A DNA stretch of 64,000 nt from Enoplosus armatus (taxonomy: Eukaryota > Chordata > Actinopteri > Centrarchiformes > Enoplosidae). The stretch covers positions 11,432,333 to 11,496,332 of the forward strand of contig NC_092189.1 of assembly GCF_043641665.1 (NCBI RefSeq), given 5' to 3'. Positions 1-64,000 of the stretch are shown piece after piece (positions within the stretch are counted from its first letter, which is position 1; the number at the start of each line of letters is the position of its first letter). The notes beneath the pieces are model-generated. The model worked only from the letters and a program-made list of their open reading frames with translations, searched no databases and was not told where the DNA came from. The position numbers were made by a program, and so were the translations under genes.

Positions 1-2985
1 TTATAGTAACGTCACATTACGTCCTCCGTTGCTTCATAATTCCTTCGGCTGATAGAAGGCTGTGAACGTAAACAGATGTCATCTTGAGGCATTTGCTTAA
101 ACGACTGAGGCTGTTGTTTTTTTTCTTGAGGACAATCTTCATTTCTCCCACTTTCCCTGACTAAGCAAACTTAAATGAATAATATATGTGCCCCTACCAA
201 GAGGGGAACACAAATTGGAGGTAACTGTGAATAGGTCCATTTAAAGATGCTCTACCAGGAATGTTGATTATTTATTACAATAGGTGCAAAACAATCCATT
301 CAAATTGACAATGACGGTAGGAAAGTCTGACTGTGAAGTAATTAATTTCCTTCTCTCTGTTTCCGATTAACTTTGAATGACTCAACACTGAATCACACCA
401 ATTCTCCTTCATTTAAAGGGAATATCCAGACATAGCAGAGACACATTAATCACAATAATCTGGAAGAGCTGAATTTTAAATCAAAGTAAATACATTTCCA
501 AAGATACTCCGCCATGATGATGCAAGCCTGTGATGCACAAACCCAAAGTAACATTCTGACTTTGTGTCAGTCAGCATGTTATTATCGATGGAACTGCTCC
601 AGTTTGCTTTTCATCATGACATTACAGATGTGAGTCTGTTCTCTGTATTTTTATCTTTGAAGTCTTCAGATATTAACCGAGCCTCTCTGACTCTCAGCTG
701 ACGGGGGCTGTTTGGGGCTTGATGTGGTTGTTACTGGACTAATGGATTCTTACTGGAAGCTGTCCTGTGCTTTGATGGTCAGCAGAGAAACCAGCACATA
801 CACAGGTACACACACACAAACAGATACATGCTGATTTCATTGAGACTACATCCTGTCTAGGTTGTGGATTATTAAACCTCATTGGCACGGCAGATACTGA
901 TGCTGACCAAACAGCTTACATATCTTATTTTTTTTGAGTCTGCAGCGGCACTATTTTCCCACCTGTTCTTGAAGGATTTCCAACCATAACTGCTCTCTCC
1001 ACAGAGGCAACATCCCACTCTGACAAGTTAACGCTAAGAATCAGATCACTCCCACCTGCAACACTGTTAATCCATTGAAAATCTGTCAGCCCCATCTCGC
1101 AGAAGAATAGAATTTTTTTAATCAAAAGAAATGCTTTTTACTCAACTATTTAATAAGACACCTTTACAAGAGGTGACTGGAAAATACATCTTTTTAAATG
1201 TCTAAACAGCTGCAGCTTGAGGCTGTGGCAACTAAAAGTGAATAAAATGTTTACTGTTTCTCTGATAGTTAATGTTGTTTCCTGTTGTTGTTGTTGTTGT
1301 TCCTTTGCTACAAAATGCATGTGACTGCTCGATTATTCAAAAAAGAGAGCAACATTTTAGTGGGTGAGCAAGAGAAACTGTATACTGAGAAACTGAAGCT
1401 GAACTTAATTTAATATATTTTCATTCATCCTGTGGTCATACCAAGATAATAATGGTAATTATACACTCGTACACCGTATGCATTAAAAATATCCTGTGCC
1501 TGCAACATTTGTTTCGGGTCCCTCTGAACTTTCCTGTATGGACAAATCAAATGATGAAGCTAGTTCCTTATCTTCCTTGTCCACCTTTTTCCTCGCTGTC
1601 CCTATCTCTGTTATGTTATACAGCCTGTCACTCTTGCAGCAAGAGGACATGTGATCATGTGAAAGAAATGAATCCTTGAATCAGCTGTTAAATGATTTCC
1701 TTGCCTCAGTTCTGTATTCATAGGAAGAAACTCGGCACCTCAATTAGAACTGATGTACATCACGTATGCCATTATCAACGACCTTTCCCTGTTTTCCTCC
1801 AACCGTTCTGCTCCGTCTCTCTCCTCTGTCCTCAGCAATTATTTAAAGTAAGTGCAGTTATTAATCCACTCTTGTTATACTTTGATCAGTATTTTGAAAT
1901 TCACTGCAGGATCCTGCCAAACCTAATGTTGGGATAAGAGCGTATAGTGGGAATGTTATCACAAGGCATTGCTGCACAGCTGAGGTTGGGTAGTTGGCCA
2001 GATGTATTGATATTAAACTGCTTATTTCAGTTTCTTAAACTGTCAAAACATCAAGGATATAAAACATCATTCATCATGTGGTGTTTTGGTGTTAAACTGG
2101 CGAGACTGATCTGTTACGGTCAGAAAAGCAACATTGTGTGTTTGAGTAAGAGAGCATCTGTTGAGGAAGCGTTTGTCCTTGTTTGCATGAATGACATATT
2201 AACATACAGTATGTGTACCGCAGCACTGACTTTAATTTTATGAAGCCTGTTACAATTCTGATTTATGTTATGAAAGGTGTTAGATAAGGCATAAGCATTT
2301 TTATGGTAAGTCATGTTTAAACGCTCCCTCATCAGCACTCAACACTGGCCTATTTAATAACTCACTTAAATTAATTAATTCACTGTTTGAGAGATAATAG
2401 CTTTTCTGCCTTGAGACATTTTAGTGGCTGGCAAAGTTGTTTTGGGGAATTTTCCCTATTGATCCAGTCATTGATGAAATTTCCAGTTCATTTATTAAAA
2501 CATAAATACTAGAATCACCCTCATACCTTAGGTGGGCTGCTGGGTTATACTACATTTAGACCTTCAGGCTGTCGCTGTTGAGATAGTGCCATAATCCAGT
2601 CGTAGGGACAGTTGGATTCTTGCGCTGCTCACCATTTGTGCAAACTCACAAACTCAACTCGCAAAGCTGCACAACTCCAAAAGGCTTGTTGTATTCCAAG
2701 ACATTTCTAAAGTAATTGCCTTTCACTTGTTTAAATGGTAATGTACTTACTTTAATCAAATTTTAGTCAGAAATCTCATTGAATCAGACTATAATATTGT
2801 GATAATATTGCACTTTCCACTTTCATAAAGGTTAATTAAGTCTAACTCAGTCAGAGGGGAGTGAAATGAGATGGAGAGAAGCAGAGATAGAGATACAACG
2901 AGAAGAAAGAGAGGTCCAGAGTGAAATAAGCACCTACGAGGATAATTTGGTCAGCCAATTTTGTTTCCAGAGTGCAAGAGTTGAG
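1..2985. other. Unique-looking AT-rich sequence, no gene seen
   Basis: Short frames only (all under 100 codons), with no recognisable domains or convincing splice-site pairs. It contains a small (TTG)n tract at about 1283-1301. No repeat family is recognised. Confidence 0.5.
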
Positions 2986-3020
2986 GTTTGTGTTTGTGTG
3001 TATATATGTGTGTGTGTGCA
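2986..3020. repeat. Imperfect (TG)n microsatellite
   Basis: Alternating TG with TATA interruptions, followed by agagag-rich sequence. Confidence 0.8.
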
Positions 3021-3490
3021 AGAGAGTTAGAGTAAAAGAGAGACTTTTGTCTGTTTCTCTAGGTCTGTTTTGTAAAAAGTTTCTGCTTAGTCAAGCTTGA
3101 CGGCCAGGTCACTGTATCTTTCTCCTTACTTCTGTTTCTGTGGCTCTCTGTCCGTCATTCTGTTACTGACGTTTTCTGACATTTTTTTGCTGTATTTGCT
3201 CTCCTGAACACCGAAAAGAAATAGGGACAGAGTTTACTGACTCCCTTGGGGGTCAGTTTTGCTTGGTATAAAAAGTAATGAAATGAAATTTAGGGCAAAC
3301 ACAACTGCCAAGCACAAGACATAGAGAGACAGACTGGTTAATAATGAGAGAAATGGAGAAAAAGAGTGTTGTTTGGATCTGTCTTTTTCAAGACCCTAAC
3401 AAAGTGTGTGGCTATGCATCTCCGTAAATCAGCTCTCAGTGGGTTCTTTTAAATACACTGTGTATATACACCTTTTATATGCTGCATAAC

Positions 3491-3506
3491 AGAGAGAGAG
3501 AGAGAG
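3491..3506. repeat. (AG)8 microsatellite
   Basis: Direct reading of agagag units. Confidence 0.85.
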
Positions 3507-3650
3507 CAGTGCTTGTGGGACACAAACAATCAGGAGGTTAGGGATGCAGTGGTTTTCAGAAAGAAGTAGTCCCTCTTAGTATGCCACTCAGGTTGTAAGG
3601 AGGCGGTGATGGGCAGACAAAGTGCAGGACTCCCGCGTGCATCTGGCTTT

Positions 3651-3715
3651 ATGCAACAAAAGCACTTTGGTTAAGGTTACGCACTTTGGTTAAGGTTGTG
3701 GTTTTGTTTACATGT
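3651..3715 (+). repeat. Fragment of CAACAAAA..CACTTGGTTAAGG dispersed repeat, internally duplicated
   Basis: Contains GCACTTTGGTTAAGGTTAC at 3662-3680, followed immediately by a near-identical 19-mer at 3681-3699. The same core returns at 4247 as GCACTTGGTTAAGGGTAGGG. From memory this belongs to a common teleost dispersed repeat with a core like CAAAACCACTTGGTTAGG followed by GGAAAGATC. The family is not named here. Confidence 0.5.
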
Positions 3716-3788
3716 TAAGAAATGAAACATGTTGTGTCTCCTGCTTGAAGTCACTGTTGACTTGTGCAAACACTTTACAAACAAACAC

Positions 3789-4150
3789 TCAAGGCACTGA
3801 AAGCCATCAGGTTACCATCATTGTAACATCATTCAGAAGTATGACCTCCTGACCTTTGACAGCTTTATGCATCTTGCTGATGTTAGTTTAGTGTACAAAG
3901 TGATCAATGATCTGGCTCCTCCCCCATTAAAAGAGTTCATATCACTGCGCTCTGATAATGGGAGGATGACTATGATGACAGACAGCACAGATCTACTGTG
4001 TTTGGCAGATCAGCTATCTCTGTTAGATAAACACATTTTTAGAGCTCAGCACTAAGTCATATAAGAGGGTGCTGCAGCTTTACTGATTTTAAATTCAAGA
4101 TGAAATCATGGCTAAAATCAACCCAATCATGTACCCATCACGCAAACACT
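3789..4150 (+). mobile_element. Decayed 3' end of a non-LTR retrotransposon (L2/CR1-like LINE reverse transcriptase)
   Basis: Conceptual translation shows KALKAIRLPSL, a stop, HHS, a one-base frameshift, then KYDLLTFDSFMHLADVSLVY continuing into VINDLAPPPLKEF. This is the region after the polymerase core typical of fish LINE ORF2 C-termini. A further piece at 4101-4140 reads MKSWLKSTQSCTHH, the usual last residues of such proteins. The middle (about 3960-4080) is scrambled by substitutions and indels. There is an in-frame stop at 3824, at least one frameshift near 3835 and another stop at 4053. The copy is 5'-truncated, as LINE insertions usually are, and is a dead remnant with no host function. 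No 3' tail repeat is obvious after 4150. Confidence 0.75.
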
Positions 4151-4234
4151 TGATGTGTCTTACTGTTGTGAAATCTTGCTGTTGTTACTGATGTTGTTGT
4201 CGCTCATAGTAACTACAGCATCATTAAACTTTTT

Positions 4235-4290
4235 TATGGTTATGTTTAGGCACTTGGTTAAGGGTAGGGAAAGATCGGGGTCTCTCTCTC
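4235..4290 (+). repeat. Second fragment of the CACTTGGTTAAGG repeat
   Basis: Shares GCACTTGGTTAAGG with 3662-3699 and extends into GTAGGGAAAGATCGGGG, which continues the family consensus as I recall it. It lies on the other side of the LINE remnant. Confidence 0.45.
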
Positions 4291-6180
4291 TTGTCGAAAC
4301 AAGGGAGAGGATTCATAAACTCCACCACTTATCTCATCTAATAATTTCCTCTTTCATTAGACCTCTTGTAGCTGAGTTTTGTGTACTCATGCTAAGAGAG
4401 CTAAGCCAACATCCCACATGTAAATATCAAATACCTGCCTGCGTGCCTGCGTGCATGCGTGCGTGTGTGTTCGGGTCAGTGTGTGCTCAGTTGTTCTGAA
4501 ACAACTGCTTGTCATGGCAACAGTGAAAGGTCCTTTGTGATAATTACAAGTACATAATGGCTCCTCCAACTTCTCTTGAACTCCTTTTTACACTCTCACA
4601 CACCTTAATGGGGATGATTGCTAGATTGCTGTGCAACATCTCCATGATTGCAGTAATTGTCATATATATCACTGCCTGAAGTCTTTCAAACTTACTGAAC
4701 ACACTGAACCATAGAGTGTATTATCCTCCTGAGCACACGGTCTATTTCACTAATCTAATTCTGTTATTATCTTGTCAGGATTGTGTTGTTGGTTTTCTTT
4801 TATTCTTGGCTCTGTATTGACTCTGTTGTGTGTGAGGGGGTCTGGGCTAAGCATTTTAAACAACAACACCTCTGTTTAAATGGGGAACTGCTCCTCCACA
4901 CTCCCCTGTTTGTTTTATTAAAGAATCCGTCTCTGTCTTGTTTGTGTAGTCGCTTTAATTACTTTTCTTCCCCACCAGTGTTTTGTTAATGTGAACAGCG
5001 TTGCTGGCATTGTACAGTATTCTTTTCAGGGCGGGTAATTTATTAAACAGGCAGTACCTTAGTTACAAGAGCTTATCTGTTTAGTTTGCTTTGTTACAGA
5101 GAGAGGACACTGCATTAAGCCTGTGGCCTCACTCATCTGTTTTTTTCCTTATTATAGTCCCTCTTCCTTTGTTCTCCTTCATTTTCTATTCCTGACTCCA
5201 ACTCTCTTTTTCTCTCTGGATTAATTCTTTGTTTCCAGCTTCATTCCTAATTTCCAGCCTCTCACTTACATGCTTCCTTTTTCCTCCACAAACTCTCTCT
5301 TCTTTCTGCTTACATGTTCTTGCAGAACTTTATATGATTTCTGACATATTGAGTTCATCAGACAAAGATTACATGCTGATAGTCGTGCATGAACAATGGA
5401 GCGAGTGTTCAAACATATTACACTGATATATTGTACACGCAGACACAATGAAAGCCTGTGGGAATCATCTGTTAGCAGTTTTCATATATTCATATTTTAT
5501 TAAAGAGGTTTAGTTATTACTCGCACATTCTCTCCCTAATTGTTCTCTAGTGACTTCAGGCTCTTCTTCCATCAGCTTTATTGTCCTGCAGTAAATATTA
5601 GCACTTCTTTCTCTCCTCTCCATCTCTGCATCCTTCATTTTAAAGCTGAATCTCAGAGTTAAGGCTCATTTGAATTACGCTGATCAAATGCACTGATATT
5701 TATTGAAAGGTGATGTCTGATCATTTGTGAAATTACTGAAAGGTTTAGTAGTGTGTAGTGAGTCATTATTTTGTCATTCGTTTTAAATATTGGCTTTTTG
5801 TAATCAAATGTGACTGTTCTGTCTAACCACCTTCCATATAACCAAGCCATTGCACTGTCTGCTATTGAGGAATCAGGTTAGGTTGCATAATTGCTGATAA
5901 TGGCAGTGCTATAAATGATAGATTCAAATTTTCATTACCAGGTCAACAGTGACCTTCACAGATGCAACATTAGGGGCACTGTGTTTTTTTGCTGTCTTTG
6001 AGTGTTGCAGTAGATGAGAATGAAAAGAGGTTTCAGGATGTTGAGAAAATCATTTATGAAACACTTGATTCTTCTGAGATGTGCTTACCAGCTCCTTTTG
6101 CAAGACTTGCACTCTGACAATGGCACCGCATTCAAACGAGGCGGCATTGGTCGGGGAAGTTTCTTCAGGTACTGATGACA
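4291..6180. other. No gene; simple and pyrimidine-rich sequence
   Basis: Holds a cryptically simple (TGCG/TGCC)n tract at about 4435-4470 and a pyrimidine-rich stretch at about 5160-5320. Frames are short and unrelated to anything recognised. Confidence 0.5.
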
Positions 6181-6300
6181 GTCCAGTTTGAGTAATAGAT
6201 CCGTGGATATGAAGGCTTATCACGTGCCAGAATACTGTTTAACAGTTTCAAATGTTATGAGACAGGAGTTTATAACTTTTATAAACAATACGTTTATAAG
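6181..6300 (+). repeat. Dispersed repeat, copy 1 (pairs with 22584)
   Basis: The 57 bases from 6181 align without gaps to 22584-22640 with 46 identities, starting with the shared 15-mer GTCCAGTTTGAGTAA. Similarity continues more weakly (caaatgttatgag..ggagtttataac against attaatattaggattttacaac). The family is unknown to me, and any transposon class is an inference. Confidence 0.65.
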
Positions 6301-7500
6301 TTTAATAAGTTACGACAAAGTGGCAACAATCATTTTATCCTTTGTCTCAACATTTGCAAGGTAAACTGCTGGGCGCCAACATACTGGTCTCACTGAAATG
6401 AGCCAGCCATCTTGTTAGCCAGGCCCCCAAAATCTTCTCTCTAGCTTCTACAACTCACCTACAATGCTACAGCACCCTTTGTCTTCCACTTTTCCAAATT
6501 CTTTAATGCGGTCCCCTCCTAAACCCCCTGCACTAGTTGCTGAGTGCCTGTTGAAATTCAATTTCAAAACCCTGTTCCTAAGCACAGGCTATCAATGCCC
6601 CCCATACTTCTTGGCTTGAGTCCAGGCCTGAACACCTTGTTCTTTGCTTCCTCTGGCAATTTATTTTTCTACGCAGCTTCACCTCCTCTCTCTCCTGGCT
6701 TCACAATGATAGAACAGTCCTCCTAATCCGGTTCACACAGCTGAATTACATTGTGTCACGTACACAAAGCTCGCCATTTCAAGAACCAATACTGTACGTC
6801 AACCTCTCTTATCTCACTTACATCGTCTGTTTTATTTCCCAATCCTCCTCCCTGGTAAGAGAGCTGGATGAGAACCTCATCTAAATAAAGTGTGAAAGAA
6901 GTAGCTCCCACTGAAAGCAGAGAAATACGTGAAGATGGAAATAGGTTGTGAGGGTGTGTGTCCCTGTGGAGAGAGATAAGGTGACAGGCAGCTCTGAGGT
7001 CAGTCTAGCTGTATCTTGCAGACAACCTTGCTTGCCCTGTGGGTGGTTTAACCAGACATCTGCTGAACTCACATTAGATCCTGCAGGGCTTCACATGTCT
7101 GCCACCGCTCCCCTCAGCTGACCCCGGAACAGCAAGCAAGGATTTACATAATGTATCACAGGGATAAGAGGTGTAGCTTTTGTGCCAGAGGCTGATATCA
7201 GATCAGGTCTTAAAAGTTTGGAGATAATATTGTCTCAGTCACCAGGGGCATGTCCTTTTAAACACTGATTGGAGATTGGGGCTTGGGGACTTTTGAGTCT
7301 CAGTTAGAGGATTAAAGGTGAAGTTTTGCTTCTGGATCTATACTTTGATATTCCAAACATTAAGTCCTGCAGTCATATTTAATCTGTGTTTAAATTTCAA
7401 ATAAATTAAACTTCTATTCATGGATACTAGTGCCCAAGTAGTGATATCTCTAGCCTCTCCACCAGGTTCAATAACAATAATTGGTATTTGGTGATGCAGA
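6301..7500. other. No gene or recognised element
   Basis: Mixed sequence. 6360-6520 is somewhat richer in C and may continue the repeat at 6181, but I cannot delimit it. Confidence 0.4.
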
Positions 7501-7529
7501 TATATATATATATATATATATATGTATAT
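7501..7529. repeat. (TA)n microsatellite
   Basis: About 11 TA units, then TGTATAT. Confidence 0.95.
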
Positions 7530-9684
7530 TTCCAGCCAGTTTTGGTACTTACCTTGGTTTGAAAAGTTGCTAGTAATAAGAGTGAAGAGTCCCATAGTTA
7601 GCATCAGTATTGCAGTATTGTTATTTCATTCTGGGCTCTTGTATGCGGGTATGCAGAATTTTTGTCTGTTTTTGTAATGCATTTTCTGGTGAAGGCAATC
7701 AAAGGGAGGATTACAAATAGGAGCAGGAGAGTCAAACTGGGGCCCAACTAGCTGACACAACAGAGAACTGTATAAATAGAGGGAGGGGTGATAGAGAGAT
7801 AGATCTGGATTACAGGATTACATGAACCATCAGTCAATGTTGAGCTGCGATTTCAGGATATAATGACCAACTGATATAGATGGAGCCTATTCCCAATACA
7901 TGGTGATACTGTATCTGTCCAGGCTTGCCAAGTTGGTGTTGGATGTCAATAGGTGCCTCATCTGCAAAAAAAAGGTTATAGTATGTTTACAAAACTGAGC
8001 AAACCAAAGTAAACTGAAGTAAGTATCAGATTTTGTACTGTCTACCTGGGGAAATGTACTCAACTAAGGCATGCAGAGGGCTTCCCACTGGGCATGTGTG
8101 ACCTGGCCAAGCAGAAAATGCAACAAACCACTTGCTTCATTTTCATGTATAAAATACACCAGACAACAAAGCAGCCCTACACGTGTCATAAGAACTGGAG
8201 TTTCTTCAAGGCTTTGTTCAAGGCTTGTTTAACATCGAATCGCTTAACATGAAAAATAGAACAAGTCCTTCTGTTTTGGCTGAATCTCAGGCACAAAGGC
8301 ATTCATGGGATCAAATGCAGTTCGGTTATTTCACAAGAATTAATCAGTATTATTGTTTATTATCGAGAAACTGCCCACGTTTCTAACACCAGACTGGTCT
8401 AAGATATGAACTACCTTACTGCTACTGACCCACCTGGTTAAGATATGGAACATGATTGGCGTCACTGTCAGCAGCGGGTTTTGTTGAATCAACACTGTGA
8501 AAATCTGTTAAAATATGATGGTAAAAAGACAGGAACTTATAGCAAAAGTACTTTTAGTTTGGGCAAAGGAAATGCTGCAGTGGCTCTGACAGGTGTGAGT
8601 AATGTCAAGCCTGACCTTTATGTTCAACCACAACTCCAGGCATAATTAGAGAGTATTTTAACTAATGGAATAAGAGATGTCAAACTCCAAAAGCTTAAAG
8701 CACTTTGAAAACAGAGTCTAACAATGAAAAGTGACAAAGAAGTCAGAAAAACAATAGTGAGTGCCTCAGGTCCCTACCATGTACTGTATTAAATGGAGCG
8801 ACAATCACAGCAAGAACAAATCTCATTTAATTTTAATATGCCATGGGTGTGTAGCTCTCTCTCTGGGTGTTCTCTACTCATTGTTTACCGCTCTGATTTC
8901 AGTGGCTTGTTGGTCATGTCATAAAAAGCGACTTAGAATAAATGCCAGTGACCTCAAGAGTTCCCGTCTTCCTTCTTTAAGAAGAAAAATGCTTACAGCG
9001 TGTGTTTTTTTTATCCTACAGTCTCACCTCAACAAAACAAATAACACATTATCAAGTCACAGTAATCAGTGATGTGGAACCCGTTGAGACAGAAAACTGT
9101 CACAACTGCCAGGGGTGTTGTTTGCTTGTCATGTCAGCGAAAATGATCCCATCGCTGTTAAATATTGATAGATGTGGAAGGAATGAGAGAGATGGATTGG
9201 AATTGAAAGTTCTCCAAATTAAACCACACAATGTGTTTTTGTAACTGCCCTCCAGGGCAGGGCAAAATTTCACATTTTTGCATGTTCAGCTGACCTGCAG
9301 TTCACCGACCAATAGTCTCAAGTTATCGCTAGCTTAGCATTTGGTATTAATTCTCTCTATTTGCCCAATAATTAAAATTATGTAATGATAGCTGAAATGG
9401 CTAATCCTATTGTTTTTCTTCGGACGACCGCCTCAAGGAATCGGTCTGTGGTAAACGGTACCAAACTGGCTGTTTTAGGGGGGGTAAACACAGCACAGAT
9501 GAAGTAGATGAATAACTGTGTGTGTACGCCTCCGTGTGTGCGTGTGTGTACTCTGCATCTGTCGGATCCTGATACTTTTGCTCTCCAGGCAATATGACGA
9601 GCAAAGAGTCTGAAGTGAAGATCACAGCAGCCTTCAGGCCAAATGTCGGGAAGTTAAGCGACACTGGGGGGAAGAGACACCCAG

Positions 9685-9686
<2 letters not shown>
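7530..9686. other. No gene seen
   Basis: Unique-looking sequence. Frames of up to about 100 codons (such as 8761-9072) have no recognisable motif and no splice context. Confidence 0.5.

Positions 9687-9716
<30 letters not shown>
9687..9716. repeat. (TG)15 microsatellite
   Basis: Perfect dinucleotide run of 30 bases. Confidence 0.97.
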
Positions 9717-9717
<1 letters not shown>

Positions 9718-10261
9718 AGAGGGATATACAAGCCTAGAAAAAGCTTTGTACAGAGACAGATTACTTGAGGAGAGTATAACTTTGAGATAAGAAAGACACT
9801 TTGTGATGAGAAAAAGGATGCTGGAGAATGGACACAGCAAGAGAATTATAGAAATGGAGGGACGGCTGTGAACAAGGAACAAATTGTAGGCTTCTCTAAA
9901 ATGAAATGTATTGTCTTGGGTGGCTTAGCAACAAACCATGACCCTGTCACACCTCTGCAACACTATTTTGTTCCCCACTTTTCTCCTCCTCCGTTTTCCC
10001 TCCACCTCAGTTTTTATGCTGCTACCAAATCCTCCGGGGTGGAGAATAAAGAGCAGGAGAGATCCATCAGCGCTCGCTAAAAAGCCTTGCTGGCTCATAA
10101 ATAACGGAGGTGGATGAATTAGGAAGTTAAATCACCTTTGGTTGTTAATGTCACAGCCTATGACAGACATGAAATACTCCTCGTACCCCTCAGTCTGGCT
10201 GCTTTGCTCCCTCCTTCAGGCTCTGCCACCACTTCACCATATGGTGGTGTGTCATAGCATG

Positions 10262-10263
<2 letters not shown>

Positions 10264-10297
<34 letters not shown>
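10264..10297. repeat. (GT)17 microsatellite
   Basis: Perfect run of 34 bases. Confidence 0.97.
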
Positions 10298-10298
<1 letters not shown>

Positions 10299-10390
10299 TG
10301 TGTGAAGGGGTTGATGAGAGGTGCATACATTTATTTGTATCGATGATCAGCCTGTTTCCTGTCCTTCATGTATTTTATTGAGGTCTTTAT

Positions 10391-10404
10391 GTTGTCATGG
10401 TAAC
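10391..10404. promoter_or_regulatory. RFX X-box-like motif
   Basis: GTTGTCATGGTAAC differs at one base from the palindromic RFX consensus GTTGCCATGGYAAC. A second near-match lies at 52477. Motif evidence only. Confidence 0.3.
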
Positions 10405-11022
10405 AATGGTTCCTTTGAGCTTAATCCTACCTACTTTTATTTTGGTGGCTTCCACTGGAAATGACATCACATGTAGCATGACAAAGCAAAATTCCCCACA
10501 AGGTCTCATCCATGTTCGCTCATACGTTTGGATCAAGGTTTCATTCTTGACCTCAGAAACTGTAGTTGGCTACAAAAGAAGAAGAAAATCTCACTACAAG
10601 GTCCATTTAGTAGCTGTTGTGATGTTTACGATTATATCACACAATCTTTTCCAGCAGATCAAAGGTAATTTTTTTCTTTATTCTGTTCATAGATATGTTT
10701 GAAAATGAAAGTGCTCAGATAAATTGAGCATCTATAATATCTACAATTCCATGACAACTGGTCTGCTCTTGAAGATTGTGTAATGTGATCAAAAGCTCCA
10801 GAGTGTTTAAGTGTAAAGGCAGCATAGGCTTGGTTTGAAGTCATGTCATGGTGGTTCATTTTAAGTGTTACAAGCTTGTCTTCTTGGTACATTTTGAATG
10901 GCTGAATAAAGCCAGCCGAAGAGGACAAAAAAAACCCACACAACACACAAATTATTTTCCTTGTTAGCCTGGATAAAGCTACGTTCAAGAAACAAGGCAA
11001 CTTATATCTTACATTGTCTCTG

Positions 11023-11031
<9 letters not shown>
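10405..11031. other. No gene seen
   Basis: Unique-looking AT-rich sequence. The 113-codon minus-strand frame at 10659-11000 has no recognisable feature. Confidence 0.45.

Positions 11032-11059
<28 letters not shown>
11032..11059. repeat. (CA)14 microsatellite
   Basis: Perfect CA run preceded by a (TC)n stretch. Confidence 0.97.
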
Positions 11060-11064
<5 letters not shown>

Positions 11065-13461
11065 TTGCCCACTGGAGTATAGCTATAGCACTGAGGAAAG
11101 TCTGTCTGTTTTCCATCCCTCCTGTCTTTTCATGTATTGATTTCTTCTTTTACTGTAGTTTCTGACGAAAAATTCACTCCAAACCAGATTCATAACTATC
11201 CTCCCACTGTGACCGCTCTGGCATAAACATTTGGACAAAACACACTTCGTATTGATTTACTAAGAACACATTTTTTCTTCATTACTGGATGCATCAGTAT
11301 TTAATGGCTGGTTGACAACAACAGTTACAGAACTTGAAGCCAAACTCTTGTTTCTTTCTCTCTCACAGTACTACAGTACCTACTACAGTAAAGAAATGAT
11401 ACTTTAGTTTTGGTGTACAGTAGTGTTTAACACTCCACATGAGTCAGAAGTGTAAAGAGGTGTCATTATGGAGCCGAGAGATAACCAAGCCAACAGCCTG
11501 TCATGTGAACCAGATAGAGCCATGGCTAATGCACACAGGAGGATCAAAGCTACCCCCCTCAGTAACATGGAGCTATTTCCAGGGTTAGCTTCAATCCTAA
11601 CATCATGGTCTGTTAGTGCACGCTAACATGAAAGCTGTAGCTTGGGACTTAGCAACATTGTTAATGTGTGGGCAGTAGATTAAAGATCTTCCTCCGCAGA
11701 ACAGCATGGGTATTTACAGTAGCACGTCGTTTTATAGGCTAATGTGGACTCTTCTCTGGCACATGTGGCTGTATTTTCTCAGAAGCTAACAGGCTTATAC
11801 ACAGTGGGCAGGGATTTGATCTGTTTGTCTGTATTTCTTGTTCAGTGACCATCATACACATTCAAACATACAGTAAAAAACTGAAATGTCTTAGTAGACC
11901 CAGCTGATGCCTGAAACTTGATGAAGAAATTTCCTAAGAAATGTGTTTTGTTAAAACTTGAAAATGAAACCCTGAAATCTGTGTTTTCTACAGAGGACAA
12001 TGAGAGAATATTTATCAAACTAATATATTTTAGTTCCGGCTGCTGTGCCAGGAACAACAAAAGATTGTTAGAAAACAAAAGTTACCCTCTTCTGCACATC
12101 CACCTTATTAAATTTGACCAAATGGTTCGGTGCTTCTCCCCATTTGTTTCCCTGCCATGCGTCTGCTTCTCCGTGGTTATTATGATTCAGCGGATAGATG
12201 AGATACAAATGAGATGAATGCTGGCCACCTCTGGCATTACCTGCAGACAGTGTGTGTTTGTGTGTGCGTCACATACCGGTGGGGAACCAGTGAAATGAAC
12301 TACCCTGCTGGCTGATCGTGTGTGTGTGTGTGTTGAATGTGTGAATATCAGACCTTCAGTATTGGACTGTTTGCTGAGCTGCAGAGAAACAGATTCCAAT
12401 GCAAACTACATAAAAAGAGACGGTAATATTGTTTCTGCTCTTGTTGGGCAAACCAGAGGCCCAGGTAATTTACTAAATATTGAAGTCTGACCTCATGGAT
12501 CTTTAATTGTAGCTTCTATCTAAAGACAGCAGCAGAGTGAAAATTGTTCAAGGAAAGCGTCAGCCAGTCCTACATACTGAAGCACAGTCCCACAGCCTCC
12601 CCGGAAGTATGCAGCCTAAGGCAGAAACTCTAAAACTTACATTTAGTAGTTGCTCTGGGCTAGAACAATTCCAGAGGTCAGTCTGTATGAAAAGACATCA
12701 GTGTGAAGGGATTGAGTACCAAAAACATAACGGTATGCTTCTCAGTGATCGCAGTGTCCTTGTGCCTGGACAGAAACACTCAGGGGAGTGAGTGTGTGTG
12801 ACACATTGGGGAAGGAGGGAGAAAAGGTCACTCATTCAATATTCAAACCATCTTTTATAGTTACCGGATAATGCAATGTCTTTCCTACAGCCATAAACTC
12901 TAGGGGGCAACTTTGCTGTACTCACTTCCCTGTAATGGATTAAAGTAAGGCATTACTGTTTACATTTCAGCGACATAAAAGCAGTTCTACTGCTGAGAAG
13001 TGATATGTAGGAGGAGTGACCCTGCTATTTGAATATCTGATATCAAGGAAAGAATGACACAATTGATTACTACTGTATGTGTTATTGTCATACCATCTAA
13101 ATAACTAGCATAGTTTCTGTTTTCCCTTTTTGTTCAACATGTGTTATTAACTAAATAAATAAGTTATGGCATCACCTAAATGCTTCACATCTATTTTGTC
13201 CTTTTCATTTCGCAACAGTACAAAGTAACTCTGTGTCGCTTAATCCATGAGTAAAACTTCAGCCACCAAAAACCTGCATTTGATACAGTGTCCATTTTGT
13301 TAATATTTTGGAACAAGTACTCTTGAAAGGGTGACAAATTGTATTCGTGAGTGCTGATCTCTGAAGCAGGAGCTTTCAGTCCCAGCCTCTCAGAACTGCT
13401 GCTCCCAGCCGGAGGCTTTTTGGCTGCCAACCGGCTGGAATCCAGTTTCCAGCTATTATCC

Positions 13462-13469
<8 letters not shown>
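11060..13469. other. No gene; one CTCF-like core
   Basis: Unique-looking sequence with short GT tracts at about 12249-12268 and 12318-12333. ACTCTAGGGGGCA at 12897-12909 fits 11 of 13 positions of the CTCF core CCASYAGRKGGCR. Confidence 0.4.

Positions 13470-13513
<44 letters not shown>
13470..13513. repeat. Poly-C homopolymer (44 C)
   Basis: Uninterrupted run of C, far longer than usual for vertebrate unique DNA. The reverse strand is an uninterrupted poly-G. The exact length should be treated with caution because such runs are error-prone in sequencing. Confidence 0.9.
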
Positions 13514-13514
<1 letters not shown>

Positions 13515-16275
13515 TTGCCTTAAAAGTCAAGTCTAGATTCCACAGTTAACACGCCCAATCATTGTTATTCATTCAATTCAGAGCAGGAACCCAGCTGCTT
13601 AATGCAACTGCTCTGTTTGTAATACAATCTGTCTTTTTGACAGTTTTTTTACGTATCTTGACCACAATACTTGGCACAAATCATTTTGTTAATACTCAAC
13701 TCAAGCCAGTGATGACTGGGAGAGGTTGCTTCTTCTCCACAAGTGGCCTCAGCTTGTCTCCGTTGGTCTGTTAATGGCTACCTATATGGATGGAGAGGCA
13801 CGTTCCCACTTGGTAAAGTGATAACCAGGTTTATACCAGCTGCATGTGGATAAGGGTGGCCATTGATCATCTCAGCGTGCTTGAATCTAATTGGCACTGT
13901 TGCAGAGAATCATTTACTTAAAGGGCTGGAGAAACACTGATACCTCAGAGGAGTTGAAGGCTTTCATACCAAAGATATTATAGATTTTAAATACATATGT
14001 AGCCATATTTTGGACCAGCAGTAACCTACCAAACAGGGTTCACTGTGTCTCTTCGTATAGGAGGAACAGTGAAGCGTGTGTGTATTAAACAGTGAGTGAC
14101 TTGACAATCTGGCCACAGAAATACCGTCTCTCTAAAACGTATATCTGGATAGAATGAAGGATTTAATTAGTGCATATAAAGTAGCTGCCTCGATTTCTAG
14201 TAGTCAAAACAATCCATGCAGAGCTGACAATGCAAATGTCGAGAAAACTTTCTTTTAACAGTGTCACCGAGCTCCACTATTTATTTTCAGCTCTATTGAC
14301 TGTAATTGGTCACAATCAGCAGTGGCATCCTGTAGCCTGGAGACACAGTGGCCTCACATTCACTCTGCTGTGCCTTCATTAACACCAGAGCACAGTAGAC
14401 ACTTGGAGTCTCGCTGCAACTCTAACAGGATATTTCAGAGACTATACTCCTCTGGTCACCCATTGGCATCTGTCCCATGGCCCTCTGGCAACATGTCCAT
14501 CTGCAGCTTATTAGCATTTCACTACTCCAGGATGCACTGTGGAGCGGCAAGATTATACATATTAAGGCTGGACCACGGAAAGACAACAACAGACAGAGAG
14601 GCTGATGTTTACAGCACAGAATTTAGCTACTGAATTCGGCTATGTGGTCCAGGCAGCGAATCAACTCCAACAGTCGCAATCAGGAGCTGCAACGAGATGC
14701 AACCATAGGAGCATTCATGAAATATTAATGAAAAGTTACATTTTGCTTCTTGTGAACGTGTATATAAGCTTTATGATCATTTAAAATGACAGCACTTAAA
14801 CACACACTATGGTTTCTCTGTGCTGCTCTGGTGGAAATTTCAGTGCCATTTAACCAAAGGATAGAAAATAAGTCCTTCAGACAGACAGCAGCTAATGGGT
14901 TGTTTCAGAGGTCAGAGCATTTCAAGGGGAAAGCGTGTCTCTGCAGAAGAAACTGGGGATTTGAAGAAGGACAGAAGCCACATCAAACATGCCTTTGTTA
15001 ATAAAAGTTTGACAGAAAGAAAAGCACCAAAGGAAAATCTCCCTGCTAGGATACAAACACAACAGGTGTAGTTGAAGGTGAGCAGCCAAGTCATGGATTT
15101 AAGCCGCTCCTTTCTGTTTAGTAAAACGACTAATTCAAGGTCATCATGCAGATGTGCTGGCCCTGCAAGGTCCTCTGGCTAAATGTCAGACTACTGCACC
15201 GATAAATAAGACTCTTTTGTTTAAAGAGCCTCTGTTTTGAACGCACTGTTCTTACTTTATGTTGAGCTGGAATGTATGCAGGGATTTATACAACTTGTCA
15301 GTTGCTTGTGTGTGTGTTTGTGTGAAATCTGTCTGACTTCAAGACAGTGAGTCAGTCCACAGTGCCACAATGGAGCCACGTCTGCTCTCTCTCTCTCTGA
15401 GCAGCTTATTATATAACAAATCATCTGAGCTACATGCATATAATACAGCGATATTTCTTGCACATTAATTCTGTCCTTTTCCCATCATCCCTTTACAGGC
15501 TTTGTCTGCTTTGTTTTTTATCCTTCTATCATTCCTCTTTTGTTTCCTCCTCTCTGTTCTCCCACACTCCAGTGCCACTCAATGGCCAAACAGAGTCACA
15601 CCCACGGGAATGTTGTGGAAAATGTTGTTTTATATTTTGCTCTCTTTCCTTTAACTAAAGTGCGTGAGAGGAATACATTTATTAGTGTATCAAACCCACA
15701 CCTAAGTCTCGCTTTTAAACAACACAGTTTGTTTGGGATTTTTGAAGTCTCCTAAAACATCCTTTGATAGCAAACAATTAAAGAACCATTCTGTGCAGAC
15801 AGTTACTGTCCTTTCAACAACAGATATGCTGCACAAACAACAACAGCCAGCTTGGATAGCACCATCTCCCTGTTTGACTCAGAAAGAGAATTTGTGTTAA
15901 GGTCTCATAGATGCTAGATTATTCAAAGGCCAGAAATATTCAGCATTATATGAATGTATTAGAGCCACAATGCATTACAAACAACATTTCAATAGTTTTT
16001 AGGAGAGTAATGAAATTGAAAGAAAGAGACAAGACAAAATGCATTCATTCATTCAGAAGAAGAACAAATTGAAAGACAACAATACAGAGGAGGTGTGGGC
16101 CAAACAGTCAAGGAAAGCGCAAGCACAATGATAAACATTTTCAGAATTGTGAGGCTACAACAAATTAAAGCTAGAATGAGACATGAGCAGGCGAAGAGAA
16201 GTGAAGAAGATATGACTGTGAAAAGGGAAAAGGAAATAAAAAGTGTGCAGCCATGCTAGCAGCCCTGTGAGGCTG
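13514..16275. other. No gene; partly conserved-looking non-coding sequence
   Basis: No convincing exon. 14205-14330 and 14690-14790 have an evenly mixed, motif-rich texture (the POU octamer ATGCAAAT at 14230-14237, and ATTAATGA near 14725) of the kind seen in conserved non-coding elements. This is a visual impression, not a measurement. Confidence 0.35.
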
Positions 16276-16757
16276 TACAATGTTCACCTTTTTCACCATC
16301 TTAGTTTAGCATGTTAACATGCTAACATTTGCTAATTAGCACTAAACACAGCTGAGCACGATGAGATAAGAATGTCATTAGTTTTGCAGGTGTTTGGTCA
16401 TAAAGCTAATTGAAATTGAAATTTTGACCTGTTGATGGCACTACATGAAAAGCTAAATGGTCACCAACGTTATTACAATATATCCTGCAGCGGACATGAA
16501 TTTGTGTGACAAATTTCATGGCAATTCATTCAATCGTTGTTGAAATGTACAGTTGTTTACATTTTACAAAAAAATTTACAAAAATGTTCTGATGGTGATG
16601 CTAGAGAAAAAGTCAGGGGATCACCAAAGTCAGTTTGCTTTATCCTCTGGGGACCATGAATGTTTGTAGTTTCATCTCATTCTTTTCAGTAGTTGTTGAG
16701 ATATTTTAGGACTAAAGTGGTGGACCGACAGACCAACATTGCCATCCATAGAGCCTC
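16276..16757 (+). repeat. Modular percomorph dispersed repeat (TTAGCATGTTAACATGCTAAC family)
   Basis: Recognised from memory as an abundant repeat of percomorph genomes: CATCTTAGTTTAGCATG, ttagcactaaacacagctgag, AGTTTTGCAGGT, then two tandem modules. Module 1 (about 16459-16550) and module 2 (about 16618-16710) share tcaccaa, tttcat and gttgttga in the same order about 160 bases apart. It ends near ggtggaccgacagacc. A second, inverted fragment lies at 28998-29195. Not coding. Confidence 0.75.
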
Positions 16758-17063
16758 CCCTCCCATTAATATCTGCTTACACACATCTACTATCTAAGTG
16801 TTTACTCTGAGGATCAGAAACATGAGAAGATGGCGTCACAGAATCTCTGGCTGATTCAACATTAATGTCATGTCAACAGCGTCTTATCTGGTCAGACTTC
16901 ATTTCTTCAACAAAGAGGCGCCAGCTGTGCTGAAAACCCAATCCTATCAGTCCTCTAATGGACGTTAGCATCTACCCACAATGCTTTGATCTACATACTA
17001 ATCATGATTAACTGATGATTAACTAGCTTTGAATTCATCTTCAGCCATTTTACAGTGTGAAGG

Positions 17064-17065
<2 letters not shown>

Positions 17066-17110
<45 letters not shown>
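17066..17110. repeat. (TG)n microsatellite
   Basis: Perfect 45-base TG run. Confidence 0.97.
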
Positions 17111-17112
<2 letters not shown>

Positions 17113-18240
17113 ATAGCGGAAAAATAAATGAACAGTGATTCAAAGTCTTTGATCTCAGCTAGGACACCTGACAGCTGGGTCTCTCAAATTAATCTCCTTA
17201 TGAAGCTCTTCATACTTCAGAAAACTTGATGTCTGTTTCATAGTTTTAGTTTGTACTCTTTCTTTCTTTGGTCATTTTGTCTCCATACAGGCTTCACTGT
17301 GTTTTTATTTCAGGCAGTCGAATATGAGAAATACCAAAGAAGAGTTTGCTGTATTTCAAAATAAATGTTTTGTTCTGTTGTACTACTTGCATACAAACTC
17401 TACACAATCAAATTGTGTATAACCAAATGTATCAGCTTATTGACCTCTATTGTGACCGAAACACTGCAACAGTAATGACCTTTGCCTCATGTAGCTGACA
17501 CAAATGATGTATGAATTGAAGTATGTATTGAATAATTTATTCAACAGAGGGTATGCACATGATGTCAGTCAGTCACTAGCATACACATACTGTATATCAA
17601 ATCGCACATAGCAAACGCAGAACTGTTGGCATCTGTCATCACAACGGGAAAAACATGGCCACTTTACACAGCTGTAAAACATATTACATTTAATGTTAGG
17701 ACAGAAAACTTCACCTTTTTGATTTAAAAAAAAAAATAGGCTTTAATAAAAAATTTGACAGGTACATATGAACTAACTGGTATTAGGAAAATAATGTTTT
17801 GTAATGGATTGCACACAATCTTTTCTAGTGTTTTTTCTGTCTGGTCTGTCATGTTGTTGCTAAGAGAGGTATTTGCTCTTTTCTGTACTTTAGTAGAATA
17901 AGACATAGTTGGAAAAAAAAGGCACAAAGTGTGTGAAGAACATCTCAAGCAGCAGAAAACAGAAGAGAAACAGCAATAAAGTTTCTTTATTACACATAAA
18001 TATTGTTATTTAGGAATAAGAATGGCTGCCACCCACACACACTGTGCCCTGCAGTTACAGTTATTATTACAAAACCTGCAATCACCAGTAATAACCTGTC
18101 TCTCTCAGACCTTTTTGTGTAATCTGACCTCTACAGTCCTGACAAAGCTGACTAACAGATTCAGAGAAAGACAGAGAGATGAGGGAGGATGTGGGTGAAA
18201 TGATACAGGTGCATATTCCTACGCAACCCGTGCCTCCCTG
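17111..18240. other. No gene seen
   Basis: AT-rich unique-looking sequence with no recognised element. Confidence 0.45.
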
Positions 18241-18800
18241 CTCTCTCCCATTTCTCTTGGCAACATTAAATCAATTATGCAATTAAGTGGGAGTGTTCAT
18301 TTTTTAGATGTTGCTGATGCTCCTGGACATGGAGCCTCAAATGTCGCTGAGCCGCAATAGCTCACGCAAATAAAGAAGCTTAATGGATACGGCCTGTTTT
18401 TCTTACAGTATGTCATCATGGCCATCGTGCTGTCTTCTTCCTCTTAGTGCCAGCATAAGTACATTTGCTTCATCAATTATCTTTTATCCACAATGCACTT
18501 TATCTGCTCGCTGTTGTCTTTGATTACTCTATCTTAAGTGTAAATACCGTCCACAGAAAGGTTTTTTTTTTGTTACACGCTTTGCTGCACTCAAGTGGGT
18601 ATGTTTAAGTCATTAATGCAGTGGTTTCATTTGAATTAATTCAATTCCCTATTAGCTCTGACATTTATCTAACAAATTACTTGTGTTATAACTCTATCTT
18701 CTCAAGAGTATCACTCATTGAGGCTTTGAGCCATGCAATTGCTTAATCTCATTTAATTTGTCTCAGCTGTAATTAACACAACAATGATAGAGGGCCTTGT
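18241..18800. promoter_or_regulatory. Candidate conserved non-coding element, homeodomain-motif rich
   Basis: TCAATTATGCAATTAAGTGG at 18271-18290 packs two AATTA cores, a POU-like ATGCAAT and a perfect NKX2-type TTAAGTGG. Further TTAATG, GAATTAATTCAATT and GTAATTAACA motifs lie at 18380-18780. There is no open frame, simple repeat or recognised transposon. Enhancer function is inference from motif density alone. Confidence 0.3.
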
Positions 18801-21051
18801 AGTGGTATCACACGCACAGAGTACATAGTTCATAATCAACAAGGTTACAAAAGGATTTCATACAGCAGCTTTGCCATTTATTTGAAATGTTTTGACGATA
18901 TTTTGTAATGTTGCATACTGTCAAAACGACAACAACCAAGAACTGTTAACAGCTCTTGAATACAGTCTCATACGTCTCCTTTCCTCTCCTCCTCTGTCGC
19001 TTAGATAAAGCAACTCCAGACTAAACCTCACAGCCACCATCAACTCTCCCCCCGTCTCCGGCTGTTAGGTGGTCTGTCTTTTACAATGAACTTGGTTTCA
19101 CAGCAGCATCCCCTGCCCTGCTCCCATCTGTGACACAGAGACACACTTCGGCTGTCATGGATATCCCGTTCAAAGAAATCAAACACCTCAGCACACTCAG
19201 CGCTGAACGCCCTTCTGCTTTGTTGGCTTTACAAGGTCCAAGATGAACAGGAAGGAGGAAGCCAAGGGGAAAGTCATACCTCCTATGACTGTTTTATTTA
19301 TCGGTGCAGTAGGCGTGTGTAATCTGTTTGTGGCAGTGATTGTAGCTCGCTTGGTCAGTTTGATACTTGTAAAGAACCAAGGAGGCATATGACATGCTAT
19401 CTGGGATGTGAATGTTGTAGTTTTACAGACGTTTTACAGATGTGAAAGAGGTTGCATGACTGTGGAGTCTCCACCTGTTCGCTTCAGGAGTCGATGTCAG
19501 GACTATTCCAGTGCTGGTCTGTCAGGAGGGCACTTAGTCATGAGCCTGTTGTTAGATGAATTAAAATGTCATTATACCCATATTGAAAACACTTCAGTGG
19601 ACCAATCAGGACTGTCCTCTCCAGCTGACCCTGACAAAGAGGGAAACTTTCCTCGCAGTACGAAACAGATTTTATTTTTCTTCTCATAAATTATTACTGA
19701 ATGTAACAATTTCAGCATAAAAAGCCAAACTTTTTAAAGTGTTCATTTAAAATACTATGGAATGACTTTCCCGCTCATTCTGTTTCTCTTCTCTGTCTCT
19801 GTTTGGTTGCAACGCTTAATTAAAGCTGTTCCAACAAAATATCTGTTGCATATCCCAGTGTTCAACAGTATAAATATAGACATCGGTGCATCATGTGAAA
19901 GGTGTCTTTTACATATATACAGATATTATAAACATATTTTAGATGAAGTGATAAATGTAGATTTTGGTGAGAGTGATAAACAGCCACTTCATGCCACTTA
20001 GCAAACATTTAAACTGTGACTCTTTGTTAGATGAGCTACAGCATAAGCCTTTTTCATGGAAACACAGGTGTAAATGATGAAATTCATGATGGCTGAATCC
20101 CATTTATCTGCTATTAAATATCTATATATCTATCTGCTATTTATCTGTTTAAGGAAAATAAAGAACTGTATCCATTAAATGTGGGTTTAATTACCTTAAA
20201 CAACAGGCTTTTGTAGATGTGTGGCATCTGTATCACTTTTTCACATAAACTGAACCTGGGGAAGGCTTAACATGTTACCAAGAATAGGGAACAACGGAGG
20301 GAGCTCATTGTGTGTGTAATCGTGTGTGTTCATCTCACAGCCAGTTTATAGTGTCTTCCTCTGGACCACACAGTCTCGTCTCTTTTTACTTTCCTCTGGC
20401 TCTGACTCTTGTATGTCACCCTCTTATTCTAAATTCACATTTCTTGCATAGTAATGAAAGTCATGTCTGTTTAACTTTCCTTTTATGTAAACTTCAGTTC
20501 ATCCATCCTTTGTGTCATCTTACCCAAACTAACTTGTCCTTCACCTCCTCCCTTTCATTTTATTCCCTCACCTCTTTTATTTCCTTATCTTCTCTGTCTT
20601 TTCTCCTTCCCAGTCTGGTTTTATCTGTTACTTATCTATTGACTCCTGTCCTTCTCCACGCTGACTAGAGTGCGTGAATTCAGTACTTTTTATTTTTGTA
20701 TATGATACAGCCACTCATCTTCACACACATAATTACAAGATCCTATTTATATGACAGTGCTCTCATCACTAAAAAGACTGCAGCACATTACTCCTCGGCC
20801 CTCTTAAATCATCATCTCTCCTCGGCTCCCTTCTGTTCATCCTCCAGTTAAGTGGAGCAGCTCCAGATTGAACCCCTCAGCAACTGTCATCTCTCGCTCG
20901 TTTTACCTTCAATTTTCTGTTCATGCAGCATTAAAACTAGTGTATCAAAACCACATTAACCCACAGAGACCCGCAGCTACTCCAGAAAACTGTATATCAT
21001 TAGGAGGGATTTGGGTAACTGGTAAAGTGACGAATCTCCCAGGTTCATGGC
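18801..21051. other. No gene; pyrimidine-rich 20350-20660
   Basis: The 118-codon frame at 20312-20668 is simply a pyrimidine-rich stretch, as its Ser/Leu/Phe/Thr-rich translation shows. Nothing else is recognised. Confidence 0.45.
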
Positions 21052-21105
21052 TATATCTATATATATATATATATGTATATACATATATATATATATGTAT
21101 GTATT
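21052..21105. repeat. Palindromic (TA)n microsatellite
   Basis: TA repeats arranged symmetrically around TGTATATACA, so the tract is a near-perfect palindrome able to extrude a cruciform. Confidence 0.9.
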
Positions 21106-21598
21106 AGGTATTTCTCTCCTAGTCTGCTTTTCACTGTTCATCCTTCATTATAATAAATAAAAATTCTACACTGAACATCTCCATCACTTCTCACTCATTT
21201 TCCACCATGACATAAATTGTTGTAGGAGCAGGGTTTCATTAAAACCATATTAACCCCAAGAGAGAGACAGAGAGAGATGTGCCAGTGACTTGAAGAGGTC
21301 ATCCATCTCCTGGGTTTTTCCTCTCATTCTCTCTCTCCCACCTCAGACAGATAATTCAATATGTTCAGAACAGGACAGAGAGCTTGTTCCTTTGCATAAT
21401 TTTATTAAGCAGCATTAGCAGCGCTATCAGAGAGGTGACAGGAAGGAAATGGATTTGAATTAGAACGTGATAAAAGAAGGCATCAGCGGGAGAAAAGTGA
21501 GCCGATGTGAGCAGCATGGTGTCACTCCAACAACACTTGTCCTCAGCCGCTCAAAGGCAGGATTTACATATCCTACTTAAGTTCCCATTATTTCTGTT
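21106..21598. other. No gene seen
   Basis: Mixed sequence with a short gagagacagagagag patch near 21260. No element recognised. Confidence 0.4.
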
Positions 21599-21621
21599 GG
21601 GGGGGGGGGGGGGGGGGGGGG
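21599..21621. repeat. Poly-G homopolymer (23 G)
   Basis: Uninterrupted G run with G-quadruplex potential; exact length uncertain. Confidence 0.9.
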
Positions 21622-22560
21622 CTTGTGATTGGATTTTGTTTTTCTCCAAACCAAACAATTTCTCACCTCATTCTTATTTGAGAGGGGAGTGATGCTATTA
21701 AAGTGCATTCTAAGTATTATCTTTGTCACACAGCCCACATACCAGGGAATTGGTTGTGTTTATTGTTTCTTTGTGCATATGTGTGCAGGTCTGTTCAAAT
21801 ATATGTTTCATCTTGAGGGATCTGTTACCAATCCAGCAGCAGGGAAATGTACGGGCCTTAACGTGCCAGTTTGAACATGAAATGCTATCTCTAATAGGGA
21901 AGGAGCTAGTGTAGAAGGAGGAGTACCAGCTAGATCCCTGCGCTCACCTCTACACAGCAACGGCTCTGTAACATAACGCCTGGTCCTGCTTTTCCAGAGC
22001 AGAAGGTGCCCAAGGTGAGTCGCACCTTGCGGCTGTGGGGATACTCACAAGCCCCCATTCCCACTGCATTTTGCTGATTATGCAGTTCCTATCATTAGAT
22101 TGTAACCTCCAGTGTGTACTGGGCTGGTTTTCAGTCAGTTGTAAAATAGCTGGGATGAGCGTCAGCACCTCGAAGTCTGACGCCACAGTCATGTGCTGGA
22201 AAATGGAGGATTGCCTCCTGGTTTGGGAGTTGCTGCCCCAATTAAAAGAGCTTGATGTTTAAGTACCTCTGTGTCCTGTTTATGAGTGAGGGTAAGATGA
22301 AGCATGAGATTGACACATGGATCGGTTTTGAATGTTGTGGTAAAGAGGCAGCCAAGCCTGAAGGCGACGTTATCGATTTATAAATTGATATATGTTTCAA
22401 CCTATGGTGACCGATAGATTGAAGAATGAGATCCTTGTACAAGCAACTGAAATGGCCTCTCTCTCTTAGGGTGACTGGGCTCACTCATACTGGACGTTCA
22501 GGCCTTTGAAACAGTGCAAGTGTTTGCGTTGGTGGGGTCGGGTTGCTTTATGTACCAGTG
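21622..22560. other. No gene seen
   Basis: Unique-looking sequence. The small overlapping frames at 21629-22262 have no recognised domain. Confidence 0.4.
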
Positions 22561-23345
22561 AGACATGAAAATCAATCCAGGAAGTCCAGTTTGAGTAACA
22601 GATCTGTGAATTTGAAGGCTTGTCAGATGTGAAAACACTGCACAGCAATTATTAATATTAGGATTTTACAACCCTGGAAATGTATTACAGCGGCATCTTT
22701 TATTGCACCGATCACGCGGGAAACCATAGAAATACGCCTGTTAGCGTTACAAAGTAATCCACCTGGAATGTCCACTTGCATGTATTTGACTGTCCACTGC
22801 ATGTGGACCTGGATTCAACTTTTTTTCTCCAGGCAACCCTGCATTATTTTGTCATCCACTGCATTGCCTCGGTCGTCAACAGGACGAGCTAGAGGAAGAG
22901 GAAGTGGCTGTAGAGAAGGACGTATGTAGACTGCAGAGAAACAACTGATATAGTGCCGAGTAGGTCAATCAGAGTTATGATGAGAAGGTTTATTCCCGGG
23001 TGAGTCGTGGCTCTGAGCAATAGCACTCGCTCCCACAGTATCTGCGGCAGCTTACTTTGATGTTTGAGGGCAGTGGTGTTGTGACAGCACATGCTGACTT
23101 CACATCTGGATCCCGTTCCTCGAACCAGGGTAACCGAGTTACAGTTGAGTTAGTTGACAGTTTGGAATATGCCCAGGATTTTTCTGTTCCTTGAAGCCAG
23201 TTTAGGTCCATCTTGTTACCAGAGCAGCAGCTCAAATCTTCAAAGTTGCAGGTATAGTCAGCATTTCACTGTCAAAACAACTGAAGATCAATGTGATAAG
23301 AAAAGTAAACTGTTGATGAGCTGCAGTAAAACTAGCGCTGTCTCT
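22561..23345. repeat. Dispersed repeat copy 2 within a larger transposon-like segment
   Basis: 22584-22640 matches 6181-6237 at 46 of 57 bases. Sequence after it (attacagcggcatctttta, gcgggaaacc) and on to about 23230 (TCCCGTTCCTCGAACCAGGG, TAACCGAGTTAC) is CpG-richer than its surroundings and has the feel of a DNA-transposon-derived unit. I cannot name the family or find matching terminal inverted repeats, so the ends are estimates. No transposase is encoded. Confidence 0.45.
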
Positions 23346-25130
23346 TAAAGCCACGGTGCAATACGTGGTTTAACTCATGTTACCATTTATAGCCAATCGG
23401 TTCACCAGTCAGTTAATAGGATGAGAATTGCATCATCATTTGTTGTGACTAACATGATATCAGCTTAATTAATTAAACCCTGTAAGAGGACCAGGACCTT
23501 TTTCTCAGCTTCCTCCCACCTCATCATTTTTAATTTTGCTCCTTCCCTTCCTTCGGCGCCGTTCTCTGGCAGCTTCAGGCAGCAGTGATGGAGTGAGTGT
23601 GTGCGTGTCTTATTGTTTGTCATGAAAATAGGATTTTCAGCAGATGGATGGAGAGATTCTGGAGGAGAATTGTAATCTAAAGGGACCAGTGCAGAATGGA
23701 TGGACTGTTATGGCTACAGACTTAATACGTCCCGGGTGGGGCGGTGGTGGGATGAGCCTCCATCTTTCATACTTCTACAAGTTCTTTCAAGGTATGTTAA
23801 AATACATAAAAAGTTAAAACAATTGTTGTTTTGTCTCAGCAGATGACTACAGTAGCAACTCACAGAACGCATGTTTTACCTATATTTGTATTAGCATCAC
23901 ATGTTGGCAGATTGTTGTATATCAGACATATGTAGGATAATAAATAACCCCAGCATCCCCTTTAACATGTAAAGCACAAATCAAGAACATACACGGCACA
24001 TTCATCCCATTCTGTCAATCCCATTGTGGCAGGTGTGAAAGGAAATGATAGAGGGTGAAAATAAATACGCAGAAGGTAGCATTGAACAAGAGCCATGTGA
24101 GTGTGTGTAGAAAGCGATGACAGAATAAACATGTGGAGTATAAAAAAAAAGCTCTCACTGTGGCATTTAGAATGAAAATATTCAAGGATGTTTCCTAGAT
24201 GAGAGTCTTTGTCCAAACGTTTCTGTTGCATTGGAACGTATACAGCAACTGTCTGCATTGTGTGTCTTTTAGAAACATCTTAATATTCAGGGTCATTGAT
24301 CCAGCCTGGGTCCAGAGCTCTGAATATCTGCTCACATCACCTTTTTTTTTCTTTGATTCAAACAGTGAAGTGAAAGCACTGATAAAACCACAGACTTTGA
24401 TCTGACTTTTAGTAAAGGAAAATATGTAAAACAAAATATGTTGGCCTGTTGTTTCACTGTGCCTGTGCACTCTGTTATAAAGGAATGGCAGAGCTGCCGT
24501 GTCTCCGTATCTCAGCAGCGTTGGTAAGTGAAATGTCATCCTGCTGGTCGAACTAATCCTCCCTTAATAAACGCATACATGAGCATTAAATCTTAGTTAA
24601 ATAAACAATATACCGCTTGTCAGCTGGTTGCCAAGCACCTTATGAATGAGGGACTGACGGCGAAGCATGAATGGAGAGGCTGATGCCAATCAGCTGATGC
24701 AAGTGAAAGTTCGGTGCTCTCTGCTTGAACTGATTAAATTAATTTTCTCTTTATTTCAGTAGTCACCAAAACTGTCAGCGATGCTTCTAGAAATCTGAGC
24801 CTCCTGAAAACGTTTCACTTTCTGATTAATTTGCTGTGTCCCATGGCACTTACTGCCACATCCCGAGACTATAGAATAACGTTTACAAGTAAAATATTAC
24901 CATAGCTGACGAGAATGATTTCCAAAACTACAGAAAATATGGTCCAGGTTGGAAAAACACTGAAAAAGGCTGACTGATAGGGGGAGCACAGAGTGATGCT
25001 ATATCAGAGAAGTCTTTTACCATCTTGACTGCTGCCTAATTACTTCGCACCCATGTTTGATCAGTGGAAACTATAATTATGTGTTTGGTTTGCTCAGAGC
25101 TTGGCTGTGGGAGTTAAGGAAGTGGATGAA

Positions 25131-25134
<4 letters not shown>
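23346..25134. other. No gene seen
   Basis: Unique-looking sequence with a mildly GC-richer patch at 23540-23760. No convincing exon. Confidence 0.4.

Positions 25135-25187
<53 letters not shown>
25135..25187. repeat. (TG)n microsatellite with one GGG interruption
   Basis: Dinucleotide run interrupted once near 25166. Confidence 0.95.
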
Positions 25188-25188
<1 letters not shown>

Positions 25189-26480
25189 GTCTCTTATTTC
25201 CAGGTCTTGGACTGTGTAAAAAAAAAACAAAAAACATTACATTACTTTCTAGTGTTTGGCTCACTGCCTTCACTCTTATCGCTGCTCTTTTTGTTGCGTC
25301 TCTTTCTTTAAAACATCACAGTCAGTACTTAAGATATTAATTTCAGAAGTAAGAGGCAGTCGGCGAGTTGATATGCAGACAGATGAGCTCGATGAGCAGA
25401 ACTAAACTCGTTAAGTCAAAAGTCTGCTCCTCTTCTTCCTCACATCAGTCTCTTATCTTTCTTTCCTTTTTTTTGTTTTTATCCTGGCAGCTGTCTTTAA
25501 TATCCAGGCTTTAGCCTCAGCATTCTCACTAATTAGTTTTAGCATCCATTCACTCCCTCCTCACTCGTTCTCTGCCTGATGGACTAAACTTCACAGACAG
25601 AGTTTCATTTCTCACAGTTTTCTTTAATCCACTCTGACATTTAATTGCTAACTCTCCCTCTCTCACCAGCCAGTCTCTGTGTCTTTGTCATATTTCTCCA
25701 TCACGCTGTAATGAGATTGATGGGGAGATGAAAACAAGGTGAGGCTCCCCCCATGTCTCCCTCTGCTGACTCTACTACTCTTCTGCTTTGATATTGCACC
25801 ATCTGGAATGAATGGCAGCCAGGCAAGTAAGGCCAGTATGCAATGCAGAGGGATGTTCACTCGCTCACTCTTTCAGTCCAGACAACTTTCTTCAGTTTTT
25901 CTTATCTATTTTCTGTCTTCCACTGCCCATATGGGGACAGACCCGAGCATGCTGGGATAAGAGCGCAGCAGTTAAACTCTCTCAGACCTTTGCACCTGTC
26001 AGCTCAGTGCGATGGGACCCGCTCTGTGGTTATGATGGGCGGAGGGAGACAGGCGGTGTTGTTATGAAGCCATGCCCTCCTCGCCAGCAAATCTCTCCGC
26101 ACACGAGGGATATCTCAGCGCTTTACAGGGAAGAAGGTGTTTTGGGGTTTCCGTCTTCACAGTTTTTTTCCAGAGATTTCATTTTCAGGTTTTTTCCCAG
26201 AAGATCACGGATTCAAAACTGTGAGCTTTCATCCAGAAGCTCACAGTTTTATCTACAAAGTGGAAATCTTACACACTTGGCTTGGTATTTTATGGCTCTT
26301 AGGCCATTAATATTCTCTATTAGTCTCCTGCTCTGGATACGCAAATATATTACTTCAGATTAAATCCCATTTGTATTAGCTGTCCTCATCTTCACTGCTT
26401 ATTTACCAAATGGTATTTGTGTTCTGCTGTCTGAAAAGAAATAATTCATGTGTTTCAGCATTATCACCGCAATTGTAATT
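25188..26480. other. No gene; pyrimidine-rich stretches and one 183-codon frame
   Basis: The + frame at 25812-26363 is the longest free of simple repeats, but it has no recognisable domain, signal or splice context, and its length is not exceptional by chance for 64 kb. The hairpin at 26215-26250 lies inside it. Confidence 0.4.
26215..26250. repeat. Perfect 14-bp inverted repeat, 8-nt loop
   Basis: AAAACTGTGAGCTT at 26215-26228 and its exact reverse complement AAGCTCACAGTTTT at 26237-26250, separated by tcatccag. It is too short for a microRNA precursor. Confidence 0.9.
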
Positions 26481-26800
26481 GCAGCAGTAGAAATGTGTAA
26501 GCGTGGTTCAGTCCTCCAAATAGTCACTGGGGCCGATATGAACTCATTAGGCCGTGAAAGTCTCTTTCCATTTTATAAAGTTAATTAGATGTTCAAATCG
26601 GAGCTGCAAAGGTGAATGGGTTTGGATCCTTTAACTCTGCCTCTTCATCAGCTCACAGCAGCCAAAAGGAAACTAGACATCCACAAAGCAAAGTCAGCCA
26701 CTGAATGGGCTAAATCCCCTGACTAAATTAAATTTGTCCTTGCAACATTGTCTGACAGCCACACAGAGCTCACAGGAGGATGGATTATGTTCCTGCTCCA
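26481..26800. promoter_or_regulatory. Candidate conserved non-coding block
   Basis: Dense in homeodomain/LEF-like cores (GTTAATTAGATG near 26580, TCAAATCGG, CTAAATTAAATT, TGACAGCC) with no simple sequence or recognised repeat. Impression only. Confidence 0.22.
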
Positions 26801-26907
26801 CTCCTTTTCCTCCCCTCCACTCTGTCTGATCTCTTATAATGGAGTGTCTTTGAACCCGTGTAATTAAACATTCGTCTCAACTGCTGCAGAGACATGCCCA
26901 TCACCAT

Positions 26908-26908
<1 letters not shown>

Positions 26909-26945
<37 letters not shown>
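26909..26945. repeat. (CA)n microsatellite
   Basis: Perfect CA run. Confidence 0.97.
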
Positions 26946-26946
<1 letters not shown>

Positions 26947-27089
26947 TGCTGTCATCATTAAGTTGTAACAAATTATTCCACAAATTCATTTTATACAGAT
27001 TTTACTTTTGAAGAGGCCACAGTTATTGACAGAGAACTTTCAATAACCAACAACTAAATCTCCAAAGCCAGGAATGGTAATGTTACAAC

Positions 27090-27309
27090 TTTGACTCTGT
27101 TTTATGACTTTCTTTTATTTTTTTATTTTTTTATGTTTTTATTGTTCTTTGAGTATTCTATTCTATTTTCTTTTTTTATTCCCTGTACTTTTATTTGGTG
27201 GATTGTATTTAATTGTGGTGCTGATCTTTATTCTTTGTAAAGCGCTTTGTAACATGGTTTAAAAGTGCTATATTAATGTGGTTGTTCATTGTTATTGTTG
27301 TTGTTGTTT
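27090..27309 (+). mobile_element. 3' tail of an L2-type LINE
   Basis: TTTGTAAAGCGCTTTGTAAC at 27234-27253 followed by AAAAGTGCTATATTAA and a (GTT)-rich end is the characteristic 3' untranslated tail of fish L2 LINEs (tgtaaagc.ctttgt, then aaa.tgctatataaa, then a short tandem tail). The preceding TTTTATT-rich stretch fits too. No ORF2 piece is attached, so this is a heavily 5'-truncated insertion or a SINE sharing the LINE tail. Confidence 0.65.
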
Positions 27310-28482
27310 CCTGTCTTAACCTGAAGGTGGTCAAAATGCCATGATGTGCATGTAAAATCAAAGTAGTAGGAGTGGGATGGAGGGAAAGTTTTCATCTCTT
27401 TGTGCAGATTGTTGTTAACCAGCACCTGCCTCCTGATGAGTGCTGACAAACTGACTGCATCCACTACCTTCCAAATGTTTTTCTTTGTCTTCACAGAGAA
27501 TATTCACTTAACAACAAGAGGGAAGGAGAGAAGCGAAGTGACACTAGAGGAAATTCCACTTGATAAAAATTTCGAGAAACAGACTATGTTGCCACTCAGA
27601 GAGATGTATGTGACAGTGCTGAGCCTCTGTGTTCCCATGACGATAGCTGTCACGTCCTCATCCTTCACGTCAAGGTGTCAGTAACCCCAGGCGACACTGG
27701 TAAACTGTCTCAGCAGCACATCAGGACCTGCCTGACTCATACAAGTGAGTTATTACGAACACACAGCCTCTGTTTGCACCGCGAGGTCGTGTCTGACCTC
27801 CACAAAGGCTCTTTGTCTCCAAATAACATCAGTTTCCCCCCTTTCCCTATCGTCTCTTCCTTTGTTAATTCATGTGAGGGAAATCCCTTTAACCAGAGTA
27901 ATCTGTCTGGTTTTGCATCACATTAAAGATCAGTGTTGCTATAAATGTTGCCTGTTGTAATACCAAGCAAGCAGTCGGTTAACCTTTCATGGAGTTGCGT
28001 CTGATTAATGAAACCACTAAACACTTTTTCTGTTCTCTTGAATAACCTCCAAAATCCAAAGTGTGAGGATAGAGGACACTAAGTAAAAGACGCAGCAGCA
28101 GAAAGCTGAACCCTGTTACATTGTTTAAAAGTGTCTTTTCTCTCCTCTCTCCTCCTTTTCTGTCTCTGTTAATCCCTGTCTTTCATCCAGCCACAGCACA
28201 GTGAGGATGTCAAAACATTTTGTAGAGACGGATCATTCAGAAGATTAAAAAAGTTAGGGGAGTTCGTGGGGTGAAAATGTGTTTTTGATATAGCTGTAAA
28301 CTGTGCTGCAGTTGTAGGAACAGAGGAGGCAGAGAAGAGGGACTGAATGGATGACGTATTAGAGAGGAAAGTGTCGCTGGGATTTGTGTTTTGCTAATGT
28401 TTGTAGACACTGTATGTGCTGTATGCTTGTGTATCTTCCACTTTCCCCTGAAGCAGGTAGTCAATGAAACAATACATGTGTA

Positions 28483-28484
<2 letters not shown>
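27310..28484. other. No confirmed gene; one weak exon-like frame
   Basis: A strong acceptor (tttttctttgtcttcacag, ending 27497) opens into 62 codons running to a stop at 27682 (see findings). Otherwise unremarkable. Confidence 0.35.

Positions 28485-28534
<50 letters not shown>
28485..28534. repeat. (TG)25 microsatellite
   Basis: Perfect 50-base run. It generates the spurious poly-His/Thr and Cys/Val frames on both strands here. Confidence 0.97.
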
Positions 28535-28535
<1 letters not shown>

Positions 28536-28997
28536 ATGTCTGGTCTGGCCGTTGGGTTTTGTCCGCTCTGTGCTCCAGGAGTCTGTATCGATCTGAGACA
28601 GCAGACACGAAAGACATGGGGAGCGAGGGAGTGGGGGAGACGTGGAGGTGGAAGGACAGAGACAGGAAGCAGAAAAAGAAAAGAAGGTAATTTCCAGCCA
28701 TAAACCAGTTTCTCATATCTGACCTGCAGCTGATCGATAGCTTCTCCTGTGAGAAGCATGCTGACTGTCTGGCTGGCTTCTCAGTATCACTTGCTCCTGG
28801 GTTCTGTGGAGACATATTCCCCCAAAACAAATTATATGTGCTGTAGCTGATTATAGCTGAGACATGAGGTTTTGGCTGTAAAAAATGCAATTCATAGTCA
28901 GCCTGAAGCCACCCTAAAGACATCAAATATTAGCCTCAACTTATTAGCTGGACAAGTCTGGCTTGCCCTGAGCTACGAGCTACGAGCAAGTCTTCAG
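28535..28997. other. No gene seen
   Basis: Ordinary intronic-looking sequence; contains the tandem gagctacgagctacgagc just before 28990. Confidence 0.4.
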
Positions 28998-29195
28998 GGT
29001 GGCAATGTCGCTCAGTCAGTCAATTATAAGAGCAAATCTTAATACATTTAGTGAATTCATGACTTTTCCTTTGGCGCGACTATCAGATCAAATTTTTCAC
29101 ACGTCCCCAAAAAATATCAAAATCACTTTATCAGATTTCCCCTTGCATCACTGTCGGGCCAAAATGTCAGCTTTTCTCACAACATATTTCATGAT
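28998..29195 (-). repeat. Inverted fragment of the modular percomorph repeat
   Basis: On the reverse strand it matches the family at 16276: ggtggcaatgtcgctcagtc, tgacttttcctttggcgcg, ATCAGATCAAATTTTTCAC and tcgggccaaaatgtcagc, in the order expected for the reverse complement of both internal modules. More diverged than the 16276 copy. Confidence 0.6.
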
Positions 29196-31344
29196 TCAAT
29201 ATACAGTAAGACAAACCCCACTTATTTTATTTTAGGTTAGACTAGCAAGGTTATGGTTACGGAGCTTACACGTGTAGCCGCCATACCCTCACCTTCTCAG
29301 AAATGTAACTACATGTTGGGGCTACGATGGCTACAGAGATACCGCAACAGCTCTGATTGGTCAGCTTGTGTTGTTTGTATTTTCTCAACGAGTGCCAGAT
29401 GACAGTGGAAACAACATAAGGATGTTGAAGAAAAGCTCAGTAGTCTGCTTCTTTTCAGTAACACATCTAACAAAGTCTCCACTGCAAACCTTCTTCTCAC
29501 CACGATCTCAGCTCTGTATCACAGTGAAAGTAAACATGGGTATTGAAGGGAACAATACCTAGAAGCTGATAAGATGCCAACCTGGCACCTGAAGGTGTGT
29601 TTCTCTTGTACTTAAGTTGCTCTTTTTTTCCTCGTCTCCCCTTCCTTCTCTGGAGAACAATGTGTTTTTTGTCCAACAGGGTGAGGAGGGATCAGGATGG
29701 AGAGGAAGCTGTCTTTACAGGTAACAGATGGTGTTTTTACATTCTGCTGTTGGTAGGTGCAGAGGGTGAGATTCACATAGAGAATTTAAGATAATAAGAT
29801 CTAACAATAACATTCCTCTTCTTTATCTATCCAGAAGATGACCTATTGATTTCTCAGTTTCTCCAGTTCAAGCATCAATGTGTTTGTTTGTATCTGCGTA
29901 ATCTAATGTCTTTGTGGGTAATCCCTTTTTGCTGAAAGCTTCTGTACGTGTGTGTTTGTATATAAGTGTGAAGAAAATGTATTTCTCGGTGTGTGATAAG
30001 AGACTGTGGCTCAGTGCCCGAGGCAGAGTTTATCACTGCCTCTAAATCTGAATAACACACAGGAGATTCACAGCATATAGCATATCCTAAAGTCTTGTCT
30101 CCTGTTTGCCTCTTCTCTCTCCTTTTCCCTGTAAGTCTTGTAACATTGTGAACATTTGAGTGTGAACCAACAGGTTTGTATGCGCTTTCAGTGCTATAAT
30201 GGTTGTTTTCTGCTGGTTTTCCAGTGGCAGCAGCAGATCAGCAGTTCCACATTAAATCCAGCTCTGCCACAGTCTTCTGCCTTAAGAAAGACCCACATTC
30301 AATGTCAGACATTTTGAAGTGCATTAGCTTTTTTCTCCATTGTGTTCTCATCTTGTGTCTGACAATGCCTCACAATGCATGAATGTTCAAATCATTCATA
30401 TAGGGTCAGACTTTGAAGAGGCCCTGAAATTCTGAGAAAGCAAAGTTACACATAATAAAAAGTAGAGACACAAAACTGTTGACCAGCCACTGGTACGAAT
30501 TTCTGATATTAAAACAACAAAACATGCTCAACTTCTCAATTTGTTTTATTGTGATTTATATTCTGAATTAATACTTTGTCCACTGGGCATTTGCCTGGTA
30601 CGCCAGATGGCTAAACCAGGCCTGGAGTCCTTCCACAACAGTTTAGGTCAGAGAAGTGAAACAGAGGTAGTCGCTCTGCACTCACTTTGGGCCTCACAGC
30701 AGAATCTAAAGGGAGATGAGTGGGAGTCAGGAGAAGAGAAAATGGATTGTGTGTAAGACAGTGAGCATCAAAAGTAACAAGAGATGTATTTCAGCACTAT
30801 AAAGCTGTAGAGGGAGTGAAGAGAGAAATGAGAAAGGAAGCACTCAGAGCATCCCCGGGCAGTCAAAAGAAGAGATGAGAGAGACAGAGCTCAAGAGATG
30901 TAGTGTAATGATCTAAGAGAAAGTGGGATAGGTGGAGTTGGGATAAGTGGCTTCTATTGACTAGCAGGAGATTGACAGCTGGAGGTGAGAGAAATGGAGA
31001 GGGGACAGGCAATACCAAGAGGAATGAATAAGTCCTGAGAGGCATCGGTGGGATGACAAAAGCAGAGAGACGACAGAGAGAGGGGTCGGTTAAGGAAACG
31101 CTGGATGACGGGATCAAAGAGAAGAGTCAGATGAATGAAGAGAGGCTGGAGTTTTCCTGAGGTTTGTGTTTTGGAAAAGGGCAACATGCTACAGATCCAC
31201 TTCTGGCTGAGGAAGAATGATATTTAGGAGGTGAAGGCAGATAATGTTTAGCTTATCCTGATCTTTCTTTCTCTGCGCGCAGACCTGTGGAAATGAAGAA
31301 CGCTCTGAAATGTTATCCGTCTGCACTTGCCAAAAGAGTTGTTA
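29196..31344. other. No confirmed gene; purine-rich 30770-31180
   Basis: 29220-29420 is CpG-richer and may continue the adjacent repeat insertion. 30770-31180 is strongly purine-biased on the + strand (gagagacagagctcaagag-type sequence). A weak mini-exon candidate is at 29680-29720 (see findings). Confidence 0.4.
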
Positions 31345-31350
31345 CACACA

Positions 31351-31389
<39 letters not shown>
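31345..31389. repeat. (CA)n microsatellite
   Basis: CA run with one CT interruption near 31351. Confidence 0.95.
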
Positions 31390-31391
<2 letters not shown>

Positions 31392-31548
31392 CAGCCTGTG
31401 ATTTAAGTAGAAATGTCAGCTTGGATAGCCGGCCAGATAATGTTGTTATTTGTTTTCTCCTCAGTTCCAATCTTTTACCTGGACTTTACAACGGCTGAAA
31501 CAACACGACATTCTCAAACTATAATCGTGAAATACAGTTGGTTCATTC

Positions 31549-32597
<1,049 letters not shown>

Positions 32598-32619
32598 GGG
32601 GGGGGGGGGGGGGGGGGGG
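32598..32619. repeat. Poly-G homopolymer (22 G)
   Basis: Uninterrupted G run in a purine-rich stretch (32520-32720). It creates a spurious proline-rich frame on the reverse strand. Confidence 0.9.
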
Positions 32620-34690
32620 TGAAAGAGAGAAGAGTTGGCGGGTGTGGAAAAACAAGGGGATGAGAGAAGGATGGAGGGACGTTTGGTGCTCGGGGAGAGA
32701 TTGATGGGGGTGGGAAGAACACTGAACAGGTTGTTGGAATGGATGTAACGAATAAATCATTTAACCTTGTGTGTTCTTTGATCCTGGTGTGTCCTGTCAG
32801 AATTAGATGAGTGGGAGTCAGACTCAGGGTCACTGGAAAAGACACATAGGTCAATCAAGTTGACTGACAGCTGTCACACGCTCAACCACTTTTCACAGAC
32901 ACCCATATTGGGATGACTTTTTATTATTTATGGAACTAAAAAGAAAAGGCAAAGGGAATACATGACAGACTAACACAAAAACAAACAAGAATCATTTATA
33001 ATGCATCTGTGCATGTGTATATGCAGGTTGTGTGGTTTTTGTCCTGCAGCCTTCACAGTTGTAATAGATTGTTGACCACAGTTTGTGAATACTCAAGAGC
33101 TAATAGTCAGAATACAAAGGATCACATGTGACTTTAATCTAACAGTAACACACAATGGCTTTTAATTCAGTTCTACTGTGTTTCCATCTCGTCTCTTACT
33201 TTTACTTTCTTCTATCTTCTTTTACCTTGCTTCTGTTTCCTGTTGTCCTCCTTTGTGTTATATTTCTTTTCTCTTTTTAGCACCATCAGTCATTGTTTGT
33301 ATGCAGACAAATATGGCAAGGAGACTGACCACAAAACCAAGCCCCTTTCTACATAGTCCAGTCTGGAAAGCTTTGTGTTTGTTGTTAACACTTTGATCCA
33401 GCTGGACTGCTGTGTGGTTGTCTTCTCTCCGTCTGGAGACAGCCTGCAGAGCCTCTCTTTAATATTGAAATCTGGGGAACATCACAATAATAAGTGAATT
33501 CTCTGAAAGACACAACGCCTACAACAATGAAGTGGGGGTGTACATGGGATACGTGATGATTAGCTGCAGAACAACGTGACTATTAAAACTCTGATTACAT
33601 TGCTCTCTCTATGACTCACACTGTGTCTAATGTAGTTTGACAAAGAACTTCATAATCAGTGTTCAATGACCTTTTTGAGGTTTTTAAAAATACCAAATTT
33701 CTTTGCACAAAGGAAATATCTTTGGCTCAGCCACCTCCTCCCCCAATTATATATAACATAAAGTTTAACAGTACCAGTAACACTTTTGTGCGTGAGTGAG
33801 TTTGCATCAACATTGCTAACACCAGCAGCAGCTGTCTCCACTGCCAAAGTTCTCAGATATGAGATGATGCCCAGGATAAAGCCATTTCCCATTTAAGCCT
33901 TGCCCCAACACCCTGTTTCACATTAAAACATCAAAATCTAGGATCTTCAATCTGACCGTACAAAATTCAGCGCTCAAACACAAAAAGTAAAAGTAAAATT
34001 TTTGGTTTTTGGAGTATTTTTAATGCTGCCTCTGATAATTTAGCTTGTTATTAGTGGCATTATTATGAGCATGTTAAGTCACATCCCCCTCTAATGCTAT
34101 TATCTCTCAAGACTGTCAGTAACACAAAGAAATCTTATCATTGACCTTTTCTAAATCTTGGCAAAGCTGCGTCCCTCTTAAGAGAAACGGACATAAAGGG
34201 AAACAGCAGAAAATGCTCTTATCTCTTCGCTTTGAAAAGGAGGACACATAGAAGCAGCAGACTTTGATTCTGTTCCTCTCAAGTTCACTTTTTACTTTTT
34301 TAAAACCCACTTGTAAAGAGTAACATTTTCTAACTTACTAACTTCTTTCAAAACATTTTTAGTAAAAGGTTCTATATATGAGCAGCAAAACAGCTATTTG
34401 CTATGTAAAGATAAAGTGGAGTAATGGCGTCCTGGCCAGAGATTAAGTCACACTCCCTGTGTGTGGGTTGTAATCCGAGTTTCTCGGTTCTTTATTTTGG
34501 TGTTTTGGTCCAGCCGCACATGCATGTGAGTGCATGTGAGTCCCTCCCTGTGATACTGTTGGATGTCACAGCGTTTATACAGAGACTAAGGGAGTGACCT
34601 CACACAGAATTGTAAAAGCGTGATGGCAGTGTTCAGCTGAAGGCATTCATATTCAATTGAAACCATCAAACTTAAGCTACCTAAGGCATA
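32620..34690. other. No gene seen
   Basis: AT-rich, unique-looking. No recognised repeat, exon or motif cluster. Confidence 0.4.
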
Positions 34691-35420
34691 TTTTACTTGA
34701 TGTTTTAGGTAGCTAGCATTAGCAAGATGGATTTGGGTCACTTTAGGCACTTTAAGCAGGTACCGACTGTGTCTGTAGGTGTGTGTTCACTTCAACCTCT
34801 GACTGAACTCACTCACCAGAGACTCCGATTATTTCTGTTATTTCCTTCCAGTCTATCTTCTTTTTCCCCTCCCCTCCAGTCAGCAGTCAACATGGACGAA
34901 GAGAGACTAATTACATTATAACACCCAACAGTGGAGGTCGGCACCTCCGCAGCTCGCAGCTGCAGACAGGGTGAGAGGCGAGATTGAAGATAAATCCACT
35001 TTTTAATCCCAAAAGTTAAACTAAACTCTGAGCTCTCCTCCCGTGGTAAACAGCTCCGCTGGTGTGACTCCAGGTGTTTATTTTTCCAGAAGTACTGGCT
35101 CTGCCCCCGGCAAGCAGCGACTATGTCTTTCTGCTCTGCCCGGTCCTCCCCACACAACACTGCAAAGCCCAACGAAAGCTGTTACTATTACTGTTCATTA
35201 TAGATTATAGATTATTTATAGATGGTTTGGTGAGTTATGTTGAGTTTGAATAAAGTGTGTTTTAAAATAAAATTAGTGTTTTTGTCAATGGAGTCTGGTG
35301 GCTTTGAAAAGAGTGATATAACAGTTGTTTCTGGTTAGGCGGGAGGTGTGGCCTCCCATTTGTTTTGAGAGATGCTGGTGCTCTAGTGCAACGGGGCTTC
35401 CCTGTAGAATGCCACTACAA
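34691..35420. repeat. GC-richer, possibly transposon-derived segment
   Basis: 34850-35180 is richer in CpG than its flanks. ATGGACGAAGAGAGACTAAT at 34891 begins MDEERLITL and then stops; MADF-domain proteins, including the accessory protein of Harbinger transposons, often begin like this. No terminal inverted repeats were found and no further MADF residues are readable, so both class and limits are uncertain. A decayed promoter or a host CpG-rich element is an alternative. Confidence 0.25.
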
Positions 35421-36102
35421 GTTCAGACAGAGCCATGAAATGTACGCATATGTGAGCGTGACTGTGGGTTTTAACGTAATTCTGATTTTATGAAAGGCCA
35501 GAAAGTTTGCTCAGAAATGTAAGCACATTGTTTTGCTGTAAGCCACTAAGTTTTCTGTGATCTTTTGGTTCTGAATATCGTATATGTCAGTTAATGTCAG
35601 TCCACATGGCCAAATTCTCTATTGCAGTGGTGTAATACCTGCTATTCCAAACCTTTACAGTACAGCAGTGATGAAAATGTGAGTATATTTTACATTTCTG
35701 CTCAGTTAACGTTAAAAAAAAAATAGTAGTGGAAAATACCATTCAAAATACCATTCACCACCGAAGGATGGTGAATATAGCCAAAAACCAAAACAACAAC
35801 TGCAGGGATGTGTGTAAAAATGCAACACAGATAAAGATAACCAAAAAATGCATTGGAGTAATAATGAACTAAAATTTGCAATTACACTTGTCAGCTGTCA
35901 CCAGCAGAGAAACCTCTGGAACCGTGTGTGCCATTTCTCTTTCGGTTTATTTTGAAAGGGACCGCTCTCGGTAATAGGGTGTGATTGCGGGGGTGCCTTG
36001 GGCTGCTGTTACAGGCAATGTGTTAATGAGAACTGCACAATGTGGAGAGTTTCTCTTTCTATAAATGTAAATTAATGGTGGTGGCATGTTGAACCTAATG
36101 GT

Positions 36103-36103
<1 letters not shown>
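35421..36103. other. No gene seen
   Basis: Unique-looking. Contains a short tandem of gaaaataccattcaaaatac type near 35730-35755. Confidence 0.4.
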
Positions 36104-36138
<35 letters not shown>

Positions 36139-36140
36139 AC
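36104..36140. repeat. (CA)n microsatellite
   Basis: CA run with a TA interruption near 36134. Confidence 0.95.
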
Positions 36141-36589
36141 TGTTCTTGCGAGTGACCCCAATGTGGTTTGCCACTGGGTTGCATGAGTGTGCGAGCAGGA
36201 CTTCTTGCCTCAGGGAAAGTGGTGGGTGGCTGAGACCTGTAGTTACAGCTGAGCATGAAAGCTGGTGTGAGTGGAAGACAGATTGGATGATCTCTGCTTT
36301 TTAATGACTCTGTCTTGCTTGATTAGTCTGGTATATTTAAAGATAATTGCAGAGCATATACCACCATCTTCAGTTTACATTTTCTGCCTTTGATGAACAC
36401 CTGCACTGGACTATTAAGTAGGTGCGGTTGAAAATGTAATCTAGCTCGCTGACGCTGGCTGCAGTGAGGATTACTTAGAGAGGTGTCAGTAGGAGGGAGA
36501 CACATTGACTTTGTTCTGGGCCACATTTATTCAAGATAATGACTATTTACCCAACCTTGCAATGACAAGCTTTGACACCAGCAGGAGGA

Positions 36590-37181
36590 AGTGCTCAAAT
36601 CCTTGTAGTTGTAGGAACTACAATATTGGTAAAACCAAGTCCTGAATTAAAACTTTTACTTGAATAAAGTAATTAAATACACAATACAATACAAAAGTAG
36701 AAGAGCTCATTATGCAGACAGGCAAACGATTTTAACTAGCTTTCAGTACAAGTGGTTAATAGAACATTATTTGTAGCTGAAATGATGACTCAATTAATGG
36801 ATTTGTCAGTAGAAAGAAAATAAATAGCAGCTATTTTAATAATTTGATTATAATAATTGTTTCAATAATTGTTCATGAAATAAATCAAACATTTGCTGGT
36901 TCCAGCTTTTGAGATGGGAGGATTTTGTGTTTTTCTTTTTCATGTCATAGTAAACTACCATTTTCTTGAGCGTTGACAAAGTACTTTCACTATTTTCTGA
37001 TATTTTGTAGACAAATAGATTAATCAAGAAACTAATGGTAAGATGAATCGATAATGCAAATACTTGTTAGGCGCAGAGGTATAATGTACAGTCGCACAAA
37101 ACATAAATACTTGCTAGTGCTAGTACCTCATAATTGTACTTGAGTGTAATACTTGAGTAAATGTACTTTCCATAGACCACC
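36590..37181. mobile_element. Dispersed non-autonomous element (outer), split by a nested insertion
   Basis: The left part (36590-36775) reads gcaggaggaagtgctcaaat, CCAAGTCCTGAATTAAAAC, AAGTAG, GCTCATTATGCAGA. The right part (37080-37181) reads TAGTACCTCATAATTGTACT, acttgagtaaatgtacttt, ccatagaccacc. From memory these are the two ends of a very common teleost repeat whose consensus runs from ggaggaagtactcagatcc to acttgagtaaatgtactta. It is diverged and has no ORF. The middle is replaced by the inner element. Confidence 0.65.
36776..37070 (+). mobile_element. Dispersed repeat B (nested), copy 1
   Basis: Reads aattaatggatttgtcagtag, ATTTGCTGGTTCCAGCTTTT, ttttcatgtcatagtaaact, cactattttctgatatttt, agattaatcaagaaacta and ATCGATAATGCAAAT in order, matching an abundant teleost repeat with AT-rich terminal inverted repeats. 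The same family, same orientation, lies at 50488-50773, which shares aattaatt/gattaat, aacatt, cactattttct, agattaat and gataatg in order. Confidence 0.7.
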
Positions 37182-37310
37182 GGGCTGCTATGGTTACAGA
37201 CCATAAATTTGACTCAACACTTCTCTATTTTATTTTATTGTACTGAATTATACTGTAGGCTACAGCTTTAGTTCTGTAGATACGTGCAGTTAATGCCTGA
37301 ATACAAATGT

Positions 37311-37331
37311 TTCAGCACCATGGTCAGAGCT
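37311..37331 (+). promoter_or_regulatory. Candidate RE1/NRSE (REST-binding) site
   Basis: TTCAGCACCATGGTCAGAGC plus one T agrees with the 21-bp RE1 element at 17 positions, including the complete left half TTCAGCACC and the GG..CAG core. REST silences neuronal genes in non-neuronal cells, and a testican gene is a plausible target. Binding is not shown by sequence alone. Confidence 0.45.
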
Positions 37332-40300
37332 CAGTCTGTGGACCTGTTGGCTCCTGACCTGCCTACATACATAATTCATCTCACCATTGTGTCGACAAGG
37401 ATAGACTAGAGGATTTTTAAAGTTTTTTTTTGTCACACCAAAGCATAGAAGTTGATAAAAGTTTTAACGAGACAAGATGTACTGCGTGTACTTAGATATT
37501 AATGGGGCAATGCAACTGTTATTCCTGTATGTAGGAGATAAAAGTTGTGGAAGACGGAAGCAGATGGTCAAAACAGCTAAAATTAATTGTGCTTAACTGT
37601 AATTAAAACATGATTTCTCTTTGCTGGGGACGCCCTTAATCCCTTCAGTGGCCCCAAATGGTCTCTAGACCAGGTGAATGCTTAGCATGCATGAAAAACA
37701 GCATGCAAGTACACCATCGAATCTTCTTCAGGGGCCCCTTGCCTTTAACACCTGGAAATCTCCATACAAACTGAGGCACTATTCCCATGTGGATGCACCG
37801 CGCCATCTGTTGTACTGTGAATCAATGACACACTGATCACTAGAGAGAGAGTCAGGGACAGAGAGGTGGTAGTGGAGGCACACAGTATAGATATATAGAT
37901 TTCATTAGGAATAATTCATTATTTTATAACTTGTGTCACAGATTCGTACATGAAACAAAGTAAAATATTGTCTTGTCAAGTAGATTGTGTTGAAAAATAT
38001 CTATATTTCTTTCTTCTATATCTTTCCTTCAATGGTTCTTCATTACATTCAATTGTTAAACTACATAAACTATTTAACTAATCTCATCCTATATAAATGA
38101 TTTTATATGAGTATTTATACTTAAACTGAAGGCATTGTACAACATGCTGTCATGTCATGTCAAAAAAGCAAAGCTGAATTTAGATAGATAGAATAGGTCT
38201 GTAGGGATATTGAGGGGGAACACATTGTAAACCATATAACAAACCTAACCTATGTTTATCATATGGGCTACACATATTTGCTTACCTACAAGCTACCTGT
38301 TAAAACATGCCTGATGTGCCTACTTGGTCCTTTCCTCCTGATGTCTCCATACAAGCGTAGACTTGTATTGTACAATTCACTTCTCATGTAAGTGAACCGC
38401 GAGCTGAAAGTGTGGAAGAGAAGAATGAATAAGAGAAAAGTAAGTTGTCAGCATTGTTTTGGCTTTCGCTAATACACCTAGAAAACAAAAATAGAGGAGA
38501 ATGGTCAAATTTAGCTGATGTTAACAGCTATTAATGCTACTTAATTGCTTGGCAAATGGTGGTCTTAGGTGTTTTGATGAAAGGAGCCCTCAGCTTTGCC
38601 CTCCTTACTGTTAACGTTCCTTTATGACAGAACAGAAGGCAGTGACAGTTTTAGAACATTGTGATGTCATAATGGGATACGTTGCATTCTCTTCTGTAAA
38701 TGCGACTCTAACGTTAGAACTGCAGTTAAGCAGCGTTCTGTCCCCAGTTATCCGTTTCTCCAGGTCTGTGTAACTTGTGCCAATAACTTTGGTTTTATTC
38801 ATGTTTTTTTCTGTCTTTTGCTCACTAGCTGCTTCCAGAAGATCCTCTCTCTGCTCCCTGTCCTGCGCCTTTTCTTGAGCAGAGAAACTGTGGTCTCCGG
38901 TAACGTTAAGGACAGATTCAGAGATGTGAGTTTTAACAACCCAAGTACAGCAGACCCTCTAAGTAGGGTTGGGTAATATGGCCACAAATGAAATGTGTTT
39001 CTTTTTTATTAGGCTTATTACTGATTTACCATTTAGCCTTGATTTGATGAAGAGAGAAATGATTGATGTACAGCGTATACTTTTATCATTAAGACCAATT
39101 TCTACCAAACAGGTGTGGAAGAATGATAACAGAAGTGCACCACTTGCAAGATAATTTGGAATCATCTTTAAATTTTCTTTCTTCAGTAGGCTTTATCAGA
39201 CAAAACAAAAGTTTGATCAAATAAACATGTAATGTAAAGCACTGCAGGAATAACACAAAGGCTGTAATTATTATCCAAAGTATATTGTCAGGTGAGTTGA
39301 GATCTCTCCCTCCTCTAACAGCACAAAAAGCCTGTTTATGATAAAGACTCACACACAAACTCTTTCCATCAAAAGGCGTAAGGGACACTCTCCTTATAAC
39401 TGTGGGCGTAAGGTGATTTCCTACTGCATAAGAATGGTAATAGAGCAACACACAGAGCATGTAACCATAAAACAAGTATATGAGATGATTAAGCACTAGC
39501 CGTTGTATCAAAGAAAAAAACATGATGGTAATGATTTACTAATATGACTGTATGTTAACTGATTTACTGACTGATTGTATTGTTGAAGTTATAAAAGTAT
39601 AAAAGTATAAAAACAAGAAATTGACCTTATGGGTGAAAAGGAATGGATCAGAATCTCAAGTTTATCATGAGCTGTGACCAAAGTATTATGCTGAGCTGTA
39701 CATGATTTCGTCCGGTTGAAGTCTGGGAGGTAGTAAAAAGGGGAAGTCCAGTAACTGTGTAAGCACACGCACATTTACACACCAATTGGCCAAAGTGACT
39801 GTAACACACACACACCAATACACATAGAATGTTCTAGAAACAACTACTTAAAAGTAGTTCTATATGTAGGCCTATATACAATAGGGCACCTTTAACCTTT
39901 TACATTCACCGACACAAAACACGCAAAGAAATTCCATTAATTCGTTTTTGTGTCATTTTAAAAGCACATTTATTTTTTGGGCCTAATCATCCAGCCTAAA
40001 ACACACAAACACAGTGATAGCAGCAGAGCAGCAATGTCCAAGATTAAAGCTATCTATGAGTTGTTCTGATGTACTGCCATGCAGGATTTTTGGTGCATGC
40101 TTAGATTTCACACAAGATGCAGGACCATAAACTAGAATCAATGAGATACAAAGAGTTGCATTAAATCTGGTCACAGTGCCTGTAATTTATAATCGTGGCA
40201 AGTTCAGTTTGTCCCAGGGGACCTTGCCTGTAACTACATTATTAGTGAATCACATTAGAAGTCTCAAGACAGGAAACTCATCACGGTATCCTGTAGTCAG

Positions 40301-40582
40301 TGAAGTGATGCTGCCAGTACTGAACAGTTATGGCTAGAGTCTGTAAACGCTCACTCCTTCCTAACTCACCGATTAACCAACTGTTCCCTCACACATGCCA
40401 AAGTTTTAGCGTAACTGAATTAGAAACAAACATGCATATTAAAAGTTTACACTTTTACAGCTGAGTACTGACCCCATAAACTTAAGGCTCTAGTCAAGTA
40501 CAGCTTTCAGGTAGGGGACAGTCTTATTATGGCTGCCTGCTGTGCTGTTAGCAGCAGAGTGAAATGGGTCAATCTGTCACAG

Positions 40583-40605
40583 CTCATGCATGAGCCTAAA
40601 AATAG
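40583..40605. promoter_or_regulatory. 12-bp palindrome abutting a MEF2 consensus
   Basis: CTCATGCATGAG (perfect palindrome, 40583-40594) is followed one base later by CTAAAAATAG (40596-40605), a perfect MEF2 site (YTAWWWWTAR). Motif evidence only. Confidence 0.3.
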
Positions 40606-41801
40606 GTAAATGTCCCTGGTAAGAGAAGCTGGCACTGCTCATGGCTGAGCTTTTTTTTGTGCAATGTAATTATAGATGCTCTTCTGTGAGAGAAGGGTGT
40701 TTTTGCTCATTTTAGAAAGGAGATTCTTCTTCAGAAATATGTGTTGGAGTTGTGATTACTATGTAGTCTCTGTCTGCCTACTTCTGAGAAACCAGATTTG
40801 GACCAAATGGACCGCAGTCTCCTCGCCTCTCCTGCTTTTTCAGCATCTTTTGTATGAGGAAGTGGTAACAGAAAGCTTGTTGTTGCTGAACAAGTACAAC
40901 TGATTTGATCCTCAAGAGGTGGAAAAGATCTTTTGTTGTTATTTCTTCATACACGCCCTCTACCGCTTGTCCTTTTACCTCCGCTTCTCTCTCTCTGAGT
41001 CTCCTTGTGCTGATAGACAGATCTCTGATTTCTCTGCTTTTTTTAAGTTGTAATGCAACAATACAACATTTATGAAAAGAAAGAAGATTCAGCACTTGTT
41101 TGTGTCTGTACAGTTTCCTGTTGTTTGAATAAGTCTCTGTCTAGGCTGAATCACATCTTTTATTGTCTATTTTACAAACTTTTTACTTTTTGTGACTCCC
41201 AGATCTACCGGGTTTTGTCTTATCTGAGCTTTTTCTCTAGAGCACAGCTAGCTCGTCCCTCTGGGATGTACGACCAGCCAGTCACACACCACAACACACA
41301 CATACAGCTTCTCCCTCTTATTGGGATCTTGAGTTGTTTTACTCCTTGGCTCAGCATCTACTGTACAATTCTGTTGTATCTCTATCCTGTTTCCCATTCC
41401 TTTCCTTCTTTCCTCATCTCTTCTTCCATCTCTTTCGTCCTCTAAATCTCACGGCTCTTCCATCGCTTGTCTCATGCTTCACTAATCACTGATGAATCAT
41501 ATAGCCTTGTTCTCTCTCACTCTTCCTCTCTGTCTCTTCTGCTCTTTTCTCCCAAATGACCCTCGCTGTCTTTTTCTGTTGTCAACCTCTGTCTCTCCAT
41601 CTCATTAATCTTATTCTGCGCCTCCATTTGTTCTGTTTCCTGTCTTTCCTTCTTTTTTTGTTTTTTCACACGTGTGTCGACTGTGATAAGTGAGTACGAT
41701 TCTCAGGTGCTTGGATAAGTATTTCTGGGCAGTTTCAACTGTGTGTGTTTCTGTGGTGTGATACCTTTTTGAGCAGACCGGTGGAAGAGCCTCACATCTC
41801 A

Positions 41802-41805
41802 ACAC

Positions 41806-41848
<43 letters not shown>
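41802..41848. repeat. (CA)n microsatellite
   Basis: CA run with one CG interruption near 41809. Confidence 0.95.
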
Positions 41849-41852
<4 letters not shown>

Positions 41853-43111
41853 CAGTTAACCACCCTGAGGTTCCTGGGATTAAAACATTTTTACGCCATA
41901 TGTATCAGAGAAATTACCTAGCCTCAGACCTTTATTAGAGCCTTGACTTAATCTTTGCGTGTGTGTAGAAGGGGGATTTTAAAGCATGTTTAAATGACTA
42001 AACCTCTTGGTATTTTCAGGTTTTCCAAGTGTAGACCTTAATGTGTGTGAGTGTTTAAAGGTTATACTCAGAACTGCCCCTGTAGACTGGAGCTACGGTA
42101 GAATCACTCACTAGCACACATTTCTTTTACACACTCCTCTGAAGTGGTAATGGCTTTCAAAATCAGGCCGGCTTTCAGAATATAGAGGACCAATTCAACA
42201 GGCTTCCTACTTGGGATACATACTTTAATCAATTTCCTTAATTAGTCGTTGGCCAACAAGTTTTAAAAGAGAGTAAATCTCTCATGTAATTAACAAAATG
42301 TTTGTTTTTTTAAAGCTAATCAGACATTTTATTTTCTTACCTGAAGACGTTATGTTTTTAATAATGAGGGTTCTGAAAAACAGTATTGTTTAGGAACCAG
42401 TATCAAAAAGCTTTGAAGAAACCTAACCATGCCATTGTCCATTGTGTTTTATTGTCAATATAGTGTCATCATTGTATCTCCGTGCTGTTTATCAGCTCTG
42501 ATCTGCAGACATCATATGTCAGTGCCATGGACAGCTCCATGGCTCCAGTCTTGATACAGAATAGTTTGACAGACTGATGGGTGGTGTTTGTCTGTTGCTT
42601 CAGTTTGGCATTCATTGACAAGCTAATGAAAAAAAAATTGGCACACGTTTCATTTTCACTGTTAACCTGTTAGAACCCTCTCAGCAAAACACATCAAATG
42701 AGTTTGCTGATTTCAGTATTAATATCCAGCATTTTCTCACTGCTCACCCTAACCTTTTTAATCAGAGTTAATGGCCCCTCCCCCACTTAAATGGCACTCT
42801 ATGATGTGGTAACATCTGGCTGGACGTCATGTTTCTGGCCGACCTTCCAGCCCTCTACGTTTTTTATATGTGTGTGTGAGACAGACAGAGTTGCTGATAA
42901 CTGATCTGGAGCTGAAACAGATGGTGTTTGATCCCCTGGTCGTATAAACCCATTTGATGTCGGTTTTATAGAAATGTATCAAAGAGAAGCCACAGTTTAA
43001 AGGTCATTAAATATCAAAATCTGTGTCCTCGGAGCTATTATGTTCATCATCTATCCATTCAATTTTGATTGATTAAAGGGGCTAGAAATTAACCAAGAAA
43101 TGGTGCTCAAA
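41849..43111. other. No gene seen
   Basis: AT-rich unique-looking sequence. Confidence 0.4.
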
Positions 43112-43610
43112 GGATAGGTTCACCTTTTTTGAGGTATTAAAACAATAGTCAGGTGCCCATATGAACACTGAGAAAGGTTTTGCTTCCTCCTTTCTGTTCT
43201 TACTGGACATTAAAAGATCCCTTCCTGATGTGCTTTCAATGGCAGAGATGGGGGACAAAATCTACAGTCCACAGTTTACATGAAGTTAATATCAGGCATT
43301 AGCAGTCTGAGTTAATCAAATCAAGTGGATTTCTTCCAAAGTTATAGTCTTGTTAGTACAAAATTCCCTCTTTGTGTTTGCCTGGACAGTCTTTCCTTCC
43401 TGGGGTAGGGAACTATACTGAAAAGGACAGTAACTTTGGAAGATATCCACTTGATTTGACTAACCCAGACTGCTGAAGCCTCAAACTAGCATCAGATAGA
43501 CTTTGGAGTTTACACAGAATGAAGACTATAGATTTTGTCCTCCATCACTTACATTGAAACTGCTTTGGGAACGGATCTCTTAGTGACGGTCAAAGAGAGG
43601 CAGGAAAGGG
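43112..43610. mobile_element. Palindromic MITE-like element (GGATAGGTTCACC family)
   Basis: The left arm starts GGATAGGTTCACC. AACTTTGGAAGA, ATCCACTTGATTTGA and CAGACTGCT in the right arm (43430-43480) are the reverse complement of 43306-43350 in the left arm, and further pairing (gattttgtc..ccatc; ttacattgaaa..ggatct) extends outward. The two arms thus form a long imperfect palindrome around about 43390. The right arm is cut short near 43610, before the expected CCTATCC end. From memory this is a widespread percomorph non-autonomous DNA element, probably hAT-related. No coding capacity. Confidence 0.75.
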
Positions 43611-43685
43611 TGGAAAGGACTCAGCCACAGTATATAATGAGCGCTCTACCACCCTTTAATGTAATCAGACGTAAAGGAACTAATT

Positions 43686-43687
<2 letters not shown>

Positions 43688-43759
<72 letters not shown>
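43688..43759. repeat. (GT)36 microsatellite
   Basis: Perfect 72-base run, followed by (GT)n(GA)n at 43764-43780. Confidence 0.97.
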
Positions 43760-43760
<1 letters not shown>

Positions 43761-43868
43761 AATGTGTGTGAGAGAGAGAGACTGGAAGGTAGATAATTAA
43801 TGAGGCTGGAAAACATTTCTCTCGCCAAACAAGGGCAGAGACTGCAGATACCTGACACTGCAGTTTTG

Positions 43869-43869
<1 letters not shown>

Positions 43870-43932
<63 letters not shown>

Positions 43933-43942
43933 GTGTGTGTGT
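43870..43942. repeat. (GT)n microsatellite
   Basis: 73 bases with two AT interruptions near 43921-43927. It is the second long GT tract within 260 bases. Confidence 0.97.
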
Positions 43943-44452
43943 TTCAGTGGTAAATGGCTGTTCAGTGGTATGGGGAGCAGCTCAAAGAAGATAAAATATT
44001 TAAAGGGACGGTTGATCTGCTTTCTTCGTGTATGTGCCTGTCTGCATTTATTTGTTAAAGTAGTGTTTTTTCATTTCTACAGTAATGGTGAGTAAACCTC
44101 CAGGAGAGCAGCACTGCTTCTTCCTCACTTCCACGTGTTAGTCTTGTGGATGTAAAAGTAGCAACTGTCTTCGTGTGCTTCCATATTGGTAGATTCTTCA
44201 CAGAGGGAACCTGTGGCTTTTCCCTTTGACATCCCATTGATTCTGCTAATCAATAGAAGCACTAGAAGCATCTTCGAGAGAAGTAACACTTTGCAGCTCT
44301 TTTGGGTAGTTTATGCCTCTCATTGCTGTTTTTGATGCTCATTTTCTGATTGGAAAACTTTGTAAATATGCTCTCAGGTTATGTTTATCTATCTCTATAA
44401 ATGTATTTTTCATGTTCTGACATGTAAAGGTTTGTGTGGTTGCAGCAGAAAG
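43943..44452. other. No gene seen
   Basis: Unique-looking sequence between simple repeats. Confidence 0.4.
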
Positions 44453-44522
44453 TGAATCAGAATCAGAATCAGAATCAGAAATTGTACTTTTTTTTTTTTT
44501 TTTTTTTTTTCAGAATCAGAAA
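44453..44522. repeat. (TCAGAA)n tandem split by poly-T (T23)
   Basis: GAATCA units repeat from 44455 to 44480, then attgtac and T23 (44488-44510), then cagaatcagaaata again. The tcagaatcagaa motif is common at the edges of fish interspersed repeats, but no body is attached. Confidence 0.85.
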
Positions 44523-44854
44523 TAAACTCTAAGTGTATTAGAGTTGTAATTCTGTCAGCTCACCTGCAGTCTCGAGGGAAAAGGTTTCACTTCCTGTGGC
44601 ACAGGATATCCATCACCTTGTCACGATGATTCAAAGGTCACCTAGGCAACCAGGTGGGCGGGGTCATTGTGTCACTCTGCCTTCCATTGGACAGCTGGCC
44701 GGTAGTCTGATTGATGGACAGCAGTGGTCCAGAGTTTCTTCTACCTCGCAGATTGATGAGTGGTTTATTTTTTCACAAGGACACACACAAGACGGATCTG
44801 TTTGCAAAATGGACAGGGCTGTATCTTTTCTGGAGGATATACACATACAGTGAG
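44523..44854. other. No gene seen
   Basis: Unique-looking sequence with no recognised element. Confidence 0.35.
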
Positions 44855-44874
44855 GGTGTGTGTGTGTGTGTGTG
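44855..44874. repeat. (GT)10 microsatellite
   Basis: Perfect 20-base run. Confidence 0.95.
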
Positions 44875-47628
44875 CTCCATAATGGCAGAAAGAGCATTAA
44901 TGATCATAGATTTTACTTTGGTTTGATTTCACTTATGTATCTTTCACCTTAATTTAATGTTAACGCCTGTTGTCTCTGCATAGTTTGATTCTAAATTAAT
45001 TATTTGTTTAATCTCTCTAAAATTTGTAACATGAGATCTTAATGTTTTCACGTTTTAACTGGTACTCTCCACTCTCACATTGTGGCAGATATTTTGGTCT
45101 AATGTGTTTTGAATGTTGCCTCTTGCGTTGCTTCTGGATTAGTGCAGATTTGTACTGGTGCACTGTAACTGAATTTACTTGACCAATTATCATTTCATTA
45201 TAATTAACATTCATTGATCAAATTAATTATGTAAAATCCATGGAGTATGAACACACAACCTTGGTTACTACTCTACATGAGAAGGAATGAGCTGTGGCTC
45301 TTCTTCTATGCACATTTTCCAATCACAGGGTGTTATTCTGTTTGATTCTACAACTGCATCATGATTTACTGGGTCAGTCGCTCACCAGAGCATTATGTTT
45401 AGTAAAAAGTCCATATCTTATTATGCAGCTCTTTAAAGTTAGTGTTCTCATAAAAACTGAAATGGAAAAGCAGTTTTTCACATTGGAGCAATGGGTGCTT
45501 TCCTTCATCACCTTCCCATTGAAGCAGGCACATTTTTGCCAGTAACACTGAACTATAATTTCAAGTCAATGGCCTAGTGCACTACAAATCACAGAGTTTA
45601 TGCAGCCATATGTTATAGATTGTAGGTGCCACATCACATCCTGTGCGACAAAATTATCTCAACTCAAAGGTCCCCCTTTGTAGCTTTTTCCTGAGGTTTC
45701 AACCACATCTTATCAGAGACCATCCTTCAATGGAGATGGGTTGCGACCACTTGTTATCACATGAGAGTGGTTCCACACTTAGATCACTTGATTTCACCTG
45801 AGCCAGCTCCATTCGCTAATGAAGCTCAGATAAAGGATGTAATTGGACTGTTGCGTTGAGATCATATTGTCTTACCAAGGCCTGTTGGAAGAATATCTGG
45901 ATTTGGAGAGAGACACGCAGGAAAGCTTGAAGGCAATACTAAATAGTTATGTTTGCTTTATATGTGTTGGAGGACTTTGTTTGAGTGTAGACAGTGACGG
46001 CTCCATTATTTCTATCATCCATTAAGAGCCAGCTAAGTCATTAGTGCTAGAAATGAGTCCTCCTGCACGTACACAAACAAACACAGCGCTGATCTCGGGC
46101 CTCAAACAGAGTGCCAATCATCAGCCATGTGAAGTTTGTAGTGAATGGTAATCAAACTGTGAGAGGCAGATAGACTGATGTCTGTGGTCTGTCCTGTGTG
46201 TGTATTCTCGTTGCGTCGTTACCACAGTGGATTAAACTAATTACATTTTAGAGAGAAGAAGCCTGTTTCTAGTTTCCCTCCAATATCTCACCGCTATAGA
46301 GGACATCTTACACTTCATCGTGTCTTCTCCTTTGTTTTCTCAACTGTCACCATGTCAAGTTTGTAAATGTTTCCTCAACTATTCAGCTGCTCTTCCTTTC
46401 CCTACCTCCTAGTTTTCTATGGACAAAAGATGTGCCTGATTACAGATTACACGGTTTTCTCTGCCTCAACATGGAGGGCAGCAACAGCTTGGGCAAAGGC
46501 GTTGCTTACCTTGTTTATGAGGATTGATCGCCTACTCCAATAAGAACCTGCAGCTGTACCCTGTATTTTCTTTTCTTTTTTCAATGACCATTTTAGATTT
46601 TTCAGGTTGCTTTTTTTCCCAAAAGTTGAAATCCATCATGTTCTTTTTCAATTAGTATGTTGTTTTTTATCTGAAAGAGTGTGGTGTAACCCTAAAAGAG
46701 GCACACTTACCTTGTATGATAACACTCTTTATACTATTAACTAATAACAAATAACCTGTTAATAAGGTAAGTCTGGTTGACAATGCCGAAGTAGTCGAAT
46801 TTAACCACGTTAGTAAATCATTCGTTAAACATAGTAGCCAACTTCACGAACATTACATGAAGTGCTCTTTCATCTTTGAGTAAGTTTTAATGTGTAGAAA
46901 GTTACAGATGGCAGCTTGAAGAACAAACGTCTGTAGTGTCAGTCTGTGTGGGTGCAGGTTGTTGGACAACTGCTTCAAGTATGAATGAACTCGCGCCTTC
47001 CACCACACAAGCAGATCCTCATTAGTTGGAGATTTTTCTGTTTAGACAAAGCCGAGTCAAGACAACATTCTCAGTTAAAATGACAAGAGTTGACCAAGAC
47101 AACGCTTAAATTTAGAGGACTAATTGGTTGACCTTTCCTATCTCTTGACCTCGTCTGATGACATCATAGAATTAGCATCGCTCGATGTATTTACCACACG
47201 CTCACTTTGTTTACTTTCTCTTTTATCTTACATCAAAGTATGTGTCTTCAAGAAGTACATTCCATAGTACATTCACACACGCAGTCAGACTCACACACAC
47301 ATGCATACAGGTGCAGGTAGGGGCTACGTGCATTCATGCAGGCTCAAGTGCACAGGTGGCATTTTGAATTGCTGTGTAATTGCATTTCTGAACTCAAGCT
47401 TGCAGCTTAGCCAAGCATTCATGTTCACAGTCAGAATATACACACACGCATACAAATTTATGACTGAGACCTGAATTGGTTTTCTAGACTGTAGACCCTT
47501 CCTCCTGGACCCTCATCTTCCTCCTTATCAACAACAATACGGCACTTAACTGGCTTAAGTTGTAAATCTCTCAACTCTAAGCAGGAGAGGGAGGATCACC
47601 CGGGGCTAGGAGTCAGAAGAGAAGGGAG

Positions 47629-47629
<1 letters not shown>
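44875..47629. other. No gene seen
   Basis: Unique-looking sequence. Frames under 85 codons, none with a recognisable domain. No repeat family recognised. Confidence 0.4.

Positions 47630-47653
<24 letters not shown>
47630..47653. repeat. (GT)12 microsatellite
   Basis: GT run ending in gcgcgc, a Z-DNA-prone alternation. Confidence 0.95.
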
Positions 47654-47661
<8 letters not shown>

Positions 47662-47861
47662 GGCTGGCAGACAGTGCAGTATACTGATAAGCAGGGTAGA
47701 GCCTATTAGCAGTTTGGCCTGCAGCCTGAATGTCACTGGTGATTTTTTTTTCTCTCTGGTCAGAAACATTGTTATTGTTTCAGAGCCAGTGGGATGTGGG
47801 ATGGTTTCCATCATGGAGTTCCTGTTGAATTTATTTTGGAAGAATCCATTTTGAATGAAAA

Positions 47862-47862
<1 letters not shown>

Positions 47863-47914
<52 letters not shown>

Positions 47915-47921
47915 TGTGTGT
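47863..47921. repeat. (TG)n microsatellite
   Basis: 59-base run with one GGG interruption near 47911. Confidence 0.97.
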
Positions 47922-48010
47922 CAATGTTAGCTATAGCGATGCCTCATCTAAGTGTAGATTTGCTTAATAATAAGCCATATTAAGGACCACTGTGCTCACA
48001 CTTCAATAGT

Positions 48011-48141
48011 TCAACACTTTGGGAAATATACGCCTGTTCCAGTAATGCCAAGAGTCAGAGAAGATTGATACCGTTGCCTGCCAACCTTATGGTGATGACA
48101 AAACTCCAGCAAGTGAGCAAGAACTAGTCCATCACATAACC

Positions 48142-48172
<31 letters not shown>

Positions 48173-48439
48173 ACACACACACTATAAAGCAACAACTTAT
48201 TGTTTTTGGTTTTTGTATGGATTAAACAAACAAGATATAATGTGTCAGTAAATGGGCTTAAGAGGTGCCTATAGGCTGATTTTGTTTTCTTTCTTCTGTT
48301 ACTTTCCAGTGTTTATGCTATTAAGCTAATCATCTCTAGGCTCTATCTTCATATTTAGCATTCAGACATGAGATTTATATTAATCTTCTCATGAGTCTCT
48401 CGGCATAAAAAGCAAATGAGCGTATTTACCAAAATGTTA
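48011..48439. mobile_element. Palindromic MITE-like element (CACTTTGGGAAATA family) with poly-C/(CA)n core
   Basis: The left end AACACTTTGGGAAATA pairs with the reverse complement of the right end (AACATTTTGGTAAATA, 14 of 16). Inward, agagtcagagaagattgata pairs with the right-hand tattaatcttctcatgagtc region. The right arm (tttttgtatggattaaacaa, ACAAGATATAATGTGTCAGT, AGAGGTGCCTATAGGCTGAT, ttccagtgtttatgctatta) is the familiar percomorph element consensus. The left arm has lost most of its matching sequence: it jumps from agattgatacc to the central gttgcctg/atggtgatgac part, then cacataac. A C19 run plus (CA)12 has expanded at the centre (48140-48182). No ORF. Confidence 0.8.
48140..48182. repeat. 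Compound (C)19(CA)12
   Basis: Lies inside the palindromic element immediately after cacataac, a point where the family consensus has a short C run; this is expansion of a pre-existing C tract. Confidence 0.9.
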
Positions 48440-50487
48440 TCATCATTGTCTAACTGGAGGAAATATTTAACAATGTAACAATAAGTAATAAAGATATAAT
48501 TTGAGACACAGTCTGTGATATGAATACAAACCAATGGGTCCCATTAACACCAGAATTCAAAACATCAAATCACTCTTAAACTAATTGATGTGTTTTCCAG
48601 ACAATAACTAAGTTATTATTGTTGTTTGAGGTCTTTTCCACAGCTATTCTTGCAGATAATATTTTGAATACAGCGGTAAAAGCTCATTTTGAATGCTGCT
48701 TTTTTAACATTAGCACTTTTTTAGTTCCAATTTCCAGTTTTGCTCTGAATTTGAATGACATCAATTAGGTTTGTATCTACATTATGTTGATTGCAGAGAT
48801 ATTCAAATCGCCTTTCAGACAATAAAAACAACATGGATGTATTTTCTATTCAAAGAACAGAAAAACTTTAATTATGTTAAAAGCTGGAGAAAATGTGATC
48901 ATGAAACACAAACACACACACAGTGCAACTGGTCTAATTAGCTTTCATTGTTAGGAAAAATGCATTTCGACATCTGAGCTTGGTGTTTCTGCATTTTCTC
49001 CTTTCTCTTCATAGTTTTCTGCTTTTAAGACTGTGAGGCATTTTGTCCTAAATGGCTAAAAGGCAATTTTCACTTTCCTGCCGCTCTTTCTTTCAATTTA
49101 GGCTCAATTTAGAATTTAGACTATTTACAAGTGTCACACTTACTAATACTACCACTAATGTTGACAGTACACTACTTTGGGTGTTGGTATACAAGAAATG
49201 AATGTACTTTAGAGTTTTGCACCGATATTAAATGATACAAAACGAATATGTGAGTGGAGTGGAGTGGCAGCCACTTCTGTTGCTCAAGTAAAGCCTCCTG
49301 TAATCACGTCATTGCAAAACCAGTTTGCTTCATAGAAAATGTGGTGAATGTGCCCTTCAGTTACATTATCTACAGCAAAGCAAAATTTAAAAGCACCATG
49401 AATGCATACAAAGTCAATGGAAAGATGTGAGTGCGGGCACATTCAAGTCCACTTTAGTTGAAAATAAGCAGAAAACGCTTAATGTGGAGATGCGAGAACA
49501 AAAAAGATTAATTGGAGTTAGTTGGTGTTACAAATGTAATGTAAAATGTAAAATAAATTTCCTTTGGTAAAATTGGAGATCAGTCAATGAGCACTGCTGT
49601 ATCTCCAGATGTACTGGCAGATCAACACATACTTTGGAAAATATCTGAAAGTGCTTGAAGCCTAGTTTAGTTTGTCCTGTTTCCTAAAGAAATTGAGAAA
49701 AAAAGAATCTATTTTAAACTGGTTAAAGGCGTTTCCTTAGTTAATCTTTATTCAGTGTGATTTCTCTAAGAAGTGTGAACCAGACTACAGGCAAATATAT
49801 CTCTTTTAGAATAAAATGATACCTATTAACTCAGATAATATTTGACCTTTTCCAGCCTGAGGCAGCTCTGATGATCCCAGATCACAACTTTTCTTCAGGC
49901 TCAAATCCTGCTACAGGAGAGGAGCAGCATTTCTGCTCTCTTTGAATCTTATCAAATTGAAAGTCAAAATGTCAAAATCATGACATAACAGATCTTCAGA
50001 TTCTTGACGGTCCACCGGCCCACCAATGCGGCTGCCCACTGGGATTTGTCCTAGTATGCCAGATAGTATGTACACCACTGGCTGGTTTCCTTCTCCTCTC
50101 TTGCCTCTAGTATGCAGTAAGAAGACTGTAACAGTCCAGTGTCCTGTCATTTACCTGAAGTCTTTAGAGCGGCTCTCACCACTTTTCCTCCTCAGTCTTC
50201 CTCTGACTGGTAGATTAGTGATAAATCAGCCGGGGCCAGAGAGGAGCAGCCAGCTTCAGAGAGGCCGTTGTAAAAGAGGTGACTGGCTAACACCAGCCTG
50301 CTGGAATTAGACTCATAAAACCACAGACCTCACTGACGATCCCATAGACTGTCCTAGAAGCACACACAGGGGCACATGCATGAAGCAGGGAGGCTATATC
50401 GTTCCCCTTGGTGTCAGTCCGTCTCTACGGTACTTTCCAATAAAATGTCCACTCTACTATTTTCCTTCTGTCAGTTTTATAATGATG
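48440..50487. other. No gene seen
   Basis: AT-rich unique-looking sequence. No exon, repeat family or strong motif recognised. Confidence 0.4.
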
Positions 50488-50773
50488 ATGTAGAGATAAA
50501 ATAATTAATTGATTAATCAGTCGGCAGAAGAATAATTGGCAACTAGTTTCAGAATCTGTTAATCGTTTGAGTCACTTTTCAGGTAAAAATGCCAAACATT
50601 CATCTGTTCCTCTTCATTAAATGTGTTTGTTTTTGTGTTCTGGACTGAAACAAGCAATCTGATGACTTTATGCAAATTGTGATGGGCATTATTCACTATT
50701 TTCTTGACCACTTGATTAATGAAGAAAATAAAAAGGCAGATTAATTGATAATGTAGATAATTGTTAGTTGCGA
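50488..50773 (+). mobile_element. Dispersed repeat B, copy 2
   Basis: ataattaattgattaatcag, cggcagaagaataattggca, aatcgtttgagtcacttttc, AAAATGCCAAACATTC, tgtgatgggcattattcac and aggcagattaattgataatg, ending ttgttagttgc, follow the family consensus end to end. Less decayed at its left end than the nested copy at 36776. Homeodomain-type ATTA cores are part of the repeat, so they should not be read as independent enhancer evidence. Confidence 0.75.
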
Positions 50774-53171
50774 TTAATGAGCAGGCTTTGAGTTTCTGCT
50801 CTGTCTGTGCTGAAACTCATTATCTACTAGAGTTGAAGTGGTTCAGGTCTTTTACTATTGTTGCTTGTGTAGCTGCGTTTTGTGGGGAATAAAAATGTAT
50901 ATTATGAATGTGAAACGTCCCCAACCTTGAAAAAGAGTTGGATTTCACTTACCATATCGCTCAGACCTAATAAATCTTGAGAAAAGAGGGATGATACATG
51001 AGCGTGTCAGACCAAGTCCAAAGAGAGGGACTGCTGGAAACCTGAATTTGATTTGGTTATTAAAGGAGGCAAGATGATGCCTTAAAGTTGGTCTGATAGC
51101 ACAATTGTCCAGGTAGTATAGATCCAGCATTGTCCAAACAGTCATTCAGTCCACCATAATCTACTCCATTCACAGGACTAGAAGTTGAGTTTATTGACTT
51201 TACATCTGTCATTGTAGGGTATAATACCAGAGGTGCAGTTGGTGCTTGTTGAGCCAGGAGAGAATAGATGCAGCTGAGAAGAGCATTGATTTTATCCCAG
51301 CGTCTACTCTAATTCTTCAATTTAATTTAATTGCAGTAAAACCTCAGATTGTTTTGATATCATTAATATCTGTAAGACAGCGTGATTGTGTTGCCATTGA
51401 CAACAGGATGGTGGTTGGAGAGACTATTCTGACTCCAGATGATCACTAGTTTTATACCTACACTAAAATCAATATATCCATCTCTGTTGCAGAGCATCTC
51501 CCCCTGCCCAACACCCCCCACAGCTCATAAACTGTTGGTCTGCTGCACACAAAGCACTAAAATATTTCTATGGCGTTTTTAATCTTGTGCTTTACATGTT
51601 TTACTGCCATTCTCATTACCTACTGCAGAGAGAATAATGGATGTAAAGAGAAAAAGGACTGATGAAGGTTTTCCTGTTGAAGAGAATGTGAACAGAAAAC
51701 TGTGCGAGCAGCTGGACTTCTGTTTATTTTATGAATTAGAAAGACTTTATATAGTGACTTTTATTTTGCAGTGTCAGACAGCATGTGTGTGTGTGCTGCA
51801 TAGTAATAGCACTAAAAGTTCACATCCACACACACGTACATTAATATATAGATAATTGATGTACAGGTAATTAATTCTTGTTCACAGGCACTGGCTTTTT
51901 GAGTTAAACAGAGAGATTGTCTTTGGCAGTTTTGATGAATTTATTCATCAAGCCATGGTTTTTATTGTGTTAATGTGGAATGAGGAACTAGAGTTTAACT
52001 TTCCACTGTCGCTCCACTTGTTCCTCACAGTGGTTGGTGGGCCGACCCACTCAGGCTCACTCTGGCCCCTTCTTGTGTTAACCGTACAGCAATGGCTTCA
52101 GTTAATCTAGATTTAACTAACAGACGCAGACAGTAAACAATAAACAAGAAACCAAAATACTTCAGGGATGAGAGTTATCATTCATCATCCATCACGGTGT
52201 CAATAAAGTTGAGCTTTCAGCAGCATGCCACTCTCCTCTCTTCCTCTACTCTCGCCTGTCTCTCCTGACATTCTTGGTTTTATATTATAGCTGCATACTC
52301 GCACTATATATTTATTTCTTTCAATAAGAAGGAAAGGGGCATTGGCGGAGGGGTGGTAGCAAACATGTCAGAGAGGATGTGGCGATCATAAAGAAGCTCT
52401 CTTGATGTGGACTTCTTGTGTGTAGGTGGGCTGAAGCTGTCTTCATACCTCACAAAAATAATTTTGCTGAGTAGCAGTTCCCATGGTAACTCATGACACC
52501 TCTGTATGGTGAAACAACGTGTCCCTTCATTCAGATCTCCAAATGGGAAAGTCGCATCCCAAGAGGACTCATTAGCATCTCACTGGTGTAGTATTGTAGC
52601 ACGACCAGTAGATTAGAGGGCAGCGATGAAGGATGGACTGGTGACGAAGGTAGTCTGGTCATAGGACAGTCTACCGAATCACCTGGTGTCCTTCTCTGAA
52701 ATGTTATGAATTACTCAACTTGCAGGCTGTAAACGTCATCTCTCTGGTCTTTGGCTGTGGAGAAATATCACTGAAACAAGTTGACATTTTGCAAGATGTC
52801 AACATAGACACAGCGGCAGTCTTGGAACTTTCCAAATGGCAACCATAAAATGAGGGTTTCCATTACCCCATTTTATAGATGTCTGAGAGTCAGGATTCTG
52901 GTGACTAAACCTACATTTTAAGGGGCAAGGAACTCATGAATGATTTAGAGAGATTTGGAAATGTACATGCTGGCATAGAATTAAGCTTCCTTAAGAGAAA
53001 GGGAATGCTTTGTAATATTTAATTATCTTGTGTCATGCCAGACATGTGGACTAGATGTGGTTTGTGCCCTCATAAGATATTTTGAGCTATAGTCCATCCT
53101 CACCACGAACATGGACGGTGCATGGTGGCATTTACCTACATATGTTTTCACATGTACTCACCTCACATACA
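50774..53171. other. No gene; RFX-like motif at 52477
   Basis: Frames at 51246-51449 and 51637-51855 look mildly protein-like but have no homology I recognise. GTTCCCATGGTAAC at 52477-52490 is one base from the RFX consensus. Confidence 0.4.
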
Positions 53172-53194
53172 CCCCCCCCCCACCCCCCCCCCCC

Positions 53195-53222
<28 letters not shown>
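53172..53222. repeat. Compound poly-C/(CA)n
   Basis: C run with one A interruption at 53182, passing into (CA)n to 53222; the same C-to-CA architecture as 48140-48182. Confidence 0.9.
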
Positions 53223-53226
<4 letters not shown>

Positions 53227-53930
53227 CCTGAGGAAATCTAAGCTACCTTCTGTTGTAAAATGTAATTTTGTGTTTGCAGTTGTAGCAGATATTCTAATAT
53301 TACTCTTTTATATTCAACAAGCATAGCTGCCTGTAATAATGGCTGCATACATTGAAAAAGAAGGATTTATAGAATTAATTCAGTATTTGCTGTTACACAG
53401 TTCTAAACTTGCAGTGAGTTATTGATCATTAAGAGTACTGTAGGCTACATCAATAAATAAAATAATTTATTTAATAGTTCCTCAAGGGAAGGAAATATTG
53501 GCTGGTTGGGATTTGGGCTGAGCTCAGCATTTACCGCAAAACAATTTATTTGACCTCCTGAAAAGCCCACACAGTAAAAACATATTTTTTGTACCAAAAG
53601 TTGAAAAGAGTTTGTTTTTTTTTCCTCTCTTTTTTTAATAACAAGCAAAACTGCTTTCTATGTAGTTTAGGGTGACATGTGGCCATGGCCTGGAGTAAAG
53701 TTTGTGTCTTTTCGGTTTGTAAAAGCCCAACAGACAGGAATATCAGCGCAAAGGTACACAAACTCTCTCTCTCTCTGTCTGTCACTTGCTTATTCTCTCA
53801 CTTTCACACACAAACTCACACTCAGCAGAAACAGGTGGGCTATTAACAACCTTTTTCATTCTGAAGATCTATATCCTGCTAACAGTGATGGTATACCAAC
53901 ATCTGCCAGTGAGAGAAGAGAGAGTGAACA
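53223..53930. other. No gene seen
   Basis: AT-rich unique-looking sequence with a short (CT)n at 53763-53775. Confidence 0.4.
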
Positions 53931-54470
53931 TTAACCCATAAGAACCCAGGCCCATTTCCCCTCAAAGGAAAATTATGGGGAATACACCACAGACCAAGTG
54001 GACCACATTGAAGACATTTCTGATGTGTTTTTTTTATACTACCCCTTAATGTCAAAGATCTGTGATGATACATATACGTTACATTGGGCGTTTATGGTAA
54101 ATTTACTTGTTTTATTGTTTTATATTAATTTGTTCAAGAAATATGGTCAAAACAGGTTGACTGTATACAGGACACACTATTAAAGCATTGGAATCGTTAA
54201 ATGGGTTTTAACTTACCTTTAGTATCAAAATAGAGGATTTTTGAAATTAGTTGCTTCCTTCACTTGCGTTTACATGTCACACCACCATTTTGAAAAGGTC
54301 CCGACCAATCACAGTCACATGACTGTGACATGACCACCACACCAGGATGTTTCGTATATGTCGTTTAGGGACTTAATGAGTTAAGATCAAGCACAAAGCT
54401 GTATAAGGAAGATTCTGGGGCCTTTGAAGTGTGTGTTACACTGGTGTCACCATGGGCTCTTATGGGTTGA
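53931..54470. mobile_element. piggyBac-like MITE with TTAA-type ends
   Basis: The left end TTAACCCATAAGA and the reverse complement of the right end (TCAACCCATAAGA) match at 12 of 13 bases, and similarity continues inward (ACCCAGGCCCAT against GCCCATGGTGAC). The left copy keeps TTAA, the target used by piggyBac transposons; the right reads TTGA, one mutation away. Length about 540 bp, no transposase frame. Internally CACAGTCACATGACTGTG is a near-palindrome. It matches a dispersed fish repeat I recall. Confidence 0.7.
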
Positions 54471-57298
54471 AATGTTTAGAGCAAGCTGTCGAGTTCTCTC
54501 AGGAACACACACAGATTGGAAAAAAAGACGGCTACATCTTTGTTTTTCACACCAAGGTTACAGAAGCATCACACTCATGCAAGCTATGTGTGAGGCTGTT
54601 AGCAGCAGCATCAAAACGCCTCAGCAGCAGCAAACTCAATTCACCACCTTCTAGCTGCAAACTCACTGGTAGAGCTCATCTCAAACTTTAGCTGCTTTTA
54701 CATGTGCAATTTCAATTTTTCTTTGAATCTCTGATGATCATTTAACCAAACCAAATTCAAACATGCACAACATTTAATCACTTTCAACCTTTTTAAGATT
54801 ACATAGCTGGCACACAAGCAGAGAAATACATTGGTCAGCAGACAGAAAAACAGAATAACAAGACTGCACTTCCAGCGTTTTACTGTCACTTCTTTTCTCG
54901 CCTGCATATTTCAGTCAGACTTGTTTCTGTTTGTAGGGCAGTAATCTTGTCACGACTTTCTGGTCAAATAATTCATTGTTATTTATGAGAAATTCCTCCA
55001 TTTTTCTGCCTATCCTCGTTATTTTTTGCCATTGTTTTGATGCAGCAATCTGCCAGTCAGATATCCCTACTCTTCCTTCCTTTATTGCTCCCTCATTATC
55101 TGTCCACCCCTATAGGTATTTACCATCTTTTTTCTTCCCTTTATTTCTTCTCTCCTTCTATATTCTTCCCTCCATCTCAAATAGCCAATGGCAGCAGGAT
55201 TTTTGTAGCATCTGGCTAATCGAGAGACATGACCTGCTGTCTTATTTATTATTTATAACTCAGATTTGACATCTATCTCCTGCTATGGGGATACATGGGT
55301 GGAAAACGACCTTGAATTTGAATGAACTGAGCACCATGTCCCATGTTTTCATAAAAGACTTCAGTTCAGGTGTTTTTAGAATGAAAAATGCATTGCCAAT
55401 GTTTCACTTTCCAATGTAGGAAGGAAAAATGTACCCTCAGATACTCAAATATATTTTAGCAATCTGTGAAATAGGTGTGGTACTTTCCCTCGACCTTGCT
55501 CTGCTGCTGCACTTCAGTTTGTGATTTCCTACATTTCCCAGAAAGACCTTCATCAACACCCACAAAACCTGCTGGGACCTGAGGCATTGGTAAAAGGAGA
55601 TGTACGGCTAGTAGAGGAGAGCTTTTACCAGGTTGACCAGTACAGAAAAAGTGACAACTGTGCCACTATGACTTGTATTTGGAGAACTGTGGACTTCTGA
55701 AGTAAATCTCTTCCTTTACTACAGTCATTTCTCTCTGTTTCACTGTTGAATGTTGCTGTTTAAGGGTGGGCTGACCCAAGTCTTCTTCTTATTTCCTTCT
55801 TCTACTTGTTTGTTCTTTTTACCTTCATTTCTCCTCTCCTTCTTCCTTTCACCATCCTCATTCTGTACATCCTTGCCTTTGCTCCATTTTCCAAGCTGGC
55901 CTATCTTTCCGTCACAACAGACTCCATTTCTCTCTATCAGTCTCATTTCTTTAGCTTCACAGGATATATCTGATCCTAGACCAGTACCTATCTACACAGT
56001 GTAGAAAGGAGGGGGAATGAAGGAACAAGATGAGGAGGAGGAAGGAGTTGGGCAAGGCTGCAGACACATGAATAAAACAAGTGTGTGTTTTCCCTCACAA
56101 GTGATGCAGCATTGAGTTGGGGAAAGAATAAAATATGTGACCACATGTTTCTAAAAGAGGTAATGCACACTTAAACGTGTTGTTAGAGCTGTAACTAAAT
56201 GACATGACTGTACTGTGATGTATATATGGGGAAATGTCCATCGCTGGTCACAAGTCAGTTCAGATAATGGTAACTTGGCAACTACTGTGTAGCATTAGTG
56301 GGTAAAAGAAAAACCTGTACATTTAAAAAAAGAAAAATTTCAATAAATAATCCAAGCCTCTTATTACAAGTGAGGAATAAAAAGGACATTGATATTCAGC
56401 AGGAATTTCAACGAAGAATACAAAAAAAATTGAGGCTTGGTAAACCAAATGTCGTTTAAGACACAGCACCTCGATTGCAGGAATGTTGTGGGCCTCTATG
56501 GGCTGTATTACAAATATTTTACTGATTATGTAGTTGCAGCTTTAGACAGATGTTTAACGTTAAACAGTTTGTTGGCTTTGAAAAAAAAAAAACAGACGTT
56601 ATGCACAAAACACTCGGGTATACCCATATGAAGATATAGACAAAATGTGATTCTAAATCAATTTTCCTGCACATTTAAAGCTCTTCTATCGCTTTTTATC
56701 ATCAAAAGAAATACATGGACGTCATCACTCACAGTATACCCAGAAGTTTGTGCTGTGTTGAACTTTGAATAACCAGAAACTCAGAAAGCCTCAGCACACG
56801 ATATTGGTAATAATGTGTATAAAAGGACTCGTGAACACACAACACACACACACGTAGAGTCAAAACAGTGAAACAACTATGGAATTTGATTTATAGATTT
56901 TATCAAGTGCTTTTTGTCTCACCACAGTGATATAGCTCTTGCTCTGCACAGTCTGTCTAACTACAGTGTTAATATTGGAACACAACAGTATGATTAGCAT
57001 CACATGTCAGAGACCTAATTTGCACTCTGTAGTTGCACAGTAAGTAACCTACTTAGTGGGAGTCATAGTTGACTGTAATGACTCCCTAGTGGCCTCCTCA
57101 AGCTAAGGAGAGTGTATGTATGTGTGTGTGTGTGTTATCATAATTATCTAGCTTTGAGGCAATTCAATCCTCCGATCATTAAACTTTCAACACAGCAACA
57201 CCCAGATTTTATCTTTCACTGTCTTGTCTCCCTCAGTCTGTTTGCCACTGTGACAAACACACAACAGAAACAGATAAAAACAAGCTGCTATAATAACT
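54471..57298. other. No gene; pyrimidine-rich 55000-55180 and 55740-55960
   Basis: 55490-55700 (cattggtaaaaggag, aggttgaccagtacag) has the feel of a dispersed repeat but cannot be confirmed. No exon. Confidence 0.35.
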
Positions 57299-57324
57299 TA
57301 TATATATATATATATATATATATA
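57299..57324. repeat. (TA)13 microsatellite
   Basis: Perfect run. Confidence 0.95.
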
Positions 57325-60300
57325 GACATGTGGATTCACGTATATGATCTCTTATACTTATAATAGAATCCTGACAAATTAGTCAGTTTATCCTTTGAGA
57401 AAGGTTTGTATAGTGAGTCTCTAAAATACATAACGGCTCCAACTATTCAAGGTCTACATGCTCAGTTTCTGGTTGTGATCGTGATGTAAAGTGTCTGAGG
57501 TTAATGACATGTCCTTTTGGGAAGATAATTTTTTTTAATCTAGCGTCTCTGCAGCTGTGCAAGCCAGACGCTGTGAAATCCAGTCATCTATCCGACCAGA
57601 TCCATGCAGTCACTTCTCCGAATCAAATCTGCCTATTAACTGTGCCATGAAGGCAAATGAGATACTACCTAATGGCTCATACCAGTCTATCACCTAATGG
57701 ATACAGAGGACTGAAATGTCCCCCACAGTATCCCAGGACACCCTGACCAGCTGATACAACAGCTGTTGCCCAAATGCAAAGGATGCATGTTACCTGCAGA
57801 AACACAGGAAGGATGTCAGTTGTGCCATCTGGCTTATACGAATCAGCGGCACAACTCAATGATTGAAGCCCCGTCTCTGTGCAAACACTGAGTGTCTAAT
57901 AAAGTCATCATGGGCTTAGTACCGGCTTTCTTTCCATAATGATTTTCACTTCGTTTTGGAAAGTTGGCAAATTGCTTTAAATACCATTCTCATTATTCAT
58001 AGAGTAGTCAAGAGCATTCTGCAGTCTAGTTTGTTTTATTCAACCCTGTGTTACTCAATGATTATATCCTGTTTGACATCTTTGGTATTTATTCTGCATG
58101 GCCTCACTGGACAGATGACAGCATGATAGGAATGTGTTGTTAAACTATTAGTCCATTCATGTCATTTTACACACCGCCCACCGCCGAGTACATTTTATAG
58201 TTCACTCTCTGAGTGTTCATTTCCATTACCAATTACAGCGAAGACTGTGAAGACTTTTAACTGCAAGTGTGTGACTCATCCTTGTGTCTGGTGTTTTTCG
58301 TGTTTGCCACAATCTGGTCCTCCTACCACTGTAATATAACACAAGACAGCAAATGCATCATTCATTTTGATGGCATTCTATATCTGTCTCACACCTCCCA
58401 GGTTTTGGAGGGAGATGGATGAAAAACACGGACATAACTTTTTTATTTATTAGTTGCGAGAGAGGAAACAGACAGGAGCAATAAAAGGAGGATATGATCA
58501 CAAAAGACAGTTTTATGTTCTTGTAATCACTTCGAAGGGTTTGAGTGACGCCAGGGAAAAGTCGGGGAAGGCTAAGTTAATGCTTTTGAAATAAGTATAC
58601 TTAAATATTAATGAGGATCTCAGAAAAGAAAGGTCATTTCTCAGACATAGGAGGAATAATAAGAGAGCTAGTAGCAACCAATATGATTGTAAGATGGAGT
58701 AGTAGTTTCACAGTAAAGGGGAAGATCAGTTTACTTAGTGGATTTGTTTAGTGATTGTACCTTATATGATTACATGTGCCAAATAAACATGACTGTCACA
58801 AGTAGTGCTACTCAATCTGTAATGTTGTCTGTGGCTCTGAAAGCAGCTTTCAAAAGTCTATAGAGTTATTTTCTGAGACATTATGACAGAAAGTCTGTGT
58901 TGTTAAGTTGGGGTGTGTTTGAAAGACTTGGGCATCGACCAGGCAGAGAGGGTCTTATGAAAGACACTGCAGGACCCGGTGTTTTATAAAAGTCAGGATG
59001 CCAAAATCTTTGTCATACACAGGGCATGCTTCTGTCCACAGTTTAAAATTAAGTCAACATTAACCAGCCACATGTAGAAGTTTGGGGAACATCCAGATGG
59101 TACAGAAATCAAGAATGACTCTCATTACTTCTAAACCGAGTCTCAAATACTTGCACAGACACACCAACAGTTATTCCTAATAGCTTGCTCTTAAAGAGCC
59201 ACCTAATTGGCATAATGTATCATGCTCACAGTTATGTGTTATTGTCCACTAGTAAGGACATATTAGAGGCAGAGAAATAGACGGGGGGAGGACGGGAAGC
59301 TGCCTGTGTCTCTTCTCTCCTGGAACTTATCTCTCTGTTCCTCTCTCTTTTAGCCTGTATAATTTGCCCTCGATGTGTTTGGAATTACATGTCACATCAA
59401 ATAAGGCTATCTGGCTTCTGCAGCCTTAGTGTGTGTGTGTGTATCCTGCAATGCAGTGGTACCACTACCACCCTCAGAACCAGATTCCCATTAAATTAAA
59501 CTCTGGGTTGACTTCAGTGTTCAGAATGAGTAGCAGGGGGTTGTAATATATCTGACAGACATACAGTATGTCATTATCACTGACCTTTCTTTCATCTGTG
59601 TGGCCTTCATCCCTCTTTCTTCTGCAACCATTTGCAGAAGCAGAGGTAACTAAAACCACTTTGTTTATATTTGGTGGTGTAGCATGTTGAAACACGGTGC
59701 AGCGCCTTCCTGAAAGACATTGTAGAATTCCTCTCAAAGTGGAGGTGTTATCATGAGCCATTACTGCACAGCTGGAGAAGTGTTTCTCATTTAAATGCAC
59801 AGCACACACACGTTTGGGTCAGCCATAATTTGGTGCATTAAGTATTATCTATGCACAGATTGTGTGAATACTTTATGATTGTGTTGAACTACTTTGGGGA
59901 ATATGATGGCGTAGAAAGTCTGCTTTTTCATAACCTGAATGTAACATGTATAGATGTATAGAAACGTTATACACACACACACACATCACAATGACTATTT
60001 GTTTCACAGTGGGCAGTAGAGGAGTTTTGTAATGGAAACCAAGTAACTGCTCAAAACCTCTACTGTCCACAGACTGACTTACAAACACGCTTACAAAAAG
60101 GGGAAAAAAAGCATTTTCATATCAAATATGTATCAGTACTTATGTCTCAAAGCAATCTTGTCACTTCACTTTCATGTCAATAAAGCTCATTAAATGGAAC
60201 TAAAATGAGTGAAACAGAGAATGAGAGGACAGAGATGAATAGTGTGAAGGAAAAGATACGAAGGTAGCTAACTGTGTATCTCACGTCGAGCTAACAGAAC

Positions 60301-61950
60301 CATCAGCAGCTGCAGATTATAGGACAAGGACGTCAAGACTCAGAGTCACGTTATTGGGGTAAATTTGTAGATTATTGCCTATCCTGATGTTACATAAGTA
60401 TGCATCCCACTCCCTCTCTCCGTCTCTTGTGGCCTGTTTACTTTTGTGTCTTTTACCACTCGTCTCTTTTGCCACGTTTAAAGTTGATGTTTTAATCAAA
60501 CAAGTACTCGATTGCTGACCTCAGTGACGAGGCGTTTTCAGGTGGCCGCCTCACAATAAAAGCCCTCCATCGATGACTCACTTGAAAGCTTTTGTGACCC
60601 TGCAACACCAGAAAATGTTTACATTAGCAGCAACTTAACACAGCGAGTACAGCTCATATACTGTGGAAAAGTGAAGTAGAAAACAGTGAGGATACAGTTT
60701 GGCCCTGGTCATAAGCAGGACCATAATATCACAGGTTGGTTATCACATGCACAGTGGCAACGCCTGTGATCGCATCAAGGAAAAGGTGCCAATGTCATGT
60801 TACGGCCCACTGACACAGGTATGACACTCTCGAAGTGTGGACGCCACTACTACACTATCTGTGTGTGTGTTTAATGTCAGTGTACTGCAATATTTTATTT
60901 GTACATGCGTATTTTAAGCGTACATGTTCCTGTTAACGGTTGTGCAAAAGGAGCAGTGCTACAGGAAGGGGGGGGGGGTGTTTAAGGATAGAGATAGAAA
61001 AAAATGGAGCCTTAAGATAGAGAGACGGGGAGCCTAAGACAAATTGCTGGTGAAAAAAAGTCAGCACAGCCTGAAGAGTTGAAGCAGCTCTGGGTAGTGA
61101 GCTGTGAAAAGCCACAACTGGGGACTGACTGAGCTGTTTTGTCATCTCTCAGTGGGAGAGAGAGCTTTTTCACCGGCCTCAAACCAACTGAGCCACTTTG
61201 ATGAACTAGGGAGCCTTTAGCTGTAGGTAATGATTTGGATCCAGCTGTGGGTGATGAAGCAGTCTCTCTCCTGAAGCAGGTGCCCAGCAGCATTGTCAAA
61301 AAACAAGAAACTGCTTCTGGAATTTGACGCACGGGTATCAAAGTGTTTTCTGAGCTGGCTGACAGCTGCGTGTGTCTGTGCTGAATGACTCAGTGTTTAT
61401 GCCAACTTCAATTGTATTTGATGTAAAGTGTAACAAGGATGTTTTTGACAGAGGTGGTCTTCTCTGTGATTACCTACATCCTCCAGTCAAACTAACATGC
61501 AAACCAAAATAGCAAGCTGAGGTTAGAGTCTCATTTATCATTTTCTGGGTATCATTTAGAGTCATTAAGAGTTCTTATCAAATCCTGGCGCAGATTATTG
61601 ACATATTATTTGTGTAAGAGGAAAAAATATACATATGTTGGAAGTAAAACCTTTATTTTCCACACAATGTTGCTCTGCAGCACCACACACATCACACATA
61701 TGTTTGCCAAACTGCCATCTGTGCAACATGCAACTGTGATTTATTAGAAATATCCAGGTACTGACACACACACACTTTGATCATACACCAATTTGATTGT
61801 AATTACGCCAACATGATGCCCTTGGAGGAAAAACAGCATTGGAAGCTACATTAGATAGCGGGTTCCTGTGTAGGTGGGTGGAGAGGGGGAATCATTTTCA
61901 GTGTACGACCCTCTAATCAGTATTTAACTTCAAACATTTGCTTGTGTGGG
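57325..61950. other. No gene; possible conserved block 57880-58270
   Basis: 57880-58270 is an evenly mixed, repeat-free, AT-rich block of conserved-element texture. A short poly-G lies at 60968-60978. Nothing else is recognised. Confidence 0.35.
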
Positions 61951-62110
61951 GCTAATTGGGGATGACAGATGAAGAGAGGCTAGCCTGCTCGCGGAGTGTA
62001 ATTGGAGGCTAATTCTCTGTGATTTGTCTCATCTCAATGGGACAGATCAGCGGTCTGGGGAGGGGAGATAATCAGGTGAACAAATCACTGTAGTCTGTCT
62101 CTAAACCCCT
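61951..62110. promoter_or_regulatory. Homeodomain/MEIS-type motif cluster about 0.7 kb upstream of the exon
   Basis: GCTAATTGGGGATGACAGAT at 61951-61970 joins a homeodomain core (TAATTG) to a MEIS/TGIF site (TGACAG). GTAATTGG and GGCTAATT follow by 62015. No frame, simple repeat or known transposon overlaps. Enhancer role is inference. Confidence 0.35.
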
Positions 62111-62190
62111 GTTGAACTGCTGGATCCGATAAGCCAAGCTGATGGCAGATCAGAGCAGCACAACATAACTGCATGCTGAATCACTGACTG

Positions 62191-62213
62191 TTTTTTTTGG
62201 GGGGGGGGGGGGG
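62191..62213. repeat. (T)8(G)15 homopolymer pair
   Basis: Direct reading; the G tract length is uncertain. Confidence 0.9.
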
Positions 62214-62735
62214 TTGTAGTTTTTTAAATCAAAAGCTATCTCAGTCAGGCAAACTAAATGATTAATCCCTGTCAGATACACTCTACAGTGTGGGAGGGAT
62301 GTTCTTGTTTGAGCGATCAGGTGCACTCGTCAGTGTGCGTACTCCTACAGTGTTTTAACCTGATAACACTAATGCCACTTGGCGTCCATTTTGTCTCGTG
62401 GTGTGGTTTGTTGACGCACAAATAAGGATTTTGGAGGGATGAATACTTCATGAAGACCTACAATCCTAAGGGCTCCTTAAATATTTGCATTTCAGTAACA
62501 GAGAGGAATTAAACAGCTAAGAAATTAGAGATTTACAAATTAGCTGCACTAATCGCTGACATTATTTTATTTTCATTCTCAGTAGTGATACATGTATACA
62601 AAGGGGCAAATAATCATCTAGCATGCATGCACACATTTAACTGTCTGCCTGTGTCTGTCTCTGTCTCTGTGTATGTATATTCAGTGGCACCGGCATTTAT
62701 TTTTCATGCTTTTGTTCTGCTGTGTTTTTTCTTAG
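62214..62735. other. Intron end leading to the testican exon
   Basis: A (TGTCTC)-like short tandem lies at 62643-62672. The last 25 bases form the polypyrimidine tract and acceptor (ttctgctgtgttttttcttag). A plausible branch-point adenosine is not unambiguous. Confidence 0.5.
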
Positions 62736-62781
62736 GATGACTACTTTAAGAGCTGGACTCCTGCCAAATCCCAAGACCGAG
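62736..62781 (+). CDS. spock: Internal coding exon of a testican (SPOCK) proteoglycan gene
   Basis: Testicans are secreted extracellular-matrix proteoglycans with an N-terminal region, a follistatin-like/Kazal module, an EC calcium-binding domain, a thyroglobulin type-1 domain and an acidic tail carrying glycosaminoglycans; they are mainly expressed in the nervous system. Seen: a pyrimidine-rich tract ending in cttag, then 46 nt open in frame 1 as DDYFKSWTPAKSQDR plus one base, then the donor gtaagact after CGAG. Known (recalled): SPOCK1 and SPOCK3 have DDYFRNWNPNKPFDQ and DDYFRTWSPGKPFDQ at about residues 60-80, followed by ALDP. About 8 of 15 residues are identical, and exit phase 1 with a terminal G fits the following Ala codon. 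Conservative changes favour SPOCK3 slightly, but SPOCK1 cannot be excluded; SPOCK2 (DDYIKSWEDNQQGDE) fits less well. The C-terminal SQDR, where relatives have PFDQ, is unusual. Neighbouring exons are outside the window. Confidence 0.55.
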
Positions 62782-64000
62782 GTAAGACTTCTCTGTCCTG
62801 GCCTTTTAATGTATGCCTTTTTCTTGGGCTGGAAAAGGAACAAAAAGATTGTTCAAATATGGGAAGAAGGAAGAACGTGAGGGCTCGAAGAATATAATAG
62901 AATCAGTATTTCCATACTGAACATAATTTAAATGTTTGAGTTATAGAGGGAAAAAGGGAGTTCTGAGTGTTTCTCAACTGATCCGAAATATATAGCAAAG
63001 TATAGTTATACTCCAGTGTTTCTGAACATTATTGATAAGCAGCATCTGCAATGTAAAAAAACACCCCACAGGTGACATATTTCCATATACTCCACCACAT
63101 AGATGCTTATATAAATGATTTACAATTTCAAATCATTATAAAACATTATCACATAACATTTTAGAAATACTAGTTCCTCTACAAATGTGTAGAAAAATGG
63201 AATAAAGCAAAATAAGTTATCTGAGGAGAAGGGGATATGATTCAGTGAGGAGAAGATGACTGTAAGGTGTGGAAGGAGATTATAATTTAAGTAAGGTAAA
63301 GTCTTTTGGGCTAGACTCTGGCAGCTAAAGGAATATGTCATTATTCACCTTTACAGTTTCCGCTGAAGTGGGGAAACTGGCAAATGAACAGAGCTGGAGA
63401 GGAGACAAAATTAATGGAAGAGCACAATTATGCCATTATGGAGAGACCCTTTTGCCCCTTCCCATAATGCCTCTATAGTTGATGTATATCAAACTGTCCA
63501 TTAAACAGTAAAGCAGTGTTCAGTGTGGTGAGAGCTTCCTGCCTTACAGTATATGGAGCACAGTGTAGGTATGGCGTAACTGAATGGGATATTTACCTGC
63601 TGTCATGTGACTAAGCTAAGAAAATAAACAAATGCACAGCCCAGTCATCACTTGTATTGGAAACCCAACCATCCACTTGTGTAATATGAACACTTGTCAA
63701 ATTGACAGAAGACTGGAGAACGTGGTGTGTATGTTTGTTAAAAAATGTGTTCTGCTCAAGTTCATTTTCATATCTTTAATCTCACAGAGAGAAAAACGTT
63801 ACTCATATGAAGATTTTCTTTTTAATAGTAATCAGTATTTGTCTATGAACAATGGGTCAAATTATCACATGTAATATAAGAGAGGGCGCTGGTAGAGACA
63901 AACCCACCAACTCTGCACTTCTCCTCAGCTCCTCAGCTGAGCTCATTGCTTTGGTTTTACAACTTTACTGTTTTGGTTCACTCTCATCCAGATATATTTT
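62782..64000 (+). other. Start of the following intron
   Basis: Begins with the donor gtaagactt. No exon encoding the expected continuation (ALDPxKDPC, opening the follistatin-like module) is seen before the window ends. The stretch is AT-rich. A short AGAGGGCGCTGG sequence near 63883 resembles part of a CTCF core but lacks its left half. Nothing else is recognised. Confidence 0.5.

What the first reader, a model, noticed from the sequence alone, without database searches (positions are those of the whole stretch)
62736..62781. A 46-nt testican exon anchors the whole window
The exon DDYFKSWTPAKSQDR with phase-0 entry and phase-1 exit coincides with the testican exon DDYF..W.P.K..D followed by Ala. 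It assigns an otherwise anonymous 64 kb to a giant intron of a spock gene. The divergent end (SQDR for PFDQ) could mark a lineage-specific change or a less-studied teleost paralogue.
Basis: partly seen in the sequence, partly recalled or inferred. Interest (0 to 1): 0.75.

Follow-up and report, generated by a model that had tools for sequence, protein, structure and literature searches.

The report
Fossil inverted copies of fish testican-1
The short exon is genuine testican sequence, but it sits in a decayed, upside-down duplicate of the fish spock1 gene whose apparently intact copy lies on the other strand outside the window, so it is an ordinary gene fossil rather than part of a live giant gene.

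Summary
In detail: window 62736-62781 is a 46-nt exon, ag|GATGAC...CGAG|gtaag, reading DDYFKSWTPAKSQDR. The window is C16:11432333-11496332 of a 580-Mb genome. The apparently intact spock1 lies to its left on the opposite strand, eleven coding exons at C16:11357133 down to 11265596. The window exon belongs to an inverted copy of that locus, 'copy B', from window 38802 to about 86712, so half lies outside. Copy B lacks the start codon; exon 4 has an 11-nt deletion, exon 6 a stop; exons 7, 8, 10 and 11 are broken; exons 3, 5 and 9 were not found. A second, more decayed inverted copy, 'copy A', spans about window -1259 to 34235. Matching blocks keep gene order: 20 of 23 (A) and 27 of 29 (B), reached by 0 of 20000 shuffles each. 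SQDR is most simply drift. Ordinary in kind; mildly interesting because Lampris, Centroberyx and Gadus also hold two testican-1 proteins.

The parts
62736..62781 (+). Copy B exon 2 (the finding): 46 nt, open, ag/gt present, DDYFKSWTPAKSQDR
   Evidence: 39/46 to spock1 exon 2
38839..38925 (+). Copy B exon 1 relic: KILSLLPVLRLFLSRETVVSGNVKDRFRD, acceptor and donor kept, no ATG in place, 48-nt deletion inside
   Evidence: 58/76 over part of the exon
38926..62735 (+). Relic of copy B intron 1, with ordered blocks matching spock1 intron 1 at 42809-42853, 54468-54557, 56022-56077, 58485-58686 and 59352-59804
62782..64000 (+). Start of copy B intron 2; copy B runs on outside the window to about C16:11519044
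1..34235 (+). Copy A, second inverted copy of the spock1 locus (chain begins 1259 bases left of the window); 17 of the 20 ordered blocks lie in the window
   Evidence: 5 blocks in 1-12000 matched the spock1 locus and no other listed place (capped list)
32353..32396 (+). Copy A scrap of exon 7 (34/44)
   Evidence: score 38, best of 30 shuffles 22
32792..32851 (+). Copy A scrap of exon 9 (43/61)
   Evidence: score 30, best of 30 shuffles 27
33280..33341 (+). Copy A scrap of exon 10 (49/67)
   Evidence: score 41, best of 30 shuffles 22

Best explanation
The exon is a surviving piece of an unprocessed duplicated pseudogene. A spock1 locus with introns and some 3' flank was duplicated in inverted orientation on the same chromosome; two such copies, A and B, lie head to tail upstream of the apparently intact gene and face away from it. 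Both have decayed by substitution and deletion. Exon 2 of copy B still reads well largely because it is only 46 nt long. Shown: homology, inverted order, broken exons, an apparently intact gene on the same chromosome. Inferred: no testican is made from copy B, decay is near neutral, and the duplication happened within or near the base of percomorph fishes by local segmental duplication.
For: Ordered inverted blocks 20 of 23 (A) and 27 of 29 (B), 0 of 20000 shuffles each; direct strand 10 blocks, ordered run 4, p 0.84. Copy B: no ATG in place, 11-nt deletion in exon 4, in-frame TAA and 12-nt deletion in exon 6, exon 10 acceptor AG to AT, exons 3, 5, 9 not found. Eleven coding exons on the minus strand matched at 70-99% in the own-genome search, where hits under 90% run into intron or carry exon-edge mismatches. 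In three-way alignment the copies differ more from each other than from spock1: 491, 482 and 423 of 661.
Against: Exons 1 and 2 of copy B are both open, keep splice sites and would join in frame. Seven random changes in exon 2 leave no stop and at most three amino acid changes in only 8-11% of trials, a weak hint of past or present constraint. Some copy A intron blocks reach 82-85%. No expression data.
Confidence: 0.93

Rival explanations
1. The exon belongs to a working spock gene on the + strand, and the window is its giant intron.
For: Exon 2 and the exon 1 relic are open, phase-correct and have splice sites.
Against: No start codon in place, stop in exon 6, frameshift in exon 4, three exons not found, others truncated. 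The own-genome search with the host's spock1 found only three plus-strand matches near the window, two of them with a stop inside.
Confidence: 0.02
2. Copy B is dead as a testican gene, but exons 1 and 2 are still spliced into a noncoding or short-peptide transcript.
For: Both exons open with donor and acceptor, in-frame junction FRD|DDYF; low amino acid change in exon 2.
Against: No ATG at the ancestral start; exon 2 identity (39/46) is no higher than that of broken exons such as exon 4 (80 of 89 aligned bases) or exon 7 (50/56), so no extra constraint is visible.
Confidence: 0.05

Closest known systems
Duplicated (unprocessed) pseudogenes
   Same: Introns kept, same chromosome as the parent gene, frameshift, stop, lost exons
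   Different: Two inverted copies, one so decayed that it is recognised mainly by intron blocks
spock1 (testican-1)
   Same: Exon sequence, phase and order; the host's own spock1 is the nearest sequence (78% over 181 residues)
   Different: Copy B cannot encode the Kazal, calcium-binding and thyroglobulin type-1 domains found in the host's spock1
Second testican-1 proteins of Lampris, Centroberyx and Gadus (P0115, P0087, P0092/P0118)
   Same: Extra spock1-type copies in acanthomorph fishes; both Lampris proteins are listed on a contig of the same length, so probably one chromosome
   Different: These are near full-length proteins and group within their own lineages; grouping copy B with the Centroberyx or Lampris second copy is rejected (p-AU 0.029, 0.003); Gadus was not in that test against copy B's second-copy partners

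Membership tests
Duplicated unprocessed pseudogene of spock1 | Homology to the parent including introns | tested here: met
   Exonic and intronic blocks in order
Duplicated unprocessed pseudogene of spock1 | Disabling lesions in the coding frame | tested here: met
   Lost ATG, 11-nt deletion, TAA, truncated exons
Duplicated unprocessed pseudogene of spock1 | Intact parent gene present | tested here: met
   Eleven coding exons on C16 minus strand; intactness rests on open exons and splice sites, not on transcripts
Duplicated unprocessed pseudogene of spock1 | No functional product | not testable with these tools
   No expression data
Working spock (testican) gene | Signal-peptide start, Kazal, SPARC-type and thyroglobulin type-1 exons intact | tested here: not met
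   the host's spock1 on the other strand has all three domains
Processed (retro)pseudogene | Introns absent | tested here: not met
   Exons 23.8 kb apart and intron blocks retained

The most novel reading that the evidence does not exclude
spock1 is a repeated duplication site in spiny-rayed fishes: either lineage after lineage duplicates it (Lampris, Centroberyx, gadiforms, and here two inverted copies that later died), or an old inverted pair has been kept alike within lineages by gene conversion and died in this one. Leftovers such as exons 1-2 of copy B and intron blocks of 82-85% identity may have kept a transcript or regulatory role.
Probability: 0.25. Interest if true: 0.45.

Novelty: new member of a known kind. 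Interest (0 to 1): 0.3.

Why it matters
It corrects a tempting annotation: an exon with the right motif, phase and splice sites is not evidence of a live gene. By span it accounts for about nine tenths of an otherwise anonymous window (copy A to 34235, copy B from 38802) as two fossil copies of one locus, though only about 4.5 kb of the 64 kb aligns directly (my sum). It also points to repeated spock1 duplication in acanthomorph fishes, which can be tested in public genomes.

Tried and rejected
No Rfam match at gathering score and no tRNA in the window. Shared descent of copy B with the Lampris or Centroberyx second copy: rejected by AU tests. Exact age: not settled. Holding copy B with the host's own spock1 is not rejected (p-AU 0.094), nor is placing it outside all 22 percomorph rows (0.171); the tree pairs it weakly with Thunnus (83/69), and that tree's bootstrap had not settled. 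Recent copying of A into B: not supported, since A and B are less alike than either is to spock1 (stretches chosen for likeness to spock1, no outgroup). Assembly artefact: unlikely at 74% mean block identity. Papers: searches showed no title or abstract opening about spock1 pseudogenes or inverted spock1 copies in fish; I saw listings only and opened no paper. The species was not identified; the nearest listed protein is Symphorus nematophorus, 94%. A script failed for a missing file and led nowhere.

Full report
What is there. Window 62736-62781 is a 46-nt stretch between ttcttag and gtaaga, reading DDYFKSWTPAKSQDR. Fish testican-1 proteins carry DDYFKSWAPAKSLDQ or close variants at this place.

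Where it lies. The window is C16:11432333-11496332 (+) of a genome of 579,668,879 bases in 134 contigs. A DNA search with window 62700-62800 gave two matches: itself and C16:11309823-11309902 on the minus strand, 79% over 80 nt, E 1.1e-10. A search with human testican-1 listed 59 matches at E up to 10; the best chain is on the minus strand of C16, with weak plus-strand bits at 11516298 and 11516992 and other chains on C33, C19 and C2 (which paralogue those are was not tested). Fish proteins and splice sites resolve the minus-strand gene into eleven coding exons from 11357133 down to 11265596, and the stitched protein has SPARC-type, thyroglobulin type-1 and Kazal domains. This is the apparently intact spock1. 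Its start codon is 75 kb left of the window and it points away from it.

Census. With the host's own spock1 protein, 72 matches at E up to 10 were all scored. All eleven minus-strand exons appear. Several of those matches run into neighbouring intron and so include stops; the exons themselves read open. On the plus strand of C16 near the window only three matches appear, 11510021 (one TAA), 11516295 (one TGA) and 11516995. The window exon itself is too short to appear. No further decayed copy was seen, but this search is exon-wise and would miss a copy as decayed as A.

Copy B. On the plus strand, fragments of the gene follow in order: exon 1 relic at window 38839-38925, exon 2 at 62736-62781, then pieces of exons 4, 6, 7, 8, 10 and 11 between C16:11508297 and about 11518567, outside the window. 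Exon 1 keeps acceptor, donor and the ending KDRFRD but has no ATG in place and lacks 48 nt inside. Exon 4 lacks 11 nt. Exon 6 has an in-frame TAA and lacks 12 nt. Exon 7 keeps its 3' half, exon 8 aligns over 52 of 222 nt, exon 10 has gaps and its acceptor reads AT for AG, exon 11 is partial. Exons 3, 5 and 9 scored no better than the best of 30 shuffles. Exons 1 and 2 would still join in frame, FRD|DDYF.

Copy A. From 1259 bases left of the window to window 34235, blocks match spock1 from 11321778 down to 11264056, again inverted. Of eleven exons, scraps of 7, 9 and 10 beat the shuffles; exon 4 beat them by one point (25 against 24), which I do not count; the other seven did not. Most surviving blocks are intronic. 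Five blocks in window 1-12000 hit the spock1 locus and none of the other 44 listed matches overlaps them; that call scored only 39 of 393 candidates and did not even list the window itself, so it is a limited control.

Colinearity. After a simple-repeat filter 53 inverted blocks remained: 23 in A, 29 in B, 1 elsewhere. The longest ordered run is 20 of 23 in A and 27 of 29 in B; the best of 20000 shuffles reached 12 and 15. The same order statistic on the direct strand gave 4 of 10 blocks, p 0.84. Aligned length is 3700 and 4843 columns at about 74% mean identity. Spock1 11322401-11342400 was not held and was N in the comparison, and C16:11362401-11422400 was never read.

Decay. In seven stretches where all three align, spock1 and A agree at 491 of 661, spock1 and B at 482, A and B at 423. 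This gives the intact locus the shortest branch, as expected if it alone is held by selection; but the stretches were chosen for likeness to it and there is no outgroup. Exon 2 differs from spock1 at 7 of 46 sites, 3 of them changing an amino acid. Seven random changes leave no stop in 69-71% of 100000 trials, and no stop with at most three amino acid changes in 8-11%. An open frame is thus unsurprising. The low amino acid change is a weak hint of constraint, weakened further because silent changes in the living gene are among the seven.

Age and kin. On 181 readable residues copy B falls among percomorph testican-1 proteins (95/92 for the node that excludes Genypterus), weakly beside Thunnus (83/69). 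Neither grouping it with the host's own gene (p 0.094) nor placing it outside 22 percomorph rows (p 0.171) is rejected. Grouping it with the second copy of Centroberyx (0.029), of Lampris (0.003) or both (3.1e-6) is rejected. Two testican-1 proteins each are seen in Centroberyx (92.6% identical), Lampris (78%) and Gadus (79%). The Lampris pair is a supported clade (95/93) and the gadiform copies form one clade with two arms (100/100; 100/99 and 100/98); the Centroberyx pair is supported (99/94) but left open. So spock1 was duplicated more than once in acanthomorphs, or older pairs were homogenised.

Verdict. It is the best-preserved exon of a dead inverted spock1 copy, and by span the window is largely two such fossils. 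How the inverted copies arose was not tested; local segmental duplication is the plain inference.

Noticed in passing
window 54201-54481: Young dispersed repeat: 39 other places at 94-97% identity were listed over this stretch alone (capped at 40 scored of 471 candidates).
   Followed up: no
window 3491-4287 and 10540-10802: Older dispersed repeats with many listed matches at roughly 70-88% on several contigs.
   Followed up: no
window 11450-11655 and 23566-23754: Copy A intron blocks of 82% and 85% identity to spock1 introns, above the 74% mean; possible retained noncoding elements or gene conversion.
   Followed up: no
window 13470-13513: A run of 44 C.
   Followed up: no
L042:4314-6857 (C16:11599314-11601857, +): Long open frame of a cadherin-family gene (Pfam Cadherin, Cadherin_2, Cadherin_C_2), 80 kb right of copy B; protocadherin-like by my reading.
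   Followed up: partly
P0105 (listed as Lepidogalaxias salamandroides): This testican-1 groups with Gadus and Merluccius (100/99), odd for that species name; perhaps a label or sample problem.
   Followed up: no
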